Source: Bolinopsis microptera (Eukaryota > Ctenophora > Tentaculata > Lobata > Bolinopsidae). From it: a stretch of 64,000 nucleotides of DNA. The stretch spans positions 25,571,799 through 25,635,798 of the forward strand of contig NC_087072.1 of assembly GCF_026151205.1 (NCBI RefSeq). Direction: 5' to 3'. The notes beneath the pieces were generated by a model, which did no database searches, was not told the origin of the DNA, and saw nothing but the letters and a program-made list of their open reading frames with translations. Shown here in pieces: positions 1-64,000 of this stretch (position 1 is the stretch's first letter; every line of letters starts with the position of its first letter). A program made the position numbers and the translations under genes.

Positions 1-1298
1 TACGAACTCGCATATTGCCTCCTCACAGCTTCTAACAGACACAAAGAGTAATGCTAATACAAGGAAAGTCTTCATAGCATCACCAAACTTACTATCGAAA
101 TGTAACACAAGACATAAGAAATATTCGTACTATCTTCGTTATTTATTTTTTCTACTTTTCACTATTTAGTTCCGTATTTTACTCCATACTGCTATTACAT
201 TGCATCCTGTTGTTGTTACTCAACAGACGTATTGCCCCACTACCAACTACGCAGTAAAGTTACTTCACACGAGTACAATCAATACATTCACCGAAATGTT
301 ACTGTAAATACCTACATTGAGAGTTGACACTGCTCTTTACTACATTTTATATTGTAACCGTTAATTGCATACAGTAATATGCTCAACTTCAGCTGTACTC
401 GATCGAGATCATAAAACCAGACAAACAGGGAAGTAGCTTATCTAGGGACCCAAGACCTTAGTGGTCATACACAGTACACACTTAGCCCGCTGGTGGATAT
501 AAGGCAGAGTGATAGGCTGAGCGCTGCCAAGTAAGAAGAACAAGGTAGTCTCTTGATCAGGAGTTGTTAGAAAAGTCATAGTTGCTTCGTGCGCACTTAA
601 CGTACTTTTAAAACATAACGCACATAACGTACGAAAAAACGTAAAACGCACTTTTACCTACCCTCGCTGGGCCATTTGCGGTTTTTTCATTTTTGAATAC
701 ACAGTTCAAAACATCAGACAGTGTTATTTCCAAGATTTCACATAAACTGTCAGTGTCATTGTGAGCCTTACAGTAGCTATTTTTGGAATGCCAGTGTGCG
801 TGTGCAGTGTTGCGGGCGTTGCCTCTGGCTTCAACGTGTAAAGCACTTGCGACAACAAAAAGAGATTGTACTGGAAGTTCCTTACTTAAATATATTGAAA
901 AGAAACTATAAATTGTAAGAGAAATAAATGTAATTTATTCGCTATGTAATCTTTAAGAACGTTATTCATGTGTTTTAATTGTTTGTCTCTACAGTCTACA
1001 GAAAATGCTGGTGAATTCAACGGTAAACGAACTTAAACGCACTTTTAACGCACGAAATAATTCAAACGCACTTTACGTACTTTTCCCGAAAAATTGACGC
1101 ACGAACCAACTATGAGAAAAGTACAAGGAGAAGTTTTTAACTGTCTAGTGTTCGAATATGAATGTGAAGTTACCAATTTTTTTATCGGTTATACTATTAC
1201 TTATAGGTTGTGAAATAAAAAACTAATTGAAATTTTGAAATAAATGTATTTAATTTTAATATCGACAATCAATATTATTGGGTACAATAACTGTACAG

Positions 1299-1456
1299 TG
1301 TACAACAGGGAAAAAAGAAAATCGCGATTATTTTGGCCAAAAATCGCGATACCGCGACAATACAAGCCAAACAGACGACATATAAAATTTGTTGCAAAGA
1401 ATGGGAAAAATCGCGATCCCGCACATGCTGCGATTTTCTTTTGTCCCTGGTGTACA
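1299..1456. mobile_element. Small imperfect inverted-repeat (MITE-like) element
   Basis: The left end (TGTACAACAGGG, then AAAAGAAAATCGC) is mirrored by the right end read on the minus strand (TGTACACCAGGG, then AAAAGAAAATCGC). The interior repeats AATCGCGAT several times. The arms match over roughly 28 bases with a few mismatches, so the segment could fold into a long hairpin. No transposase is encoded. I see no clear target-site duplication, so the assignment to a mobile element is inference. Confidence 0.5.
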
Positions 1457-1906
1457 AATACAAATAGTACTGTAATCTAGTTCGAAGAGCATCAACTAAA
1501 ATCAACATATATATAATACCCAAAACCTATTAAAGGAAGTGTATACTGTGTATTACTAGAAATTAAATTGAGCATTGGGCGAAATTGCTTTCTTAAAAAA
1601 TAATAAAAATGACATTTAGGATGAATGGAAGTTTTTCGGAATTCGGAAATGAGTTATGTTAGGTACAATGTACATACATCTAAGTTTTCAAACAGCAGGA
1701 CAGTCGATTTTGATACTACGCCATTGATACCTGAACCACAGCCTTAGATCTTTAACCAGTAAATTTAGAAACGTTAGTGTAAAATTAACGGGTGATACTC
1801 GTAAAATATTTGTTTCAAATACAAGGGATGATAATTAATCACTCTACACTCGACTATCACGTGACTTTTTCAACCCGTTCTCTAGCTAGTCCTGAACGAC
1901 TATTCG

Positions 1907-1990
1907 AAACCCTAACCCTCTTATCTGATCCCAATCCTAACCCTAACCCAATCCTTAACAAAAGCATATGCTGAAACCCTAACCCTAACG
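1907..1990. repeat. Interstitial telomere-like CCCTAA repeats
   Basis: Clusters of CCCTAA, some perfect tandem and some degenerate (CCCAATCCTAA), occur in two blocks at about 1910-1960 and 1975-1990. The motif is the animal telomere repeat read on its C-rich strand. CACGTGA motifs lie on both sides (about 1857 and 2024). The block is short and imperfect, so it reads as an internal relic and not a chromosome end. Confidence 0.7.
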
Positions 1991-3327
1991 AGAAATTAGA
2001 CTAACTTCCTTATACGGTCATATCACGTGATCGAGACAGTTTTTCGCCTATATCTCGTCAGGGGAGCATTTTAACCCTATGTCATGGGAGGTGATTCGGA
2101 ATCAGCGTCCGAAAATACATCGATTGACGTTGGTTTCAACTGTCGGGGGCCCTTTTAGAACAATCTCGAAGATCGACTATAGAGTGATTTAGTACGCTCG
2201 AAATACAAGACCGTTATAACTAAAAGACCGTCGACGAGTCAACTCGGCGCGCGTCTTACTCTTAGTAGGTTATAAACCTACAAGTGTAAACATATTTGAG
2301 AATCAACTAGCTCCCGAACATCAGATCGTGCTCAGAAGAACGATGTAACAGCAGTCCAAGAATGCTATCCTCATTTCTCCTAATCCTCTTCTCAACTTTC
2401 TTTTGGTGTTTCTGATCAGTTTGAGATACTTGAATTGTTGAACTAAAAGAAGTCTTGTTGTGTTTGCGTAATGGCTTAGTAATACAAAAATTAGAGTTAG
2501 GTATGTATAGCAAGGCCGGATTATTATTATCAATTTTATGTTTTGAGATAAACAAATAAAACCATCGGCTACTTTCTAAAACTGTATTTGTGCTATCTAT
2601 ATTAGTATATTCTATAGTTTGAAATAAGAAGAGGAGAATGATCAGTTAAAGAGTATGCCTGTGCAATATCGAAATACTCTGAAAGTTCAAAAATATTGTC
2701 CCCAAAACATAAAATATTGTTCGATTCCCACTGCAGAGCTGATTGATTATTTGAAGTTTTTTTAGTAAATAAGTCTGTTGATATAAGTTTAAGTTGGTAT
2801 ATCCTGCATCAAGTTGCTTTGCCTTTCTAACCAATAACTTTATCTCTGAAAATAAAACAATGTGTTACATTTAACTGATCTTAAACGAAATTTTGGAATC
2901 AAAGCGGGCGGCGGCTCATTCATTTCTTATTAAACTTTGTTTTTAAATAGATCATTTGTACTTATTTTTAAAACTATAAAATTGGAATGTAAAGCTTAAT
3001 AAGATCAGCGGTCAGAGGTAAATCTTTAAATGGAACTGGCGAAGAAGATAAGCAAAGTTTCCTATCCCACAGAAATGAAAACTTCAAGGGACACACCCCT
3101 CATTCACATACAGTCGCGTCTCTAAACAGCTAACAGCATAATTGTAAAGAATGTAATATGCTTTACTAATACTTGAATAGCTTCAAGTTAAATACAGGTG
3201 TGTAGCTGTGTATCTGACGTTTACCCAGCGAAGTGAATCTACGAAGGAGCATGGAGGGGCTGCAGTCGAACCCTCGACCTTTCTATTACAAGCAGTGTGA
3301 TCCGTCACTCACTACCATTATTAACTA

Positions 3328-4029
3328 CCTTATCGGACCTTATTTGGACGGACATTACATGAACGGACATAATTGTGAACGGACATTAATATGAACGCTC
3401 GAAGGCATTCAAAACCATCAAAAATCCGAATTTTTTAAAATTTTAGACGTTTTTTTAATTTCAGCAAATGATTTTTTAATCCACTTTTTATACAGTAAGT
3501 AAGAATAGCAGTCATTAAGCAGTAAAAATGTTAAAATATGTGTACATGATCAGTGTCTAATATTACATATCATCTTCACTAAATAGGTTTTCGTGCATGA
3601 AATAGTCCATGCTTAAACAAGCATCAGTGATTTCTAGCTTTGTGGAAACCTTTTTTATCAAACTACCCTGGTCCTGCATTTCAGTGTTAACTTTTACAAG
3701 CCATTCGGCGTGAAGTGGTTTTATCTTAGACAACTTAAGGTTAACCTTAACATCACGTGGAGCTTTCCTAGCACTGTTTCATTACCTCCCCTCAGTAATA
3801 TGAACTATAAAAACGTCGGACAATGTCCTTGGCAACACGATTTACCGTATTATCTAGAGGCTGGAACAAGTTTGTCATGTTGGCGGGGACTAGCTCATGA
3901 ACTATGTTGTTGAGTGTCATGATTTCGTTGACTTTTTCCGCCAAGTGACCCTTGAAAACATCATATACTAGTATGATGTTAGGGCCTCCAGCGTTCAAGT
4001 AATGTCCGTCCAAATAAGGTCCGATAAGG
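3328..4029 (-). mobile_element. Tigger/pogo-like DNA transposon, internally deleted copy 1
   Basis: Terminal inverted repeats begin CCTTATCGGACCTTATTTGG and end with the reverse complement; the element is flanked by TA on both sides (3326-3327 and 4030-4031), the target-site duplication typical of Tc1/mariner elements. The minus strand at 3792-4029 encodes a piece of the DDE_1 transposase domain of the Tigger/pogo group, recognisable from the PANMTNLFQPLD core followed by TVNRVAK. Downstream minus-strand sequence has stops and shifts. The N-terminal DNA-binding half is absent, so the copy is non-autonomous. A related copy lies at 13152-13984. Confidence 0.85.
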
Positions 4030-4031
4030 TA

Positions 4032-5363
4032 ATACAACAAGTACAAAGTGCAAGTATCTCAAATACTACATGTACCAGTATCCCAAACACAAATGAGAAA
4101 TGTCAGTAATAATCCTTCCGAGCAGCTTGAGCGCAGGAGTAACGCAGCAATACGAAAATGTTGGATTCAATATTAGCAATTAGTAGTCAAACATTAACAC
4201 ATAATGAGATGAGAGGTACTGATATGATGTTATTGACAGCTGCAAGCACAACACAGGTGACCAGTTTACATGCACGGAGTATGGAAAAATGAAACTTGGT
4301 TTACATATGACACAGAGACACAAAACGATGAATGTTTTATTACAGTGGCACGAGATTTTCTCCCTTTCAGTTTTCGTTTGTTTGGTTGGAAGAAAAAAGC
4401 TCCTCCGCGGATATCTAGCACAACATCTTCACTATCTTTATCTGATAAATTTCAACAAAAGTTTAACCTCTACAATAATTACCGCGATCATATTTATAAA
4501 GACTACAATTACAAAAAGACTACAATTACAAAAACCACTTCGACACTAACATCAGACTAACTACCCTATCATGACCCTTAAAGAAGAGTCTAACACTAAG
4601 CTATTGGCTGATAGGGCAGTGATAGCGAAACAATGTGTACTTTTTAACGAAGTGTTGAGGTCACCGGATTCTGCTGCCCGCCTCGCTCGAGCTCGCGAAC
4701 GCCCCCCTTTCGTCAGTTTTCGTTTGTTAGGTTGAAAGAAAAACCCTCCTCCGCCTCGAGCTTCTAATTCAACCTCTTCAGCTGGAGAATTGACAAATTT
4801 TTAAATTTAATGTATGGCTCCCGGCTTAGAAAATGTAGTCTTATTAGAGCTGTTCTGTCTTTATGTTTTAAAAACTCTGCTTTTGTTGAACACATTAATG
4901 CAGCATAATAACAGCAAATTACATGCTCTCAGCTTACAAAACTGTGGAAAATTTAGGCTACTGAGGTTAGTCTGCCACGAAATCAGGCCTGCAGTTCCTT
5001 ATGACAGCCTTGAGAACACTTGCTATATATTATATATATAATATATATTATTACATATAATTTAGTGATTGGCAAAACTGCTGAAATTGGGAAATCTCAC
5101 TGCGGCTTTGTCATTACCCTTGAACACATTCACAATTCATGAGAAAACATGTCTATTTTATGTTTAGTAGACTATCCTTGTTGTGCTGTCCGTGTTGATC
5201 AGCAACGAAGAAGAAACCTGAATTTTCGCCATATCAGACGGTAATATAGTGCTACAGTTGTGACTATAGTTAGTATTTTTATGACGTTTTCACGTAAACA
5301 TGTTTCTAAACTTAACGGTCAACAAGTAAAAATGTATACATGTATATTGTTTGCGATTTCTAG
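4032..5363. other. Gene-poor stretch
   Basis: No coding exon supported. A roughly 50-bp segment around 4371-4425 (TTTTCGTTTGTTTGGTTGG, then AGAAAAAAGC) is repeated in diverged form at 4716-4765. An AT-only dinucleotide-like palindrome occurs at about 5022-5060. The open frames of 75-96 codons here have no splice context or recognisable domain. Confidence 0.5.
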
Positions 5364-5603
5364 GTTCACATTCATCAGTACACAGAAATGATCAGACAGA
5401 TTGAGAATGAAGCGACACTTCTTATGAAGGACGTTATTAAAGAAAATAGCAGAAGAAGGTCAGATTGGCTATCATGGTGTGTTCCAGCCGAGAGTTCAAA
5501 TCCATTCTATCCTCGTCGAACTAATGATGCCTTGCACGAGATTGTTAGAAAGGTAAAGTATGTAAAAAGCCTGTGCCCAGACAAAAAAACGGTAGAAGAA
5601 GAG
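5364..5603 (+). CDS. Unrecognised internal coding exon
   Basis: An 80-codon open exon starts directly after an acceptor (TTTCTAG) and ends at a donor (GAG|GTTAGT). It reads VHIHQYTEMIRQ at its start and KKTVEEE at its end; it is charged and helix-prone with a central SDWLSWCVPAES segment. Composition and amino-acid bias look coding. I do not recognise the family. Only 13 bp separate its donor from the start of a mobile repeat (5617), so that repeat would lie in the following intron. No upstream or downstream exon in matching phase could be identified, so it may be a fragment of a larger gene or a chance open frame. Confidence 0.4.
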
Positions 5604-5616
5604 GTTAGTGCTTTAT

Positions 5617-6543
5617 AAACCCCTCCGGGATAGAATAAGATTCTGATAATCCCGGCTCCCGCTAAATAGATTTTGATAATCCCGGCTCCCGCTGTTAGTT
5701 TTTTCCCGCTGAATAAATAACCCCGGCACAGTTTCTATAATCCCGTCCCGCTAATTTGGCTCAACAAGATTTGTTTTATTTTGATATTCCATGAGAATTT
5801 CAACCGCGCACTGTCACGTGTTTTGATGACGTGTATCACGTGACTAACTACTACGACGCGCATTGGTAAAAAATGTCACGTGACCTATGGCTTAACGTAA
5901 GAACTATAAATACACTTGATCTATCATCTACGTATCGGTCTAATTGCAGGCGCTGGCAAAACTCCAGCACACTGCTTACATTACTTAAACTCTTACATTT
6001 ATTGGACCAGTTCCAGAACTTGTCTCGACGGTTACATTTGTCCGGTCAATTTTGTCGTGTTTGGTATAAGCCATGTATTATAGTCGTCTACTTTGATGAA
6101 CTTCATGACACGATATCATTATTAGCTCCACCTTTTATCGCTTGCCAGGCTTAACTCGACGCCCCTTATCGATATTCATTCAACGTTCTGACTGAGGAAT
6201 AATGTTATTGTTTAGATATAACGCCAATTTCAAATGTCATAGTACCTTATTAGTTGTATTTATTTGGTAGTCCCCAATTCCATTTCATATTTTCCATACT
6301 GATCTCATGTAATAGCTAGAATAAAGAGTAAAATGTCAAATTTGTTGGTCCTTGCACTAACCCGGAGGGGTTTATAACACATAACACCGGCACGCTTAAG
6401 TTATATTAAAATAACCCCTCGTGCTAAAGCACGTCGGGGTTATTTTCATAATAATCCCTCGTGCTTCGCACTCGAAATTATTATAAATTTTTCCCGCGCG
6501 TCGCGGGAAAAATTGAAATATAATCCCTGCGCATGCCGGGGTT
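5617..6543 (+). mobile_element. Hairpin-rich mobile repeat, copy 1 (cleanest copy)
   Basis: A roughly 930-bp unit starts AAACCCCTCCGGG and ends GCCGGGGTT. The same unit recurs at 48844-49789 (inverted) and 52591-53568 (direct) with different flanking sequence here, which shows this is a dispersed, independently inserted repeat. The 5' end contains short subrepeats (GATAATCCCGGCTCCCGCT, twice); an inverted copy of the 5' terminus lies inside at about 6360 (CCCGGAGGGGTTT); the 3' 140 bp is a run of hairpins. No transposase domain was found. The class is unknown; foldback or another non-autonomous DNA element are options. Confidence 0.75.
6410..6540. repeat. Chain of hairpins at the 3' end of the mobile repeat
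   Basis: Successive stem-loops: 6410-6444 (AATAACCCC pairing with GGGGTTATT, inner CGTGCT/AGCACG), about 6450-6482 (CGTGC/GCAC with outer AT pairing), 6486-6514 (AATTTTTCCCGCG, loop CGT, perfect 13-bp stem), then an imperfect GCGC/GGGG fold to 6540. The same order of hairpins is visible in the two other copies of the element. Confidence 0.8.
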
Positions 6544-6611
6544 GTGTGTGTTAGAATAGGGAAAACCAGTTTCGATTCTAAACCATAAAAAAAGGTGGCT
6601 CACATTAACCT

Positions 6612-7076
6612 CTAAAATAATGTGCGACTTAATTCGCCTCCATCAAAAGAAAATTTGTTCTTCTTTCGAGGACGTTTTCTACGACCATCATCTGGAACAA
6701 AAAAGAAGCCATCTTGCCCTGTTGGCGGTCTAGTATCTTTGCCACCCTTTTTATACATATATTCTGGAAAAGGGAAATAAAAGTATGTATTATGACAATA
6801 AGATCCGAGTAATCGTATGGTTGATATAGTGTAGGAATAACACTAACAGTTTCAGCGAAACTTACCAGCTCCCTTTTCTTCGAGGGCAATTATATTTTCC
6901 AACCTTTCTTCTAACTCTGTCATATCTTCGTTATCTCTGTTTTCTAACTCTAAATCTAGAACAACCTCATCCTCCTCCCTCTTCTCCAGCACCACAACCT
7001 CGTTATCCCCGGCTAAATCTGAGTCTAATGAGCGGGCATCTGAATGAAGAGAACTTTGTGATGATGTTATTGACAT
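6612..7076 (-). CDS. Two-exon gene, unknown acidic-then-basic protein (3' part or complete)
   Basis: Exon 7076-6866 and exon 6763-6612 join in phase (donor CTG|GTAAGT, acceptor TTTTCCAG|AAT) to give 120 residues. Residues 1-70 are Ser/Asp/Glu-rich with a coiled-coil-like stretch (DMTELEERLENIIALEE). Residues 71-120 are Gly/Lys/Arg-rich, with DGFFFVPDDG followed by RRKRPRKKNK, a nuclear-localisation-like cluster. The ATG at 7076 sits a few bases after a possible acceptor (AAATCAG), so this may be the last two exons of a longer gene. I do not recognise the family. The smooth frame across the intron and the sharp charge switch argue that it is real. Confidence 0.55.
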
Positions 7077-7145
7077 GTTACTGATTTTAGTTTCGATACA
7101 TCAAACTTACCTAAATAGTAAATACAAAGTAGTAAACAATTCTTA

Positions 7146-7328
7146 GGGGTCGTTCACATATTACGTTATCAGCTGAGGGGGGGGGGGGGGGTTTCCGAAT
7201 GATTACGCTAGTGTAATTTTGACTCAATAGCTATGTGTAGAACTGATTACGCAGGGGGGGGGGGGGGGGGGGAGGGGGGGGGGGGTAAAAATGTTCCAAA
7301 AATGATTACGTAATATGTGAACGACCCC
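7146..7328. mobile_element. MITE with TTA target duplication and poly-G interior
   Basis: Terminal inverted repeats begin GGGGTCGTTCACATATTACG and end with the reverse complement, flanked by TTA on both sides (7143-7145, 7329-7331). A 3-bp TTA duplication is what PIF/Harbinger-type elements leave, so that superfamily is the best guess. The interior holds two long G runs (about 7178-7191 and 7254-7285). No coding capacity. Confidence 0.8.
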
Positions 7329-8033
7329 TTATCGTTGCATTACGGGCCATTTAAATTAAATTTAAAAAGACAAATTCAGTACTACTTACAACACAGAGAA
7401 ATCAGAGCCAAAAACCTGAAATAATTTGTTAAATATTTTTGATTGAGAGAAAAGTAATTTGTGAAATGGGAACTGAGAGTTTAATATTTATATTAAACTC
7501 TGAATTCGTTATATCGAATTAAGAGTTCAGTTTTAGTTATGCATTTAGACAATAACGCAGCTAGCTTGAAAAATTATTGAGGCTTACCCGATGAAAACTG
7601 TCTTACTGTGACGATCACCAATCATTTTTAAAATCTTCTGCAGATAGTATTAGTAAAGTAGTAACGATTACATATTAGTTATTTAAGGATCATTGATTTT
7701 ATTCCACAGTATTTATTGAAAGTTGTAAAACCAATCGACTTTTAGATTCAAACCCTCCGTGATCATAGGTTAAAGAGTAAGACCGGCTAACTGTAAGTCT
7801 GTGATTCATTATGTCAATTGTACAATGATCTTTTGTTATCAATTATCTTTGACTTTCCACATCAATGAGATTAGTTACAAATAGTTCGTATAAATTAAGC
7901 ATCAATTGCTACTCATTTGAGTTCATTAAAAATTTGAAAACAAATCACAAAATATTGCGGAATGCGGCGCGACCGATAATATTACACATTTACTAAAGTC
8001 CAAACCTAGAAATCATGCAAGCAATACACAACT

Positions 8034-8069
8034 GCTCATCTTTATTCACACACAAGAATAAAGATGAGC
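8034..8069. repeat. Perfect 14-bp stem hairpin
   Basis: GCTCATCTTTATTC and its exact reverse complement are separated by an 8-base loop. No poly-T tract or gene end accompanies it, so it is recorded only as a structural feature. Confidence 0.7.
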
Positions 8070-9002
8070 AACCCCATGAACGGAGAAGGGGACTAATTAA
8101 GCGACTCATTTAAGGGGTTGTTAATGATTGTAATAGGCCTAACCAGGCCCCACGGCCCAACGGGGTTGTTGCTCTCAAGTAGTGAGTGGACGGTTATTAA
8201 CGGCTATTAAAGTGCAACTAAACGAACTTCACTCAAAATAAAACACCGTTATAATTTGGGTTAAAGGTCAATCAAGTCTTTGATGGACGATTTGATCAAT
8301 GATCAACCTTTAATTCGCCGTTTACTTCATTATAATGATGATAATCAACTTAATTATTTGGTGGCCGAATCATTCAGCCACAAAGCTATTAGGTGAATTC
8401 ACTAATTCAGTTGGAACCTGAAATTTATAATGTAACAGGTCAATTTTAATTCAGTCTTAAAATCTGTGATCTGATTCAATGGACCAAATAAAAATATAAG
8501 ACTAACATTCCATAAGTTATAATTACAACAACGTTTGGAATTTAGAATTACGTTAGATTTGATCGAAAACAAAATTTGCAGTATTTTAGAATCAAAATCC
8601 TCTCAGCTGCAAATGAAGACAAAGCTGAACTGCAAACTAGAAAGCGGCAAACCCCTTATTGAGTGACTTTATAAATGGTTGGCTTTGCAATAGTGATGGG
8701 CACGGACTGCATCAGATAGTTCGGACAACCAACCAAACAAAGAGAAGTAGCATTATTCCTTGTATCGGCCAGTGTCTGGCTCGCTTTGTTCCGATACAAG
8801 AGAACAGATCAATGTTATTTCGATATTCTACCGGATTCCATCACAGGGAAATTTGTTGAAGAATGTCAGATGAGGATTTAAGACAATGGTTGAAATTTCA
8901 CAATCCCTTCGCATTTATTTACTACATTCTGTATGGTGATTCTGAAGAAGGGGTGGTAGACGGGAAGAAATTAAAGTACTAGTATTTCTTAGGGCGTGCC
9001 AC

Positions 9003-9190
9003 TTGCCACTTCCTGGAAAAACGTACCACTTCCTGGAAAAATGTACCACTTCCTGGAAAAATGTACCACTTCCTGGAAAAATGTACCACTTCCTGGAAAA
9101 ATGTACCACTTCCTGCAAAAACGTACCACTTCCTGGAAAAATGTACCACTTCCTGCAAAAACGTACCACTTCTTGGAAATACGTACCACG
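9003..9190. repeat. 20-bp tandem repeat, about nine copies
   Basis: The unit is TACCACTTCCTGGAAAAATG, with variants TGCAAAAACG and TTGGAAATACG in the last copies. Each unit carries CACTTCCTGG (an ETS-type core read in reverse) and the dyad TTCCTGGAA, similar to a STAT-type palindrome. Long open frames on both strands here are a by-product of the stop-free unit and should not be read as proteins. Confidence 0.9.
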
Positions 9191-9806
9191 TACGCACGCG
9201 CACAAAGCGAGTTTTATTTCTCCCCTTTTCAATGTCAAGACTTACAATACAAGACATTGCTCTCCTGTAATTGAGTCAAAAGTGGCCTTTCAGACTCGAT
9301 CAAATGAAAATCAAAACCGTGGACTGGTCTAAAAACTCTTTGTTAGATTTTGGATGCATAGTTGATAGTGCATGCGCCACCAAGAATAAGATTGGGACAT
9401 GATTTCTTGTCAATTAAAAAACTAGACGTATCCTATTCTATAGGACATCCATCAGAAAGTTCATATGGTATCTATTTTGAATTGTATGTGTCACATGTGA
9501 CACATACAATCAGTAAACATTCGTTAAGATTTGTGATCAATTATTGTCTAGATACCAGCCAAACTCTGGTTTGAGTAAATGTAATATATGAACAATTTCT
9601 AAGTCGGACTTACAAACAATATTTTCAATTTTGTCATCAATTTATGGTTGGAAACTAGAAACTGGAAAGCCCCACTGATCCTTTTCCTTACGTCATGACT
9701 CAATACTCTTAAGTCTTAATGTAAGTAGATACTACGCAATAACACATCATTATCAAGGATACATGTTTTCAGGAATTTGTATGAAGAAAAGTGAACGATT
9801 TGAGAG

Positions 9807-10136
9807 CTACAGCACCTGATCACTTATCAGGAGATATTGAACTTAACTACAGCACCTGATCACTTATCAGGAGATATTGAACTTAACTGCAGCACCTGAT
9901 CACTTATCAGGAGATATTGAACTTAACTACAGCACCTGATCACTTATCAGGAGATATTGAACTTAACTACAGCACCTGATCACTTATCAGGAGATATTGA
10001 ACTTAACTACAGCACCTGATCACTTATCAGGAGATATTGAACTTAACTACAGCACCTGATCACTTATCAGGAGATATTGAACTTAACTACAGCACCTGAT
10101 CACTTATCAGGAGATATTGAACTTAACTGCAGCAAT
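9807..10136. repeat. 40-bp tandem repeat, eight near-identical copies
   Basis: The unit begins CTACAGCACCTGATCACTTA and continues TCAGGAGATATTGAACTTAA. Copies differ at about one base (CTACAG versus CTGCAG), so amplification was recent. Each unit contains the dyad CCTGAT-cactt-ATCAGG and an acceptor-like TTAACTACAG. No neighbouring exon could be identified. Confidence 0.9.
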
Positions 10137-12462
10137 TGTAACAGCCGAAGTATTTCAGTTCGCTCATGACTGATTGTGCTTGTGGATTGTTTCTATTTTG
10201 TATTTGTCTCCTTATTACAACAATCTACTATATAACTTTACCATTTGTATGAGAATCCACTGTTTCTGTGCATGTAAAATGATGGAAATTATTAAAGTAC
10301 ACAATGACATAAGGGACTGGGAGTGAAATGATATTTTAACAACCAATTTAAGTGAATACCGAGCTCGATATTGTTCATTAATACATGCAGCAAGTTAGGG
10401 CGACGGAGTTGTATTTATAGAAGCAATATAATATGATATAAAATCAATCAGGCTGAGCTGAAAGATCCATTAAGGCCATCCATGTGATTACTCAATACTT
10501 ATAGTTATATATGCCATGACGGGACTCCAACAAAATCGAATAAATTTATTATATATATACAGCAAAAGTCGCGTCGACCGCATTTCATTTATTGATTTGA
10601 ATTCTATCTGATATGTGTCAATGCCGAATGGTTTATTGAGGTTAGCATTTCAACACGTGATATCAATAACGGATTGATCTATTAGCAAACCCTCATTTTA
10701 AGTGAAAACGGCAGGTTACGGCAATTTTCATGTCAGCACGTATCAAAGTTGACATATTCATTATCGATATAGTTTCCTATCGCATCGATTCATTTTCTCG
10801 TATTGAAGGAGGAGATGATCATTGATCAATAAACTTCAACTTCAAGTATAACATGCTTCAAGTTATTATATTTTCAATATCCTCGTGATTGCGAAATTTG
10901 GGATAAATTTTAGTTTCAACTGTTGTTAGCGTCATTATTGCTGTTTAGGGAAAATAGAGATCAATTAGCTTTAAATTCGAATAATGGAATCCTTTCAAAA
11001 TCAAGCATCACAAGATTAGAAGCACTTTAAAATGATATTAGCCGAATCATTAACAGCAAATTAATGTTTTAAATTTTCGATCCATATGTTTGCTTGAAAG
11101 TGCAGTGAAATTTCTGACCCCGGACCAAAAATAATATTAATTATAAGAATTACCGTTAGAAAGGAAAATTTTCCAAAGTTTAAAAAGTTTGGTATCTAAA
11201 GGGTCTGTAACATATAATTTGGTCGGAATTATAATAATAATATCGGAATTGTTCTTTGTCGGGTTAGTCCAGTCCATGAAGATGAATAAGGAAACGTCAA
11301 ACCACGTGATACTGATATACTAATAGTAATACTAATACAGTGTAGTGCGCAAATTCCGCACAAAATTAAAGTCATGAAAAAATGCTTAAATTTTGTACTG
11401 TCGACAAATCTGTGCTTAAATTGCAGTGTTTATGATGTTGTGGCACTCAGCCTACCTACATCGAGGTTACGTAAAAGACGTTTATATAATGAGGTCCCTC
11501 TGGTGTAGGACACGAATCATGTCCTAACTTTCTAACATTAGTCTTAGATTCCAATAACAATACATTATCATGTATTGTATACAATTACAAGCTAAAATGC
11601 AGTGCCTGTAAACTACAGTATTATGTGATTGTACCTATATATATATATATTACAATGTATCTAATTGTGAATAAAGTGACTCGATTTCAATCTGTTATTA
11701 CGACCCTAAATATATATCACCTTCTTTTGTCATTTTATCAATCATCGATAATTAATAGTATTAGTATTAAAATGTCCTTTCCTGATTTCTAAATGTATAA
11801 TTTCTTTTGTCTTTCCAGTGTTTTTGATGTCACGTCATGAAAAACGTTTGACCCTAACCATGGCCATAGTTATGGGCATTGCATGTAATCATGTGACATG
11901 TGGTCGATCTTAATCTTATCTCATTGCACACAGCAGTACCAAGAACTCAAATCTGATAGACTTAGAGCGCATAACGGTGCAGCGATAAAGTGCGGGATTA
12001 GGGTAACAGTGCGACTCCGCACCCTTTTCTAAAGCTCGAGTATCATTTCAATTATTCTTAAAAACGATTTCTAATAAATTGACATTTCTGGTACAAATCA
12101 TTTTTCATCCCAATGGCTGATCAAGACTGCTTCTGATAGAGATCATACTTTGTCTTTAGAGTACTATACAATCAAACTTCACATGTGACATTGTATTGTG
12201 ACTGCTTAGTTATCTTTATAATACGCGAAATCATAGTGTTTGTAAAATTGTAGTGTTTTAAACTAATTACAACACTACGAATCTATTACATTTATTGAGA
12301 ATCATGTAACGTAACGTGATGGAAATATTGTAAACGGGCATATCCTGTCCAAACCCAGGATGCACTACATGAAGAGTTCGTTGTAACTTTGTTTGAAAAG
12401 CATTAATTAATAGTTTACTCCTTATCTAGTTATATCTTCTTATCCTAACTTTGCAGATTCTG

Positions 12463-15400
12463 ATGATTATGAAGTCAAGTTCAAATTTTTCTATCGACTT
12501 CCTGTTAAGTAGCAGTACTGCTACTAGCGGTAGTAAATCAGGTGAAGTTACACGAACGGAAATGGCAACTAACCCTTTAGCTCCAATTGGGAGAGATTCT
12601 CGAGGGTCGTCTTATCCACAGCAATATGATCTGGTTAGTTGGTCGAAATGGGGGGTTTTTTTCTCGTTTGATCAGATCCAGTACTCAAGTTCAACATTTG
12701 TCAAGTATGCAATGGCGCAGTCTGGGCCAGTGGCTGAACTCAAAGTATAGTATTAGTACTATCGGTTTTAATTGTATTGTATCTCCATTCTAGCTATAGT
12801 GATACTAATAGTGATTGACTATTTATGCATCATAATTCTATAATTCTAGAAGCCTTGTCCTTCAGCGAGAAAACGAACATATAGGATTTACTGGTTTCGA
12901 TGAGAAGACTGCAAATGAGTTCACAATTCCAGGTATTTCCCCAAACTATTTATCACCGTCTAGATATACTGTGCAGGTACTGTTATAGTAGTATGACATG
13001 TATGATGTAGTTTACATCCCCTTATAGTTATATTCAATAGGGTTAAATATAACATATTGCTTTATAACGTTTCATTTTGGATACAGTTCAGAAGATCAAA
13101 GGAAGATCAAATTATCAATAATCTGCATTTTGTACTGTTTATAATTATATACCTTATCGGACCTTATTTGGACGGACATAATTATGAACGGACATTAATA
13201 TAAACGCTCGAAGGCATTCAAAACCATCAAAAATCCGAATTTTTTTGACGTTTTTTAAATTTCAGCAAATGATTTTTAAATCCATTTTTTATACAGTAAG
13301 TAAGAAAAGCAGTCATTAAGCAGTAAAAATGTTAAAATATGTGTACATGATCAGTTTCTAATATCACATATCATTGCATCTTCATCAAATGGGTTTTCGC
13401 GCATGAAATAGTCCATGCTTAAAGCATCAGTGATTTCTAGCTTTATGGAAACCTTTTTTATCAAACTACCCCGGTCCTGCATTTCAGTGTTAACTTTTAC
13501 AAGCCATTCGGCGTGAAGTGGTTTTATCTTAGACAACTTAAGGTTAACCTTAACATCACGCGGAGCTTTCTTAGCACTGTTTCATTACCGCTCCCGAGTA
13601 ATATGAACTGTAACAACTTCGGACAATGTCCTTGGCAACACGATTTACCGTTATATCTAGAGCTCTGGAACAAGTTTGTAATGTTGGCGGGGACTAGCTT
13701 ATGAACTATGTTGTGGAGTGCCATAATTTCGTTGAAAACATTATATACTTGTAGAGTTTTCTGTGCCTCCGGAACCTTTCCGTCGTTAACTTACGGCACA
13801 ATAAAGTTTTCAAAGTTGTCATATTCTGGACAAAAAGTTGGAAATGGAAAAATTTTGGAAAAATTTCAACGGACTTTAACTTGGACGGACATTAATTGAA
13901 CAGACTTTATTTGAACGGACATTAAGATGAACGCTAGGGCCTCCAGCGTTCAAGTAATGTCCGTCCAATTAAGGTCCGATAAGGTATGGATTAATTAGTC
14001 CCTATTTTTACTCTATCGGCATAAATACTCTGTAAAACTCAGGATGCGACAATCAGGAGATTCCGACGCTAGGAAGTTATCTCACTACAGATCAGATGAT
14101 GTTAATGTACCCAGCCACACGGTTTAACGGACACCATCACGGCTATAGCCATGCAGCTTACGATCAATCTGGTAAATTCTAGCAGCATACAGCTCCTATA
14201 GTCCTAAATATAATCTGCGGACCTTCGACTTCCTTGTAGTTGTTACCATACAATTTAACTCCAAAATTTGGAATATCATTATTCATCCATTTTATGTTAA
14301 GATTTTTTCTAAGATTAAGACGGAAAATTGAATAGGCATTGAATTTGAAATGACATGGCATTATAGCGGAACCGGGAACAGCAGCTCACTGAATTGTGGA
14401 CACACGTTGCAACTTGCAACCCCTTTTCGCGCGCGAATTGCAGAGTTGGAGCTCATCGAATTTCTATATAACCAATAACCCTGTTATGCGATGTCACTTT
14501 CAAAGCATATAATAGGGCAGTTATCATTACGTCTCTGAATTGCTTATAGTTATTAGTTATCGTTAAATTAGGCCCCGGCCCCCGACCTCCCCTAACTCCC
14601 TAATTTATTCATTATTCTGCTTTTATAATATTAGTGCAGCTGAGTGGCTTTGTGGCTTCATGTCACGTACAAATTTAATAGGAATTTTGGTATTATCACT
14701 TACTTTCAATATGTCTTAAAATATTGCGACATAATGCTCATTTAGTTGGTCCCATGACTTGATTTCTATTTGTATATAGCATCTAAATCTAATAATGCTT
14801 GAGATTCATGACAAATGGAGTAAAATTGGAGCAGAAATAAATTCATTTTGATCGATCCTGTCGTGAAACCAGGTATTTAATACAGGTCAGCAAGTCAAAT
14901 CCAATAGAGAATTAATTTCAGTATTAGACACTTACGTCAACCGGGTGGCGGTCAGAAACCTGGATCCTTACAGACCTCATCCAAGGAAACGGCGCAGACT
15001 TAATTCGGTAAAACTAAACCTATCTTCAACTTTTCAATACTTTCAAATCATGCATTCACACATGTCACATGTGATCTGTGGCTGTGTATTACTGTCTTCG
15101 TAATAATTTACTGGGCCGCGCTCAGCCTGTCATTCCGCATAATCTTTATGTTTATAAACATGATAGCCTGAGGTCCCCAGGTAACGTAATAATATGTAGA
15201 TGACAAGAGCTCCACTAACCCAGGCCCAGATTCTAAAGCTAGAGCAGTGTTACACGGATCAAGCCTACCTGTCAACTAGAGACAGGTATAACCTGGCAAA
15301 GACTCTCGGACTGACTGAAACGCAGGTTTGTAGCTTTCGTCTCAGATACCCTATTACATGTATGTCTCATTTTAGTTGTAGAGATCTAGTGAAACATTGA

Positions 15401-15637
15401 GAGTTGGGACCGAAATTACTATTTCTGGTCACTACAGCTCACTGCCGCATAATAGCGTAATATAATATAACCATAGGCATTTAAAAATCATTGTAATTGT
15501 ATTGCCTCATTTCTGCTAGTTTAGAACTGATATTACGCAAACATGCTTCATTTCAGGTCAAAATTTGGTTTCAAAATCGACGAGCGAAATCAAAACGAGC
15601 GAAGGCGGATCTCGATATAAGCAAGAGTCATGGTTGA
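12463..15637 (+). CDS. ANTP-class (NK/Msx-like) homeobox transcription factor, six exons
   Basis: Exons 12463-12633, 12866-12932, 14043-14171, 14922-15007, 15200-15325 and 15557-15637 join in phase to 219 residues and a stop. Residues 9-16 (FSIDFLLS) are an EH1 motif, the Groucho/TLE-binding repressor segment common in ANTP-class factors. The homeodomain is about residues 150-209. It keeps Arg5, Leu16, Trp48, Phe49, Asn51 and Arg53 (VKIWFQNRRAKSKR in helix 3) but has Leu8 and Tyr20 where Phe is usual. The last intron falls between homeodomain positions 44 and 45, a site used in several ANTP families. A basic PRKRRR stretch precedes the domain. Gln50 suggests a TAAT-type site. It is a divergent member, and the exact family needs a tree. 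A strong acceptor (CTAACTTTGCAG) lies just before the first ATG, so a 5' non-coding exon or a trans-spliced leader is likely. Intron 2 holds a Tigger-like element. Confidence 0.9.
13152..13984 (-). mobile_element. Tigger/pogo-like DNA transposon, internally deleted copy 2
   Basis: Same termini as the copy at 3328-4029, flanked by TA (13150-13151 and 13985-13986). On the minus strand 13536-13351 encodes the end of a Tigger-type transposase (IKPLHAEWLVKV core), and 13724-13600 keeps a damaged PANITNLFQ piece of the DDE domain. The reading frame is broken between them, and part of the 3' side is rearranged with an extra inner copy of the terminal GAACGGACATT motif. It lies wholly within intron 2 of the homeobox gene, on the opposite strand. 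Confidence 0.85.
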
Positions 15638-16464
15638 AGTGGAGATATTAGGATGGAAAACCTCCACTGTTAATCAGACATGCCATAATTATCATTAGCC
15701 TGTGTTGGAGAAAATCATAAGATAACGGTTCCATGTTCGACATTCATGCTGAATAAGCTGATTTTATTTGTACTACTACTATATATGGTGATCTCTCTTA
15801 ATTTTCCATTGTCAGTACAGACAAATCCGTCTGAAAATGGATTTGCCGACACAATTACAAGAAGCTTTTCAGGATTTTTGAGGGTTTTGAGTTCCACTAA
15901 ATAGTTAATAATAGATAATAGTTTATATTTGATAATAAATGTCCTTTTAACCAGACCAACGCTTCCACTATTATGCGTGGATTTTGTTTTTCCAGATGCT
16001 TTAGATATTTGTTTAAAATAAAATTCAGAAAAACTTCTTTTCACTGAATTATAATGTACAAAGCGAAAATCAACATGATGTACGGTCTTACACAACCATC
16101 GGAAACGTAAAAAGTTTTGATGAAAATCCAATTATAACTTAAATAGAGGGCCCCGTGAGTTAAATAAATATCCGTGAATCTTCTAATGCTACTTTAAAAT
16201 GGGTCACGGCTCAGATCTCGGATATAAAATTGGAATAAAAAGCCGAAAGTAGACACTTGAAGTGGGGTAGCGAGCACATTATAAATATCTAATAGGGTAA
16301 CGAAATTGTTTTAACAAGATAATATTCCCGTGAAAGAGGTGTACTGTTAAGTCTATTAAGTTCCAAGTTCACAACTTCCTAAATCTAACTTCGAGACGAG
16401 AATACATCAATTAAATCCCACTGAAGCAGCATTATTTTCATCACCGAGTGTCTGGTTGACGGGA

Positions 16465-19400
16465 TTAACGTTTCATCTTTGCGATAGAATCATCTACTTC
16501 CTTGTACTTGGTAAAGTTGTTGACGACTCCGTTTTTCGTGATCGATTTATCGTGTCCTGGGACGGTGAAGTGAATCTGTCTGGATCGGATACCATTCCGC
16601 CTCGTCCGCATCGCTATGTACGATATAATGACCAGTGCTGCTGCACTTGCCACGGCCTGAATTTGAAAGAGGTGTTAGGTCTTCGGAAAATATGTGTTTT
16701 CTGTGTAGTGTAAGTGCACATTAATTATACACATTCTAGGAACAAAATCTTTCACAAAATTGTTATTGCAGTTTACTGCAATAACCATAAACAATGGTGC
16801 CTATCTGATTGTACACTTTCCACAATTTACTTTTCCATGTGGCTGTTACTTATTCCCATTAAATCCCAATTGGTTTATTTCTTGTTGGTTCTAGAACTGT
16901 CAAATGGTAATTCATCTTCAAAACTTACAAAGAACCAGTTATCAGTTACCAGTTACCAGTTACCAGTAACCAGCAACCAGTAACCAGTAACCAGTTACCA
17001 GTAACCAGTAACCAGTAACCAGTAACCAGTTACCGGTAACCAGTTACCAGTTACCGGTTACCAGAGTATCACTCATTACATCAGAATCGTATGAGGTGTT
17101 GTTTAATCGCATTGATAATTTGTTACTGTAACAACTGAGATGATCCGATACATCGAACATTAACACTTAATGATTGTTCAGCCGATGCTTTCTTCGGTTA
17201 ATGTAGGCGTAATCTTGTAAGTAAAAGTCTTTCAATTGAATATTGTGTATTAAATATAGTCTTACTAAACGTTGTAGGCAGTCGTTTTAATTAATTTAGA
17301 GTATTAAATCTAACTGTTGAATCTTGGCACAGGTAACATAGAGCTAATTAAATCTACCTCAAAGGACCTTGTGTCGACTGTCGACGTAGCAAATTTAGAT
17401 ACTCGGTTTGAACGTGTATACATTAACTTCTTGCTAACGACATCACACTGAATCTCAAGGTGCTACATAAGACACCTGGTGGAAACCAAATTGACTAACT
17501 CCCTTGCTCCGCATTTGACACTCAACTCTATTTCGAAATCCTGCCCGATTTAACACGTAGCAAGATGTTGTTGCTGCTTGCTTTTCTAATCAGTACAGCC
17601 GCGGGGGACTTGGCAGACCTTTCCGCGTACCATAAGTGCACCAAAGTTAATGGGATATCTGGTGCTTGCAATCTTCGTCTGAATTACTTTACACTTGCAG
17701 GTAAGGTGCTGCTCCAGCTTTGCCAAATACTCATTTTAAATTCTATTTAATTAGCGCGGTTACTGTTGAGTACTTCCTCCAGCTCAATATATTCCCCCGA
17801 CCCAGGTACTCACAACTCTGGAGCAGGAGCTAATGGGCTGCTGTACTGGTACAGTGGACTACCAGCTCCTAGCTGCCTGGTGCGGAACCAGGACAAGTCA
17901 ATCACAGAGCAGCTGGAACTAGGGATCAGATACTTCGACCTGGATCTGGCTCACATCTCAGAGGACAGTGGAGATTGGTGGGAGAAGGGTCTGGTGCTAG
18001 CTCATTGTAACGAGAATATCGGCTGTGCTTACTCCCACTCTCTTAAGAGGGCTCTGTTGGAGATTGAGGAGTTCATGGGACAAAACAGGGACGAGATAGT
18101 TCTCATACGGTTTAAAGATCACGCGGAAACTTCTAGAGAATACATCAAGAAACATATGGCTAATGAGATATTATCCATATTCCGAACATCTTCTAAAGTC
18201 AGGATCAACCCTGACTCTAATCCACGTCTGGGGGACGCCATAACCAGTAATAAGAGGCTACTTATACACACTAACGGTGGTTTCTGGATGGGCAAACCCT
18301 TTAATAGTTTGAGTCAAGTAGAATCATTCAGAGGAGGAGGGGCCACATCTGCCTGTTTCTCTAAGAAAGAAATCATGGATGTTTTTAAGAGTGATTGGTA
18401 TCGAGTAACAGACGACTACTTCCCAGTTCAGGTGATTTGGATAACTCAGCAACTGTAAAATTACGAAATTTTTAGATTTTTTAGAAATTCTAATGATGAC
18501 TGGTTTGTGATCCATAACAACATCCATTAAAATATTTCAGGTGGACTGGTATTTCACTTTTGGATTGTGCCTGTGGGACTTGGCCGGACTATGTGACGGA
18601 ACAGAGTTACACACCATTGTACAGATCAACAGGGAGCTAGTGCATGAAGCACATCGACCTGTCAACTTAGTTCTTATAGACTACGCAGGTCGAGGAGTCA
18701 CCAGACTGTCAGAATTTGTCAGGGAAATCAACGAAGAAAATGTCAAGATATTCACTTAATCTATTTTCCAAGTTACAGATAAACTGAGTTTTACTTTGTA
18801 AAGAGTAAGGGTTGAGCAGGAAAAGTAATTTAAAGTTGGTTCCAGTTTTAGGCTTTAAGTGTAAAAGAGGTATGCCTTAAAAGTGCATGATTTGCCCTTT
18901 AACAGTCACTAGCGATACCAAAATGTAAAAGGAATATTATTTACATTTTAACTCTAAATAAACAAACCTTCATTCCATACATAGACATTTCGTCCATCCA
19001 AGGATGAGCGGTCCAGGCCAGATACTGGATAATATCCTTTGCGATTTGAGACTGGTACGGGATAGTGCCTGGAAATAAAGTGAGTCAGAGGATCGTAAAA
19101 GCTATTCTGATGTATAAACTCCATATTTGATAATTCACGTTTCTTTTTTCCAGTACGAGGCAGCAACGAGTTTGATGAGTAATTAAATTCCACAGTCAAA
19201 ACAAAGCTACATATAAGAAATCCTTCTTACCATCCTCATAGTCGACAGATTCGTTGTAAAGCTGCTGCGCCATGCCGATATAGTATCCGTGGAAGTAAGG
19301 GTTATAAGCCTGTCCCTCTGCTGGCTCAGCCTGACCAGGAGGCACATCTTCGTATCCGGTCAACAGACTAAACAAGTAATCCTCGTTTCCTTCCCGAGCA

Positions 19401-22400
19401 ACATTAATCAAGGTCAGGTCAGGTGGATGGGCGCCATTGTTAGCGAGACGGGCCTTAATCTCGTTATCGTAGGGTGCCGGCATGAAGTCCTGGATGTCAC
19501 CTTGTCGTTCAATTGCGTTACCTTCATCGTCCACATCCGGATACATGTACTGAGAATTTAATTTACTTAAAATAAAAAACAACGTAGTCTCAATGTTAGG
19601 AGGATATTGTAAGTTGTAAAATTTTTCACCGAAAATGAAAGCGTACCCGAATAAAAAGTCAGCACTATTAAGTGTTGTGCTTTGGAACAATTTACACTTT
19701 ACAGTTTATCATATTATTTAATAATAAATACGTAATACGTAACAAAAGTACCTCAGCTGCCATCTCTTTAACTTCCTCCTTCGTGTGAGTCACATCAATG
19801 TGCATTCTCCAGTAGAAGTATTGCATACTGTGACATGCCTGACAAACCTCCTTGTAAACTTGGAAACCACGCCGTAATCTGTTGGATTTTATCATTAAAA
19901 TGCAATACTGAGATTATATGCATCTTAAAGATTAAAATTATAACTGGTTTGGAAAATCTTAAATTCTCAGAATAAATCTACGGAAATTCAGAAAAAGAGT
20001 ACGAACTCACGCTTTGTGGTCATACGACTTGTTCCACTCCTTGTGCTCCCAGTGCATGTGCCCGTGAGCAAGCTCCAACTCATCAGCACTAATCTGACCG
20101 TCGTTCAGAGCAACTCCAACACTGCACACAGCAGCTCCCAGCAACCCAACAAATCCATAACTCTGAAATGTTAGAATGTTATCAGAGCAACTCCAACACT
20201 GCACACAGCAGCTCCCAGCAACCCAACAAATCCATAACTCTGAAATGTTGAATGTTATCAGCAACTCCAACACTGCACACAGCAGCTCCCAGCAACCCAA
20301 CAAATCCATAACTCTGAAATGTTAGAATGTTATCAGAGCAACTCCAACACTGCACACAGCAGCTCCCAGCAACCCAACAAATCCATAACTCTGAAATGTT
20401 GGAACGTTATCAGAGCAACTCCAACACTGCACACAGCAGCTCCCAGCAACCCAACAAATCCATAACTCTGAAATGTTAGAATGTTATCAGAGCAACTCCA
20501 ACACTGCACACAGCAGCTCCCAGCAACCCAACAAATCCATAACTCTGAAATGTTAGAATGTTATCAGTGCAACTCCAACACTGCACACAGCAGCTCCCAG
20601 CAACCCAACAAATCCATAACTCTGAAATGTAGAATGTTATCAGTGCAACTCCAACACTGCACACAGCAGCTCCCAGCAACCCAACAAATCCATAACTCTG
20701 AAATGTTAGAATGTTATCAGAGCAACTCCAACACTGCACACAGCAGCTCCCAGCAACCCAACAAATCCATAACTCTGAAATGTTGGAACGTTATCAGAGC
20801 AACTCCAACACTGCACACAGCAGCTCCCAGCAACCCAACAAATCCATAACTCTGAAATGTTAGAATGTTATCAGAGCAACTCCAACACTGCACACAGCAG
20901 CTCCCAGCAACCCAACAAATCCATAACTCTGAAATGTTAGAATGTTATCAGAGCAACTCCAACACTGCACACAGCAGCTCCCAGCAACCCTACAAATCCA
21001 TAACTCTGAAATGTTAGAATGTTATCAGTGCAACTCCAACACTGCACACAGCTGCTCCCAGCAACCCAACAAATCCATAACTCTGAAATGTTAGAATGTT
21101 ATCAGTGCAACTCCAACACTGCACACAGCTGCTCCCAGCAACCCAACAAATCCATAACTCTGAAATGTTAGAATGTTATCAGTGCAACTCCAACACTGCA
21201 CACAGCAGCTCCCAGCAACCCAACAAATCCATAACTCTGAAATGTTGGAATGTTATCAGAGCAACTCCAACACTGCACACAGCAGCTCCCAGCAACCCAA
21301 CAAATCCATAACTCTGAAATGTTAGAATGTTATCAGAGCAACTCCAACACTGCACACAGCAGCTCCCAGCAACCCAACAAATCCATAACTCTGAAATGTT
21401 AGAATGTTATCAGAGCAACTCCAACACTGCACACAGCAGCTCCCAGCAACCCAACAAATCCATAACTCTGAAATGTTGGAACGTTAGCAACTCCAACACT
21501 GCACACAGCAGCCCCCAGCAACCCAACAAATCCATAACTCTGAAATGTTAGAATGTTATCAGAGCAACTCCAACACTGCACACAGCTGCTCCCAGCAACC
21601 CAACAAATCCATAACTCTGAAATGTTAGAATGTTATCAGTGCAACTCCAACACTGCACACAGCAGCTCCCAGCAACCCAACAAATCCATAACTCTGAAAT
21701 GTTGGAATGTTATCAGAGCAACTCCAACACTGCACACAGCAGCTCCCAGCAACCCAACAAATCCATAACTCTGAAATGTTAGAATGTTATCAGTGCAACT
21801 CCAACACTGCACACAGCAGCTCCCAGCAACCCAACAAATCCATAACTCTGAAATGTTAGAATGTTATCAGTGCAACTCCAACACTGCACACAGCAGCTCC
21901 CAGCAACCCAACAAATCCATAACTCTGAAATGTTGGAATGTTATCAGAGCAACTCCAACACTGCACACAGCAGCTCCCAGCAACCCAACAAATCCATAAC
22001 TCTGAAATGTTAGAATGTTATCAGAGCAACTCCAACACTGCACACAGCAGCTCCCAGCAACCCAACAAATCCATAACTCTGAAATGTTAGAATGTTATCA
22101 GAGCAACTCCAACACTGCACACAGCAGCTCCCAGCAACCCAACAAATCCATAACTCTGAAATGTTAGAATGTTATCAGTGCAACTCCAACACTGCACACA
22201 GCAGCTCCCAGCAACCCAACAAATCCATAACTCTGAAATGTTAGAATGTTATCAGAGCAACTCCAACACTGCACACAGCAGCTCCCAGCAACCCAACAAA
22301 TCCATAACTCTGAAATGTTAGAATGTTATCAGAGCAACTCCAACACTGCACACAGCAGCTCCCAGCAACCCAACAAATCCATAACTCTGAAATGTTAGAA

Positions 22401-25400
22401 TGTTATCAGAGCAACTCCAACACTGCACACAGCAGCTCCCAGCAACCCAACAAATCCATAACTCTGAAATGTTGGAACGTTAGCAACTCCAACACTGCAC
22501 ACAGCAGCTCCCAGCAACCCAACAAATCCATAACTCTGAAATGTTAGAATGTTATCAGAGCAACTCCAACACTGCACACAGCAGCTCCCAGCAACCCAAC
22601 AAATCCATAACTCTGAAATGTTAGAATGTTATCAGAGCAACTCCAACACTGCACACAGCAGCTCCCAGCAACCCAACAAATCCATAACTCTGAAATGTTG
22701 GAACGTTATCAGAGCAACTCCAACACTGCACACAGCAGCTCCCCAGCAACCCAACAAATCCATAACTCTGAAATGTTAGAATGTTATCAGAGCAACTCCA
22801 ACACTGCACACAGCAGCCCCCAGCAACCCAACAAATCCATAACTCTGAAATGTTGGAACGTTATCAGAGCAACTCCAACACTGCACACAGCAGCTCCCAG
22901 CAACCCAACAAATCCATAACTCTGAAATGTTGGAACGTTATCAGAGCAACTCCAACACTGCACACAGCAGCTCCCAGCAACCCAACAAATCCATAACTCT
23001 GAAATGTTAGAATGTTATCAGAGCAACTCCAACACTGCACACAGCAGCCCCCAGCAACCCAACAAATCCATAACTCTGAAATGTTAGAATGTTATCAGTG
23101 CAACTCCAACACTGCACACAGCAGCTCCCAGCAACCCTACAAATCCATAACTCTGAAATGTTGGAACGTTATCAGAGCAACTCCAACACTGCACACAGCA
23201 GCTCCCAGCAACCCAACAAATCCATAACTCTGAAATGTTAGAATGTTATCAGAGCAACTCCAACACTGCACACAGCAGCCCCCAGCAACCCAACAAATCC
23301 ATAACTCTGAAATGTTAGAATGTTATCAACTCCAACACTGCACACAGCAGCTCCCAGCAACCCAACAAATCCATAACTCTGAAATGTCGGAACGTTATCA
23401 GAGCAACTCCAACACTGCACACAGCAGCCCCCAGCAACCCAACAAATCCATAACTCTGAAATGTTAGAATGTTATCAGTGCAACTCCAACACTGCACACA
23501 GCAGCTCCCAGCAACCCAACAAATCCATAACTCTGAAATGTTGCAATGTTATCAACTCCAACACTGCACACAGCAGCCCCCAGCAACCCAACAAATCCAT
23601 AACTCTGAAATGTTGGAACGTTAGCAGTGGCGCAACTCCAACACTGCACACAGCAGCTCCCAGCAACCCAACAAATCCATAACTCTGAAATGTTAGAGAT
23701 GTTTATCAGTGGCGCGAAGAGCAACTCCAACACTGCACACATGCAGCTCCCAGCAACCCAACAATCCATAACTCTGAAATGTTGCAATGTTATCAACTCC
23801 AACACTGCACACAGCAGCCCCCAGCAACCCAACAAATCCATAACTCTGAAATGTTGGGAATGTTATCAGAGCAACTCCAACACTGCACACAGCAGCTCCC
23901 AGCAACCCAACAAATCCATAACTCTGAAATGTTAGAATGTTATCAGAGCAAACTCCAACACTGCACACAGCAGCTCCCAGCAACCCAACAAATCCATAAC
24001 TCTGAAATGTTAGAATGTTATCAGAGCAACTCCAACACTGCACACAGCAGCTCCCAGCAACCCAACAAATCCATAACTCTGAAATGTTAGAATTTTTTGC
24101 GGCAACCCAAAACACTGCCACAGCAGCCCCAAAACCCCCAACAAATCCAAAACTTAAAATTTTGGGAAACTTTTAGAAATCCAACACTGCACACAGAGCC
24201 CCCAGAAAACCAACAAATCCATAACCTAAAAAGTAGAATTTTTTCAGGCAACCCAACCGGGCACACAGCAGCCCCGCAACCCAACAAATCCATAATTTAA
24301 AATGTTAGAATGTTATAGGCAACTCCAACACGGGAAACACAGCGCCCCCACCCCCCAAAAAATCCAAACCTGAAATGTTAAAATTTTGGATCAGAGCAAT
24401 CCACTGCACACGCGCTCCAGCAACCCAAACAAATCCTAACCGAATGGGGGAACGTATCAAGCAACCCCAACACCCCAAACCAGCCCCAGCAACCCCCAAA
24501 CCCCTAACCGAAATGTTGAATGTTATCAGAGCAACCCCAAAACCTGCACACGCACCCGAACCCAACAAACCCAAAACCCTGAATGTTGGAAACGTTATCA
24601 GAGCAACTCCAACACTGCACACAGCAGCTCCCAGCAACCCAACAAATCCATAACTCTGAAATGTTAGAATGTTATCAGAGCAACTCCAACACTGCACACA
24701 GCAGCTCCCAGCAACCCAACAAATCCATAACTCTGAAATGTTGGGAACGTTATCAGAGCAACTCCAACACTGCACACAGCAGCTCCCAGCAACCCAACAA
24801 ATCCATAACTCTGAAATGTTAGAATGGTATCAGAGCAACTCCAACACTGCACACAGCAGCTCCCAGCAACCCAACAAATCCATAACTCTGAAATGTGGAA
24901 CGTTATCAGAGCAACTCCAACACTGCACACAGCTGCTCCCAGCAACCCTACAAATCCATAACTCTGAAATGTTAGAACGTTATCAGTGGCGCGAACTCCA
25001 ACACTGCACACAGCAGCTCCCAGCAACCCAACAAATCCTAACTCTGAAATGTTAGAATGTTATCAGTGCAACTCCAACACTGCAACAGCAGCTCCAGCAA
25101 ACCTACAAATCCATAACTCTGAAATGTGGGAATGTTATCAGTGCAACCCCAACACTGCACACAGCAGCTCCCAGCAACCCAACAAATCCATAACTCTGAA
25201 ATGTTAGAATGTTATCAGAGCACACTCAACACTGCACACTAAGCAGCTCCCAGCAATCCCAACAAATCCATAACTCTGAAATGTTAGAATGTTATCAGGG
25301 CAACTCCAACACTGCACACAGCAGCTCCCAGCAACCCTACAAATCCATAACTCTGAAATGTTAGAATGTTATCAAGTGCAACTCCAAACACTGCACACAG

Positions 25401-26821
25401 CAGCTCCAGCAACCCTACAAATCCTAACTCTGAAATGTTGGAACGTTATCAGAGCAACTCCAACACTGCACACAGACTCTCCCAGCAACCCAACAAATCC
25501 ATACTCTGAAATGTTGGAATGTTATCAGTTCAGAGCAACTCCAACACTGCACACAGCAGCTCCCAGCAACCCAACAAATCCAGAACTCTGAAATGTTAGA
25601 ATGGTTTCAGTGCAACTCCATCCACTGCACACAGCTGCTCCCAGCAACCCAACAAATCCATAACTCTGAAATGTTGCAATGTTATCTACTGCCAACACTG
25701 CACACTGCTGCTTCCAGCAACCCACAAATCCATAACTTCTGAATGTAGATGGTTATCAGTGGCAACTCCAACACTGCACACAGCAGCTCCCAGCAACCTA
25801 GCAAATCCATAACTCTGAAATGTTGGAACGTTATCAGTGGGCGCGAAGAGGACGGTCAATCAGATAGCGGCAGCACGTTAGTTTGAAGTAGGATGAATGT
25901 ATAAACCAACAAGTTTTTGGGACTGGGAGATGAGGAAAGCAACAGCTGGAATGTCGACAAATTTGTTCCGGATGTGAGATAGCTGGAACTTTACCATGAA
26001 GGAGCTACTCATATTATTAGTCTGTTTTTAATCCTTTTTTAAAAACAACAGCGGACATATTTCCTATGAAGGGGTAAAGATAAACTAGGAACTCAGAAGT
26101 CGTATTGATTTTTATGAAGAAGGCACCTGTCATGTCACGTAACCATGATCGAGTAGAGTCTCATTACCGCGCGTCAAATACGCGCGTAACGTGATGCTAA
26201 AATTTCACTCTCGCTACAACTTACAAACTGTGCGTTTTCCATGACGTAGAGTGAAAATTTCCGACCTTCTAGACATAGGTCTATTTTTCGGAGAGAAAAC
26301 TCGTTAAAAATTTAAGAAATTCATAGACTCGTGGAATATAAATAACATAGATTGAAAAAACTTGTCGCAAAACATATCTAGTAAATCGAAATGCTGAATG
26401 CTTCATGTTTGATTAAATTTTCCGTCGACAGGAACGAATAATTTTCAGAGTTTTGGATAACCGTTAGCTACGATGACTTAAATACCATGCTAAACTCACA
26501 TAGTTGAATTTGGGACCAGAACCACCTGATTGGCCGCCTTGTCTCCAACCAGAAAAACTAGGAAGGAATGCTCTCTGAAAATAGACCTGGTTAGCAAGTT
26601 AGTGGTATTTACGCTGACTGAAATCTTTTAAAAAGATAAAGCAAAGATTGCTAGAATGATTTGCATGCCAAGTTGACTTAATATCAGAGTACACTGTATA
26701 CACTACAGTATACTCTGCACTGTATACACTGGTATACACAGTATACACGAACCGAGGTTTGTGCAAAATTGCGAGAGGACGTTTGAGCCAACAAGCGGGT
26801 ACACTGAGATATCAGAGTCAT
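16465..26821 (-). CDS. CYC1: Cytochrome c1, haem protein of respiratory complex III, seven exons
   Basis: Exons (minus strand): 26821-26753, 26574-26500, 20162-20011, 19878-19752, 19549-19231, 19068-18968 and 16656-16465; every junction is in phase, giving 344 residues (about 325 in vertebrates). Residues 1-48 form an Arg/Ser-rich mitochondrial presequence, and 49-67 (YGFVGLLGAAVCSVGVAL) the hydrophobic intermembrane-space sorting segment. RRGFQVYKEVCQACHSM holds the CXXCH haem site (residues 111-115). Met234 in IGMAQQLY is the expected sixth haem ligand. Residues about 282-297 are the C-terminal membrane anchor, followed by a basic tail. The protein carries electrons from the Rieske protein to cytochrome c. 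Intron 2 (20163-26499) is almost filled by a tandem array of its own acceptor plus exon 3 start. Intron 6 (16657-18967) contains a whole gene on the other strand. Least certain is the exon 1 donor (TCG|GTTCGT). Confidence 0.93.
16657..17564. other. Cytochrome c1 intron 6, 3' portion
   Basis: Intronic on the minus strand and upstream of the nested PLC-like gene on the plus strand, so it should hold that gene's promoter. Apart from a 7-bp microsatellite (16935-17068) I see no defined element. Confidence 0.6.
16935..17068. repeat. AGTTACC / AGTAACC 7-bp microsatellite
   Basis: About nineteen units alternate between CAGTTAC and CAGTAAC forms. Because GGTTACC and GGTAACC are self-complementary, the tract can form many small hairpins. 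It lies in the last intron of cytochrome c1, about 500 bp upstream of the nested gene's start. Confidence 0.85.
17565..18759 (+). CDS. Secreted PI-PLC X-domain protein, three exons, nested in CYC1 intron
   Basis: Exons 17565-17700, 17806-18431 and 18541-18759 join in phase to 326 residues. Residues 1-15 (MLLLLAFLISTAAG) form a signal peptide. The X-domain follows: GTHNSGAG (His48, first catalytic His), then NQDKSITEQLELGIRYFDLD and LVLAHC (His112, second catalytic His), as in the PLCXD and bacterial-type PI-PLC family; no EF-hand, Y or C2 domain is present. Members cleave or bind inositol phospholipids or related phosphodiesters; the substrate here is unknown. Cysteines and a signal peptide suggest an extracellular or lumenal protein. 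The entire gene lies within intron 6 of the cytochrome c1 gene, on the opposite strand. An AATAAA at 18957-18962 directly abuts the CYC1 exon 6 donor. Confidence 0.88.
20106..25848 (-). repeat. 77-bp array of CYC1 exon 3 start plus its 3' splice site, about 75 copies
   Basis: Read on the minus strand, each unit is 20 nt of intron ending CTAACATTTCAG followed by the first 57 nt of cytochrome c1 exon 3 (coding from SYGFVG to VGVAL). The copy nearest 20106-20162 is the genuine exon start and continues into the rest of exon 3; all others lie upstream within intron 2. Unit variants include TTCTAAC versus TTCCAAC branch regions, 71-74-bp short units, AGCAGCCCCC versus AGCAGCTCCC, and a GTGGCGCGAAG insertion restricted to the distal (high-coordinate) end. 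No unit except the last has a donor. Entering at any upstream acceptor meets a stop within one to two units. Confidence 0.95.
24088..24590. other. Degenerate or low-accuracy block inside the 77-bp array
   Basis: Six to seven units carry many substitutions and small deletions, enriched for C and A runs (CCCCAAAACCCCCAAC-like), while units on both sides are near-identical to the consensus. An abrupt island of decay is unlike normal array evolution and looks like weak assembly support. Confidence 0.6.
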
Positions 26822-27114
26822 CCTACTAGGAGAGGGTTAGTAAGTAAACTGAATTAAAACTCAAAGTAACAAGACAATTTACACGCGCTGAATTCATCTC
26901 ATGATTGTTTTTCTGATTATTTTACTTTTCTGAAAATCGATGATAAAACAATAAAATACGCAAAATTAAGACCAATTTATCCATTACAACAATAGATACT
27001 AAAAAGTGTGTCAACTGAAATAGAAAACGCTTCGTCAATATGCTATGCATTATGCATTATATCACAAAATGATAATTATAATAATATAAGAAATCAACAT
27101 TTGTTACCAATTTA
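25849..27114 (-). other. CYC1 5' region: end of intron 2, exons 2 and 1, upstream flank
   Basis: Beyond the two short 5' exons of cytochrome c1 (26500-26574 and 26753-26821) no other gene is visible. Intron 1 (26575-26752) contains a palindromic GTATAC-rich segment at about 26692-26750 (repeated ACTGTATACACT and ACAGTATACTC). About 290 bp separates the CYC1 ATG from the end of the CWF19L1-like copy, so the CYC1 promoter should lie there. Confidence 0.5.
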
Positions 27115-28678
27115 TCAATCTGAATCACTATCTGAATCATCAACTTTGAAAGGATCAAACTCGGTAAAAGATTTTCTGTACTGCTTAACTAATGTTCCTC
27201 TTGCTCTTAGATATTTTACATTCCTTCCAGCTAACTCTCCCTGGGCATATTGAGCAGTTCCTCAGATGCCAACACTTCCTGCCGAACTGAAGAGGAACCG
27301 GACTTTCTGAGAACACAAAAACACAGGTTTATCCGGTTTTCAAACTCAGCAATGAAGTAATCACTTCCAGGAGGTACCATTCCTTCCAATCCTCACCAAC
27401 CGGTATTTCCTGTACCTCTAGGTTATACTTATCAGCAAAGGTATAGAACACGTCCTTAATGTCGTTGACCGAGTACCGGGATACAGGTACAGCCTGTATC
27501 TGCATGTGTGACGTGGACAGACTGCGCTCAAAGAACACTGTCGGTTGATTTCTTGTTTGGTTCTGTTCAGGGTTCTTAAAGCTCGTTTGAACTTTTTCTA
27601 CGTCTTCTTGCTGGTTTGGTTCCAAGAATTGCGAACTTTAATGTGGTGGTCGGGACAATCATTACGGGGTCGTTGCTTAATGCGCCTTTTGCAAGCGCTA
27701 AATACATGCGAAGCACCAACAGATAGGACTAAATGTTGCTCAACATTTGGTGATTTCAAAACAGAACAGCAACATCTCTTTCTTCTTCTCCGTGCTGTCA
27801 GCACCACCGGGTGCAGCAGGTCATCTTGCGCTTGTCACCCCGTGCTGTAAAAGTGCTGCGGCTTCAAATCTCTACTTTGTTTTGCTCTTTTCAACCTCAA
27901 TGTAAGGGTTTTCTGTGGTTTCTGCAGGTTGTTTTCTCAGTTCCGCATCAGTAAGGTGTTTCATGGGAACGTAATTTAAAGCATACAACCACTACTCTTA
28001 GTTTTTATTTCCTGCACAGTCTAAGGAAAGGAAACGAGTACAATACGTTGCTTTCTCGTGCAGGATCTTGTGGTTGCGGTAGGGGAGTCGCTCATAGTAC
28101 GGGCCTGATACGAAGTGATACCGAGGTTTTATGGTGTTGACAAGATGTGACAACTCAGGAATACCCTCGGGTACTTTAAAATCTGGTTTTTTAACGTACC
28201 TCAGGACATCAGAGGGCCACTGACTAGTGATGAGAATATCAATACCATTCATAACACCTGACTGAGCCTGTAGAATGTTCAGATCTGTTTCAGTGTAACA
28301 GTGAGGCTCATTTGACATGCCATCTCCGAACACACCACTGATATAAGCTATAGATAATCCGTTAGGTGGTTGTGTACACACCTCTCCGTCCTAAATAAGT
28401 CACATTTTCTGTAACCTCCCCGTCTACCAATATGCGAGAAATAAGCGGTATGTGACTCTTTTGTAGCACCTAAAATATAAGTGGGAACATCCAGCTTGTA
28501 AGTGCCATCTCTGAGACTGAGCCAGGACTCAGCGTTATCTCCGATCACATGACCAGGGATGAGGAGAAGGTGAAATGGGCCCACTTTTTGAGTTGACAGT
28601 GTTTACACGTGAACAGAGCTGTTTGAAGTTTCCTTGCACACTTCCAGCCACCAGGATCTTCAGAGTTTCCTTTGACAT
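27115..28678 (-). pseudogene. CWF19L1: Intronless, frame-broken CWF19-like 1 copy (probable retrocopy)
   Basis: Translated piecewise on the minus strand, this matches CWF19L1/Drn1 (lariat-debranching-associated, metallophosphatase-like N-terminus plus CWF19 C-terminal domains) from start to end: MSKETLKILVAGSVQGNF, FHLLLIPGHVIG, ENVTYLGRRG, IDILITSQWPSDV, KPRYHF then YYERLPYRNH, YALNYVPMKHL, SPNVEQHLV, YLALAKGALSND, HMQIQAVPVS, PPGSDYFIAEFENR, QEVLASEELLN and a terminal EFDPFK with DSDSDSD. There is no intron, unlike the other genes here. The frame breaks near 28580, 28419, 27706, 27380 and 27160-27245, and has stops near 28000, 27993 and 27873. This is best explained as a decayed processed copy. 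Unpolished sequence is the alternative, though no poly-A tract is evident to prove retroposition. Confidence 0.78.
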
Positions 28679-29467
28679 TCCTTTAAGATAATTGGGTCAA
28701 GGGAATGTGCGTTTGTAGTTGTTGGTGTATGATACAAAGCAAACATCGATGGAAACATTTATATTCCAGTCTAGGAAACATGTAACCATACTTGAGTCTT
28801 GGACTCAAGATGTTGTGAAATAATTTGTAATATAAATTCTGTTATCTTCATATTTCATTCTAATATTGTAGAACAGCATGAAGAGTAAATAAATTTATCT
28901 AACGGAACTGATGAATATATTATTGGTTTCATGTAAAGTAAACGTGATAATAAAATCAGAACATAAATATTTACAAAATACACAATATTGAACAAATTGT
29001 ACAATTGTTATCGAGTTCAACATTTGGTAAAATTACATTTCTCATTTTATCAAAAAGTGCCCATTTAAAATACACCTTTAAAATCAGTGTTAGGTATTTG
29101 AAATGCTAACATATTGCAAACCTAATACCCAGTATCCTAAAAACGTAGCTTCAATTTCAGATCTAAAAAATTAATTATGCAAGGTCTGATCAGTGTACAA
29201 AAAGGACCTGATATTTTGTAATTCTGTAAGGCTCTGAACGACAAAATAAATGATTAAAGTTCGAACACTGCGATTAACTTTGATTCAGGATCAATATCAA
29301 ACTTTCTCTGGTAATCTTCACAGAGTCTAATCGAAATTTTATCATATAAGGGAAGCATCAATAAAATAATTCATCGAATTTCCAAGCGATCAACTATGAA
29401 GTTATGTTCATATGAAACAAAGAATAATTCTAATTTCTGTAAGTTTCAGCAAGTTGCAGCCCAGTTC

Positions 29468-31116
29468 CTATCCAAGTGTTCGGACGAATGCTTCCCTGCT
29501 GGACTCCAGGTCGAATACCATCTGTCTGACCTGCTCTTCATCTAGCGGTATCTGTGCAGACAACTTGGTCCAGTTCCCCAACCCTGACCAAATTCAACTT
29601 GTTAAATACAACTTGTCCAGTTCCCCAACCCTGACCTAATTCAACTTGTTAATACAACTTGTCCAGTTCCCCAACCCTGACCAATTCAACTTGTTAAATA
29701 CAACTGTCCCAGTTCCCCAACCCTGAGCAAATTCAACTTGTTAAATTCAACTTGTTAAATGAGCTACCTTAAGAAAATAATTTAATATATTAAGCTCTTA
29801 CTCTCTTAGGATTATGACTGGAATTGGGCGGAGTTTTAATGTGAACCTGATTTTATGTTGAACAATTATTATTAAAGTGTTACATTTCCTTGGGCCTGAG
29901 GCTTTAGTTGTATATTTTTCCTTCTCGTAGTTGATGTACTGTGTATTTTGCAATATGCGATAGTCAAAAAGGAAAAAATCGAGTAATACTAAATACTTGG
30001 ACACAGAAATAACATAAAGAACTTACCAGAAATATACTTTCTTCGTGCCATCAAAGTCGGACGGTAGGTTACTCATCCGGTCTAGAACATCTGCCAAGCA
30101 TTTCAAATCGGTGTACAGCTCATCCTTAGCTCTCATATCCATTTGAAGTTTGTCACACAGAGTGATGTACAAAGATATCACATCAGCTATACTCTTGCTG
30201 ATATTTCCTGAAATGATTTGGATGATTAAATGTTTGGTAGTTTTTGGACAGCTGTGCTAAAAAACAGGACATTACTTTATTATATTTTTACATTATTTAG
30301 AATTAAGTTTTGTATTTACCTTGGTTATCCTGTATAGTGATTGGCTTGCCCTCCTCAATTCGCTGTAAGGCTGCAGGACAGTCCAGGTAATACTCCTTCA
30401 TAAATGTTGGTATGTCTGGGTAGGCACTCGATTTAACCAGGTTGAATGCTGCCTACGACAAAATATGTTACACTAAATTAATTAGATAATTCACTACTGA
30501 CACAGATAATTTTACAGTCCATGTTACAACAGTTCAGTTCATGTACTACAGAATGTCAGATATATAAATTAGGAAAGTATCCCAGCCCCCCCCCCCCCCC
30601 CCCCACCTAGCCTCAACAAATGAAGCTTGCCTACTCACGCTGACTTGTGCTAAAAGTTTGGAGCACGCCTCAGTGTATTCTTTAGCTGTAAGAGCATCTT
30701 TAATGTAAGCTTTTTCCAGGCACTGTAGTGTTTGGATGAGCGCAAACAAGTCAGCCATGTTGTCATACTTTTCCCTTTCACGAGCATTTCGGAACAACTT
30801 CACCTCCTGGCAAGTTTAATATATTACATGCTGAGTAGCAGACAAGATTAGCTTACAATAAGTTACTTGGGGTTGAGTGCAGACACAATTTTTATGAATT
30901 TTGGTGTCATCTCTTTAAAAAACAGAGTTTTTAAATACTCCGAAAATTTCGGAATAATCTAATTTAAAAGCAACAAATGCACAACATACTAAAATAGCAG
31001 TCTTTGGTTAAATAATGACTGGTGTTACTAATTGAAAATGCACCAACCTCATATAATTCAGGTCTGTTTGTGTCGAACCTTCTCTCATGACGTCTGCCAC
31101 TATTAGCTGAATACAT
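29468..31116 (-). CDS. VPS28: VPS28, ESCRT-I subunit, five exons (one apparent 1-nt insertion)
   Basis: Exons (minus strand): 31116-31048, 30806-30639, 30452-30320, 30207-30027 and 29583-29468. Residues read [20 protein letters not shown], then [20 protein letters not shown] (N-terminal core that packs with TSG101/VPS37), a middle [18 protein letters not shown], and the four-helix C-terminal domain ([12 protein letters not shown] to [15 protein letters not shown]). With one base removed in exon 5 the protein is 221 residues, exactly the human length. The extra G is at 29567-29568 (ACTTGGTCC, where adjacent repeat copies have ACTTGTCC). Role: sorting of ubiquitinated cargo into multivesicular bodies on endosomes. 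The last acceptor and exon start are tandemly repeated upstream (29571-29760). Confidence 0.9.
29571..29760 (-). repeat. 47-bp array of VPS28 last-exon start plus 3' splice site, four copies
   Basis: Read on the minus strand each unit is AACAAGTTGAATT, then GGTCAG (acceptor), then GGTTGGGGAACTGGACAAGTT (start of the last exon). Acceptor positions are at 29583 (the one used by the gene model), 29630 and two further copies to about 29725; a short partial follows to 29760. Using the 29630 acceptor would keep frame but meets TGA after about 12 codons. Confidence 0.85.
30587..30605. repeat. Poly-C tract in VPS28 intron 2
   Basis: A run of about 19 C on the plus strand (G on the transcribed RNA strand) lies shortly after the exon 2 donor. 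Such a run can form a G-rich structure in the pre-mRNA; its length is likely unreliable. Confidence 0.7.
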
Positions 31117-32135
31117 CCCTATAAACTATTATATATACAGAGGAAATGGTTTAACTTAATAATAATTTGTATAATTTGTAAAGTTCGTAGATTCCTCTAC
31201 AGGGTCATCGAATAGTTCGACCGCCCTTCACTTCATGAAAATAAATCTTTTCTAAGCAGTACAATGGCAATGTTAACAATGAAATACTGTTTGCATCAAG
31301 TTTTTTATTAAAGCTTTAGCTTAAATTATAATCATGCGCTGCAGATAAAAGTAGTTTCGGTTAAGAAACTCTTTTGTAGTTTAATGTCAGTTTATGAAAT
31401 CAGAAATCAGATAGTCAATTGCAGACACTGAAAATAAATTGTTAACATCAAATTCTGAACATAAATTAAAACACACTAAGATCATTATATTAAAAACACT
31501 TAGTTGCCAAGAAAACTGATAGGGACTTGGTATAAAGTCTGCAAGTTGATATTTATGTCACGTCCCCACTAGAAGTAGTCTCTATTCAACAAAAAATACT
31601 TTGCAGTAACTTTTTTGCATTCCCAAACTGTGTAGTCAAGCAAAAGTTTCTATCATATTTGCTTTTGGAAATCGTTTAAACAAATTTATAAAAATTATAA
31701 TAATTTGAATAATTGAAAAGCTTTGCTCTTGCCCCTTATTTCAGCTACTCATAAAAGATAAAAATTCAAATTTATTTAATGATTATTAATATCTTAATAA
31801 CGAGAATGGTCCTGCAAGAATATAAAAACAACAACAGCAGATCTTTCAATGTATATAGTTATCTCTTTAAAAATGTTTCTTAAATTTCTTATTATTATAC
31901 TCTTATCAAATTAATGAAGTATGATTAACTGTATGTCATTATCTGAAAAACAAATTTTAATGTTGGTAATTTATGCCTGTTATGATGAATTAATAACACT
32001 TTTACGAAATCTAACATTTTCAAGCACATTTTCTTACAACCAGCGCAGATCTATGCCAAGTAAAAATAGTGAAAAAACCGCCAGTACACTCAATGATTGC
32101 AATATAATAAGGAAGCACTTTATATTTAAAACATG

Positions 32136-32478
32136 TTAATCAACTTTTCTGTTCCTTGCTTTCCCTGTTATAGGTGGAACAGCTGCCTGATCAGCTACAG
32201 TTTCTTCTCTGTCCAAACCAAACATGGCCCTAAAAACAGGCATTTTTGATAGAAGCAGCTTCCATAGGACAAACCACGCTGAAAAATGGTTTATACAAAT
32301 TATTGATAGGGAAGTACAAACGAAGTACAAACTGTGTCAGCTATCCGCAAATTATTTAAATATAGGGCTCACCTTTTGATAAACAAATCATTCTGTTACC
32401 TGAGCTTATGAAGATAGCAAGAACGATGAGAGATCCCAAAATTGAGGCAGCGGAAACAGCTATCAGATGGAGATCCAT
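32136..32478 (-). CDS. SMIM13-like small integral membrane protein, two exons
   Basis: Exons 32478-32400 and 32278-32136 (minus strand) join in phase to 73 residues: MDLHLIAVSAASILGSLIVL, then AIFISS, then AWFVLWKLLLSKMPVFRAMFG and a polar tail ending ARNRKVD. A single long hydrophobic segment (about residues 5-35) is followed by W-x-x-W-x-x-x-L-S-K and an aromatic/basic stretch, matching the layout and core of vertebrate SMIM13 (WYFVWHLFLSKFKFLREL region). The family's function is not established. Neighbour of VPS28 on the same strand, with about 1 kb between them. Assignment rests on this short core, so homology is likely, not certain. Confidence 0.72.
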
Positions 32479-33217
32479 TTCATACTTTGAGCAAGGGCAC
32501 TTTCCAATGGATTAACTACATGTAACATGCCATGGTGTATCTCCTAAATTATGGAAACAAACATAAGTTTAAAGTGATGAATAAGGTATCTACAATAGCT
32601 TGAAGTTTAAAGTTACAATTTATAAAATGATACATTTAATCAAATCAAGTTCCAATTAGCTGAGTACAATGCACAGCTAACGGAAATGGTCCATTGCTAT
32701 TAATATTATTTGCAACTTCAAGACTATGTTCATATATGTCCCCAAAAGAAGTATCAAGTGCTGCCCGAAATGTCCAAGCTATGTCAGTGTAACACCGATT
32801 CAAGAATAATGTCAACAGTCATATGATTCGCAAGATGAAATGAGATTAAATGGGCGACCAAACATGGTTTCATGGACTATACTATGCAGTCGACATACAA
32901 CACTTGCAAGACATTTCAAAAATATACAATGAACAAATTAATCGACTCCCAGTGTCACCTAGCCTGCCATAGGGAGCGAAGAAAAATGGCACATCTTCGT
33001 AACATAATGTCTCCTTGGTCGATTCAGCCGAATGACCGGTATCATGATTAAGGCTTTAAAGAAGATGGTATCTACAAAAAAATACAAAGTCCCCTTCTAA
33101 ACATCTACATTGTAGTGTACTGTTAACAAATCAATTCAAATCATAACACAATGATACATAAGATCATCACAAATATTCATAAAAATATCTTTAAAATTTA
33201 AATTACACCCAAACGGT

Positions 33218-33466
33218 TTAGTTCAGGTTAATAAACGTCTTCTTTGCTAGATAGGGAAGAAACCACAAATAATCATTAATCATTATGTTTACTTTATTTT
33301 CTAAATAATTATTTCCTTCAATTCTACTTATCACCTCATCACACACTTTCCAGAGATGATGAACACAATAAATTTTTGTATCACGTCGTGACCCCCACGG
33401 TCGTTTCACTGTATCGTCCTGAGGATACAGGGGGAGCAACGCACTCGTGCGCGGCGGGTCATACAA
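33218..33466 (-). other. Possible coding exon, not recognised
   Basis: An 82-codon minus-strand frame whose second half (TKIYCVHHLWKVCDEVISRI, then VNIMINDYLWFL) looks protein-like, with only a faint likeness to the end of queuosine-salvage (DUF2419) proteins. The first 25 codons fall inside a dispersed GC-rich repeat (from about 33415), so any true exon would start later. No partner exon was found. Confidence 0.2.
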
Positions 33467-33980
33467 CGTATGACAACTAACTGCTAGGCTGCCAACTGTT
33501 GCTCACTGCTGCAGTTAGTTAGCAGCAGTTTTATGCATGTTTTACTGTGTACTGCGTAGCGCACGACGCGTTCACATAGTACATGTATAGCCATGTGTCT
33601 AAACATACTGCGTGACGCGCTTGTTTCACGCGCTTATACTGCAAGCAAGAGGGCTCTGGTTAGAGCAACACGACGCGCGCAACTTTTGAAAACGGCTGCT
33701 CACTGCCGCTAACTGCTGCCCACTGCTGCTAACTGCTCCAAATAGCGCGTGCTTGTAAAACGATATTTCAGCTGTTCATGCTTTAGGATTCGAGTCAGTT
33801 TTTGTTTTAAAGTAATTGTGAAAATAGTATCAAGTATAAATATTTAAAATACAGATAATTTAACAATAATTAAATGTTTTCAATCCCTCACAGCTTGTAG
33901 CGCGATGCGTTACTAGTGTGCCGCGCCGAGCTGAGATGAATTGACATCGTCAATTAACTCACAGCTAGCTCGTATCGGTT
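33415..33980. repeat. GC-rich dispersed repeat, copy 1
   Basis: Contains GCGCGGCGGGTCATAC, AACGTATGACAAC, repeats of CTAACTGCTGC and CGCGTAGCGCACGACGCG, and ends near GCGATGCGTTACTAGTGTGC and TTGACATCGTCAAT. The same ordered motifs recur at 46735-47260. The entry motif (CCTGAGGATACAGGGGGA, then CGCACTCGTGCGCGGCGGG) is repeated at 34068-34109, immediately before the 91-bp satellite. Confidence 0.65.
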
Positions 33981-34109
33981 CATAGTATAGTTATAGTACT
34001 AAATGCATACGTTGCGATATGTGGTTGCGATTAACGTTATATATTTGATGCAAGACTCCTTTATCGTCCTGACGATACAGGGGGAACCGCGCACTCGTGC
34101 GCGGCGGGG

Positions 34110-37100
34110 GCTAATATTAAATACTAGTGGACTCTATGCAGGTCTCCCAGCGCCCCTAATTTTACTGATCTGGAGGTCACATTTTATTGAGCCAGTACAG
34201 GCTAATATTAAATACTAGTGGACTCTATGCAGGTCTCCCAGCGCCCCTAATTTTACTGATCTGGAGGTCACATTTTATTGAGCCAGTACAGGCTAATATT
34301 AAATACTAGTGGACTCTATGCAGGTCTCTCAGCGCCCCTAATTTTACTGATCTGGAGGTCACATTTTATTGAGCCAGTACAGGCTAATATTAAATACTAG
34401 TGGACTCTATGCAGGTCTCCCAGTGCCCCTAATTTTACTGATCTGGAGGTCACATTTTATTGAGCCAGTACAGGCTAATATTAAATACTAGTGGACTCTA
34501 TGCAGGTCTCCCAGCGCCCCTAATTTTACTGATCTGGAGGTCACATTTTATTGAGCCAGTACAGGCTAATATTAAATACTAGTGGACTCTATGCAGGTCT
34601 CCCAGCGCCCCTAATTTTACTGATCTGGAGGTCACATTTTATTGAGCCAGTACAGGCTAATATTAAATACTAGTGGACTCTATGCAGGTCTCCCAGCGCC
34701 CCTAATTTTACTGATCTGGAGGTCACATTTTATTGAGCCAGTACAGGCTAATATTAAATACTAGTGGACTCTATGCAGGTCTCCCAGCGCCCCTAATTTT
34801 ACTGATCTGGAGGTCACATTTTATTGAGCCAGTACAGGCTAATATTAAATACTAGTGGACTCTATGCAGGTCTCCCAGTGCCCCTAATTTTGCTGATCTG
34901 GAGGTCACATTTTATTGAGCCTATGCAGTATATGCAATTCTGTTTTAGACATTGAATTTATTTAAAAAAGGTCTCAGCGCCCCTAATTTTACTGATCTGG
35001 AGGTCACATTTTATTGAGCCAGTACAGGCTAATATTAAATACTAGTGGACTCTATGCAGGTCTCCCAGTGCCCCTAATTTTACTGATCTGGAGGTCACAT
35101 TTTATTGAGCCAGTACAGGCTAATATTAAATACTAGTGGACTCTATGCAGGTCTCCCAGCGCCCCTAATTTTACTGATCTGGAGGTCACATTTTATTGAG
35201 CCAGTACAGGCTAATATTAAATACTAGTGGACTCTATGCAGGTCTCCCAGCGCCCCTAATTTTACTGATCTGGAGGTCACATTTTATTGAGCCAGTACAG
35301 GCTAATATTAAATACTAGTGGACTCTATGCAGGTCTCTCAGCGCCCCTAATTTTACTGATCTGGAGGTCACATTTTATTGAGCCAGTACAGGCTAATATT
35401 AAATACTAGTGGACTCTATGCAGGTCTCCCAGTGCCCCTAATTTTACTGATCTGGAGGTCACATTTTATTGAGCCAGTACAGGCTAATATTAAATACTAG
35501 TGGACTCTATGCAGGTCTCCCAGCGCCCCTAATTTTACTGATCTGGAGGTCACATTTTATTGAGCCAGTACAGGCTAATATTAAATACTAGTGGACTCTA
35601 TGCAGGTCTCCCAGCGCCCCTAATTTTACTGATCTGGAGGTCACATTTTATTGAGCCAGTACAGGCTAATATTAAATACTAGTGGACTCTATGCAGGTCT
35701 CCCAGCGCCCCTAATTTTACTGATCTGGAGGTCACATTTTATTGAGCCAGTACAGGCTAATATTAAATACTAGTGGACTCTATGCAGGTCTCCCAGTGCC
35801 CCTAATTTTACTGATCTGGAGGTCACATTTTATTGAGCCAGTACAGGCTAATATTAAATACTAGTGGACTCTATGCAGGTCTCCCAGCGCCCCTAATTTT
35901 ACTGATCTGGAGGTCACATTTTATTGAGCCAGTACAGGCTAATATTAAATACTAGTGGACTCTATGCAGGTCTCCCAGCGCCCCTAATTTTACTGATCTG
36001 GAGGTCACATTTTATTGAGCCAGTACAGGCTAATATTAAATACTAGTGGACTCTATGCAGGTCTCCCAGTGCCCCTAATTTTGCTGATCTGGAGGTCACA
36101 TTTTATTGAGCCTATGCAGTATATGCAATTCTGTTTTAGACATTGAATTTATTTAAAAAAGGTCTCAGCGCCCCTAATTTTACTGATCTGGAGGTCACAT
36201 TTTATTGAGCCAGTACAGGCTAATATTAAATACTAGTGGACTCTATGCAGGTCTCCCAGTGCCCCTAATTTTACTGATCTGGAGGTCACATTTTATTGAG
36301 CCAGTACAGGCTAATATTAAATACTAGTGGACTCTATGCAGGTCTCCCAGCGCCCCTAATTTTACTGATCTGGAGGTCACATTTTATTGAGCCAGTACAG
36401 GCTAATATTAAATACTAGTGGACTCTATGCAGGTCTCCCAGCGCCCCTAATTTTACTGATCTGGAGGTCACATTTTATTGAGCCAGTACAGGCTAATATT
36501 AAATACTAGTGGACTCTATGCAGGTCTCTCAGCGCCCCTAATTTTACTGATCTGGAGGTCACATTTTATTGAGCCAGTACAGGCTAATATTAAATACTAG
36601 TGGACTCTATGCAGGTCTCCCAGTGCCCCTAATTTTACTGATCTGGAGGTCACATTTTATTGAGCCAGTACAGGCTAATATTAAATACTAGTGGACTCTA
36701 TGCAGGTCTCCCAGCGCCCCTAATTTTACTGATCTGGAGGTCACATTTTATTGAGCCAGTACAGGCTAATATTAAATACTAGTGGACTCTATGCAGGTCT
36801 CCCAGCGCCCCTAATTTTACTGATCTGGAGGTCACATTTTATTGAGCCAGTACAGGCTAATATTAAATACTAGTGGACTCTATGCAGGTCTCCCAGCGCC
36901 CCTAATTTTACTGATCTGGAGGTCACATTTTATTGAGCCAGTACAGGCTAATATTAAATACTAGTGGACTCTATGCAGGTCTCCCAGTGCCCCTAATTTT
37001 ACTGATCTGGAGGTCACATTTTATTGAGCCAGTACAGGCTAATATTAAATACTAGTGGACTCTATGCAGGTCTCCCAGCGCCCCTAATTTTACTGATCTG

Positions 37101-40100
37101 GAGGTCACATTTTATTGAGCCAGTACAGGCTAATATTAAATACTAGTGGACTCTATGCAGGTCTCCCAGCGCCCCTAATTTTACTGATCTGGAGGTCACA
37201 TTTTATTGAGCCAGTACAGGCTAATATTAAATACTAGTGGACTCTATGCAGGTCTCCCAGTGCCCCTAATTTTGCTGATCTGGAGGTCACATTTTATTGA
37301 GCCTATGCAGTATATGCAATTCTGTTTTAGACATTGAATTTATTTAAAAAGGTCTCAGCGCCCCTAATTTTACTGATCTGGAGGTCACATTTTATTGAGC
37401 CAGTACAGGCTAATATTAAATACTAGTGGACTCTATGCAGGTCTCCCAGTGCCCCTAATTTTACTGATCTGGAGGTCACATTTTATTGAGCCAGTACAGG
37501 CTAATATTAAATACTAGTGGACTCTATGCAGGTCTCCCAGCGCCCCTAATTTTACTGATCTGGAGGTCACATTTTATTGAGCCAGTACAGGCTAATATTA
37601 AATACTAGTGGACTCTATGCAGGTCTCCCAGCGCCCCTAATTTTACTGATCTGGAGGTCACATTTTATTGAGCCAGTACAGGCTAATATTAAATACTAGT
37701 GGACTCTATGCAGGTCTCTCAGCGCCCCTAATTTTACTGATCTGGAGGTCACATTTTATTGAGCCAGTACAGGCTAATATTAAATACTAGTGGACTCTAT
37801 GCAGGTCTCCCAGTGCCCCTAATTTTACTGATCTGGAGGTCACATTTTATTGAGCCAGTACAGGCTAATATTAAATACTAGTGGACTCTATGCAGGTCTC
37901 CCAGCGCCCCTAATTTTACTGATCTGGAGGTCACATTTTATTGAGCCAGTACAGGCTAATATTAAATACTAGTGGACTCTATGCAGGTCTCCCAGCGCCC
38001 CTAATTTTACTGATCTGGAGGTCACATTTTATTGAGCCAGTACAGGCTAATATTAAATACTAGTGGACTCTATGCAGGTCTCCCAGCGCCCCTAATTTTA
38101 CTGATCTGGAGGTCACATTTTATTGAGCCAGTACAGGCTAATATTAAATACTAGTGGACTCTATGCAGGTCTCCCAGTGCCCCTAATTTTACTGATCTGG
38201 AGGTCACATTTTATTGAGCCAGTACAGGCTAATATTAAATACTAGTGGACTCTATGCAGGTCTCCCAGCGCCCCTAATTTTACTGATCTGGAGGTCACAT
38301 TTTATTGAGCCAGTACAGGCTAATATTAAATACTAGTGGACTCTATGCAGGTCTCCCAGCGCCCCTAATTTTACTGATCTGGAGGGTCACATTTTATTGA
38401 GCCAGTACAGGCTAATATTAAATACTAGTGGACTCTATGCAGGTCTCCCAGTGCCCCTAATTTTGCTGATCTGGAGGTCACATTTTATTGAGCCTATGCA
38501 GTATATGCAATTCTGTTTTAGACATTGAATTTATTTAAAAAAGGTCTCAGCGCCCCTAATTTACTGATCTGGAGGTCACATTTTATTGAGCCAGTACAGG
38601 CTAATATTAAATACTAGTGGACTCTATGCAGGTCTCCCAGTGCCCCTAATTTTACTGATCTGGAGGTCACATTTTATTGAGCCAGTACAGGCTAATATTA
38701 AATACTAGTGGACTCTATGCAGGTCTCCCAGCGCCCCTAATTTTACTGATCTGGAGGTCACATTTTATTGAGCCAGTACAGGCTAATATTAAATACTAGT
38801 GGACTCTATGCAGGTCTCCCAGCGCCCCTAATTTTACTGATCTGGAGGTCACATTTTATTGAGCCAGTACAGGCTAATATTAAATACTAGTGGACTCTAT
38901 GCAGGTCTCTCAGCGCCCCTAATTTTACTGATCTGGAGGTCACATTTTATTGAGCCAGTACAGGCTAATATTAAATACTAGTGGACTCTATGCAGGTCTC
39001 CCAGTGCCCCTAATTTTTACTGATCTGGAGGTCACATTTTATTGAGCCAGTACAGGCTAATATTAAATACTAGTGGACTCTATGCAGGTCTCCAGCGCCC
39101 CTAATTTTACTGATCTGGAGGTCACATTTTATTGAGCCAGTACAGGCTAATATTAAATACTAGTGGACTCTATGCAGGTCTCCCAGCGCCCCTAATTTTA
39201 CTGATCTGGAGGTCACATTTTATTGAGCCAGTACAGGCTAATATTAAATACTAGTGGACTCTATGCAGGTCTCCCAGCGCCCCTAATTTTACTGATCTGG
39301 AGGTCACATTTTATTGAGCCAGTACAGGCTAATATTAAATACTAGTGGACTCTATGCAGGTCTCCCAGTGCCCCTAATTTTACTGATCTGGAGGTCACAT
39401 TTTATTGAGCCAGTACAGGCTAATATTAAATACTAGTGGACTCTATGCAGGTCTCCCAGCGCCCTAATTTTACTGATCTGGAGGTCACATTTTATTGAGC
39501 CAGTACAGGCTAATATTAAATACTAGTGGACTCTATGCAGGTCTCCCAGCGCCCCTAATTTTACTGATCTGGAGGTCACATTTTATTGAGCCAGTACAGG
39601 CTAATATTAAATACTAGTGGACTCTATGCAGGTCTCCCAGTGCCCCTAATTTTGCTGATCTGGAGGTCACATTTTATTGAGCCTATGCAGTATATGCAAT
39701 TCTGTTTTAGACATTGAATTTATTTAAAAAAGGTCTCAGCGCCCCTAATTTTACTGATCTGGAGGTCACATTTTATTGAGCCAGTACAGGCTAATATTAA
39801 ATACTAGTGGACTCTATGCAGGTCTCCCAGCGCCCCTAATTTTACTGATCTGGAGGTCACATTTTATTGAGCCAGTACAGGCTAATATTAAATACTAGTG
39901 GACTCTATGCAGGTCTCCCAGTGCCCCTAATTTTACTGATCTGGAGGTCACATTTTATTGAGCCAGTACAGGCTAATATTAAATACTAGTGGACTCTATG
40001 CAGGTCTCCCAGCGCCCCTAATTTTACTGATCTGGAGGTCACATTTTATTGAGCCAGTACAGGCTAATATTAAATACTAGTGGACTCTATGCAGGTCGCC

Positions 40101-40293
40101 CAGCGCCCCTAATTTTACTGATCTGGAGGTCACATTTTATTGAGCCAGTACAGGCTAATATTAATACTATAGTGGACTCTATGCAGGTCTCCCAGTGCCC
40201 TAATTTTGCTGATCTGGAGGTCACATTTTATTGAGCCTATGCAGTATATGCAATTCTGTTTTAGACATTGAATTTATTTAAAAAGGTCTCACC
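34110..40293. repeat. 91-bp satellite with 1.19-kb higher-order repeat, about 68 units
   Basis: The unit begins GCTAATATTAAATACTAGTG and ends TTGAGCCAGTACAG. Every thirteenth unit is a 99-bp variant containing GCCTATGCAGTATATGC and ATTGAATTTATTTAAAAAA (at about 34920, 36111, 37303, 38492 and 39682, then the array's right edge at 40235). Between variants the order of CAGCG, CAGTG and CTCTCAG unit types is the same in each block, so the 12+1 block itself was duplicated. The left edge abuts a GCGCGGCGGGGG motif; the right edge ends in the variant unit. No coding function; reading frames over it are incidental. Confidence 0.95.
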
Positions 40294-40584
40294 CTCTAAA
40301 AAACTCCATTGGAAATGTTTCTATTAATTTCACATTGGAAAACTTTCATTGTGTTTGACCTCAACTTAGATGTATTTGTTTTTTTGCTATTTTTTAGCAA
40401 CTCCAATTCTCTTTTGTAGAGCTGATTCTTGTTATATATAGAAGTACACTCGATACAGTTATCTTATATAAGAAATATATTGGACTGCCAAACTACTGGT
40501 ATATATCATTATATTGGGAAGAAAAATAATACAAGTTAGTATTCTTTTAAAAAATAACTGTTCATAACATTTACTTCATTTTAG

Positions 40585-40683
40585 GTATGTGTGGAATCAT
40601 CAGAACTGAATAATGGACCAGAGAATTCAGAGATCTTTGGTTACCTGTTTCCGGTTTCGTCGGTTCACATTGCTGCGTTCTGA
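40585..40683 (+). CDS. Possible terminal exon of an unidentified gene
   Basis: Follows a good acceptor (CTTCATTTTAG) and reads VCVESSELNNGPENSEIFGY then LFPVSSVHIAAF and a stop, 32 codons. Amino-acid use looks coding and an upstream gene could span the satellite as an intron, but no donor exon in matching phase was found. It may equally be chance. Confidence 0.25.
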   Translation, partial: VCVESSELNNGPENSEIFGYLFPVSSVHIAAF

Positions 40684-41329
40684 CCTAGCTTCGCCTGCAT
40701 CAGTAGATCATATTATAATATGCAAGAAGACTAAAGTTAAAAGTTTGGGAATTTGAAAGAGCACATGGTCGTGTTTCGAGTGTTTTTTTCACGCGTGTGA
40801 TTGGCAGCCCACATAAAGGGTTACCACTAATGGGTGCATTGCAAGTTGTCAATGCTGAAGCTATTTTTCGTCAGTGACTTTCCTTCTGCCTCATTGAGCA
40901 AAAACTGATAATAAAAAAGCAAGGAAACACAAAGGTTATTGGACTCCATATAAAAACATTGAAAACAGATATGACTGGCTTTAGGTTTAAGACGAAGTAT
41001 TTAAACCTCAAATTGTTATGATCAGGGTTAACAACTTCTATGATCCTTTATATAATAAATTAAAATTCAAAAAATATTAAAAACATTTTATATTTAAACT
41101 TATATAAAAATTCCGCTTTTTTTGATTGTAAATTCTGTTTTGTTTAAAACCCTTTTCCCCTAAAAATTATATAAAATCATTTTCTTCCCTTTTTATTGGT
41201 GTTGCAAACGATGAAACGATCACTAAATTTTGGCCATGTGAATTTTTTGGTTCACGAATAACACAAAATTACGTGTAGTTAAAATTTAAAATCAGCACTT
41301 ATATTTTTTTGTCCCCCTATCATTGTTTA

Positions 41330-44300
41330 CCCTGTCTTTACTGTTCCTACATTTTTTTTAGTAATTACCCCCCATCAGTATTAACTCTCGTCTTCATCAG
41401 TGTAACTACATTTTTTTTCTAGTTATTCTCCCACCAGTATCAAATCTCTGTCTCTCAGTTTAAACCCACATTTCTCTCAGTAGTTATTCTCCCACCATTT
41501 TAATCCGTCTTTATCAGGGTTTTTACATTTCTCTCAGCATTATTCTTCCCCCAGTATTAAATCTTGTCTTCGTCAGTGTTATCTTTATATCCCCCAGTAC
41601 TACCCCCCCCACCAGTATTAAATCCTGTCTTTATCAGTGTAACCTACATTTTCTCAAGTATCTTTCCCCTCAGTTTTAACTCTCTGTCGCATCAGTGTTT
41701 CTCTACATTTCTCTCAATTAGTTTTTCCCCACTCAGTATTAACTCTCGTCTTTTTTCAGTGTTACTCATATTTACCCCAGTAGTTTCCTCACATGAGATT
41801 AACTTCGTCTTGGCAGTGTTACCTATATTGCTCAGTAGTTATTTTTCCCACTCGTATTAACTCTCGTCTTCGCAGTGTTACTCTCATTTTGCTCAGAGTT
41901 ATTCTCCCCAGTTTCCACTTAGTACAATCTCGTCTTTCCGTGTTATTTACATTTCCCCAGTAGTTATTTCCCCTCAGTGTTTTAAATCTCTGTCTTCATC
42001 AGTTTACTCAGACATTTCCTCAGTAATTTTTCTCCCACCAGACAATCTCTGTCTTCATCATGAACCTACTTTCTCTCTATTATTCTCCCCCCTCAGTATT
42101 AACTCTCTTCTTTATCATGTTTCTCACTTTCTTCAGCATTATTCTTCCCCTCAGTAATTTTCCCAGTCTTCGTCATGTTACTCTATATTTACCAGTAGTT
42201 TTCTCCCACTCAGTATTTAAATCTCGTCTTCATCTTTTCTTTGTAGGGGCAGGGTTTTTTTACAAGGAATAATCAAAAAACCCTTAAGAGGACATTTAAG
42301 CCCCCGTGCTTACCCCGGGACATTAAACTGTAAGAAAACAAGGGTTAAGCCTTGTCCTCTCCACATTTGGAAAACGTTTGTTTCTTGTATAAACCCGGTC
42401 CCTTTGGGAAAGAAAATTTTCCCCTATTCTTTCCACGGGGTAGGAGTCAAAATATCCCCTCGTGGTAAGACCATTTCGGGGGACGACCCAAAAAAGTGGT
42501 TCTTGTCTCCCCTTTCATGAGACAGGTGGACGGTTTTTTGGGCCGTTGTCGGGTTTACTTATTTATGGGTAGTTTGTTCACAAAGTCCCCCGAGGAATTG
42601 TGTTGCTGTTCTTGTGCTCTCTTTGCCAAGTTTCGGGATTGTCTGGCGAATTTTTTTCCAACCGTTTTAAAGTGAGTGTGGGGTAAAATTTCCCTTTCCC
42701 TCATCTTCCGATGACTTATACCCGCAGGCTCCCTTCCATAATACTTTTTGGGATTGGTAGTTGCACTTGGCGGGGCCAGATTTTTGGGGGGCCCCTTTTT
42801 TTGGGAAAGAGTCTGCCCTTTTTTTGCCATGAGCCTTTGGGGGTGGTATCCATGAGAGGACTTTGATTGTCCCTTGCTATTTGGGTTTAGCTCCTTATAG
42901 CCGGGTGTGTTTAGATTGATTTGATGTTTTCCCTTGCCTTATTGTCGCCCGGCTATGATTTTGTTATTTTTCAGTTTTGGTCCAGATTCCCCAATATTTT
43001 GCCGCATGCCTACGGAAAGTTTTGGCCGGAAGCGGTTTAGTTTTATTCCCAGGTGGTTTGACTCCCCCACTGTGGGGTTTTCGTTGCCACAATTACACTC
43101 CGCCCCAACTTTTCATTCATTTTGGAGCCGCGTGTAAATTGTTAGTATTGGTGTCATTTTCGATTCCTCATACTCAAGAGTCGGGGAATTTTCTGTGTTT
43201 AAACCAATGTCAACATTCATGTGTTTTTTTGACTTGTCCCTTTAGAGTTGAGACTGATAGCCTTTAGTAACTGTTTATTAAATTTTGTGTGGGTGGTTAG
43301 GTTCCCTTTTTTGTTTACCCGCTCTATATCCATGGTTTTGGATTTGGTCGGGGAGCCGCTGCTCCCCCTTCCATCACCCGATCAAAGGATGATTCCGGTG
43401 ATGATGTCTATGCTGCTCCGGGGTCGAGGTAACCCTCCGTTTTGAGGATGTTCCCCACCGCTGTACACTGCTAAGGTTGTTAGGTTAGTTTTTTGGACCA
43501 CCATTGAGCCAATTGTCGCAGCGTAGAAGAAGGTCTGACAACGGCTGTATAAATATATACTCGTCTTCATCATGTTTCCTAGACATTCCTTCAGAATTAT
43601 TCTCCCCCTCGTATTTAACCTCTGTCTTCGTCAGTGTTACTCTAATTTTCCCCCAAGTATTCTTCCGCTCAGTATCAACCCCTGTTTCATCAGTGTTATT
43701 CTACATTTCCCTCATTTATTCTCCCACTCAGGTTAAATCTCTGTCTTCTCAATGTTTCTCTAGAATTTCCCTCATAATTTATTTTTCCACCAGTATCAAC
43801 TCTCTGCTTCTCAGTGAACCTACATTTTTTCAATTTTCCCACCAGTATTTTAATCTTGTCTTTATCGTGTTACTCTACATTTCTCTCAGCAGTATTTTCC
43901 ACCATATTAACTCCGCTTTGCAGTGTTACTTAATTTCCTCATATTATTTCCCCCAACTGTTAACTCCATCTTCATCAGTATTCTCTAACTTTCCTTCCAG
44001 AATTTTTTTTCCCACACTATTAACTCTCTGCCTTCATCAGGTTAAAACTACATTTTCCCCCATAGTTTTTCTCTCATTTTTGGTAACTCTCTGTCTTTAC
44101 AGTGTAATTACATTTCTCCAGAGTTATTCTCCCACTCATTTAACTCTCTGTCTTTATCAGTGTTTCCACATTTCTCTCCAGTTTTCTTTACCAGTATTAA
44201 CCTCTGCCTTGTCAGTTTTTCCTATATTTTCCCCCGTAGTTTTTCCCAAACGTGTTTAAACCCCTATCTTCTCAGTGTTTTAGACATTTTCCCTCAAATT

Positions 44301-44445
44301 ATTCTCCGACTCATATCAACTCCTGTTTCATCAGTGTAAATCACATTTTTCTCAGTATTTTTTCCCCACCAGTATTAACTCTCGCTTCACATGTTACTCT
44401 ACATTTTCTCACATTATTTTTCCACTCAGTATTAACTCTCTGACA
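41330..44445. repeat. Degenerate ~60-bp pyrimidine-rich tandem array, interrupted
   Basis: Recurrent motif: CAGTATTAACTCTCTGTCTT, CATCAGTGTTACTCTACATT, TCTCAGTAGTTATTCTCCCA. Unit length is about 56-62 with heavy indels. The block at 42241-43554 does not contain the unit and is richer in G and T. The open frame 43504-44259 is a by-product of stop-poor repeat sequence. Confidence 0.7.
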
Positions 44446-45199
44446 AGTGACAATAGTAACGCACTATTTTCTTCAAAAAAGTAGACCAAGGGTTTTCCCC
44501 TTTTCCTCTCCGAGAACAGAAAATACTCTCTGTCTTGTCAGGTTACTTATATTTAGCTCAGTAGTTACTCCTTACACATTATATTGCAAGGCAAATTTCG
44601 GGGAAACGAGTATTTTTTGTAGTAAAATTTTTAATATAAAGCACAAAATATTTTGTTTTTCTCTTTGGGTTTGATTTTTTAATAAAAAGCCGTAATTTTA
44701 GAAGGTAACGGGGAAACAAAGTGGCAAAGGGCGTTGAGGAGATTCCTGTGAAATCCTCTCACCAGTCTGAGCCCACCAACGAAAATCAGAGGACCAACTG
44801 CACCCCAGAAACTTCAGCAGGCTCACATCCCCTGCAGACATATTTTTCAAGCATCGATGATGGTTTTAATGAAATGGGAGGGCAACCCCGAAATTAAGAA
44901 ACATACCGTTCTTGTAAAAGAAAAGGCTGTTAAATTTTATCGTAGCATGTTTACTTCCAAATTTTAATGCAAAAAATTTTAGGTTATAACTCGTTCATGT
45001 CTATGGCCGTGCGTCCGCGGCGAGTAGGGGGGTTTGGACCTGCTTTAGAGAAAATATGAAGTTTCCACAGTAAATATTATTATCAATATCAAAGGCAGGC
45101 ATTACTTTTGACCCCCGAGGGGAGGGACCGTGTGGACTTGGTTGTTATCAGGGGTTTGGAAAACAAAGATAATTTTGTCGTTTTTAAACGGGTTATCAC

Positions 45200-45476
45200 C
45201 CGTGCGTAACGTTTTCCGTTGGCGCCCCCCCGCCCAAAAAAGCGCCCCCCTGTTGGCCCCCTCCCCTTTTGTGCCCCTCCCAAAATTTAACAAATTGCTG
45301 ATTTTAAAGAAAAAACGCCGGGAAAAAACTCTAAAAAAATGTGATCTAGAGCAAAAACGCGCAGTTTTGTAGTACTTTTTTAAGTTTTCGAAAAGTCCAC
45401 ATTCAAACGACGATTTGGCGCCCCCCCAAGACGGCGCCCCCCTGCACCGGGGGCAGCAGGGCCTTTTGTTACGCCA
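45200..45476. mobile_element. TIR element with GCGCCCCCC blocks, copy A
   Basis: Starts near GTGCGTAACG and ends GTTACGCCA; both ends are versions of CAGTGGCGTAAC in opposite orientation. It contains GGCGCCCCCC blocks, CCCCTGTTGGCCCC and an AT-rich core. A second copy of its left half is at 48025-48185. No coding capacity; superfamily not determined. Confidence 0.55.
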
Positions 45477-46734
45477 TGGGTTTCACTCCTGCATCAAGTC
45501 AAATCCATTTTGCAGGGTTTTTTCAAGGTTTTTCCCCATTGCTTTGCTTCCAATTCTTTTTAAAAAGTCAAAAATATAAAATCCGATATTATTTTTTCAG
45601 GGAAAGGGTATTGGGGGTTGGCCGCTGATGCAGAGTAAAAAAATGCCGATTTTCCAGCATCAAAGACGAGGGGAAGAATAAAGAGATGAGGTTTGGGGAA
45701 ATGGGGATAAAAGAAAGAAGAAAGGGGAAAAGACATATAAAGGGATTGGCGGGAGCTTCAAACAGAATATTTCCTCGTTAAGTCCCGAGTTTGACGTATG
45801 GCGATGTGTCCGTGCATTAATTAATAAAAACTGCAGAACCCCCATGATGTGGCATCCCATATTTCAAAAAAACTAAATTTGAAAAAATAGATAATTAGTT
45901 TGAATTAAAATTTCTTTAAAAGCCGGCAATCATTTTAATATTTGATATTAAACTAAATATTATGATATTTTCCGTCAACTATTCGATCTGTCACCATCCC
46001 TATTCAATCGTCTCAACGTTATTCTCTGTTTTTAAATATTCAACTCTGTCTCGTTTCATTTTTTTGTTTAACTATTTTAATCTTTGTCTCAGCGTTCATT
46101 TTCTGTCTCGACTTCATTTTTCCCTCTGACTATTTAATTGTCTCAATGTCTTCTCGTCTCGACTTCATTCTGGCTCCATTTAATCTGTCTCAATGTTCTT
46201 CTCGTTCGACGTTCATTCTCCCTCTCAATATTTCTGTCTCAATTCTTAGGTTTAAAAATATTCAACCTTCTCAGTGATCATTTCGTTAAAAAAAAATCAC
46301 TGTTTATTCCCGCCGACGTTATTTCCCCTCTCATTATTTAATCCTCCTCGGTTCTTCCATTTTAGAGTTATTTTTTGTCTTACCCTTTTTAAACTTTCTC
46401 GGTGTTATTCCTGCTACTGTTAATTTTTTGCTCACTGCCATTCCTGTCTCGCGTCAAAACTTCATGTTTTCATGTTTTTTCAAAGTGTTACAGGACAAAG
46501 GGGACCGAATATATTGTTTTAAAATAAAAAGCTTTTTTGTCCGCTTTATTAAGTGTATTAAAACTTACAACACCCTGATTATAAATTTTTGATTTTGTTA
46601 CAAAAAAAATTTGGACAGGAATTTGATGGTTTTTTCTAATAATACAAAGATACAAAGTGAGGGGGACATTAAAAATTTTTTAATTGCCCGCGCATTTTTA
46701 CTTTGCCGCGGCTCCACTAGTTTTTAACGTCTAC

Positions 46735-47260
46735 CCGCGGCGGGTCATACAGCGTATGACAACCCGGCGCGCGCTACTTCGTAGCACTTGCCGTCGAGAA
46801 GAAAGCGGCGCGCGCTACGTTGAAGAAATTTAGACGAGTAATATCCGTCAATGGGTTTGTATGTTTATAACCTACCAGGACGCGCGCAGAGTTGGACTCG
46901 TCGACAAATATCGGAACAAATATTTTACGAGTATCACCCGTTAATCAATGGGTATAATTAATCAAATTTTACATTTTAATGTTTAAATTACTGTCAATTC
47001 TATACTTCAATTAATGTCACTTGTTTTATTTTTATTGACGATGTCAACCCTTCGAGATCGTTGGTCTGCGAAGCAAAGCAACGTTCTGCGTTGTTGGTTG
47101 TAGTGCGATGCACTACTGGGTCGCGCCGCGCATATTCTCGCAACCTTCCGTAGATCGGCGAGATGCACCACTGGGGCTCGCCGAGCTACTAAAAAGGATT
47201 GACATTGTGAATCAACGTTCTGCGAAGCAGAAATTATAGTTCTCGTTGACTGATGTTACT
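46735..47260. repeat. GC-rich dispersed repeat, copy 2
   Basis: Shares CGCGGCGGGTCATAC, GTATGACAAC, GCGATGCACTACTGG and a terminal GATTGACATTGTGAATCAAC with copy 1 at 33415-33980. It includes short dyads such as GCTACTTCGTAGC. Not coding. Confidence 0.6.
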
Positions 47261-48024
47261 CGAAGCGGCGACGTCCTCCAATTTTTCTTTAAATCATAAC
47301 ATTTAAGGTCGGCTTACAGGAATTTCTAATTTTTATTATAAATACTGTTGAAAATTTGTTGCATCAATTGCATTTTTGTATTGATCACTTTATTTTACAA
47401 TATTGAAAATACTTCAAATAACTTTTTACATCAAAATGTCTTATCAGCTATAAAACGTCTTATCAGCTAGTTAAAACATTCTGCCACCTTATGTTAGGTG
47501 TTATTGATTTGAAATTGATCTTTAGGAACTAATCTATATAATGTCTTAGTAGACAGAGGCAACTTCTGTGTCAGATATAGCTTTGGAGGGAGTAAATTAT
47601 ACCGAGACATAGAATATTTGCATAATAAAGGAGGATCATGATAAATAACTTGACCATTTCGACCACCAATGTCCTATTGTGAGTTGGTATTAACAACAAT
47701 TATAATTATTAGTATAGATTAAGACAATTGTAATTCTTTACATTACACATGTAATTGTACTCCTACAAGTTCTAAGGTCGTTTGGTAAGAATACTCCTGA
47801 TTTATTATTAATGAATGAATTATGAATTTAATCCTCAATAATATCAATCTGGTAAATTAACCGCAGGATAATTGTAACCATCTAATAATGACGTTCTTGG
47901 CACACCTCTGGGTGTGCATTAATGAGTGTGTTGCCTCGAAGCAGTAAAGTAGAGTAGTAGATGCAGTAAAGTAGATGCTAAAAATGATGGTATCATCATT
48001 ATATCTGATTTTGCCCGTCACAGC

Positions 48025-48185
48025 CAGTGGCGTAACGTTGCCTGTTGGCGCCCCCGCCGAAAAAGCGCCCCCCTGTTGGCACCCCCTCCCCTGTTGGTGC
48101 CCCTCCCTAAAATTGAACAAATTAGGTGATTTTAGAGAATACGTCGGTAAAATCTCTAAAAAAGTGTGTACAGAGCAAAACATTA
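48025..48185. mobile_element. TIR element with GCGCCCCC blocks, copy B (left half)
   Basis: Begins CAGTGGCGTAACGTTGCC and continues through TGTTGGCGCCCCCGCCG to an AATTGAACAAATTAGGTGAT core shared with copy A (45200-45476). No right terminus was found, so it is truncated. It ends almost exactly where the large inverted repeat begins. Confidence 0.55.
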
Positions 48186-48843
48186 CAATATATTTGGAAA
48201 CAAACCACACTCCTAGTTAAACATCCCACACAGTCACGGAAGTGTGTTATGACGCACAGCACCTGTTTATTATGACGTTATTTAATATGGGATGGGAGTC
48301 CAGTATTTTGTACCGGGATTGACAGGGCCGTGTAAGTAAAGTTTGAAGAGTTTTACTGTTGAATCATGCTACGTGGTGCGACTGAATCGTTTCAGGCAGT
48401 TAGATTGGAAATAAAGGTGAAGAAAGTGTGTTTTTCAGTATCGAATAACGTATAAATTATAACAAAAAGGCGTTTTGATTTCAGAGATTATTAAGTGTAA
48501 CACGTGTAGTTCCTGGCAAATGTTCAGTATTGTACTTAATTTTGGTGAGAAGTTTCTTTTCAGTATCGCATATTATCCTAAATTCGATCAAAAAGGCGTT
48601 TGATTTCTGAATTATTCAGGTTAAACACCTGGCAGATTCTCAACGGAGAAGTCTTGTACATAATTGTAAAAGTAATAATAGAATTTGTACGGTTACATCT
48701 CGTATTACCGAGAGAATTTCTACACTTATCAATTAAATCTCCGACAGGTCTGATGAGAGACGGTGGTATGTAATTACGTTACCGGTAGATCAGTTAATCT
48801 CGATAATTATTGATGAAAAGAGTATTATACAGCACACAAGCTT

Positions 48844-49789
48844 AACCCCTGGCAATGCGCAGGGATTATAATTCAATTTTCCCGAGCGACGCGCGGAATA
48901 ATTTATAATAATTCGAGTGCGAAGCACGAGTGATTAGTATGAAAATAACCCCAGACGTGCTTAGCACGAGGGATATTTCTAATAGAACTTTAGCGTGCCG
49001 GGTTATGTGTTTATAAACCGCCTCCGTTTAGTGCTATGGTCCCACAGAATCTGACATTTTACCTTAATGTCTAGCTATATGAGATCTGTAATTGAAAATA
49101 TGAAATTGGAGATAAGGTGACTACCTACAAAATCAATAGTAATACAATGTTACAACTAATGATAGCTATGACATTTTGAAATTGCGTTATATCTAAACAT
49201 TATTCCCTCAGTCAGAACGTGAATGAATATCGGCTAAGTCGTCGAGTTAAGCCTGGCAAGCGATAAAAGGTGGAGTCTAAATCTGTGATATCGAGTCATG
49301 AAGTTCAATCCAATTAACCGACTATATTACATGGCTTATATCAAGACACGACAAAATTAACCGACAAAATAAAATTTAACCGGTCCGAGACAAGTTCTGG
49401 AAACTGTTCCAATACAATTAATGTAAAGTTTAAGTTATGTAAGCTAGTGGTGGTTGGAGTTTTGCCACAGCCTGCAATAAGACCGATAGCGTAGATCACG
49501 TGTATTATAGTTCCATACGTTAAGGCCATAGGTCAAGTTACTTTTGTACCAATGCCGTCGTAGTATTAGTCACTGCTACACATCATCAAAACAAGTGGCA
49601 GTGCGCGAGTTAGAATTCTCGTGATAATCAAAACAAAACAAATCTATGTTGAGCAAATAGGCGGGCGGATTATAGAAACTATGCCCGGGGTTATACATTC
49701 ACGGGAAAAACTAACAGCGGAGCGGATAATCAATAATCTATTTTAGCGGAGCCGGGATATCATAAGCTTATTCTCTCCCGGAGGGGTTT
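48844..49789 (-). mobile_element. Hairpin-rich mobile repeat, copy 2 (left arm)
   Basis: Reverse-orientation copy of the 5617-6543 element: it starts with the hairpin end (AACCCCTGGCAATGCGCAGG) and finishes CCCGGAGGGGTTTAA. The hairpin order is kept but stems carry mismatches. It lies symmetrically to the copy at 52591-53568 within the inverted repeat. Confidence 0.8.
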
Positions 49790-52590
49790 AATAACTTTGT
49801 ACACACAGGGGGAATTGACTAACGGCATGTTGAATGAAGACAGGTTGAGAACTGTGAATATAAACTATATAAAACAATAGGTTTGACAAATGAGCTGCCA
49901 AAAGTTTTTAAATTAAATCATATTTAAGATTACAGCAACACCTTATACCGCATCAAAACAGCGCTATCATACTACACTAACACTATTGTGGAATATATGA
50001 AAATTATGGCTCAATAATAAATACCACGACCAACTGATGAAATTCTCAGATTCTCAGAGTCTACAACCTTAATCATCTGACACCGACGCTTCACTGAAAA
50101 TTGTAAAAGATAAATAAGCAAGCAAATAAGCAATTAAACAGCGGCATGGTGAAAACTTGAGTAATGGAGTAATAAAGGCATGGATAATTGCTCTTTTTAT
50201 ACGGTGGGGGACGTCGTGCGAGGTCAGCCTCTTAGGCAGGCTGGACATCTGAAACGCAAGAAGCACCTACAATCAGCAGTCCCTTGAGAGGTTTACTCAG
50301 GTCTCCATGAGGACGTATGTTAGGGAAGACCACAAACAATTGCTAAAGCCAGATTTAATAAACAAGTTCCGTCAAGAACACGTATTTATTTGGAGGGACG
50401 CCGGAACGGTCAGCCAATGACAAGGTCAGGATTTAGTCAGTGGTAATAGCAACAAGCCGGGTTGTTTTTTGTTAGGGTTTACCTTTTTTAGGAGAACGAG
50501 GAGTTGCCGGATTTGGTTGTAGTAATTGTTATTTGAAGCTGAGTTATGTTATCAGCTGAGCAACAATTCCTGGAAATCTTGTTTGCGTAAAAATAGCCTT
50601 AGTTACGGAGCGTAAAATAGATCAATGCAACTGAATCCACTGAATATGTTGAGTGGAGTCGTGAGAAAATAAGATTGGAAATTAGTTGTTTCTATTTGTC
50701 CCTCTGCTTTTGCGAAACGATCCTTTGCAAACTTTGTTTAAAGTCTACAGTTTTTTCGTAGAACAGGAAATGTTCGTCACATTTCTACGAATTGCGAGAG
50801 AACTTTTACCTTACGAGTGGACAATATTATTAGTGATTGACATAAGTTTCCGGTGATTTAAATTGATTGGAAAACGAAAAAATATGGAAATTTTTAACCT
50901 AAAAACCGTCAACATTTTCGTGACACCCAAATTAATCAAGGTTGTTTGGGATTTTGTTCATCTCCTTAGTTTACAAAATGAAGGGCCTTAACTTACTTAT
51001 GCTCCTGCCAGAGGTATAGAGACCGACAGTTTGTGTTATCTATCCACTAGATGGCAACTAATCCCGAAATTTCACCGGCCATGGCCAATAAGGTTATTGA
51101 CAGAGCTTGCCTGATTTTTAAAGGAACGTGTCCCAATTGTTTTAAAGCAACTCAATGATGCGAATACTAGTGGTTCATTAAATTGTTTGATGAATCAATA
51201 ATTTATAACTTACTATAATTGATGAGAGATTAGATATGAAATCGCGTATAATGAATTCATAATAAAGGGCCTTCTGATCGACGAGATTTCTGAAGCTTTT
51301 GTGAGAATAGCGTAAGAAATTAATATGCGAAAATAAGTATGTTGACCTAAATTTTGAGTAGTCTAAATATGAATTTTTTTTCTGCGAAAAAACCACCGAC
51401 TTTCGTACCATTTAAATAAGTCCGTAAGGTACCTACAGGTTTATTACTAAGGTGAGGTTCGTGTCAACACTATTCTAAAGTACTCGTTACTATAAAACTT
51501 TCTATGTCAAGAAACAGAAATATTCTCTAAGGGAAACGTTCTCTCGCAATTCGTAGAAATGTGCACGAACAGTTTCCTGTTCTATCAACGAAAAAGCTTG
51601 TCAACTTTAAACAAAGTGTTGCAAAGGATCGTTTTCGCAGAAACTTCCGAGGGACAAATTGAATCATAAATTCAATCGTTAGATTTTCTCCGCACTCCTT
51701 AAATATCAGTTGGATTCAGTTCATTGATCTATTTACGCTGGCCGTAACTAAGAGCTATGTTTGACGCAAACAAGATTGTCCGATAATTGTTGGCTCAGCC
51801 CTGCATAACATAATACAGGCTCAACAACCACTTAAAGCAACCAAGTCCCGGGCCAAACTCCCCGCGTCTCTCCCTGTAAAAAAAGGTAACCATCCGGCCT
51901 TGGTTGCTATTACACCTGAACTAACTGGACCTTGCCATTGGCTGACCGTTCCGGCGTCCCTCCAAATAAATACGTGTTCTTGACGGAACTTGTTTATTAA
52001 ATCTGGCTTTACCATTGTTATGTGCCCCTACATACTTTCCCTCACTGGAATGACCTGATTTAACATCTCACGGGACTGTGCTGATGTCTATGGATGCATC
52101 TTGCGTGTCATGTCCAGCCTGCTACAGGTGACCTCGCACTACGTCCCCCACCGTATAAAATGCTCAAATATCATGACCTTTACTTACTCATGCTGTAACC
52201 AAGTTTACCCTTCGGCTGTTTATGTGCTTATTTGCTTGCTTATATCTTTTTTAAATATACTAGGTGATAGCGTTGGTTCCGATGATTATGGTTTACGTCA
52301 TGCCTCTTGAGAATCGGAGAATTTCCTAATTGGTCCGTGTTTATTTGATTATGAGCACATAATTCATAAACCACAATAGGGTTCGTTAGTGTTAGGTAGA
52401 TTAATAGCGCTGTTTAGCTGAGGTATAAGTATGTGCTGTAATTACTTATATGTTAATTTAACACTGGGTTTGGCAGGCGCATTGTCAAACCTATTGTTTT
52501 ATATTCCTTGTTTATATTCACAACTTCGTCAACCTGTTCATTCTCAACATGAGCCGTTAGTCAATACCACTGAGTGGTACAAAAGTTATG

Positions 52591-53568
52591 AAACCCCTAT
52601 CCGGATAGAATAAGATCTGATAATCCCGGCCTCCGCTGCTAAAAAAATTTAAAAATCCCGGTCTCCCGCTGTTATTTATTCGCTCTGATGAATAACCACC
52701 GGCAATAGTTTCTATAGATCCGTCCCCTCTAATGTTGCTCCAACAAGATTTGATTTGAGTCTGATATTCCGACGAGAATTCAACCGCGCACTGTCACGTG
52801 TTTGATGATTTGTTTCACTGACGAACTACTACGACCGCATTGGTAAAAAATTCACTTGACCGTAATGGTGCTTAACGTAAGGAACAGTAAATAAACTTGA
52901 TCTACGGATCGGTCTAATAAGCAGGCCTGGCCAAAAAACTCCACCACACTGCTTACCTTACTTAAACTCTTTCATTAATATGTCTATTGGAACAGTTCCG
53001 GAACTGTCTCGAACGGTTTATACATTTGATTTTTCCGGATAATTTGTCTCGTGTTTGCTATAAGCCATGTATATAGTCGTCTACTTTGATGAACTGCAAG
53101 ACACGATATCATTAGTTAGCTCACCTTTAATCGCTTGCGCTAGGCTTAACTCGACTCCCCTGTACTCGGCGAGATCATTCATCGTTCTACTGAGGAGCGA
53201 ATAATTGTTAGATATAACGCCAATTTCAAATGTCATAGTACCATAGTTTTGGACTATGTATTTACTATGTATTGTGTAGGGTAGTTCCCCCATTTCCTTT
53301 CATATTTTCCATACTGAGCTCATATAGCTAGATATTACATAGAAGTAAAATGTCAAATTGTTTGGACCTACCACTAATCCCGGAGGGTTTAGTACACAAA
53401 AAACACCGGCACGCTTAAGTTATACTTGAAAATAACCTCGCGCTAAAGCACGTCGGGGTATTTTCATAATAAGTCCCTCGTGCTTATCGCCACTCGAACA
53501 TAAAAATTTTTTCTCGCCGCCGCGTCGCGGAAAAATTTGAAATATACATCCCGTGCGCAGCCGGGGTT
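52591..53568 (+). mobile_element. Hairpin-rich mobile repeat, copy 3 (right arm)
   Basis: Same orientation as the 5617-6543 element: AAACCCCTATCCGG at the start, GATAATCCCGGC subrepeats, GCCGGGGTT at the end. It has numerous small indels relative to copy 1, including in the region corresponding to the 93-codon frame, which argues that frame is not coding. Confidence 0.8.
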
Positions 53569-54252
53569 ATTGTTGCTTATAAGTACTGCGTATTCCAAAG
53601 ACTCAAATTTAGCGAGCTTAACTGATCTGGTAACGCTAATTTTATCATCAACTGATCGTTGATTAATTGATAAGCTGATAGCAATTCATTCTCGTGTATA
53701 CGTGTGTAACCGAGTACAAATCTTTTATTAACTTTTTAGCGAAGTTATGTACAGAGACTTCCTCCGTAGAAGAATCTGCCAGGTGTTTAACCTGATATAA
53801 TTCAGAAATCAAAAGCCTTTTAGATCGAATTTAGAGATAAGAGGCGTACTGAAAGAACTGGCTACTTCTCACCTAAACAGTTAATACAATACGGAACATC
53901 TGCCAGGAACTACCAACGTGTTCAAATTTAATAATTCAGCAAATCAAAAAACGCCGTTTTATGATTTACATGTTATACGATTATATCGATACTGAATACA
54001 ACTTCCTCACTTTCATTGTTCCAATCTAAACTCCGCTGACGCGATTTCAAAGTCACACGTAGCAGATGCAAACGAAAAAACTCTTCAGAACTAATACCGT
54101 CCCTGTCCCCGGTACAAATACTCGACTCCATCCATATTAATTAACGGACATTATAAACAGTCTGTGCGTCCATAACACACTTTAGTGGACAGTGTGGGTA
54201 TGGTTTAACTAGGTAGTGTGGATTTGTTTCTCCAATTGTAGTCATTAAAGCA

Positions 54253-54860
54253 ATGGTTTTGTCGTTGTCTTTTTGGATATGTCTCTTTTTCGTTCTGCGG
54301 AGCCCGTGCCTTATCTTGCTGAGTTTTGCGCTGATTTATATGTTTGAAACGATGTTTAATGTTTTGTTAATGGAAGTAAATGAACGCAGAGTGGAGTCGC
54401 TGGGGTAAGCATATTCTACTGACACTAATATCAGTAGCTGTAATAATATCTAACTAACCCTTTATTATACTTTTAGCTACAGACGCCAAAAAGATATGAC
54501 TACGTTTTTGTTCGACGTCGGATTCAGTCGAGAGGGTCAACTCGTGTAAGATTTATTGAAAATAATATTAAAGCTTGTTATACATAATAATATAAGTAAA
54601 TTAATATTAGTAATATTAGAATTTTTAGTGATTATAAATTTTATTGAGCATATTATGAGAAGTAATTATGTTGTGTATATCGTGTTTTTAGTAGCACCCG
54701 AGTCCATTGATTGGCTGATTGCTGAATCCAGCCTTATGACATTCGACCATATTGTCATAATTTTGCACATCCTCTTTGATAACATTCCATATTATTTCAG
54801 ATAAGATATGCATCAGTTGGTCCGACCAGTTTTGACGAATGTCTCCAAACAGGAACCCGT
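54253..54860 (+). CDS. Probable 5' exons of an unrecognised gene
   Basis: Exon A 54253-54404 begins with an ATG and encodes a hydrophobic N-terminus (MVLSLSFWICLFFVLR, then LILLSFALIYMF) before MEVNERRVESLG. Exon B 54477-54545 reads YRRQKDMTTFLFDVGFSREG after a CTTTTAG acceptor, in phase with A (split Gly). Exon C from 54801 or 54807 reads YASVGPTSFDECLQTGTR. The A-B join is in phase. B-C works if the acceptor is after CAGATAAG, or with a GTGTAA donor. It may continue into the exons at 55542-57086, but I could not close the phase between them with confidence. Family not recognised. Confidence 0.45.
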
Positions 54861-55541
54861 ATGAGTGCGCGGGTTGCTTGGGGCGTTAGTTAAAATTTCA
54901 TTCATATTGCGATGTTACATAATTGTTAATAAACAGTAAAACTGTCTTGCTCTATACGGGTATTTCTAATACCGTGCATCACCTGGTTCTTTCCCCCGAA
55001 TGGCCCGGTATTAGAGATTTCACTGTAGTGTTTTTGAACCAGATTCAAAATTAGATAGTGCGATTGAATGGTGGGTTATGTTGGGGATGAGTCGTATAAG
55101 AAGGGGTCATCGAAACTCATTAGCACATAGTACTGTAGTGTTATTTATATCAAGTTAGTCACATGCGGAACATTGCTCCAATAATACAAAAATAAGTGGA
55201 AAAAATCTCACTAATACATGATAGAACTATAGCCCCCAACGGGGTAACCACGCATCCCCAATCATAGCTATTCCAGATTTGAAATCAGTTATCATTGCAC
55301 AATTTGCAGACGCTAAGGCCTAGCTATATTTGTCGGTCACTAATGATGATTGATCTAACAGGTCTCATGCAATCGATGGCTGCGCATCCTTGCACAGTTC
55401 CGGATACATAGTTGACTAAAATATTTTCATGAATTAATATATTTCCTGTATTAATCCTACGACCTCAGATAGCCGCTACGACCACCGGACTGGTTATGAT
55501 AATTGGGCGATAACCACTAACACGCTATCATTGATTTACAG

Positions 55542-57086
55542 CGTAATCATCAAGAGACTATCGAAGAAATCGGTGTACGATTACAGTGTGCTAGGAGGTT
55601 AGTTGTTCATCTCTTGTTATGTTTGGTTACTTAGTTACTATATAACTACAGAAACAACATATGTATGTGGATAAGCATAACTTTCTGTCGGAAATGGTTA
55701 AATTTCCTGTTCTTTTAGGATTGGTTCTGAGGATGGAATTGCAAACATTTCCTGTTCTTCCTCTAAAGTCCGATGTAATGTAAAGTAGTTAGTATCTACG
55801 TCCAACGTTTCAAATAGGTTCAAACGTGACGTCTGACAAAATCTACTGATGTATTGATGTATAGATTTAGGAAGATAATGCTGTAAACAGTTATGTAAAT
55901 TAAAATACAGTCACGGCTCTGGAGATAAAATGTACAGCCATAGTAAAGGAAATACTTAGTAATTTCGCTTACTAGACGGAGACTCACAGACATGTTAGAA
56001 ATAAGTGAAAATCCGCTCCATACACTCCCCAAATTTAACAAAACGATGTTCGTTAATATACATATACCACGTGACGTTCATCAAAGCCACATGACGGTCA
56101 GCAAACGCACTAGACGCATCAAACCACGTAACTAATGAAATCACATGACGATCATCCCTAATGTAGTGATGCGAGCTACAGACAAGTGGCGGTGATGATA
56201 GCAGTTGGGCAGCATCCAAGAGGATTGGACAGATGTGTTAACCAACGCCGCCGACTGACGATTACGCTGACAGGCGCCGGAGATCAGTTAATTAGTAGAT
56301 ATATAATCTCTAATTATCTAACTCATTAGTTTAAGCATTAAATTTAACAGCATGAAGCAGTATGGCGGCAGTCCCTAGGGTATCGGATTGAAAATTGATT
56401 CGTTCGAATCATAAACGCGTTTTCTGAGACGAGCCCGATCTATACACATAGTATGGAATTTTGTGTGGCAGGATTGAAAAGTTGTAAATGCTATAACATC
56501 ACCGGTAAAAATTCAACTGTAACTACAGTAACAATACAACAACCAGGTTCCTGATGTTTGGTTTTACGCTACATGACGAAACAGAAGAGTGCAAGGCCAC
56601 TGACACTGACCCTAGCTCACAGTCACTTAACATACTGGCTAACAGACTGGTGCAGAAGAGAGGAATCCTGCCCGGCTCCGACCTGACACTAAACACCCAG
56701 GTATGTTGCATGAGTCTCAATATATCGCATTAATAGTCTAATTAAACCTCATTTGAAAGGAATTTTACGTGACCCCGCATCCACCTTTGAAGATAATATT
56801 GCAAACTGTAAATAACAATATTGATGTTTTGATTGTGGGCTTCTTGACATTTCGTCTGCCCCGATCCCCGCAAATTACGTAATGTATATCTTGCAAAGAT
56901 CCGATGACCCGGTATCACATGTATCGTCAAAACGACACACTATCTTTATAATCACCAAAGAATAAATGCATCTAACTAATTGTAATGTTTTCACGGTTAG
57001 AGGGCTCAAAAGTTAAATATGAAATAAAAATGTATCCAATATTATTTCAGGTGACAATAAGATTCGATGATAACGGAGACATCTAA
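55542..57086 (+). CDS. Four 3' exons of an unrecognised gene
   Basis: Exons 55542-55597, 55719-55779, 56547-56700 and 57051-57086 join in phase to about 100 residues ending in a stop: VIIKRLSKKSVYDYSVLG, then LVLRMELQTFPVLPLKSDV, then FLMFGFTLHDETEECKATDT through LANRLVQKRGILPGSDLTLN, ending VTIRFDDNGDI. All splice sites are ordinary GT-AG. The second exon's donor (AT|GTAAAG) sits inside an apparent ATG-TAA, so unspliced reading seems to stop there. The leading exon needs an upstream phase-2 donor, possibly from the exons at 54.2-54.9 kb. I do not recognise the protein; it has no signal or membrane segment in this part. Confidence 0.6.
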
Positions 57087-58413
57087 GACCGGTTGAGAAC
57101 CACACAGTGGTGCTGTCTACCCAGCATGATGCTCAAATTAACGCAGGTTCAACTGAGGAATGACATCATTTCAAGATTATGTAACTGATGTGAAGACTTT
57201 TTGACATGGGCTCTATCTTGGTATTGGATACCTTGATAATCTTCACAATATATAAACCACTGTTTTGACAGCTGCTATTTACTTACACTGGCTGCAGAGG
57301 GTCGTGCCCCTTGCTCGGCCCTAAGTTGTGGTAGTTTAACCACAATTTAACCACAGCTACACCGCATTTTTATGTAATCTAAGTATCATTTTAAACTAAT
57401 GCTGTAAGATAGCATGACACCTGTCCATGGAAAGGACCATGGAAAGAGCCAAGATGCAGCAGATGCTGCCCAATCTTACTTTACTCCAAAACCACAGTTG
57501 TAATCAACTATAATCAGAATCATGATTCTCCAAAATGTTACTCTTACCTCATTCACAGAAGAAGCCGGATGTAATAATCAATAATTAAACTGATCTGTGT
57601 ACTTTTGTTAAAACTTTCTAAGGCTACACCAGCGATATTATTCAAGAATGTACCTAACAGCTCACTAAAAATGTATCAGAATACGTACACTCCAATTTCA
57701 TCTCGCAATACCAATTGAAAGGCATTACACAAAACCTATTAAAATTAATTGTAGGAAACCAACACCTACGCTATCCTCCTCTGGTCTACCTCGCCAAGAA
57801 TTCATTAATTGCCAATTTGACGGCTGTATACATCCCATCAAGCACCTTGTATGTACTGTGTACTGTACAACTTGACTACATTGTATCCACTGTAATATTC
57901 AGTACATCTAATCATTGCATGCTTCGTTGATCTCTTGAAAACAACAGTGTCTGCCGAAGTTTCGATATTTTAGCTTCTGAGGAATTCTGGGTGATACGGA
58001 AAACAAAATCTCGTGGTTTTGAGCACTGCCCAGTTTAACCGACCAGTCTCATCAAATGTCTAGTCAAAAGTAGAAAGTTGACCCGTAGTGACGCTCCTAG
58101 GCGCAAATCTCTGATGTGAGATATCGTGAAATTAATATAGTTGCATGAAATTAATAAAGTTGTTGTGTTTTTAAAGCAAACTTTTCCTGGTTGGTAGATT
58201 TCCTTTATCATCGAATTCCCGTTGCTATAGGGGATTCCAGAACATTCAAACATTTCAAATACCAAGCGTCAATCATCTCCTCTCGTGCGAAAATGTCTGA
58301 ACAATATCGATATTGAGTAAATTCCTTTATTTTCAAGAATATTCTACAACCTTCTCGCTCAACAACCTTCTCGTTCTAACACTAATACTATTTGCAGGCC
58401 TCTGAAGCAGGAG
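57087..58413. other. Intergenic or 5' region of the next gene
   Basis: No supported exon. The 72-codon frame at 57715-57930 lacks splice context. An acceptor (CTATTTGCAG) at 58397 opens the first supported exon of the downstream gene, so an upstream non-coding or short coding exon for it may be hidden here. Confidence 0.4.
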
Positions 58414-61400
58414 ATGAGCGTGCTCTACAAGAACAAAGGAGGTCCGGTGATGAACAACCCGATAAAGGATAACTCTCATCTTCTGAAACACGATGAGAAC
58501 AATGACGTCATACACTTTCCTCCCAACAACACCAACACTGGGTTAGTTGTGACATGTTTAATAATTTACACTGGACTGGCTAATATTTTCAACAAAATAA
58601 TGCTGTTATTAGTCAGATTAATACTTTCGGTTTGAGATGAATTGATTTTGTGTTTAGATTTGATGACGCAGGTGTTACTAATATGTTACTGCAGGTGTTA
58701 CTATTGTGTTTAGATTTGATGACGCAGGTGTTACTAATATGTTACTATTCAATATAGTAGGCTTTCTTATTACAGTTCTATTGTAACCTTAAATACAATT
58801 TTTTGTATATAAAGCTAATTTGTAAAGCACAATAGCAGCTCTCTCCTTTGCTAAATTTCAAGGTGCCTCAATAATGCCTACCTACCGAATAAAGCCTGAT
58901 TACTGCAGTAATGAACAAAAAGCACCATCATGAACTCTGTACTGCTTAACCGCACCGATATCGCAATAGCTCCAATTATTATACAGAAAGTGAAGTCGAC
59001 CTATTTAAATTTTAAGTGGAAATGTCTCAACCTTTTACACCTCACTATTTACTAAACCCCATAACTCGGCTCACTTTACTCCCCCCTCTGAGTAGATATT
59101 ATAGTAGATATTATATCCTTCAAACTGATTAACATCTACCAGGTAATCAGGTATTTTACAGAATTCAAATTATCTTACTTAGTGCAGTGCCCTCTATTAT
59201 CCAATCTATCAAATTGTAGCCGTAGTTATAACGTTGCAGTTTTAATACTAAAATAAGAACTCGTACCAATCTGACTGGTATTACCTCTACCTTGTAAGTC
59301 TCCATTTCTCAGTGCTCGACTTTAACCGGGTGTGTTATCAGGGTGACCCCCCCCCCCCCCCCCCCCCCCCCTTAACCGGCCAGTATTTAGTCCTTTACCG
59401 GCATTCTGGTGAGAGGACCTCGACATGGTCTTTAATTCCCATTACCGGCCGCAGCTTGTTCTTCTCGGTATTCAAACCGTTACGTACTGTCCCTTTATAC
59501 GTCCTGGTTTATAGGTTGCTAACTGTGGGGTCGCCACATACAGTTAACTCGTGCAATTGCTGTGCGTCACGACCATAGAGCAGAACTTATAAGTACCATA
59601 TTTGTCTCGATATCATAGTAACCGTGAGGGTAGCACATATCGTTAAGACATTGGTAGGGACTAGGGGGATTAAAGGATCACATTGGTCTGAATTCTGCAG
59701 TTTTAAGTCCCCCTGTATGATAACTACAAACAATAACTCCTGCCTGTTTCAGGAGTACGTGGATGTTAGGTTTTATAGAACAGAACCCAGACTCGATAGG
59801 AGGAGGAGGAAGTAGGAGGATGCTGATCACACCTCAGTCCTACATGCACTCAGTTCGGTCCAGGTGTGGTTACGATACTTATCACAGTGTTCCTGGCAAA
59901 GACAGGTTGGTACTTTTTACTGGTTATTTACTTTGGATCCGTAGTACTGACGTCAGTTATGTTTTCTAGAAGATTCTTTTTGTATATATTGTGATAAATA
60001 ACGGTAAAAGTGTTGAAGATTTTCAAAAACCAAACAACAGTTGCAGTGGATACGATTCTGAGGTTGCGAGCATCATGTCTTCTAAAACTCCGATTTACGA
60101 GAACCTAGTTCCGTCCTCCAAGAACAGGATGCACAACTCCATCCCTCTCCAGCACCCCGTCTCCAGTCTCCAGCACCCTATCTCCAGCATGCAGCACCCT
60201 CTGGTTCACCACCCTATCTCCTCCGTCCAACATCCCATCACAACCATCCCCCACCATATGTCTGGGGTCCAGCACCCCATATCCAACATCCAGCACCCCA
60301 TATCCAGTTTACATCAGCACAGTATCCTCCACCACAATAACCCTATACTGACCAACCCCATGGTTTGGCAGCCACAACAGCTCAATCCTCCATCAGGTAT
60401 TACCTTGAATATAATAATTTCTGTTATCTTGTCGACAGTATTAAAATATGTTCTGTGATCATATATCAAATTTATATGAGTAACACAATGGTCGTAAATT
60501 TAGTGAGGCAATTAAAACTTAACAAATGTTATATATGTAAAATCCGGATTGGAATATTATTTATGAGTCGTATAGTTGAAATGATTTCTTGGGTAAATTT
60601 CTATTGATCCCGTTTGATGCGACAAGGAAAAGGCTCTTTTTATAAACTTTGAATTTTAAAATAACTTATATGAAATGAAAGTGTTTTCAGGACGTAACAG
60701 TGCGGATAGGCAGTACAATAATAACGACAGTTTATCAAGTAGTGGAGTTTACAGCGAGGAAGAGAGAAAACTCAACCTTAAAGCCAGGTATGTAACTTAC
60801 AGCGAGGAAGAGAGAAAACTCAACCTCAAAGCCAGGTATGTAACTTAAAGCTAGGTATGTAACTTAAAGCTAGGTATGTAACTTAAAGCTAGGTATGTAA
60901 CTTCATATAAAGCCAGGTATGTAACTTAAAGCTAGGTATGTAACTTAAAGCTAGGTATGTAACTTAAAGCTAGGTATGTAACTTAAAGCTAGGTATGTAA
61001 CTTAAAGCTAGGTATGTAACTTAAAGCTAGGTATGTAACTTCTCATTTCTCTCCAACAAATCTCATCTTCAAAGTAAGATATCAATATCATTCTCGACCT
61101 ATTCTAGGGTGTGGCAGCTCATAAATGGATAGTAGGAATAAGGAATTTACTGTCATTCTGGGAAATTTCTTGCTTTGCTGGACATGTTTGGTGTTGATTT
61201 GGAGTAAAGTTTACAGTAACATTTTAAACTTCTATATACCCATCTGAACGATGCTAAGTTTAATCATCAAATTTGGCCGAGTTAGCACAGCAATTAGTGG
61301 TTTATAACACATCCAAGATGACGATCCAACTAATCCATGTCGTAACCCATATTTTCAAGATAGCAGGAGCTCATTAGTAGACTAAATATTACCAGAATAT

Positions 61401-61914
61401 TATGAACATAATCCGACCACTACATATTTTCAGGTTGGAGTCAGAGTATGATAATCTAGAGGAGCCTAACTCAGACTCGACCCGCGCACCCCCAGAAGCC
61501 TCCCTATCTCCAGACTCCGATAACGGGGATATCTACGAGAACCTACCAACAGTTATCAAGCAGGGTCAGCAGGTACACAGTGATGGTCTCACCATGCAGA
61601 GCATCAATATTCAGGGACCCAAAGCTCGGTTTGACGGGAGTTTTGACGGCTCCTCTGCGCCAAACCAATCCTGGGATATGCTGCAGGGGAGTTTAAACTT
61701 TGCGTACGGTCCCCCAACCAGTCAGGAGAAGGAAAAGGATCCAAAAGAGGACACTAGCGATTACACAAGTCTCAAAGAGTTGGCTCCTGCCAAGCCGGTT
61801 CATCCTGTGGTGCCTGCTCGCACAGTCAGCACAGTCAAGAACAGTGGCTCACAGCACAGCCTCGCCAGCGCCTCACAGCTGACTGATGCTAACAGATTCC
61901 AGACTGATGTGTGA
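58414..61914 (+). CDS. Adaptor-like protein with YENL/YDNL tyrosine motifs, five exons
   Basis: Exons 58398-58541 (ATG at 58414), 59753-59905, 60047-60396, 60691-60787 and 61434-61914 join in phase to 402 residues from that ATG. There is no signal peptide or membrane segment in this part. Tyrosine motifs: Y111-ENL, Y248-DNL, Y277-ENL (pYxN, the Grb2-type SH2 ligand pattern) and Y353-TSL. Residues about 128-190 are a degenerate repeat of QHPISS-like heptads (Leu-Gln-His-Pro-Ile-Ser-Ser). The tail is Pro/Ser/Lys-rich and looks disordered. This resembles a cytoplasmic adaptor or the tail of a receptor. The first exon begins mid-codon after an acceptor, so an upstream exon encoding more N-terminal sequence is possible. 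The exon 4 donor is followed by 11 further identical donors (60751-61033). Family not recognised. Confidence 0.75.
58650..58750. repeat. Direct duplication of about 52 bp in an intron
   Basis: TTGTGTTTAGATTTGATGAC followed by GCAGGTGTTACTAATATG occurs twice (about 58648 and 58701), within intron 1 of the adaptor-like gene. Each copy looks like an acceptor, a 14-nt exon and a donor. Confidence 0.7.
59347..59371. repeat. Poly-C tract of 25
   Basis: An uninterrupted C run in intron 1 of the adaptor-like gene. The true length is uncertain in any assembly. Confidence 0.85.
60751..61033 (+). repeat. Donor-site array: 48-bp exon-end duplication plus ten 19-bp units
   Basis: The end of exon 4 with its donor (AACCTTAAAGCCAG|GTATGT) is duplicated once as a 48-bp unit, giving a second full donor after 60835. 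It then continues as 19-bp units (AAAGCTAG|GTATGTAACTT), so AG|GTATGT appears 12 times in about 250 bp. The second donor keeps the reading frame (adds 16 codons repeating YSEEERKLNLKA). From the third onward the frame reaches TAA. Confidence 0.95.
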
Positions 61915-64000
61915 GACACTGGAAAAACAAGAGATTAAACCACTGAACGGTTTGTTGTGATAGAGATGAAGGTTTGCGCCCTGATGGAGTTGACGTCACG
62001 TGACTGGTTACGTCATATTGACTTACAGACTGTCGAGAGAGAGAGAGAGGAACTTGGAAGAGATAAACGAATTGTTGGCTTGCATGGAGGTTTATTGTTA
62101 ATATGTTAATTCAGATTTAATGGTTTGTATTTGAAAGAAAAAGCTATATATAATAATTATTATAGAAACTCCGATATATTAATACCTGACATACGTAGTA
62201 GCATGGTCTTTCATAACAAACATTTTAAATTCGTATTCTAGGGCTTTCAGAGTAATAAATTATTTCTTAAGCAACCACCCTTTTTAATGGTAAACATTTT
62301 TAATCGCTATTGTTTTATATTACAGCTGTAATACAACATTGCGTTGGAAATGTAGGCGACGCCATAGGAAGAGCTGACTGGTTCACCAGACAAAGCCAGT
62401 ATTGTTTTGTCTGGCTCAGTATCGGGACAAAAGAGTCAAATTTCACATTAAAATGGCACGCGCGAAATTATTTTCGTTGAAAAAAATTGCACATTTTCCT
62501 GCGCGCACACGCGTTTTTATTTCCAATTTCCTCACATGCATGCTTAAATTTAGGGCTGAAGCTGGGTTTGTTCGGGCTTAACAATGGAATTTGAGCTTGT
62601 AATTGGATTAACGGTAACGCAGAGACCTCTGAATCGATAAGAGACTGGTACCTACATTTCCAATACCTCGCTTATCATCAATCAGCTATTTTTATCCTAC
62701 TATACATACCTACAAGTACCGAGACATTACCGTCAGTATGAAAGAAACGGTTAAAATGTGACCCTGGCATGCCTCTACATGTTCCAAAAGATGCCTTAAT
62801 TACCTTCACGTTATTTGTTTAAGCAAAGCATTCGATTGCACTGTGTATTTGTTGTATAATGTACATAAAATTATGGTATTTAAAATCTGATCTTTGGTAC
62901 AAGATATAGTTGAAAAATGGCCAATTCTTCATCTGCATTTGACGTAAATGACTACTTCAAAATCACCGAATTGTTACTTGAGCATTCGTTTTTTATAAAA
63001 ATTTGATGTTACGGTAGCTGGTTTGGCCGAGAGCTGTTTTCTATCATTAATAAATATTTATATTTATTTGTAGGAAATTCGTCTTTTATTTTGTATCTGT
63101 TCTATTTAAAAAACCGGAGTTTTTTAGCTAGAAATCCTAACAAAAACCGGACATATTAGTGTACGGCTCATGAATAATACACAATTGATATGTCCTTCAA
63201 TTCGGGAAGATTTGAAAAACTTGTAATTGTGCAAGATGGGACCCCTAATAGCTAAGTAGAGCTACTTGAAGTAGGAGGTTATCACTGAACTGAGAAATTC
63301 TTTAACATGACCATTCTTGGTCGTATTATATATAGAAGGACTACCACACGGTTTTAGCCATCTTTAAATAACATCCGAAGCATGAGAGGCTATGTCAACA
63401 GACTTTTTAATAGGAAGTGCAAGGGTAAAAAGAAGCATTCATGGTAGATGGTACGTGCAAGCAATGCGTGCAGGCCATACTATCGCGCGCGCTCAGCTAG
63501 CAGCATGCATGCATATATGCACACTGGATTGATTTGTGCTACGTTCTGATACACTTTTATCACTAAAATTTGGATGGGCGCCGCGCGTTCCGTATATCCG
63601 CCAGTCAAAACACATGACAACAACAGTAAATGAGATAAGATCATCCTAGATCCCAATTCCCAGTACAGTGCGTCTCCCTTCGAATGAGCTTCTAATAACG
63701 ACGGTGTGATAAATTACAAATAACTCGTCCAAGAGAAACAACTTACTGCATACTAATTGATATGGTTATTCCATCAAAGTTCAAAGGAAAATTATAAGAA
63801 TCTTGTAATAAGCAATCATTAGTCAATATTTAATTTTATTTGGTAATGATGATCAAATAATCAAATAATTCGTCGAAAAAAAGTTAAAAATGTCTAAAAA
63901 TGCGTATGCCTAATATTTATAAACAATATTTAATGCATCAATCGAATGGTTATAAATTAAAATATGAATTCAACTCCTAGATAAGACAAAAAACTTGGTT
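61915..64000. other. 3' flank and intergenic sequence
   Basis: Follows the stop of the adaptor-like gene. A short GA repeat (62033-62048) and an AATAAA-like signal at about 62255 probably belong to its 3' end. A MITE-like element lies at 62344-62663. No further gene is supported to the end of the window. Confidence 0.5.
62344..62663. mobile_element. MITE-like element with 13-bp terminal inverted repeats
   Basis: TTGGAAATGTAGG at the left end is mirrored exactly by CCTACATTTCCAA at the right end, 320 bp overall. No open frame of note. The target-site duplication is not obvious, so class is undetermined. Confidence 0.6.

What the first reader, a model, noticed from the sequence alone, without database searches (positions are those of the whole stretch)
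20106..25848. About 75 tandem decoy 3' splice sites, each with a piece of CYC1 exon 3, inside CYC1 intron 2
The 77-bp repeat is not generic satellite: 20 nt are the 3' end of the intron (branch-like CTAAC and TTTCAG) and 57 nt are the true start of exon 3, coding the membrane-sorting segment of cytochrome c1. An essential respiratory gene therefore has to select one acceptor out of about 75 near-identical ones. All but the last give premature stops because 77 is not a multiple of 3 and no unit has a donor. Exon definition from the single downstream donor would favour the last copy. The array could affect CYC1 output or splicing accuracy, or generate intron-retained or circular products. The layout is seen directly; consequences are inference.
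Basis: partly seen in the sequence, partly recalled or inferred. Interest (0 to 1): 0.9.

Follow-up and report, generated by a model that had tools for sequence, protein, structure and literature searches.

The report
Tandem 3' splice-site minisatellite in CYC1
One of two copies of a respiratory gene carries dozens of tandem copies of the place where an intron ends and an exon begins, a large example of a repeat type known from lancelets, here in what is probably a comb jelly.

Summary
A 77-bp unit (about 20 nt of intron end, 57 nt of exon 3 start) is repeated about 75 times between CYC1 exon 2 and exon 3, minus strand. Of 75 units, 67 keep TTTCAG|AG. Each of the 66 intact decoys leads to a stop; only the last acceptor, at 20162, stays open.

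(1) The assembly has a second CYC1 copy 330 kb away, inverted, with 2.4-3.6% mismatches in three blocks, one acceptor and a 666-bp intron 2. The array is thus an expansion, and the animal need not depend on it being spliced well. (2) The upstream part of the array looks poorly polished, so 75 is provisional; units 31-74 look clean. (3) It is a known kind: "mirage" minisatellites across exon-intron boundaries, reported in lancelets (passages). (4) Further arrays here repeat exon ends with 5' splice sites.

Most likely it is a near-neutral, unstable repeat spliced at the last acceptor. No RNA was available.

The parts
20105..25837 (-). 77-bp tandem array, about 75 units, each = end of intron 2 (TGATAAC...TTTCAG) + first ~57 nt of exon 3
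   Evidence: 67 of 75 units keep TTTCAG|AG
20011..20162 (-). true CYC1 exon 3 (152 nt), the last unit of the array; SYGFVGLLGAAVCSVGVALNDGQISADELELAHGHMHWEHKEWNKSYDHKA
   Evidence: only intact acceptor whose exon stays open to the donor
20163..26499 (-). CYC1 intron 2, 6337 bp here versus 666 bp in the second copy
   Evidence: coordinates
26500..26574 (-). CYC1 exon 2, 75 nt, in phase with exon 3
26753..26821 (-). putative CYC1 exon 1 (ATG at 26821); donor position uncertain, one of several GT sites
18968..19878 (-). CYC1 exons 4-6: 19752-19878, 19231-19549, 18968-19068, each between AG and GT; terminal exon not found
   Evidence: motif search for the C-terminal exon negative
24090..24600 (-). 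units 17-23, degraded, with raw-read-like indels
   Evidence: 6.29 one-base indels per unit versus 0.07 in units 31-74
27125..28680 (-). CWF19L1-like gene upstream of CYC1 (limits approximate); frame broken by 1-bp indels in the window copy, probably sequence error
   Evidence: CwfJ_C_1 match of the second copy
60691..61041 (+). second boundary array in another gene: exon 60691-60787 whose end with its 5' splice site (CCAG|GTATGT) is repeated in 48-bp (2.2 copies) and 19-bp (11 copies) units; the counterpart has 14.0 copies of 48 bp, 3.7 of 63 bp and a 24-bp x3.1 array at the 3' splice site

Best explanation
The array is a 'mirage'-type minisatellite. A short tandem duplication arose between shared short words in intron 2 (CACTGATAAC) and exon 3 (CYCTGAACG), copying the likely branch site, the 3' splice site and the first ~57 nt of exon 3. 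Slippage or unequal exchange then expanded it to dozens of units in one of the two CYC1 copies. Because the duplication leaves a complete exon 3 at the downstream end, correct mRNA is still made when the exon 2 donor joins the last acceptor, which bounds the normal 152-nt exon. Use of any intact upstream acceptor gives a stop within 116 codons and a transcript expected to be degraded. The array is therefore most likely a tolerated, roughly neutral passenger that costs some mis-splicing. Shown: anatomy, stops, single-unit counterpart, intact coding sequence of exons 2-6. Inferred: order of events, use of the last acceptor, degradation of the rest.
For: The second copy gives the unexpanded site: one acceptor, same flanks. 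The units carry several exon-intron junctions (TTGCTCTGATA in 35 of 75, TTGCACTGATA in 12, single long forms such as TTGCTCTTCGCGCCACTGATA; 14 units did not fit the pattern) that can be derived from one long junction by small deletions. CYC1 exons 2-6 of the array copy are intact: 258 codons, 11 synonymous and 2 amino-acid changes against the other copy, both in exon 2. Tandem copies of exon ends occur at other genes here. [quoted passage not shown] PMC3902484 passage).
Against: No RNA data. Constraint on the coding sequence may predate the array, so it does not prove that the array copy is spliced correctly now. Nothing in the sequence itself was found that makes the last acceptor better than the 66 intact decoys. 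The last CYC1 exon was not found in either copy. The window copy lies partly in what looks like poorly polished sequence.
Confidence: 0.68

Rival explanations
1. The array copy is effectively a non-productive allele or paralogue. Upstream acceptors win, its transcripts are degraded, and the single-acceptor copy supplies cytochrome c1.
For: A normal second copy exists. The decoys are transcribed first and 66 of them are intact. The neighbouring CWF19L1 frame is broken in this copy.
Against: Coding differences are 11 synonymous to 2 amino-acid changes, so both copies look constrained. The CWF19L1 breaks are single-base indels in a stretch rich in them. Lancelet mirages were reported to splice regularly.
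Confidence: 0.18
2. The array is a regulatory device: decoy acceptors produce premature-stop transcripts that tune CYC1 output, selected for that role.
For: Acceptors are kept in 67 of 75 units, and all 66 intact decoys end in a stop.
Against: Recent homogenisation would keep units alike without selection: in the 38 clean 77-bp units the exonic part, which has no use there, varies less per column (0.009) than the intronic part (0.022). The array is absent from the other copy. No relative could be compared.
Confidence: 0.05
3. Assembly artefact: the array, or its length, comes from gap closing or mis-joining of noisy long reads.
For: If the genome is the Bolinopsis assembly, it was built with wtdbg, gap-closed with TGS-Gapcloser and polished with Illumina reads (PMC10232365 section 12). 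1-bp indels are frequent at 25.5-31 kb and units 17-23 are degraded.
Against: 44 units (31-74) with 16 distinct, patterned variants and a clean junction into exon 3 are not read noise. Similar arrays occur at other places. The length of 75 may still be wrong.
Confidence: 0.08

Closest known systems
'Mirage' minisatellites of lancelets (Adh3, globins BflGb6 and BflGb9, TnC; PGBD5 duplications likened to them)
   Same: [quoted passage not shown] unit number differs between haplotypes (6 versus 3 in BflGb6); the authentic boundary remains in use (PMC3087553 and PMC3902484 passages).
   Different: About 75 units here against 3-6 in BflGb6; 1 versus ~75 between two copies of the gene; a genome that does not fit a lancelet by size and chromosome number (lancelet values recalled); splicing not tested here.
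Intron gain by tandem duplication of AG/GT proto-splice sites (Rogers model)
   Same: Local tandem duplication that includes splice signals; named as related in PMC3087553.
   Different: The unit has an acceptor but no convincing donor, so it does not by itself create an intron.
Tandem (NAGNAG-like) alternative acceptors (recalled)
   Same: Several acceptors compete for one donor.
   Different: Spacing of 77 nt, dozens of sites, and out-of-frame stops rather than a small protein change.

Membership tests
Mirage minisatellite (exon-intron boundary minisatellite) | Tandem repeat unit spans an exon-intron boundary of a real gene | tested here: met
   CYC1 identity
Mirage minisatellite (exon-intron boundary minisatellite) | Genuine gene boundary remains intact outside the repeats | tested here: met
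   last unit continues into the open 152-nt exon 3
Mirage minisatellite (exon-intron boundary minisatellite) | Unit number varies between alleles or copies | tested here: met
   about 75 versus 1 between the two CYC1 copies; whether they are alleles or paralogues is not settled
Mirage minisatellite (exon-intron boundary minisatellite) | Repeats do not prevent regular splicing | not testable with these tools
   no RNA data; the intact coding sequence bears on it only indirectly
Mirage minisatellite (exon-intron boundary minisatellite) | Length instability, including somatic | not testable with these tools
   needs long reads from several individuals
Intron-gain duplication | Repeat carries both a donor and an acceptor able to make an intron | tested here: not met
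   the eight GT sites of the consensus unit are all poor donors, judged by eye

The most novel reading that the evidence does not exclude
Splice-site minisatellites are a widespread feature of this (probably ctenophore) genome, giving many natural series of near-identical competing splice sites, with CYC1 as the largest acceptor series seen here, so that splice-site choice by position alone could be read from existing RNA data.
Probability: 0.45. Interest if true: 0.65.

Novelty: new member of a known kind. Interest (0 to 1): 0.5.

Why it matters
Dozens of near-identical acceptors in a row, with one correct one at the end, is a natural test of how a splice site is chosen when sequence gives no clue: first transcribed, nearest to the downstream donor, or best-sized exon. 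The other CYC1 copy, with one acceptor, is a built-in control, and 13 differing codons let reads be assigned to each. If mirages are common in an animal group far from lancelets, they are a general source of unstable gene structure and perhaps of new introns, as proposed for lancelet globins.

Tried and rejected
Retained haplotype versus segmental duplication was not settled. In the 200 kb compared, window 1-32579 matches C1:25255069-25282643 inverted, in 13 pieces of 400 bases or more (90-97% identity, gaps counted), and 57170-64000 matches C1:25346750-25359248 directly in 3 pieces. The inverted match continues to 25548584 / 25297875. Judged from the lists alone, other genes are mostly single: no evident twin among the 35 listed CCT (PF00118) matches; one twin pair among 24 proteasome matches, but that is a 2.1-kb, 99.86% identical repeat of another sort. 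Such lists are lower bounds. Read depth would decide.

A genuine age gradient along the array was considered and dropped: the noisy upstream units lie in or next to sequence rich in 1-bp indels.

Enrichment of splice sites in arrays: a donor weight matrix (recalled, human-like) over 44 arrays gave 6 with p<0.05 and none below 0.01 (2.2 expected at 0.05); two of the six are the two copies of one gene: weak. The triple-donor pattern gave 1462 hits, against 42 for its reversed control, 246 for a GT-to-TG swap and 484 for the reversed swap. Hits are not independent: on C1, which is fully listed, they fall into 7 arrays versus 3 for the swap. Frequencies outside arrays of the four words are similar (5, 3, 6, 13 in 231 kb). 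No splice-site-specific mechanism is claimed.

Naming the other genes mostly failed. Of six exons at boundary arrays sent to Pfam, none reached a family's cut-off: the XK-related-like exon had E 0.001 and the 60.7-kb gene's next exon E 0.012 (YibY, not credible), the third exon nothing; L040, L042 and L043 nothing. L041 was not sent. The DPH2-like look of L042 is from memory and found no Pfam or PDB match. DNA searches with L025, L017 and window 45000-57000 returned dispersed repeats.

Full report
What is there. The array is present in the assembly: 20105-25837, period 77, 75.1 copies. Read on the minus strand, each unit is the end of CYC1 intron 2 (TGATAAC, then TTTCAG) joined to the first ~57 nt of exon 3. 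I count 75 units with the true exon 3, after dropping one chance match; 67 of 75 keep TTTCAG|AG. Exon 2 is 26500-26574, exon 3 is 20011-20162, so intron 2 is 6337 bp. Splicing exon 2 to any of the 66 intact decoys leads to a stop; only 20162 reads through to the exon 3 donor. The eight GT sites in the unit are poor donors by eye.

The gene. The model is cytochrome c1 (Pfam 1.1e-70; PDB chains to 3.3e-61). The repeated exon piece, SYGFVGLLGAAVCSVGVAL, fits the hydrophobic part of the presequence (recalled knowledge of cytochrome c1 import). The C-terminal exon was sought with three motifs in part of the DNA held and not found in either copy, so the gene model is incomplete.

The second copy. 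Searching the whole assembly (264.65 Mb, 232 contigs) with the exon 3 region gave 34 matches, 33 in the array region and one elsewhere, C1:25261732-25261914. Pfam PF02167 gives 6 matches, all at these two places; such counts are lower bounds. The second copy has one acceptor and a 666-bp intron 2. Around it, 13 pieces covering much of window 1-32579 match in inverted order, with 3.58, 2.83 and 2.36% mismatches in three blocks. CYC1 exons 2-6 differ by 11 synonymous and 2 amino-acid changes in 258 codons; both amino-acid changes are in exon 2. I lean to two haplotypes kept side by side, but a segmental duplication is not excluded.

Origin. The second copy shows the sequence before expansion: intron ...CTCTTCGCGCCACTGATAACGTTCCAACATTTCAG, exon ...GTTGCCCTGAACGACGG. 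The common unit junctions TTGCTCTGATA (35 of 75 units) and TTGCACTGATA (12) meet at short shared words; 14 units did not fit the pattern used. One unit keeps a long junction, TTGCTCTTCGCGCCACTGATA, from which the others can be derived by small deletions. This order is inference.

Quality. 1-bp indels against the second copy are frequent in most bins of 25.5-31 kb (2 to 14 per 500 bases) and mostly 0-5 elsewhere, with exceptions at 16.5 kb (7) and in the array at 60.5 kb (19). In the CYC1 array, one-base indels per unit are 1.67 in units 1-12, 0.50 in 13-16, 6.29 in 17-23, 0.86 in 24-30 and 0.07 in 31-74; templates came from units 31-74, which favours them. The number 75 and the decay of the upstream units should not be trusted. 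In the 38 units of exactly 77 bp among units 31-74, seven columns vary, and the exonic part varies less than the intronic part, as expected of recent homogenisation rather than selection on the acceptor.

Not alone. At 60.7 kb another gene has its exon end and donor (CCAG|GTATGT) repeated: 2.2 copies of a 48-bp unit and 11 of a 19-bp unit in the window, 14.0 copies of 48 bp and 3.7 of 63 bp in its counterpart, which also has 3.1 copies of a 24-bp unit at the 3' splice site. The 48-bp unit is a multiple of three and open in frame over part of the array. In the 200 kb around the second copy, an XK-related-like exon (Pfam E 0.001, below the cut-off) is followed by 4.9 donor units, and another, unidentified exon by 19. 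Of 7 arrays on C1 with the triple-donor pattern, I judge by eye that 4 follow a coding exon (L040-L043; frames of 58, 39, 64 and 56 codons, coding scores 2.7, 3.8, 5.5, 10.1), 2 do not (L044, L045) and 1 is unclear (L039, 56 codons, score 1.2). Only L043 reaches the score of 10 that I used for listing exons, so this count is soft.

Organism. Each of C1-C13 is chromosome-sized as far as seen (matches beyond 14 Mb in each or a stated length above 15 Mb). Bolinopsis microptera has 13 chromosome-scale scaffolds holding 97.23% of its assembly and a 1n size near 254 Mb (PMC10232365 passages). Of 4 glutamate-receptor loci fetched I tested 2: one had the ML032222a receptor as best PDB match (that this is the ctenophore Mnemiopsis is recalled), the other a kainate receptor. 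A lobate ctenophore is likely; the species is not proved.

How it works, most likely. The spliceosome pairs the exon 2 donor with the acceptor that bounds the 152-nt exon ending at the only downstream donor. Upstream choices give longer exons (229 nt for the nearest) with early stops. The array is then tolerated. This rests on analogy with lancelet mirages, for which regular splicing was reported (PMC3087553 and PMC3902484, passages seen), and on the conserved coding sequence. It is not shown here.

Known or new. Repeats across exon-intron boundaries are known as mirages in lancelets; PMC3087553 says they may be general in cephalochordates and offers them as a source of introns. My searches of the paper library listed no report in ctenophores; 'ctenophore' with 'minisatellite' gave two papers on other subjects by title, not opened. 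The library holds open-licence papers only. This is a new member of a known kind, notable for its size, for one unit against about 75, and for its likely host.

Noticed in passing
window 34109-40237: A 91-bp unit repeated about 67 times (94% matches), in the part of the window without a counterpart in the DNA compared.
   Followed up: no
window 41371-44438: Degenerate arrays of about 58-59 bp (63-78% matches), pyrimidine-rich.
   Followed up: no
L030 5381-6248 (C1:25355380-25356247): Exon end plus 5' splice site repeated in 48-bp and 63-bp units, both multiples of three, so that choosing a later donor could lengthen the protein by whole repeats (YSEEERKLNLKARYVT) over part of the array.
   Followed up: partly
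C1:25217248-25217998 (minus) and C1:25326331-25326620 (plus): Donor arrays at the ends of two further exons (39 bp x19, GTAAGT; 60 bp x4.9, GTAATG).
   Followed up: partly
L033 5192-6795 (C1:25566991-25568594): A 19-bp array of about 1.6 kb where the counterpart has about 0.29 kb, judged from overlapping matches.
   Followed up: no
window 17751-18458 plus strand: A PI-PLC-X-like gene (Pfam 22.6 bits, just under the cut-off of 23.1) lies on the opposite strand just downstream of CYC1 exon 6; the missing last CYC1 exon may lie beyond it.
   Followed up: partly
L031 (C2:14174500-14178500) and L032 (C2:14662500-14666500): A 2.1-kb stretch with an open proteasome-subunit frame is present twice, inverted, 99.86% identical.
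   Followed up: partly
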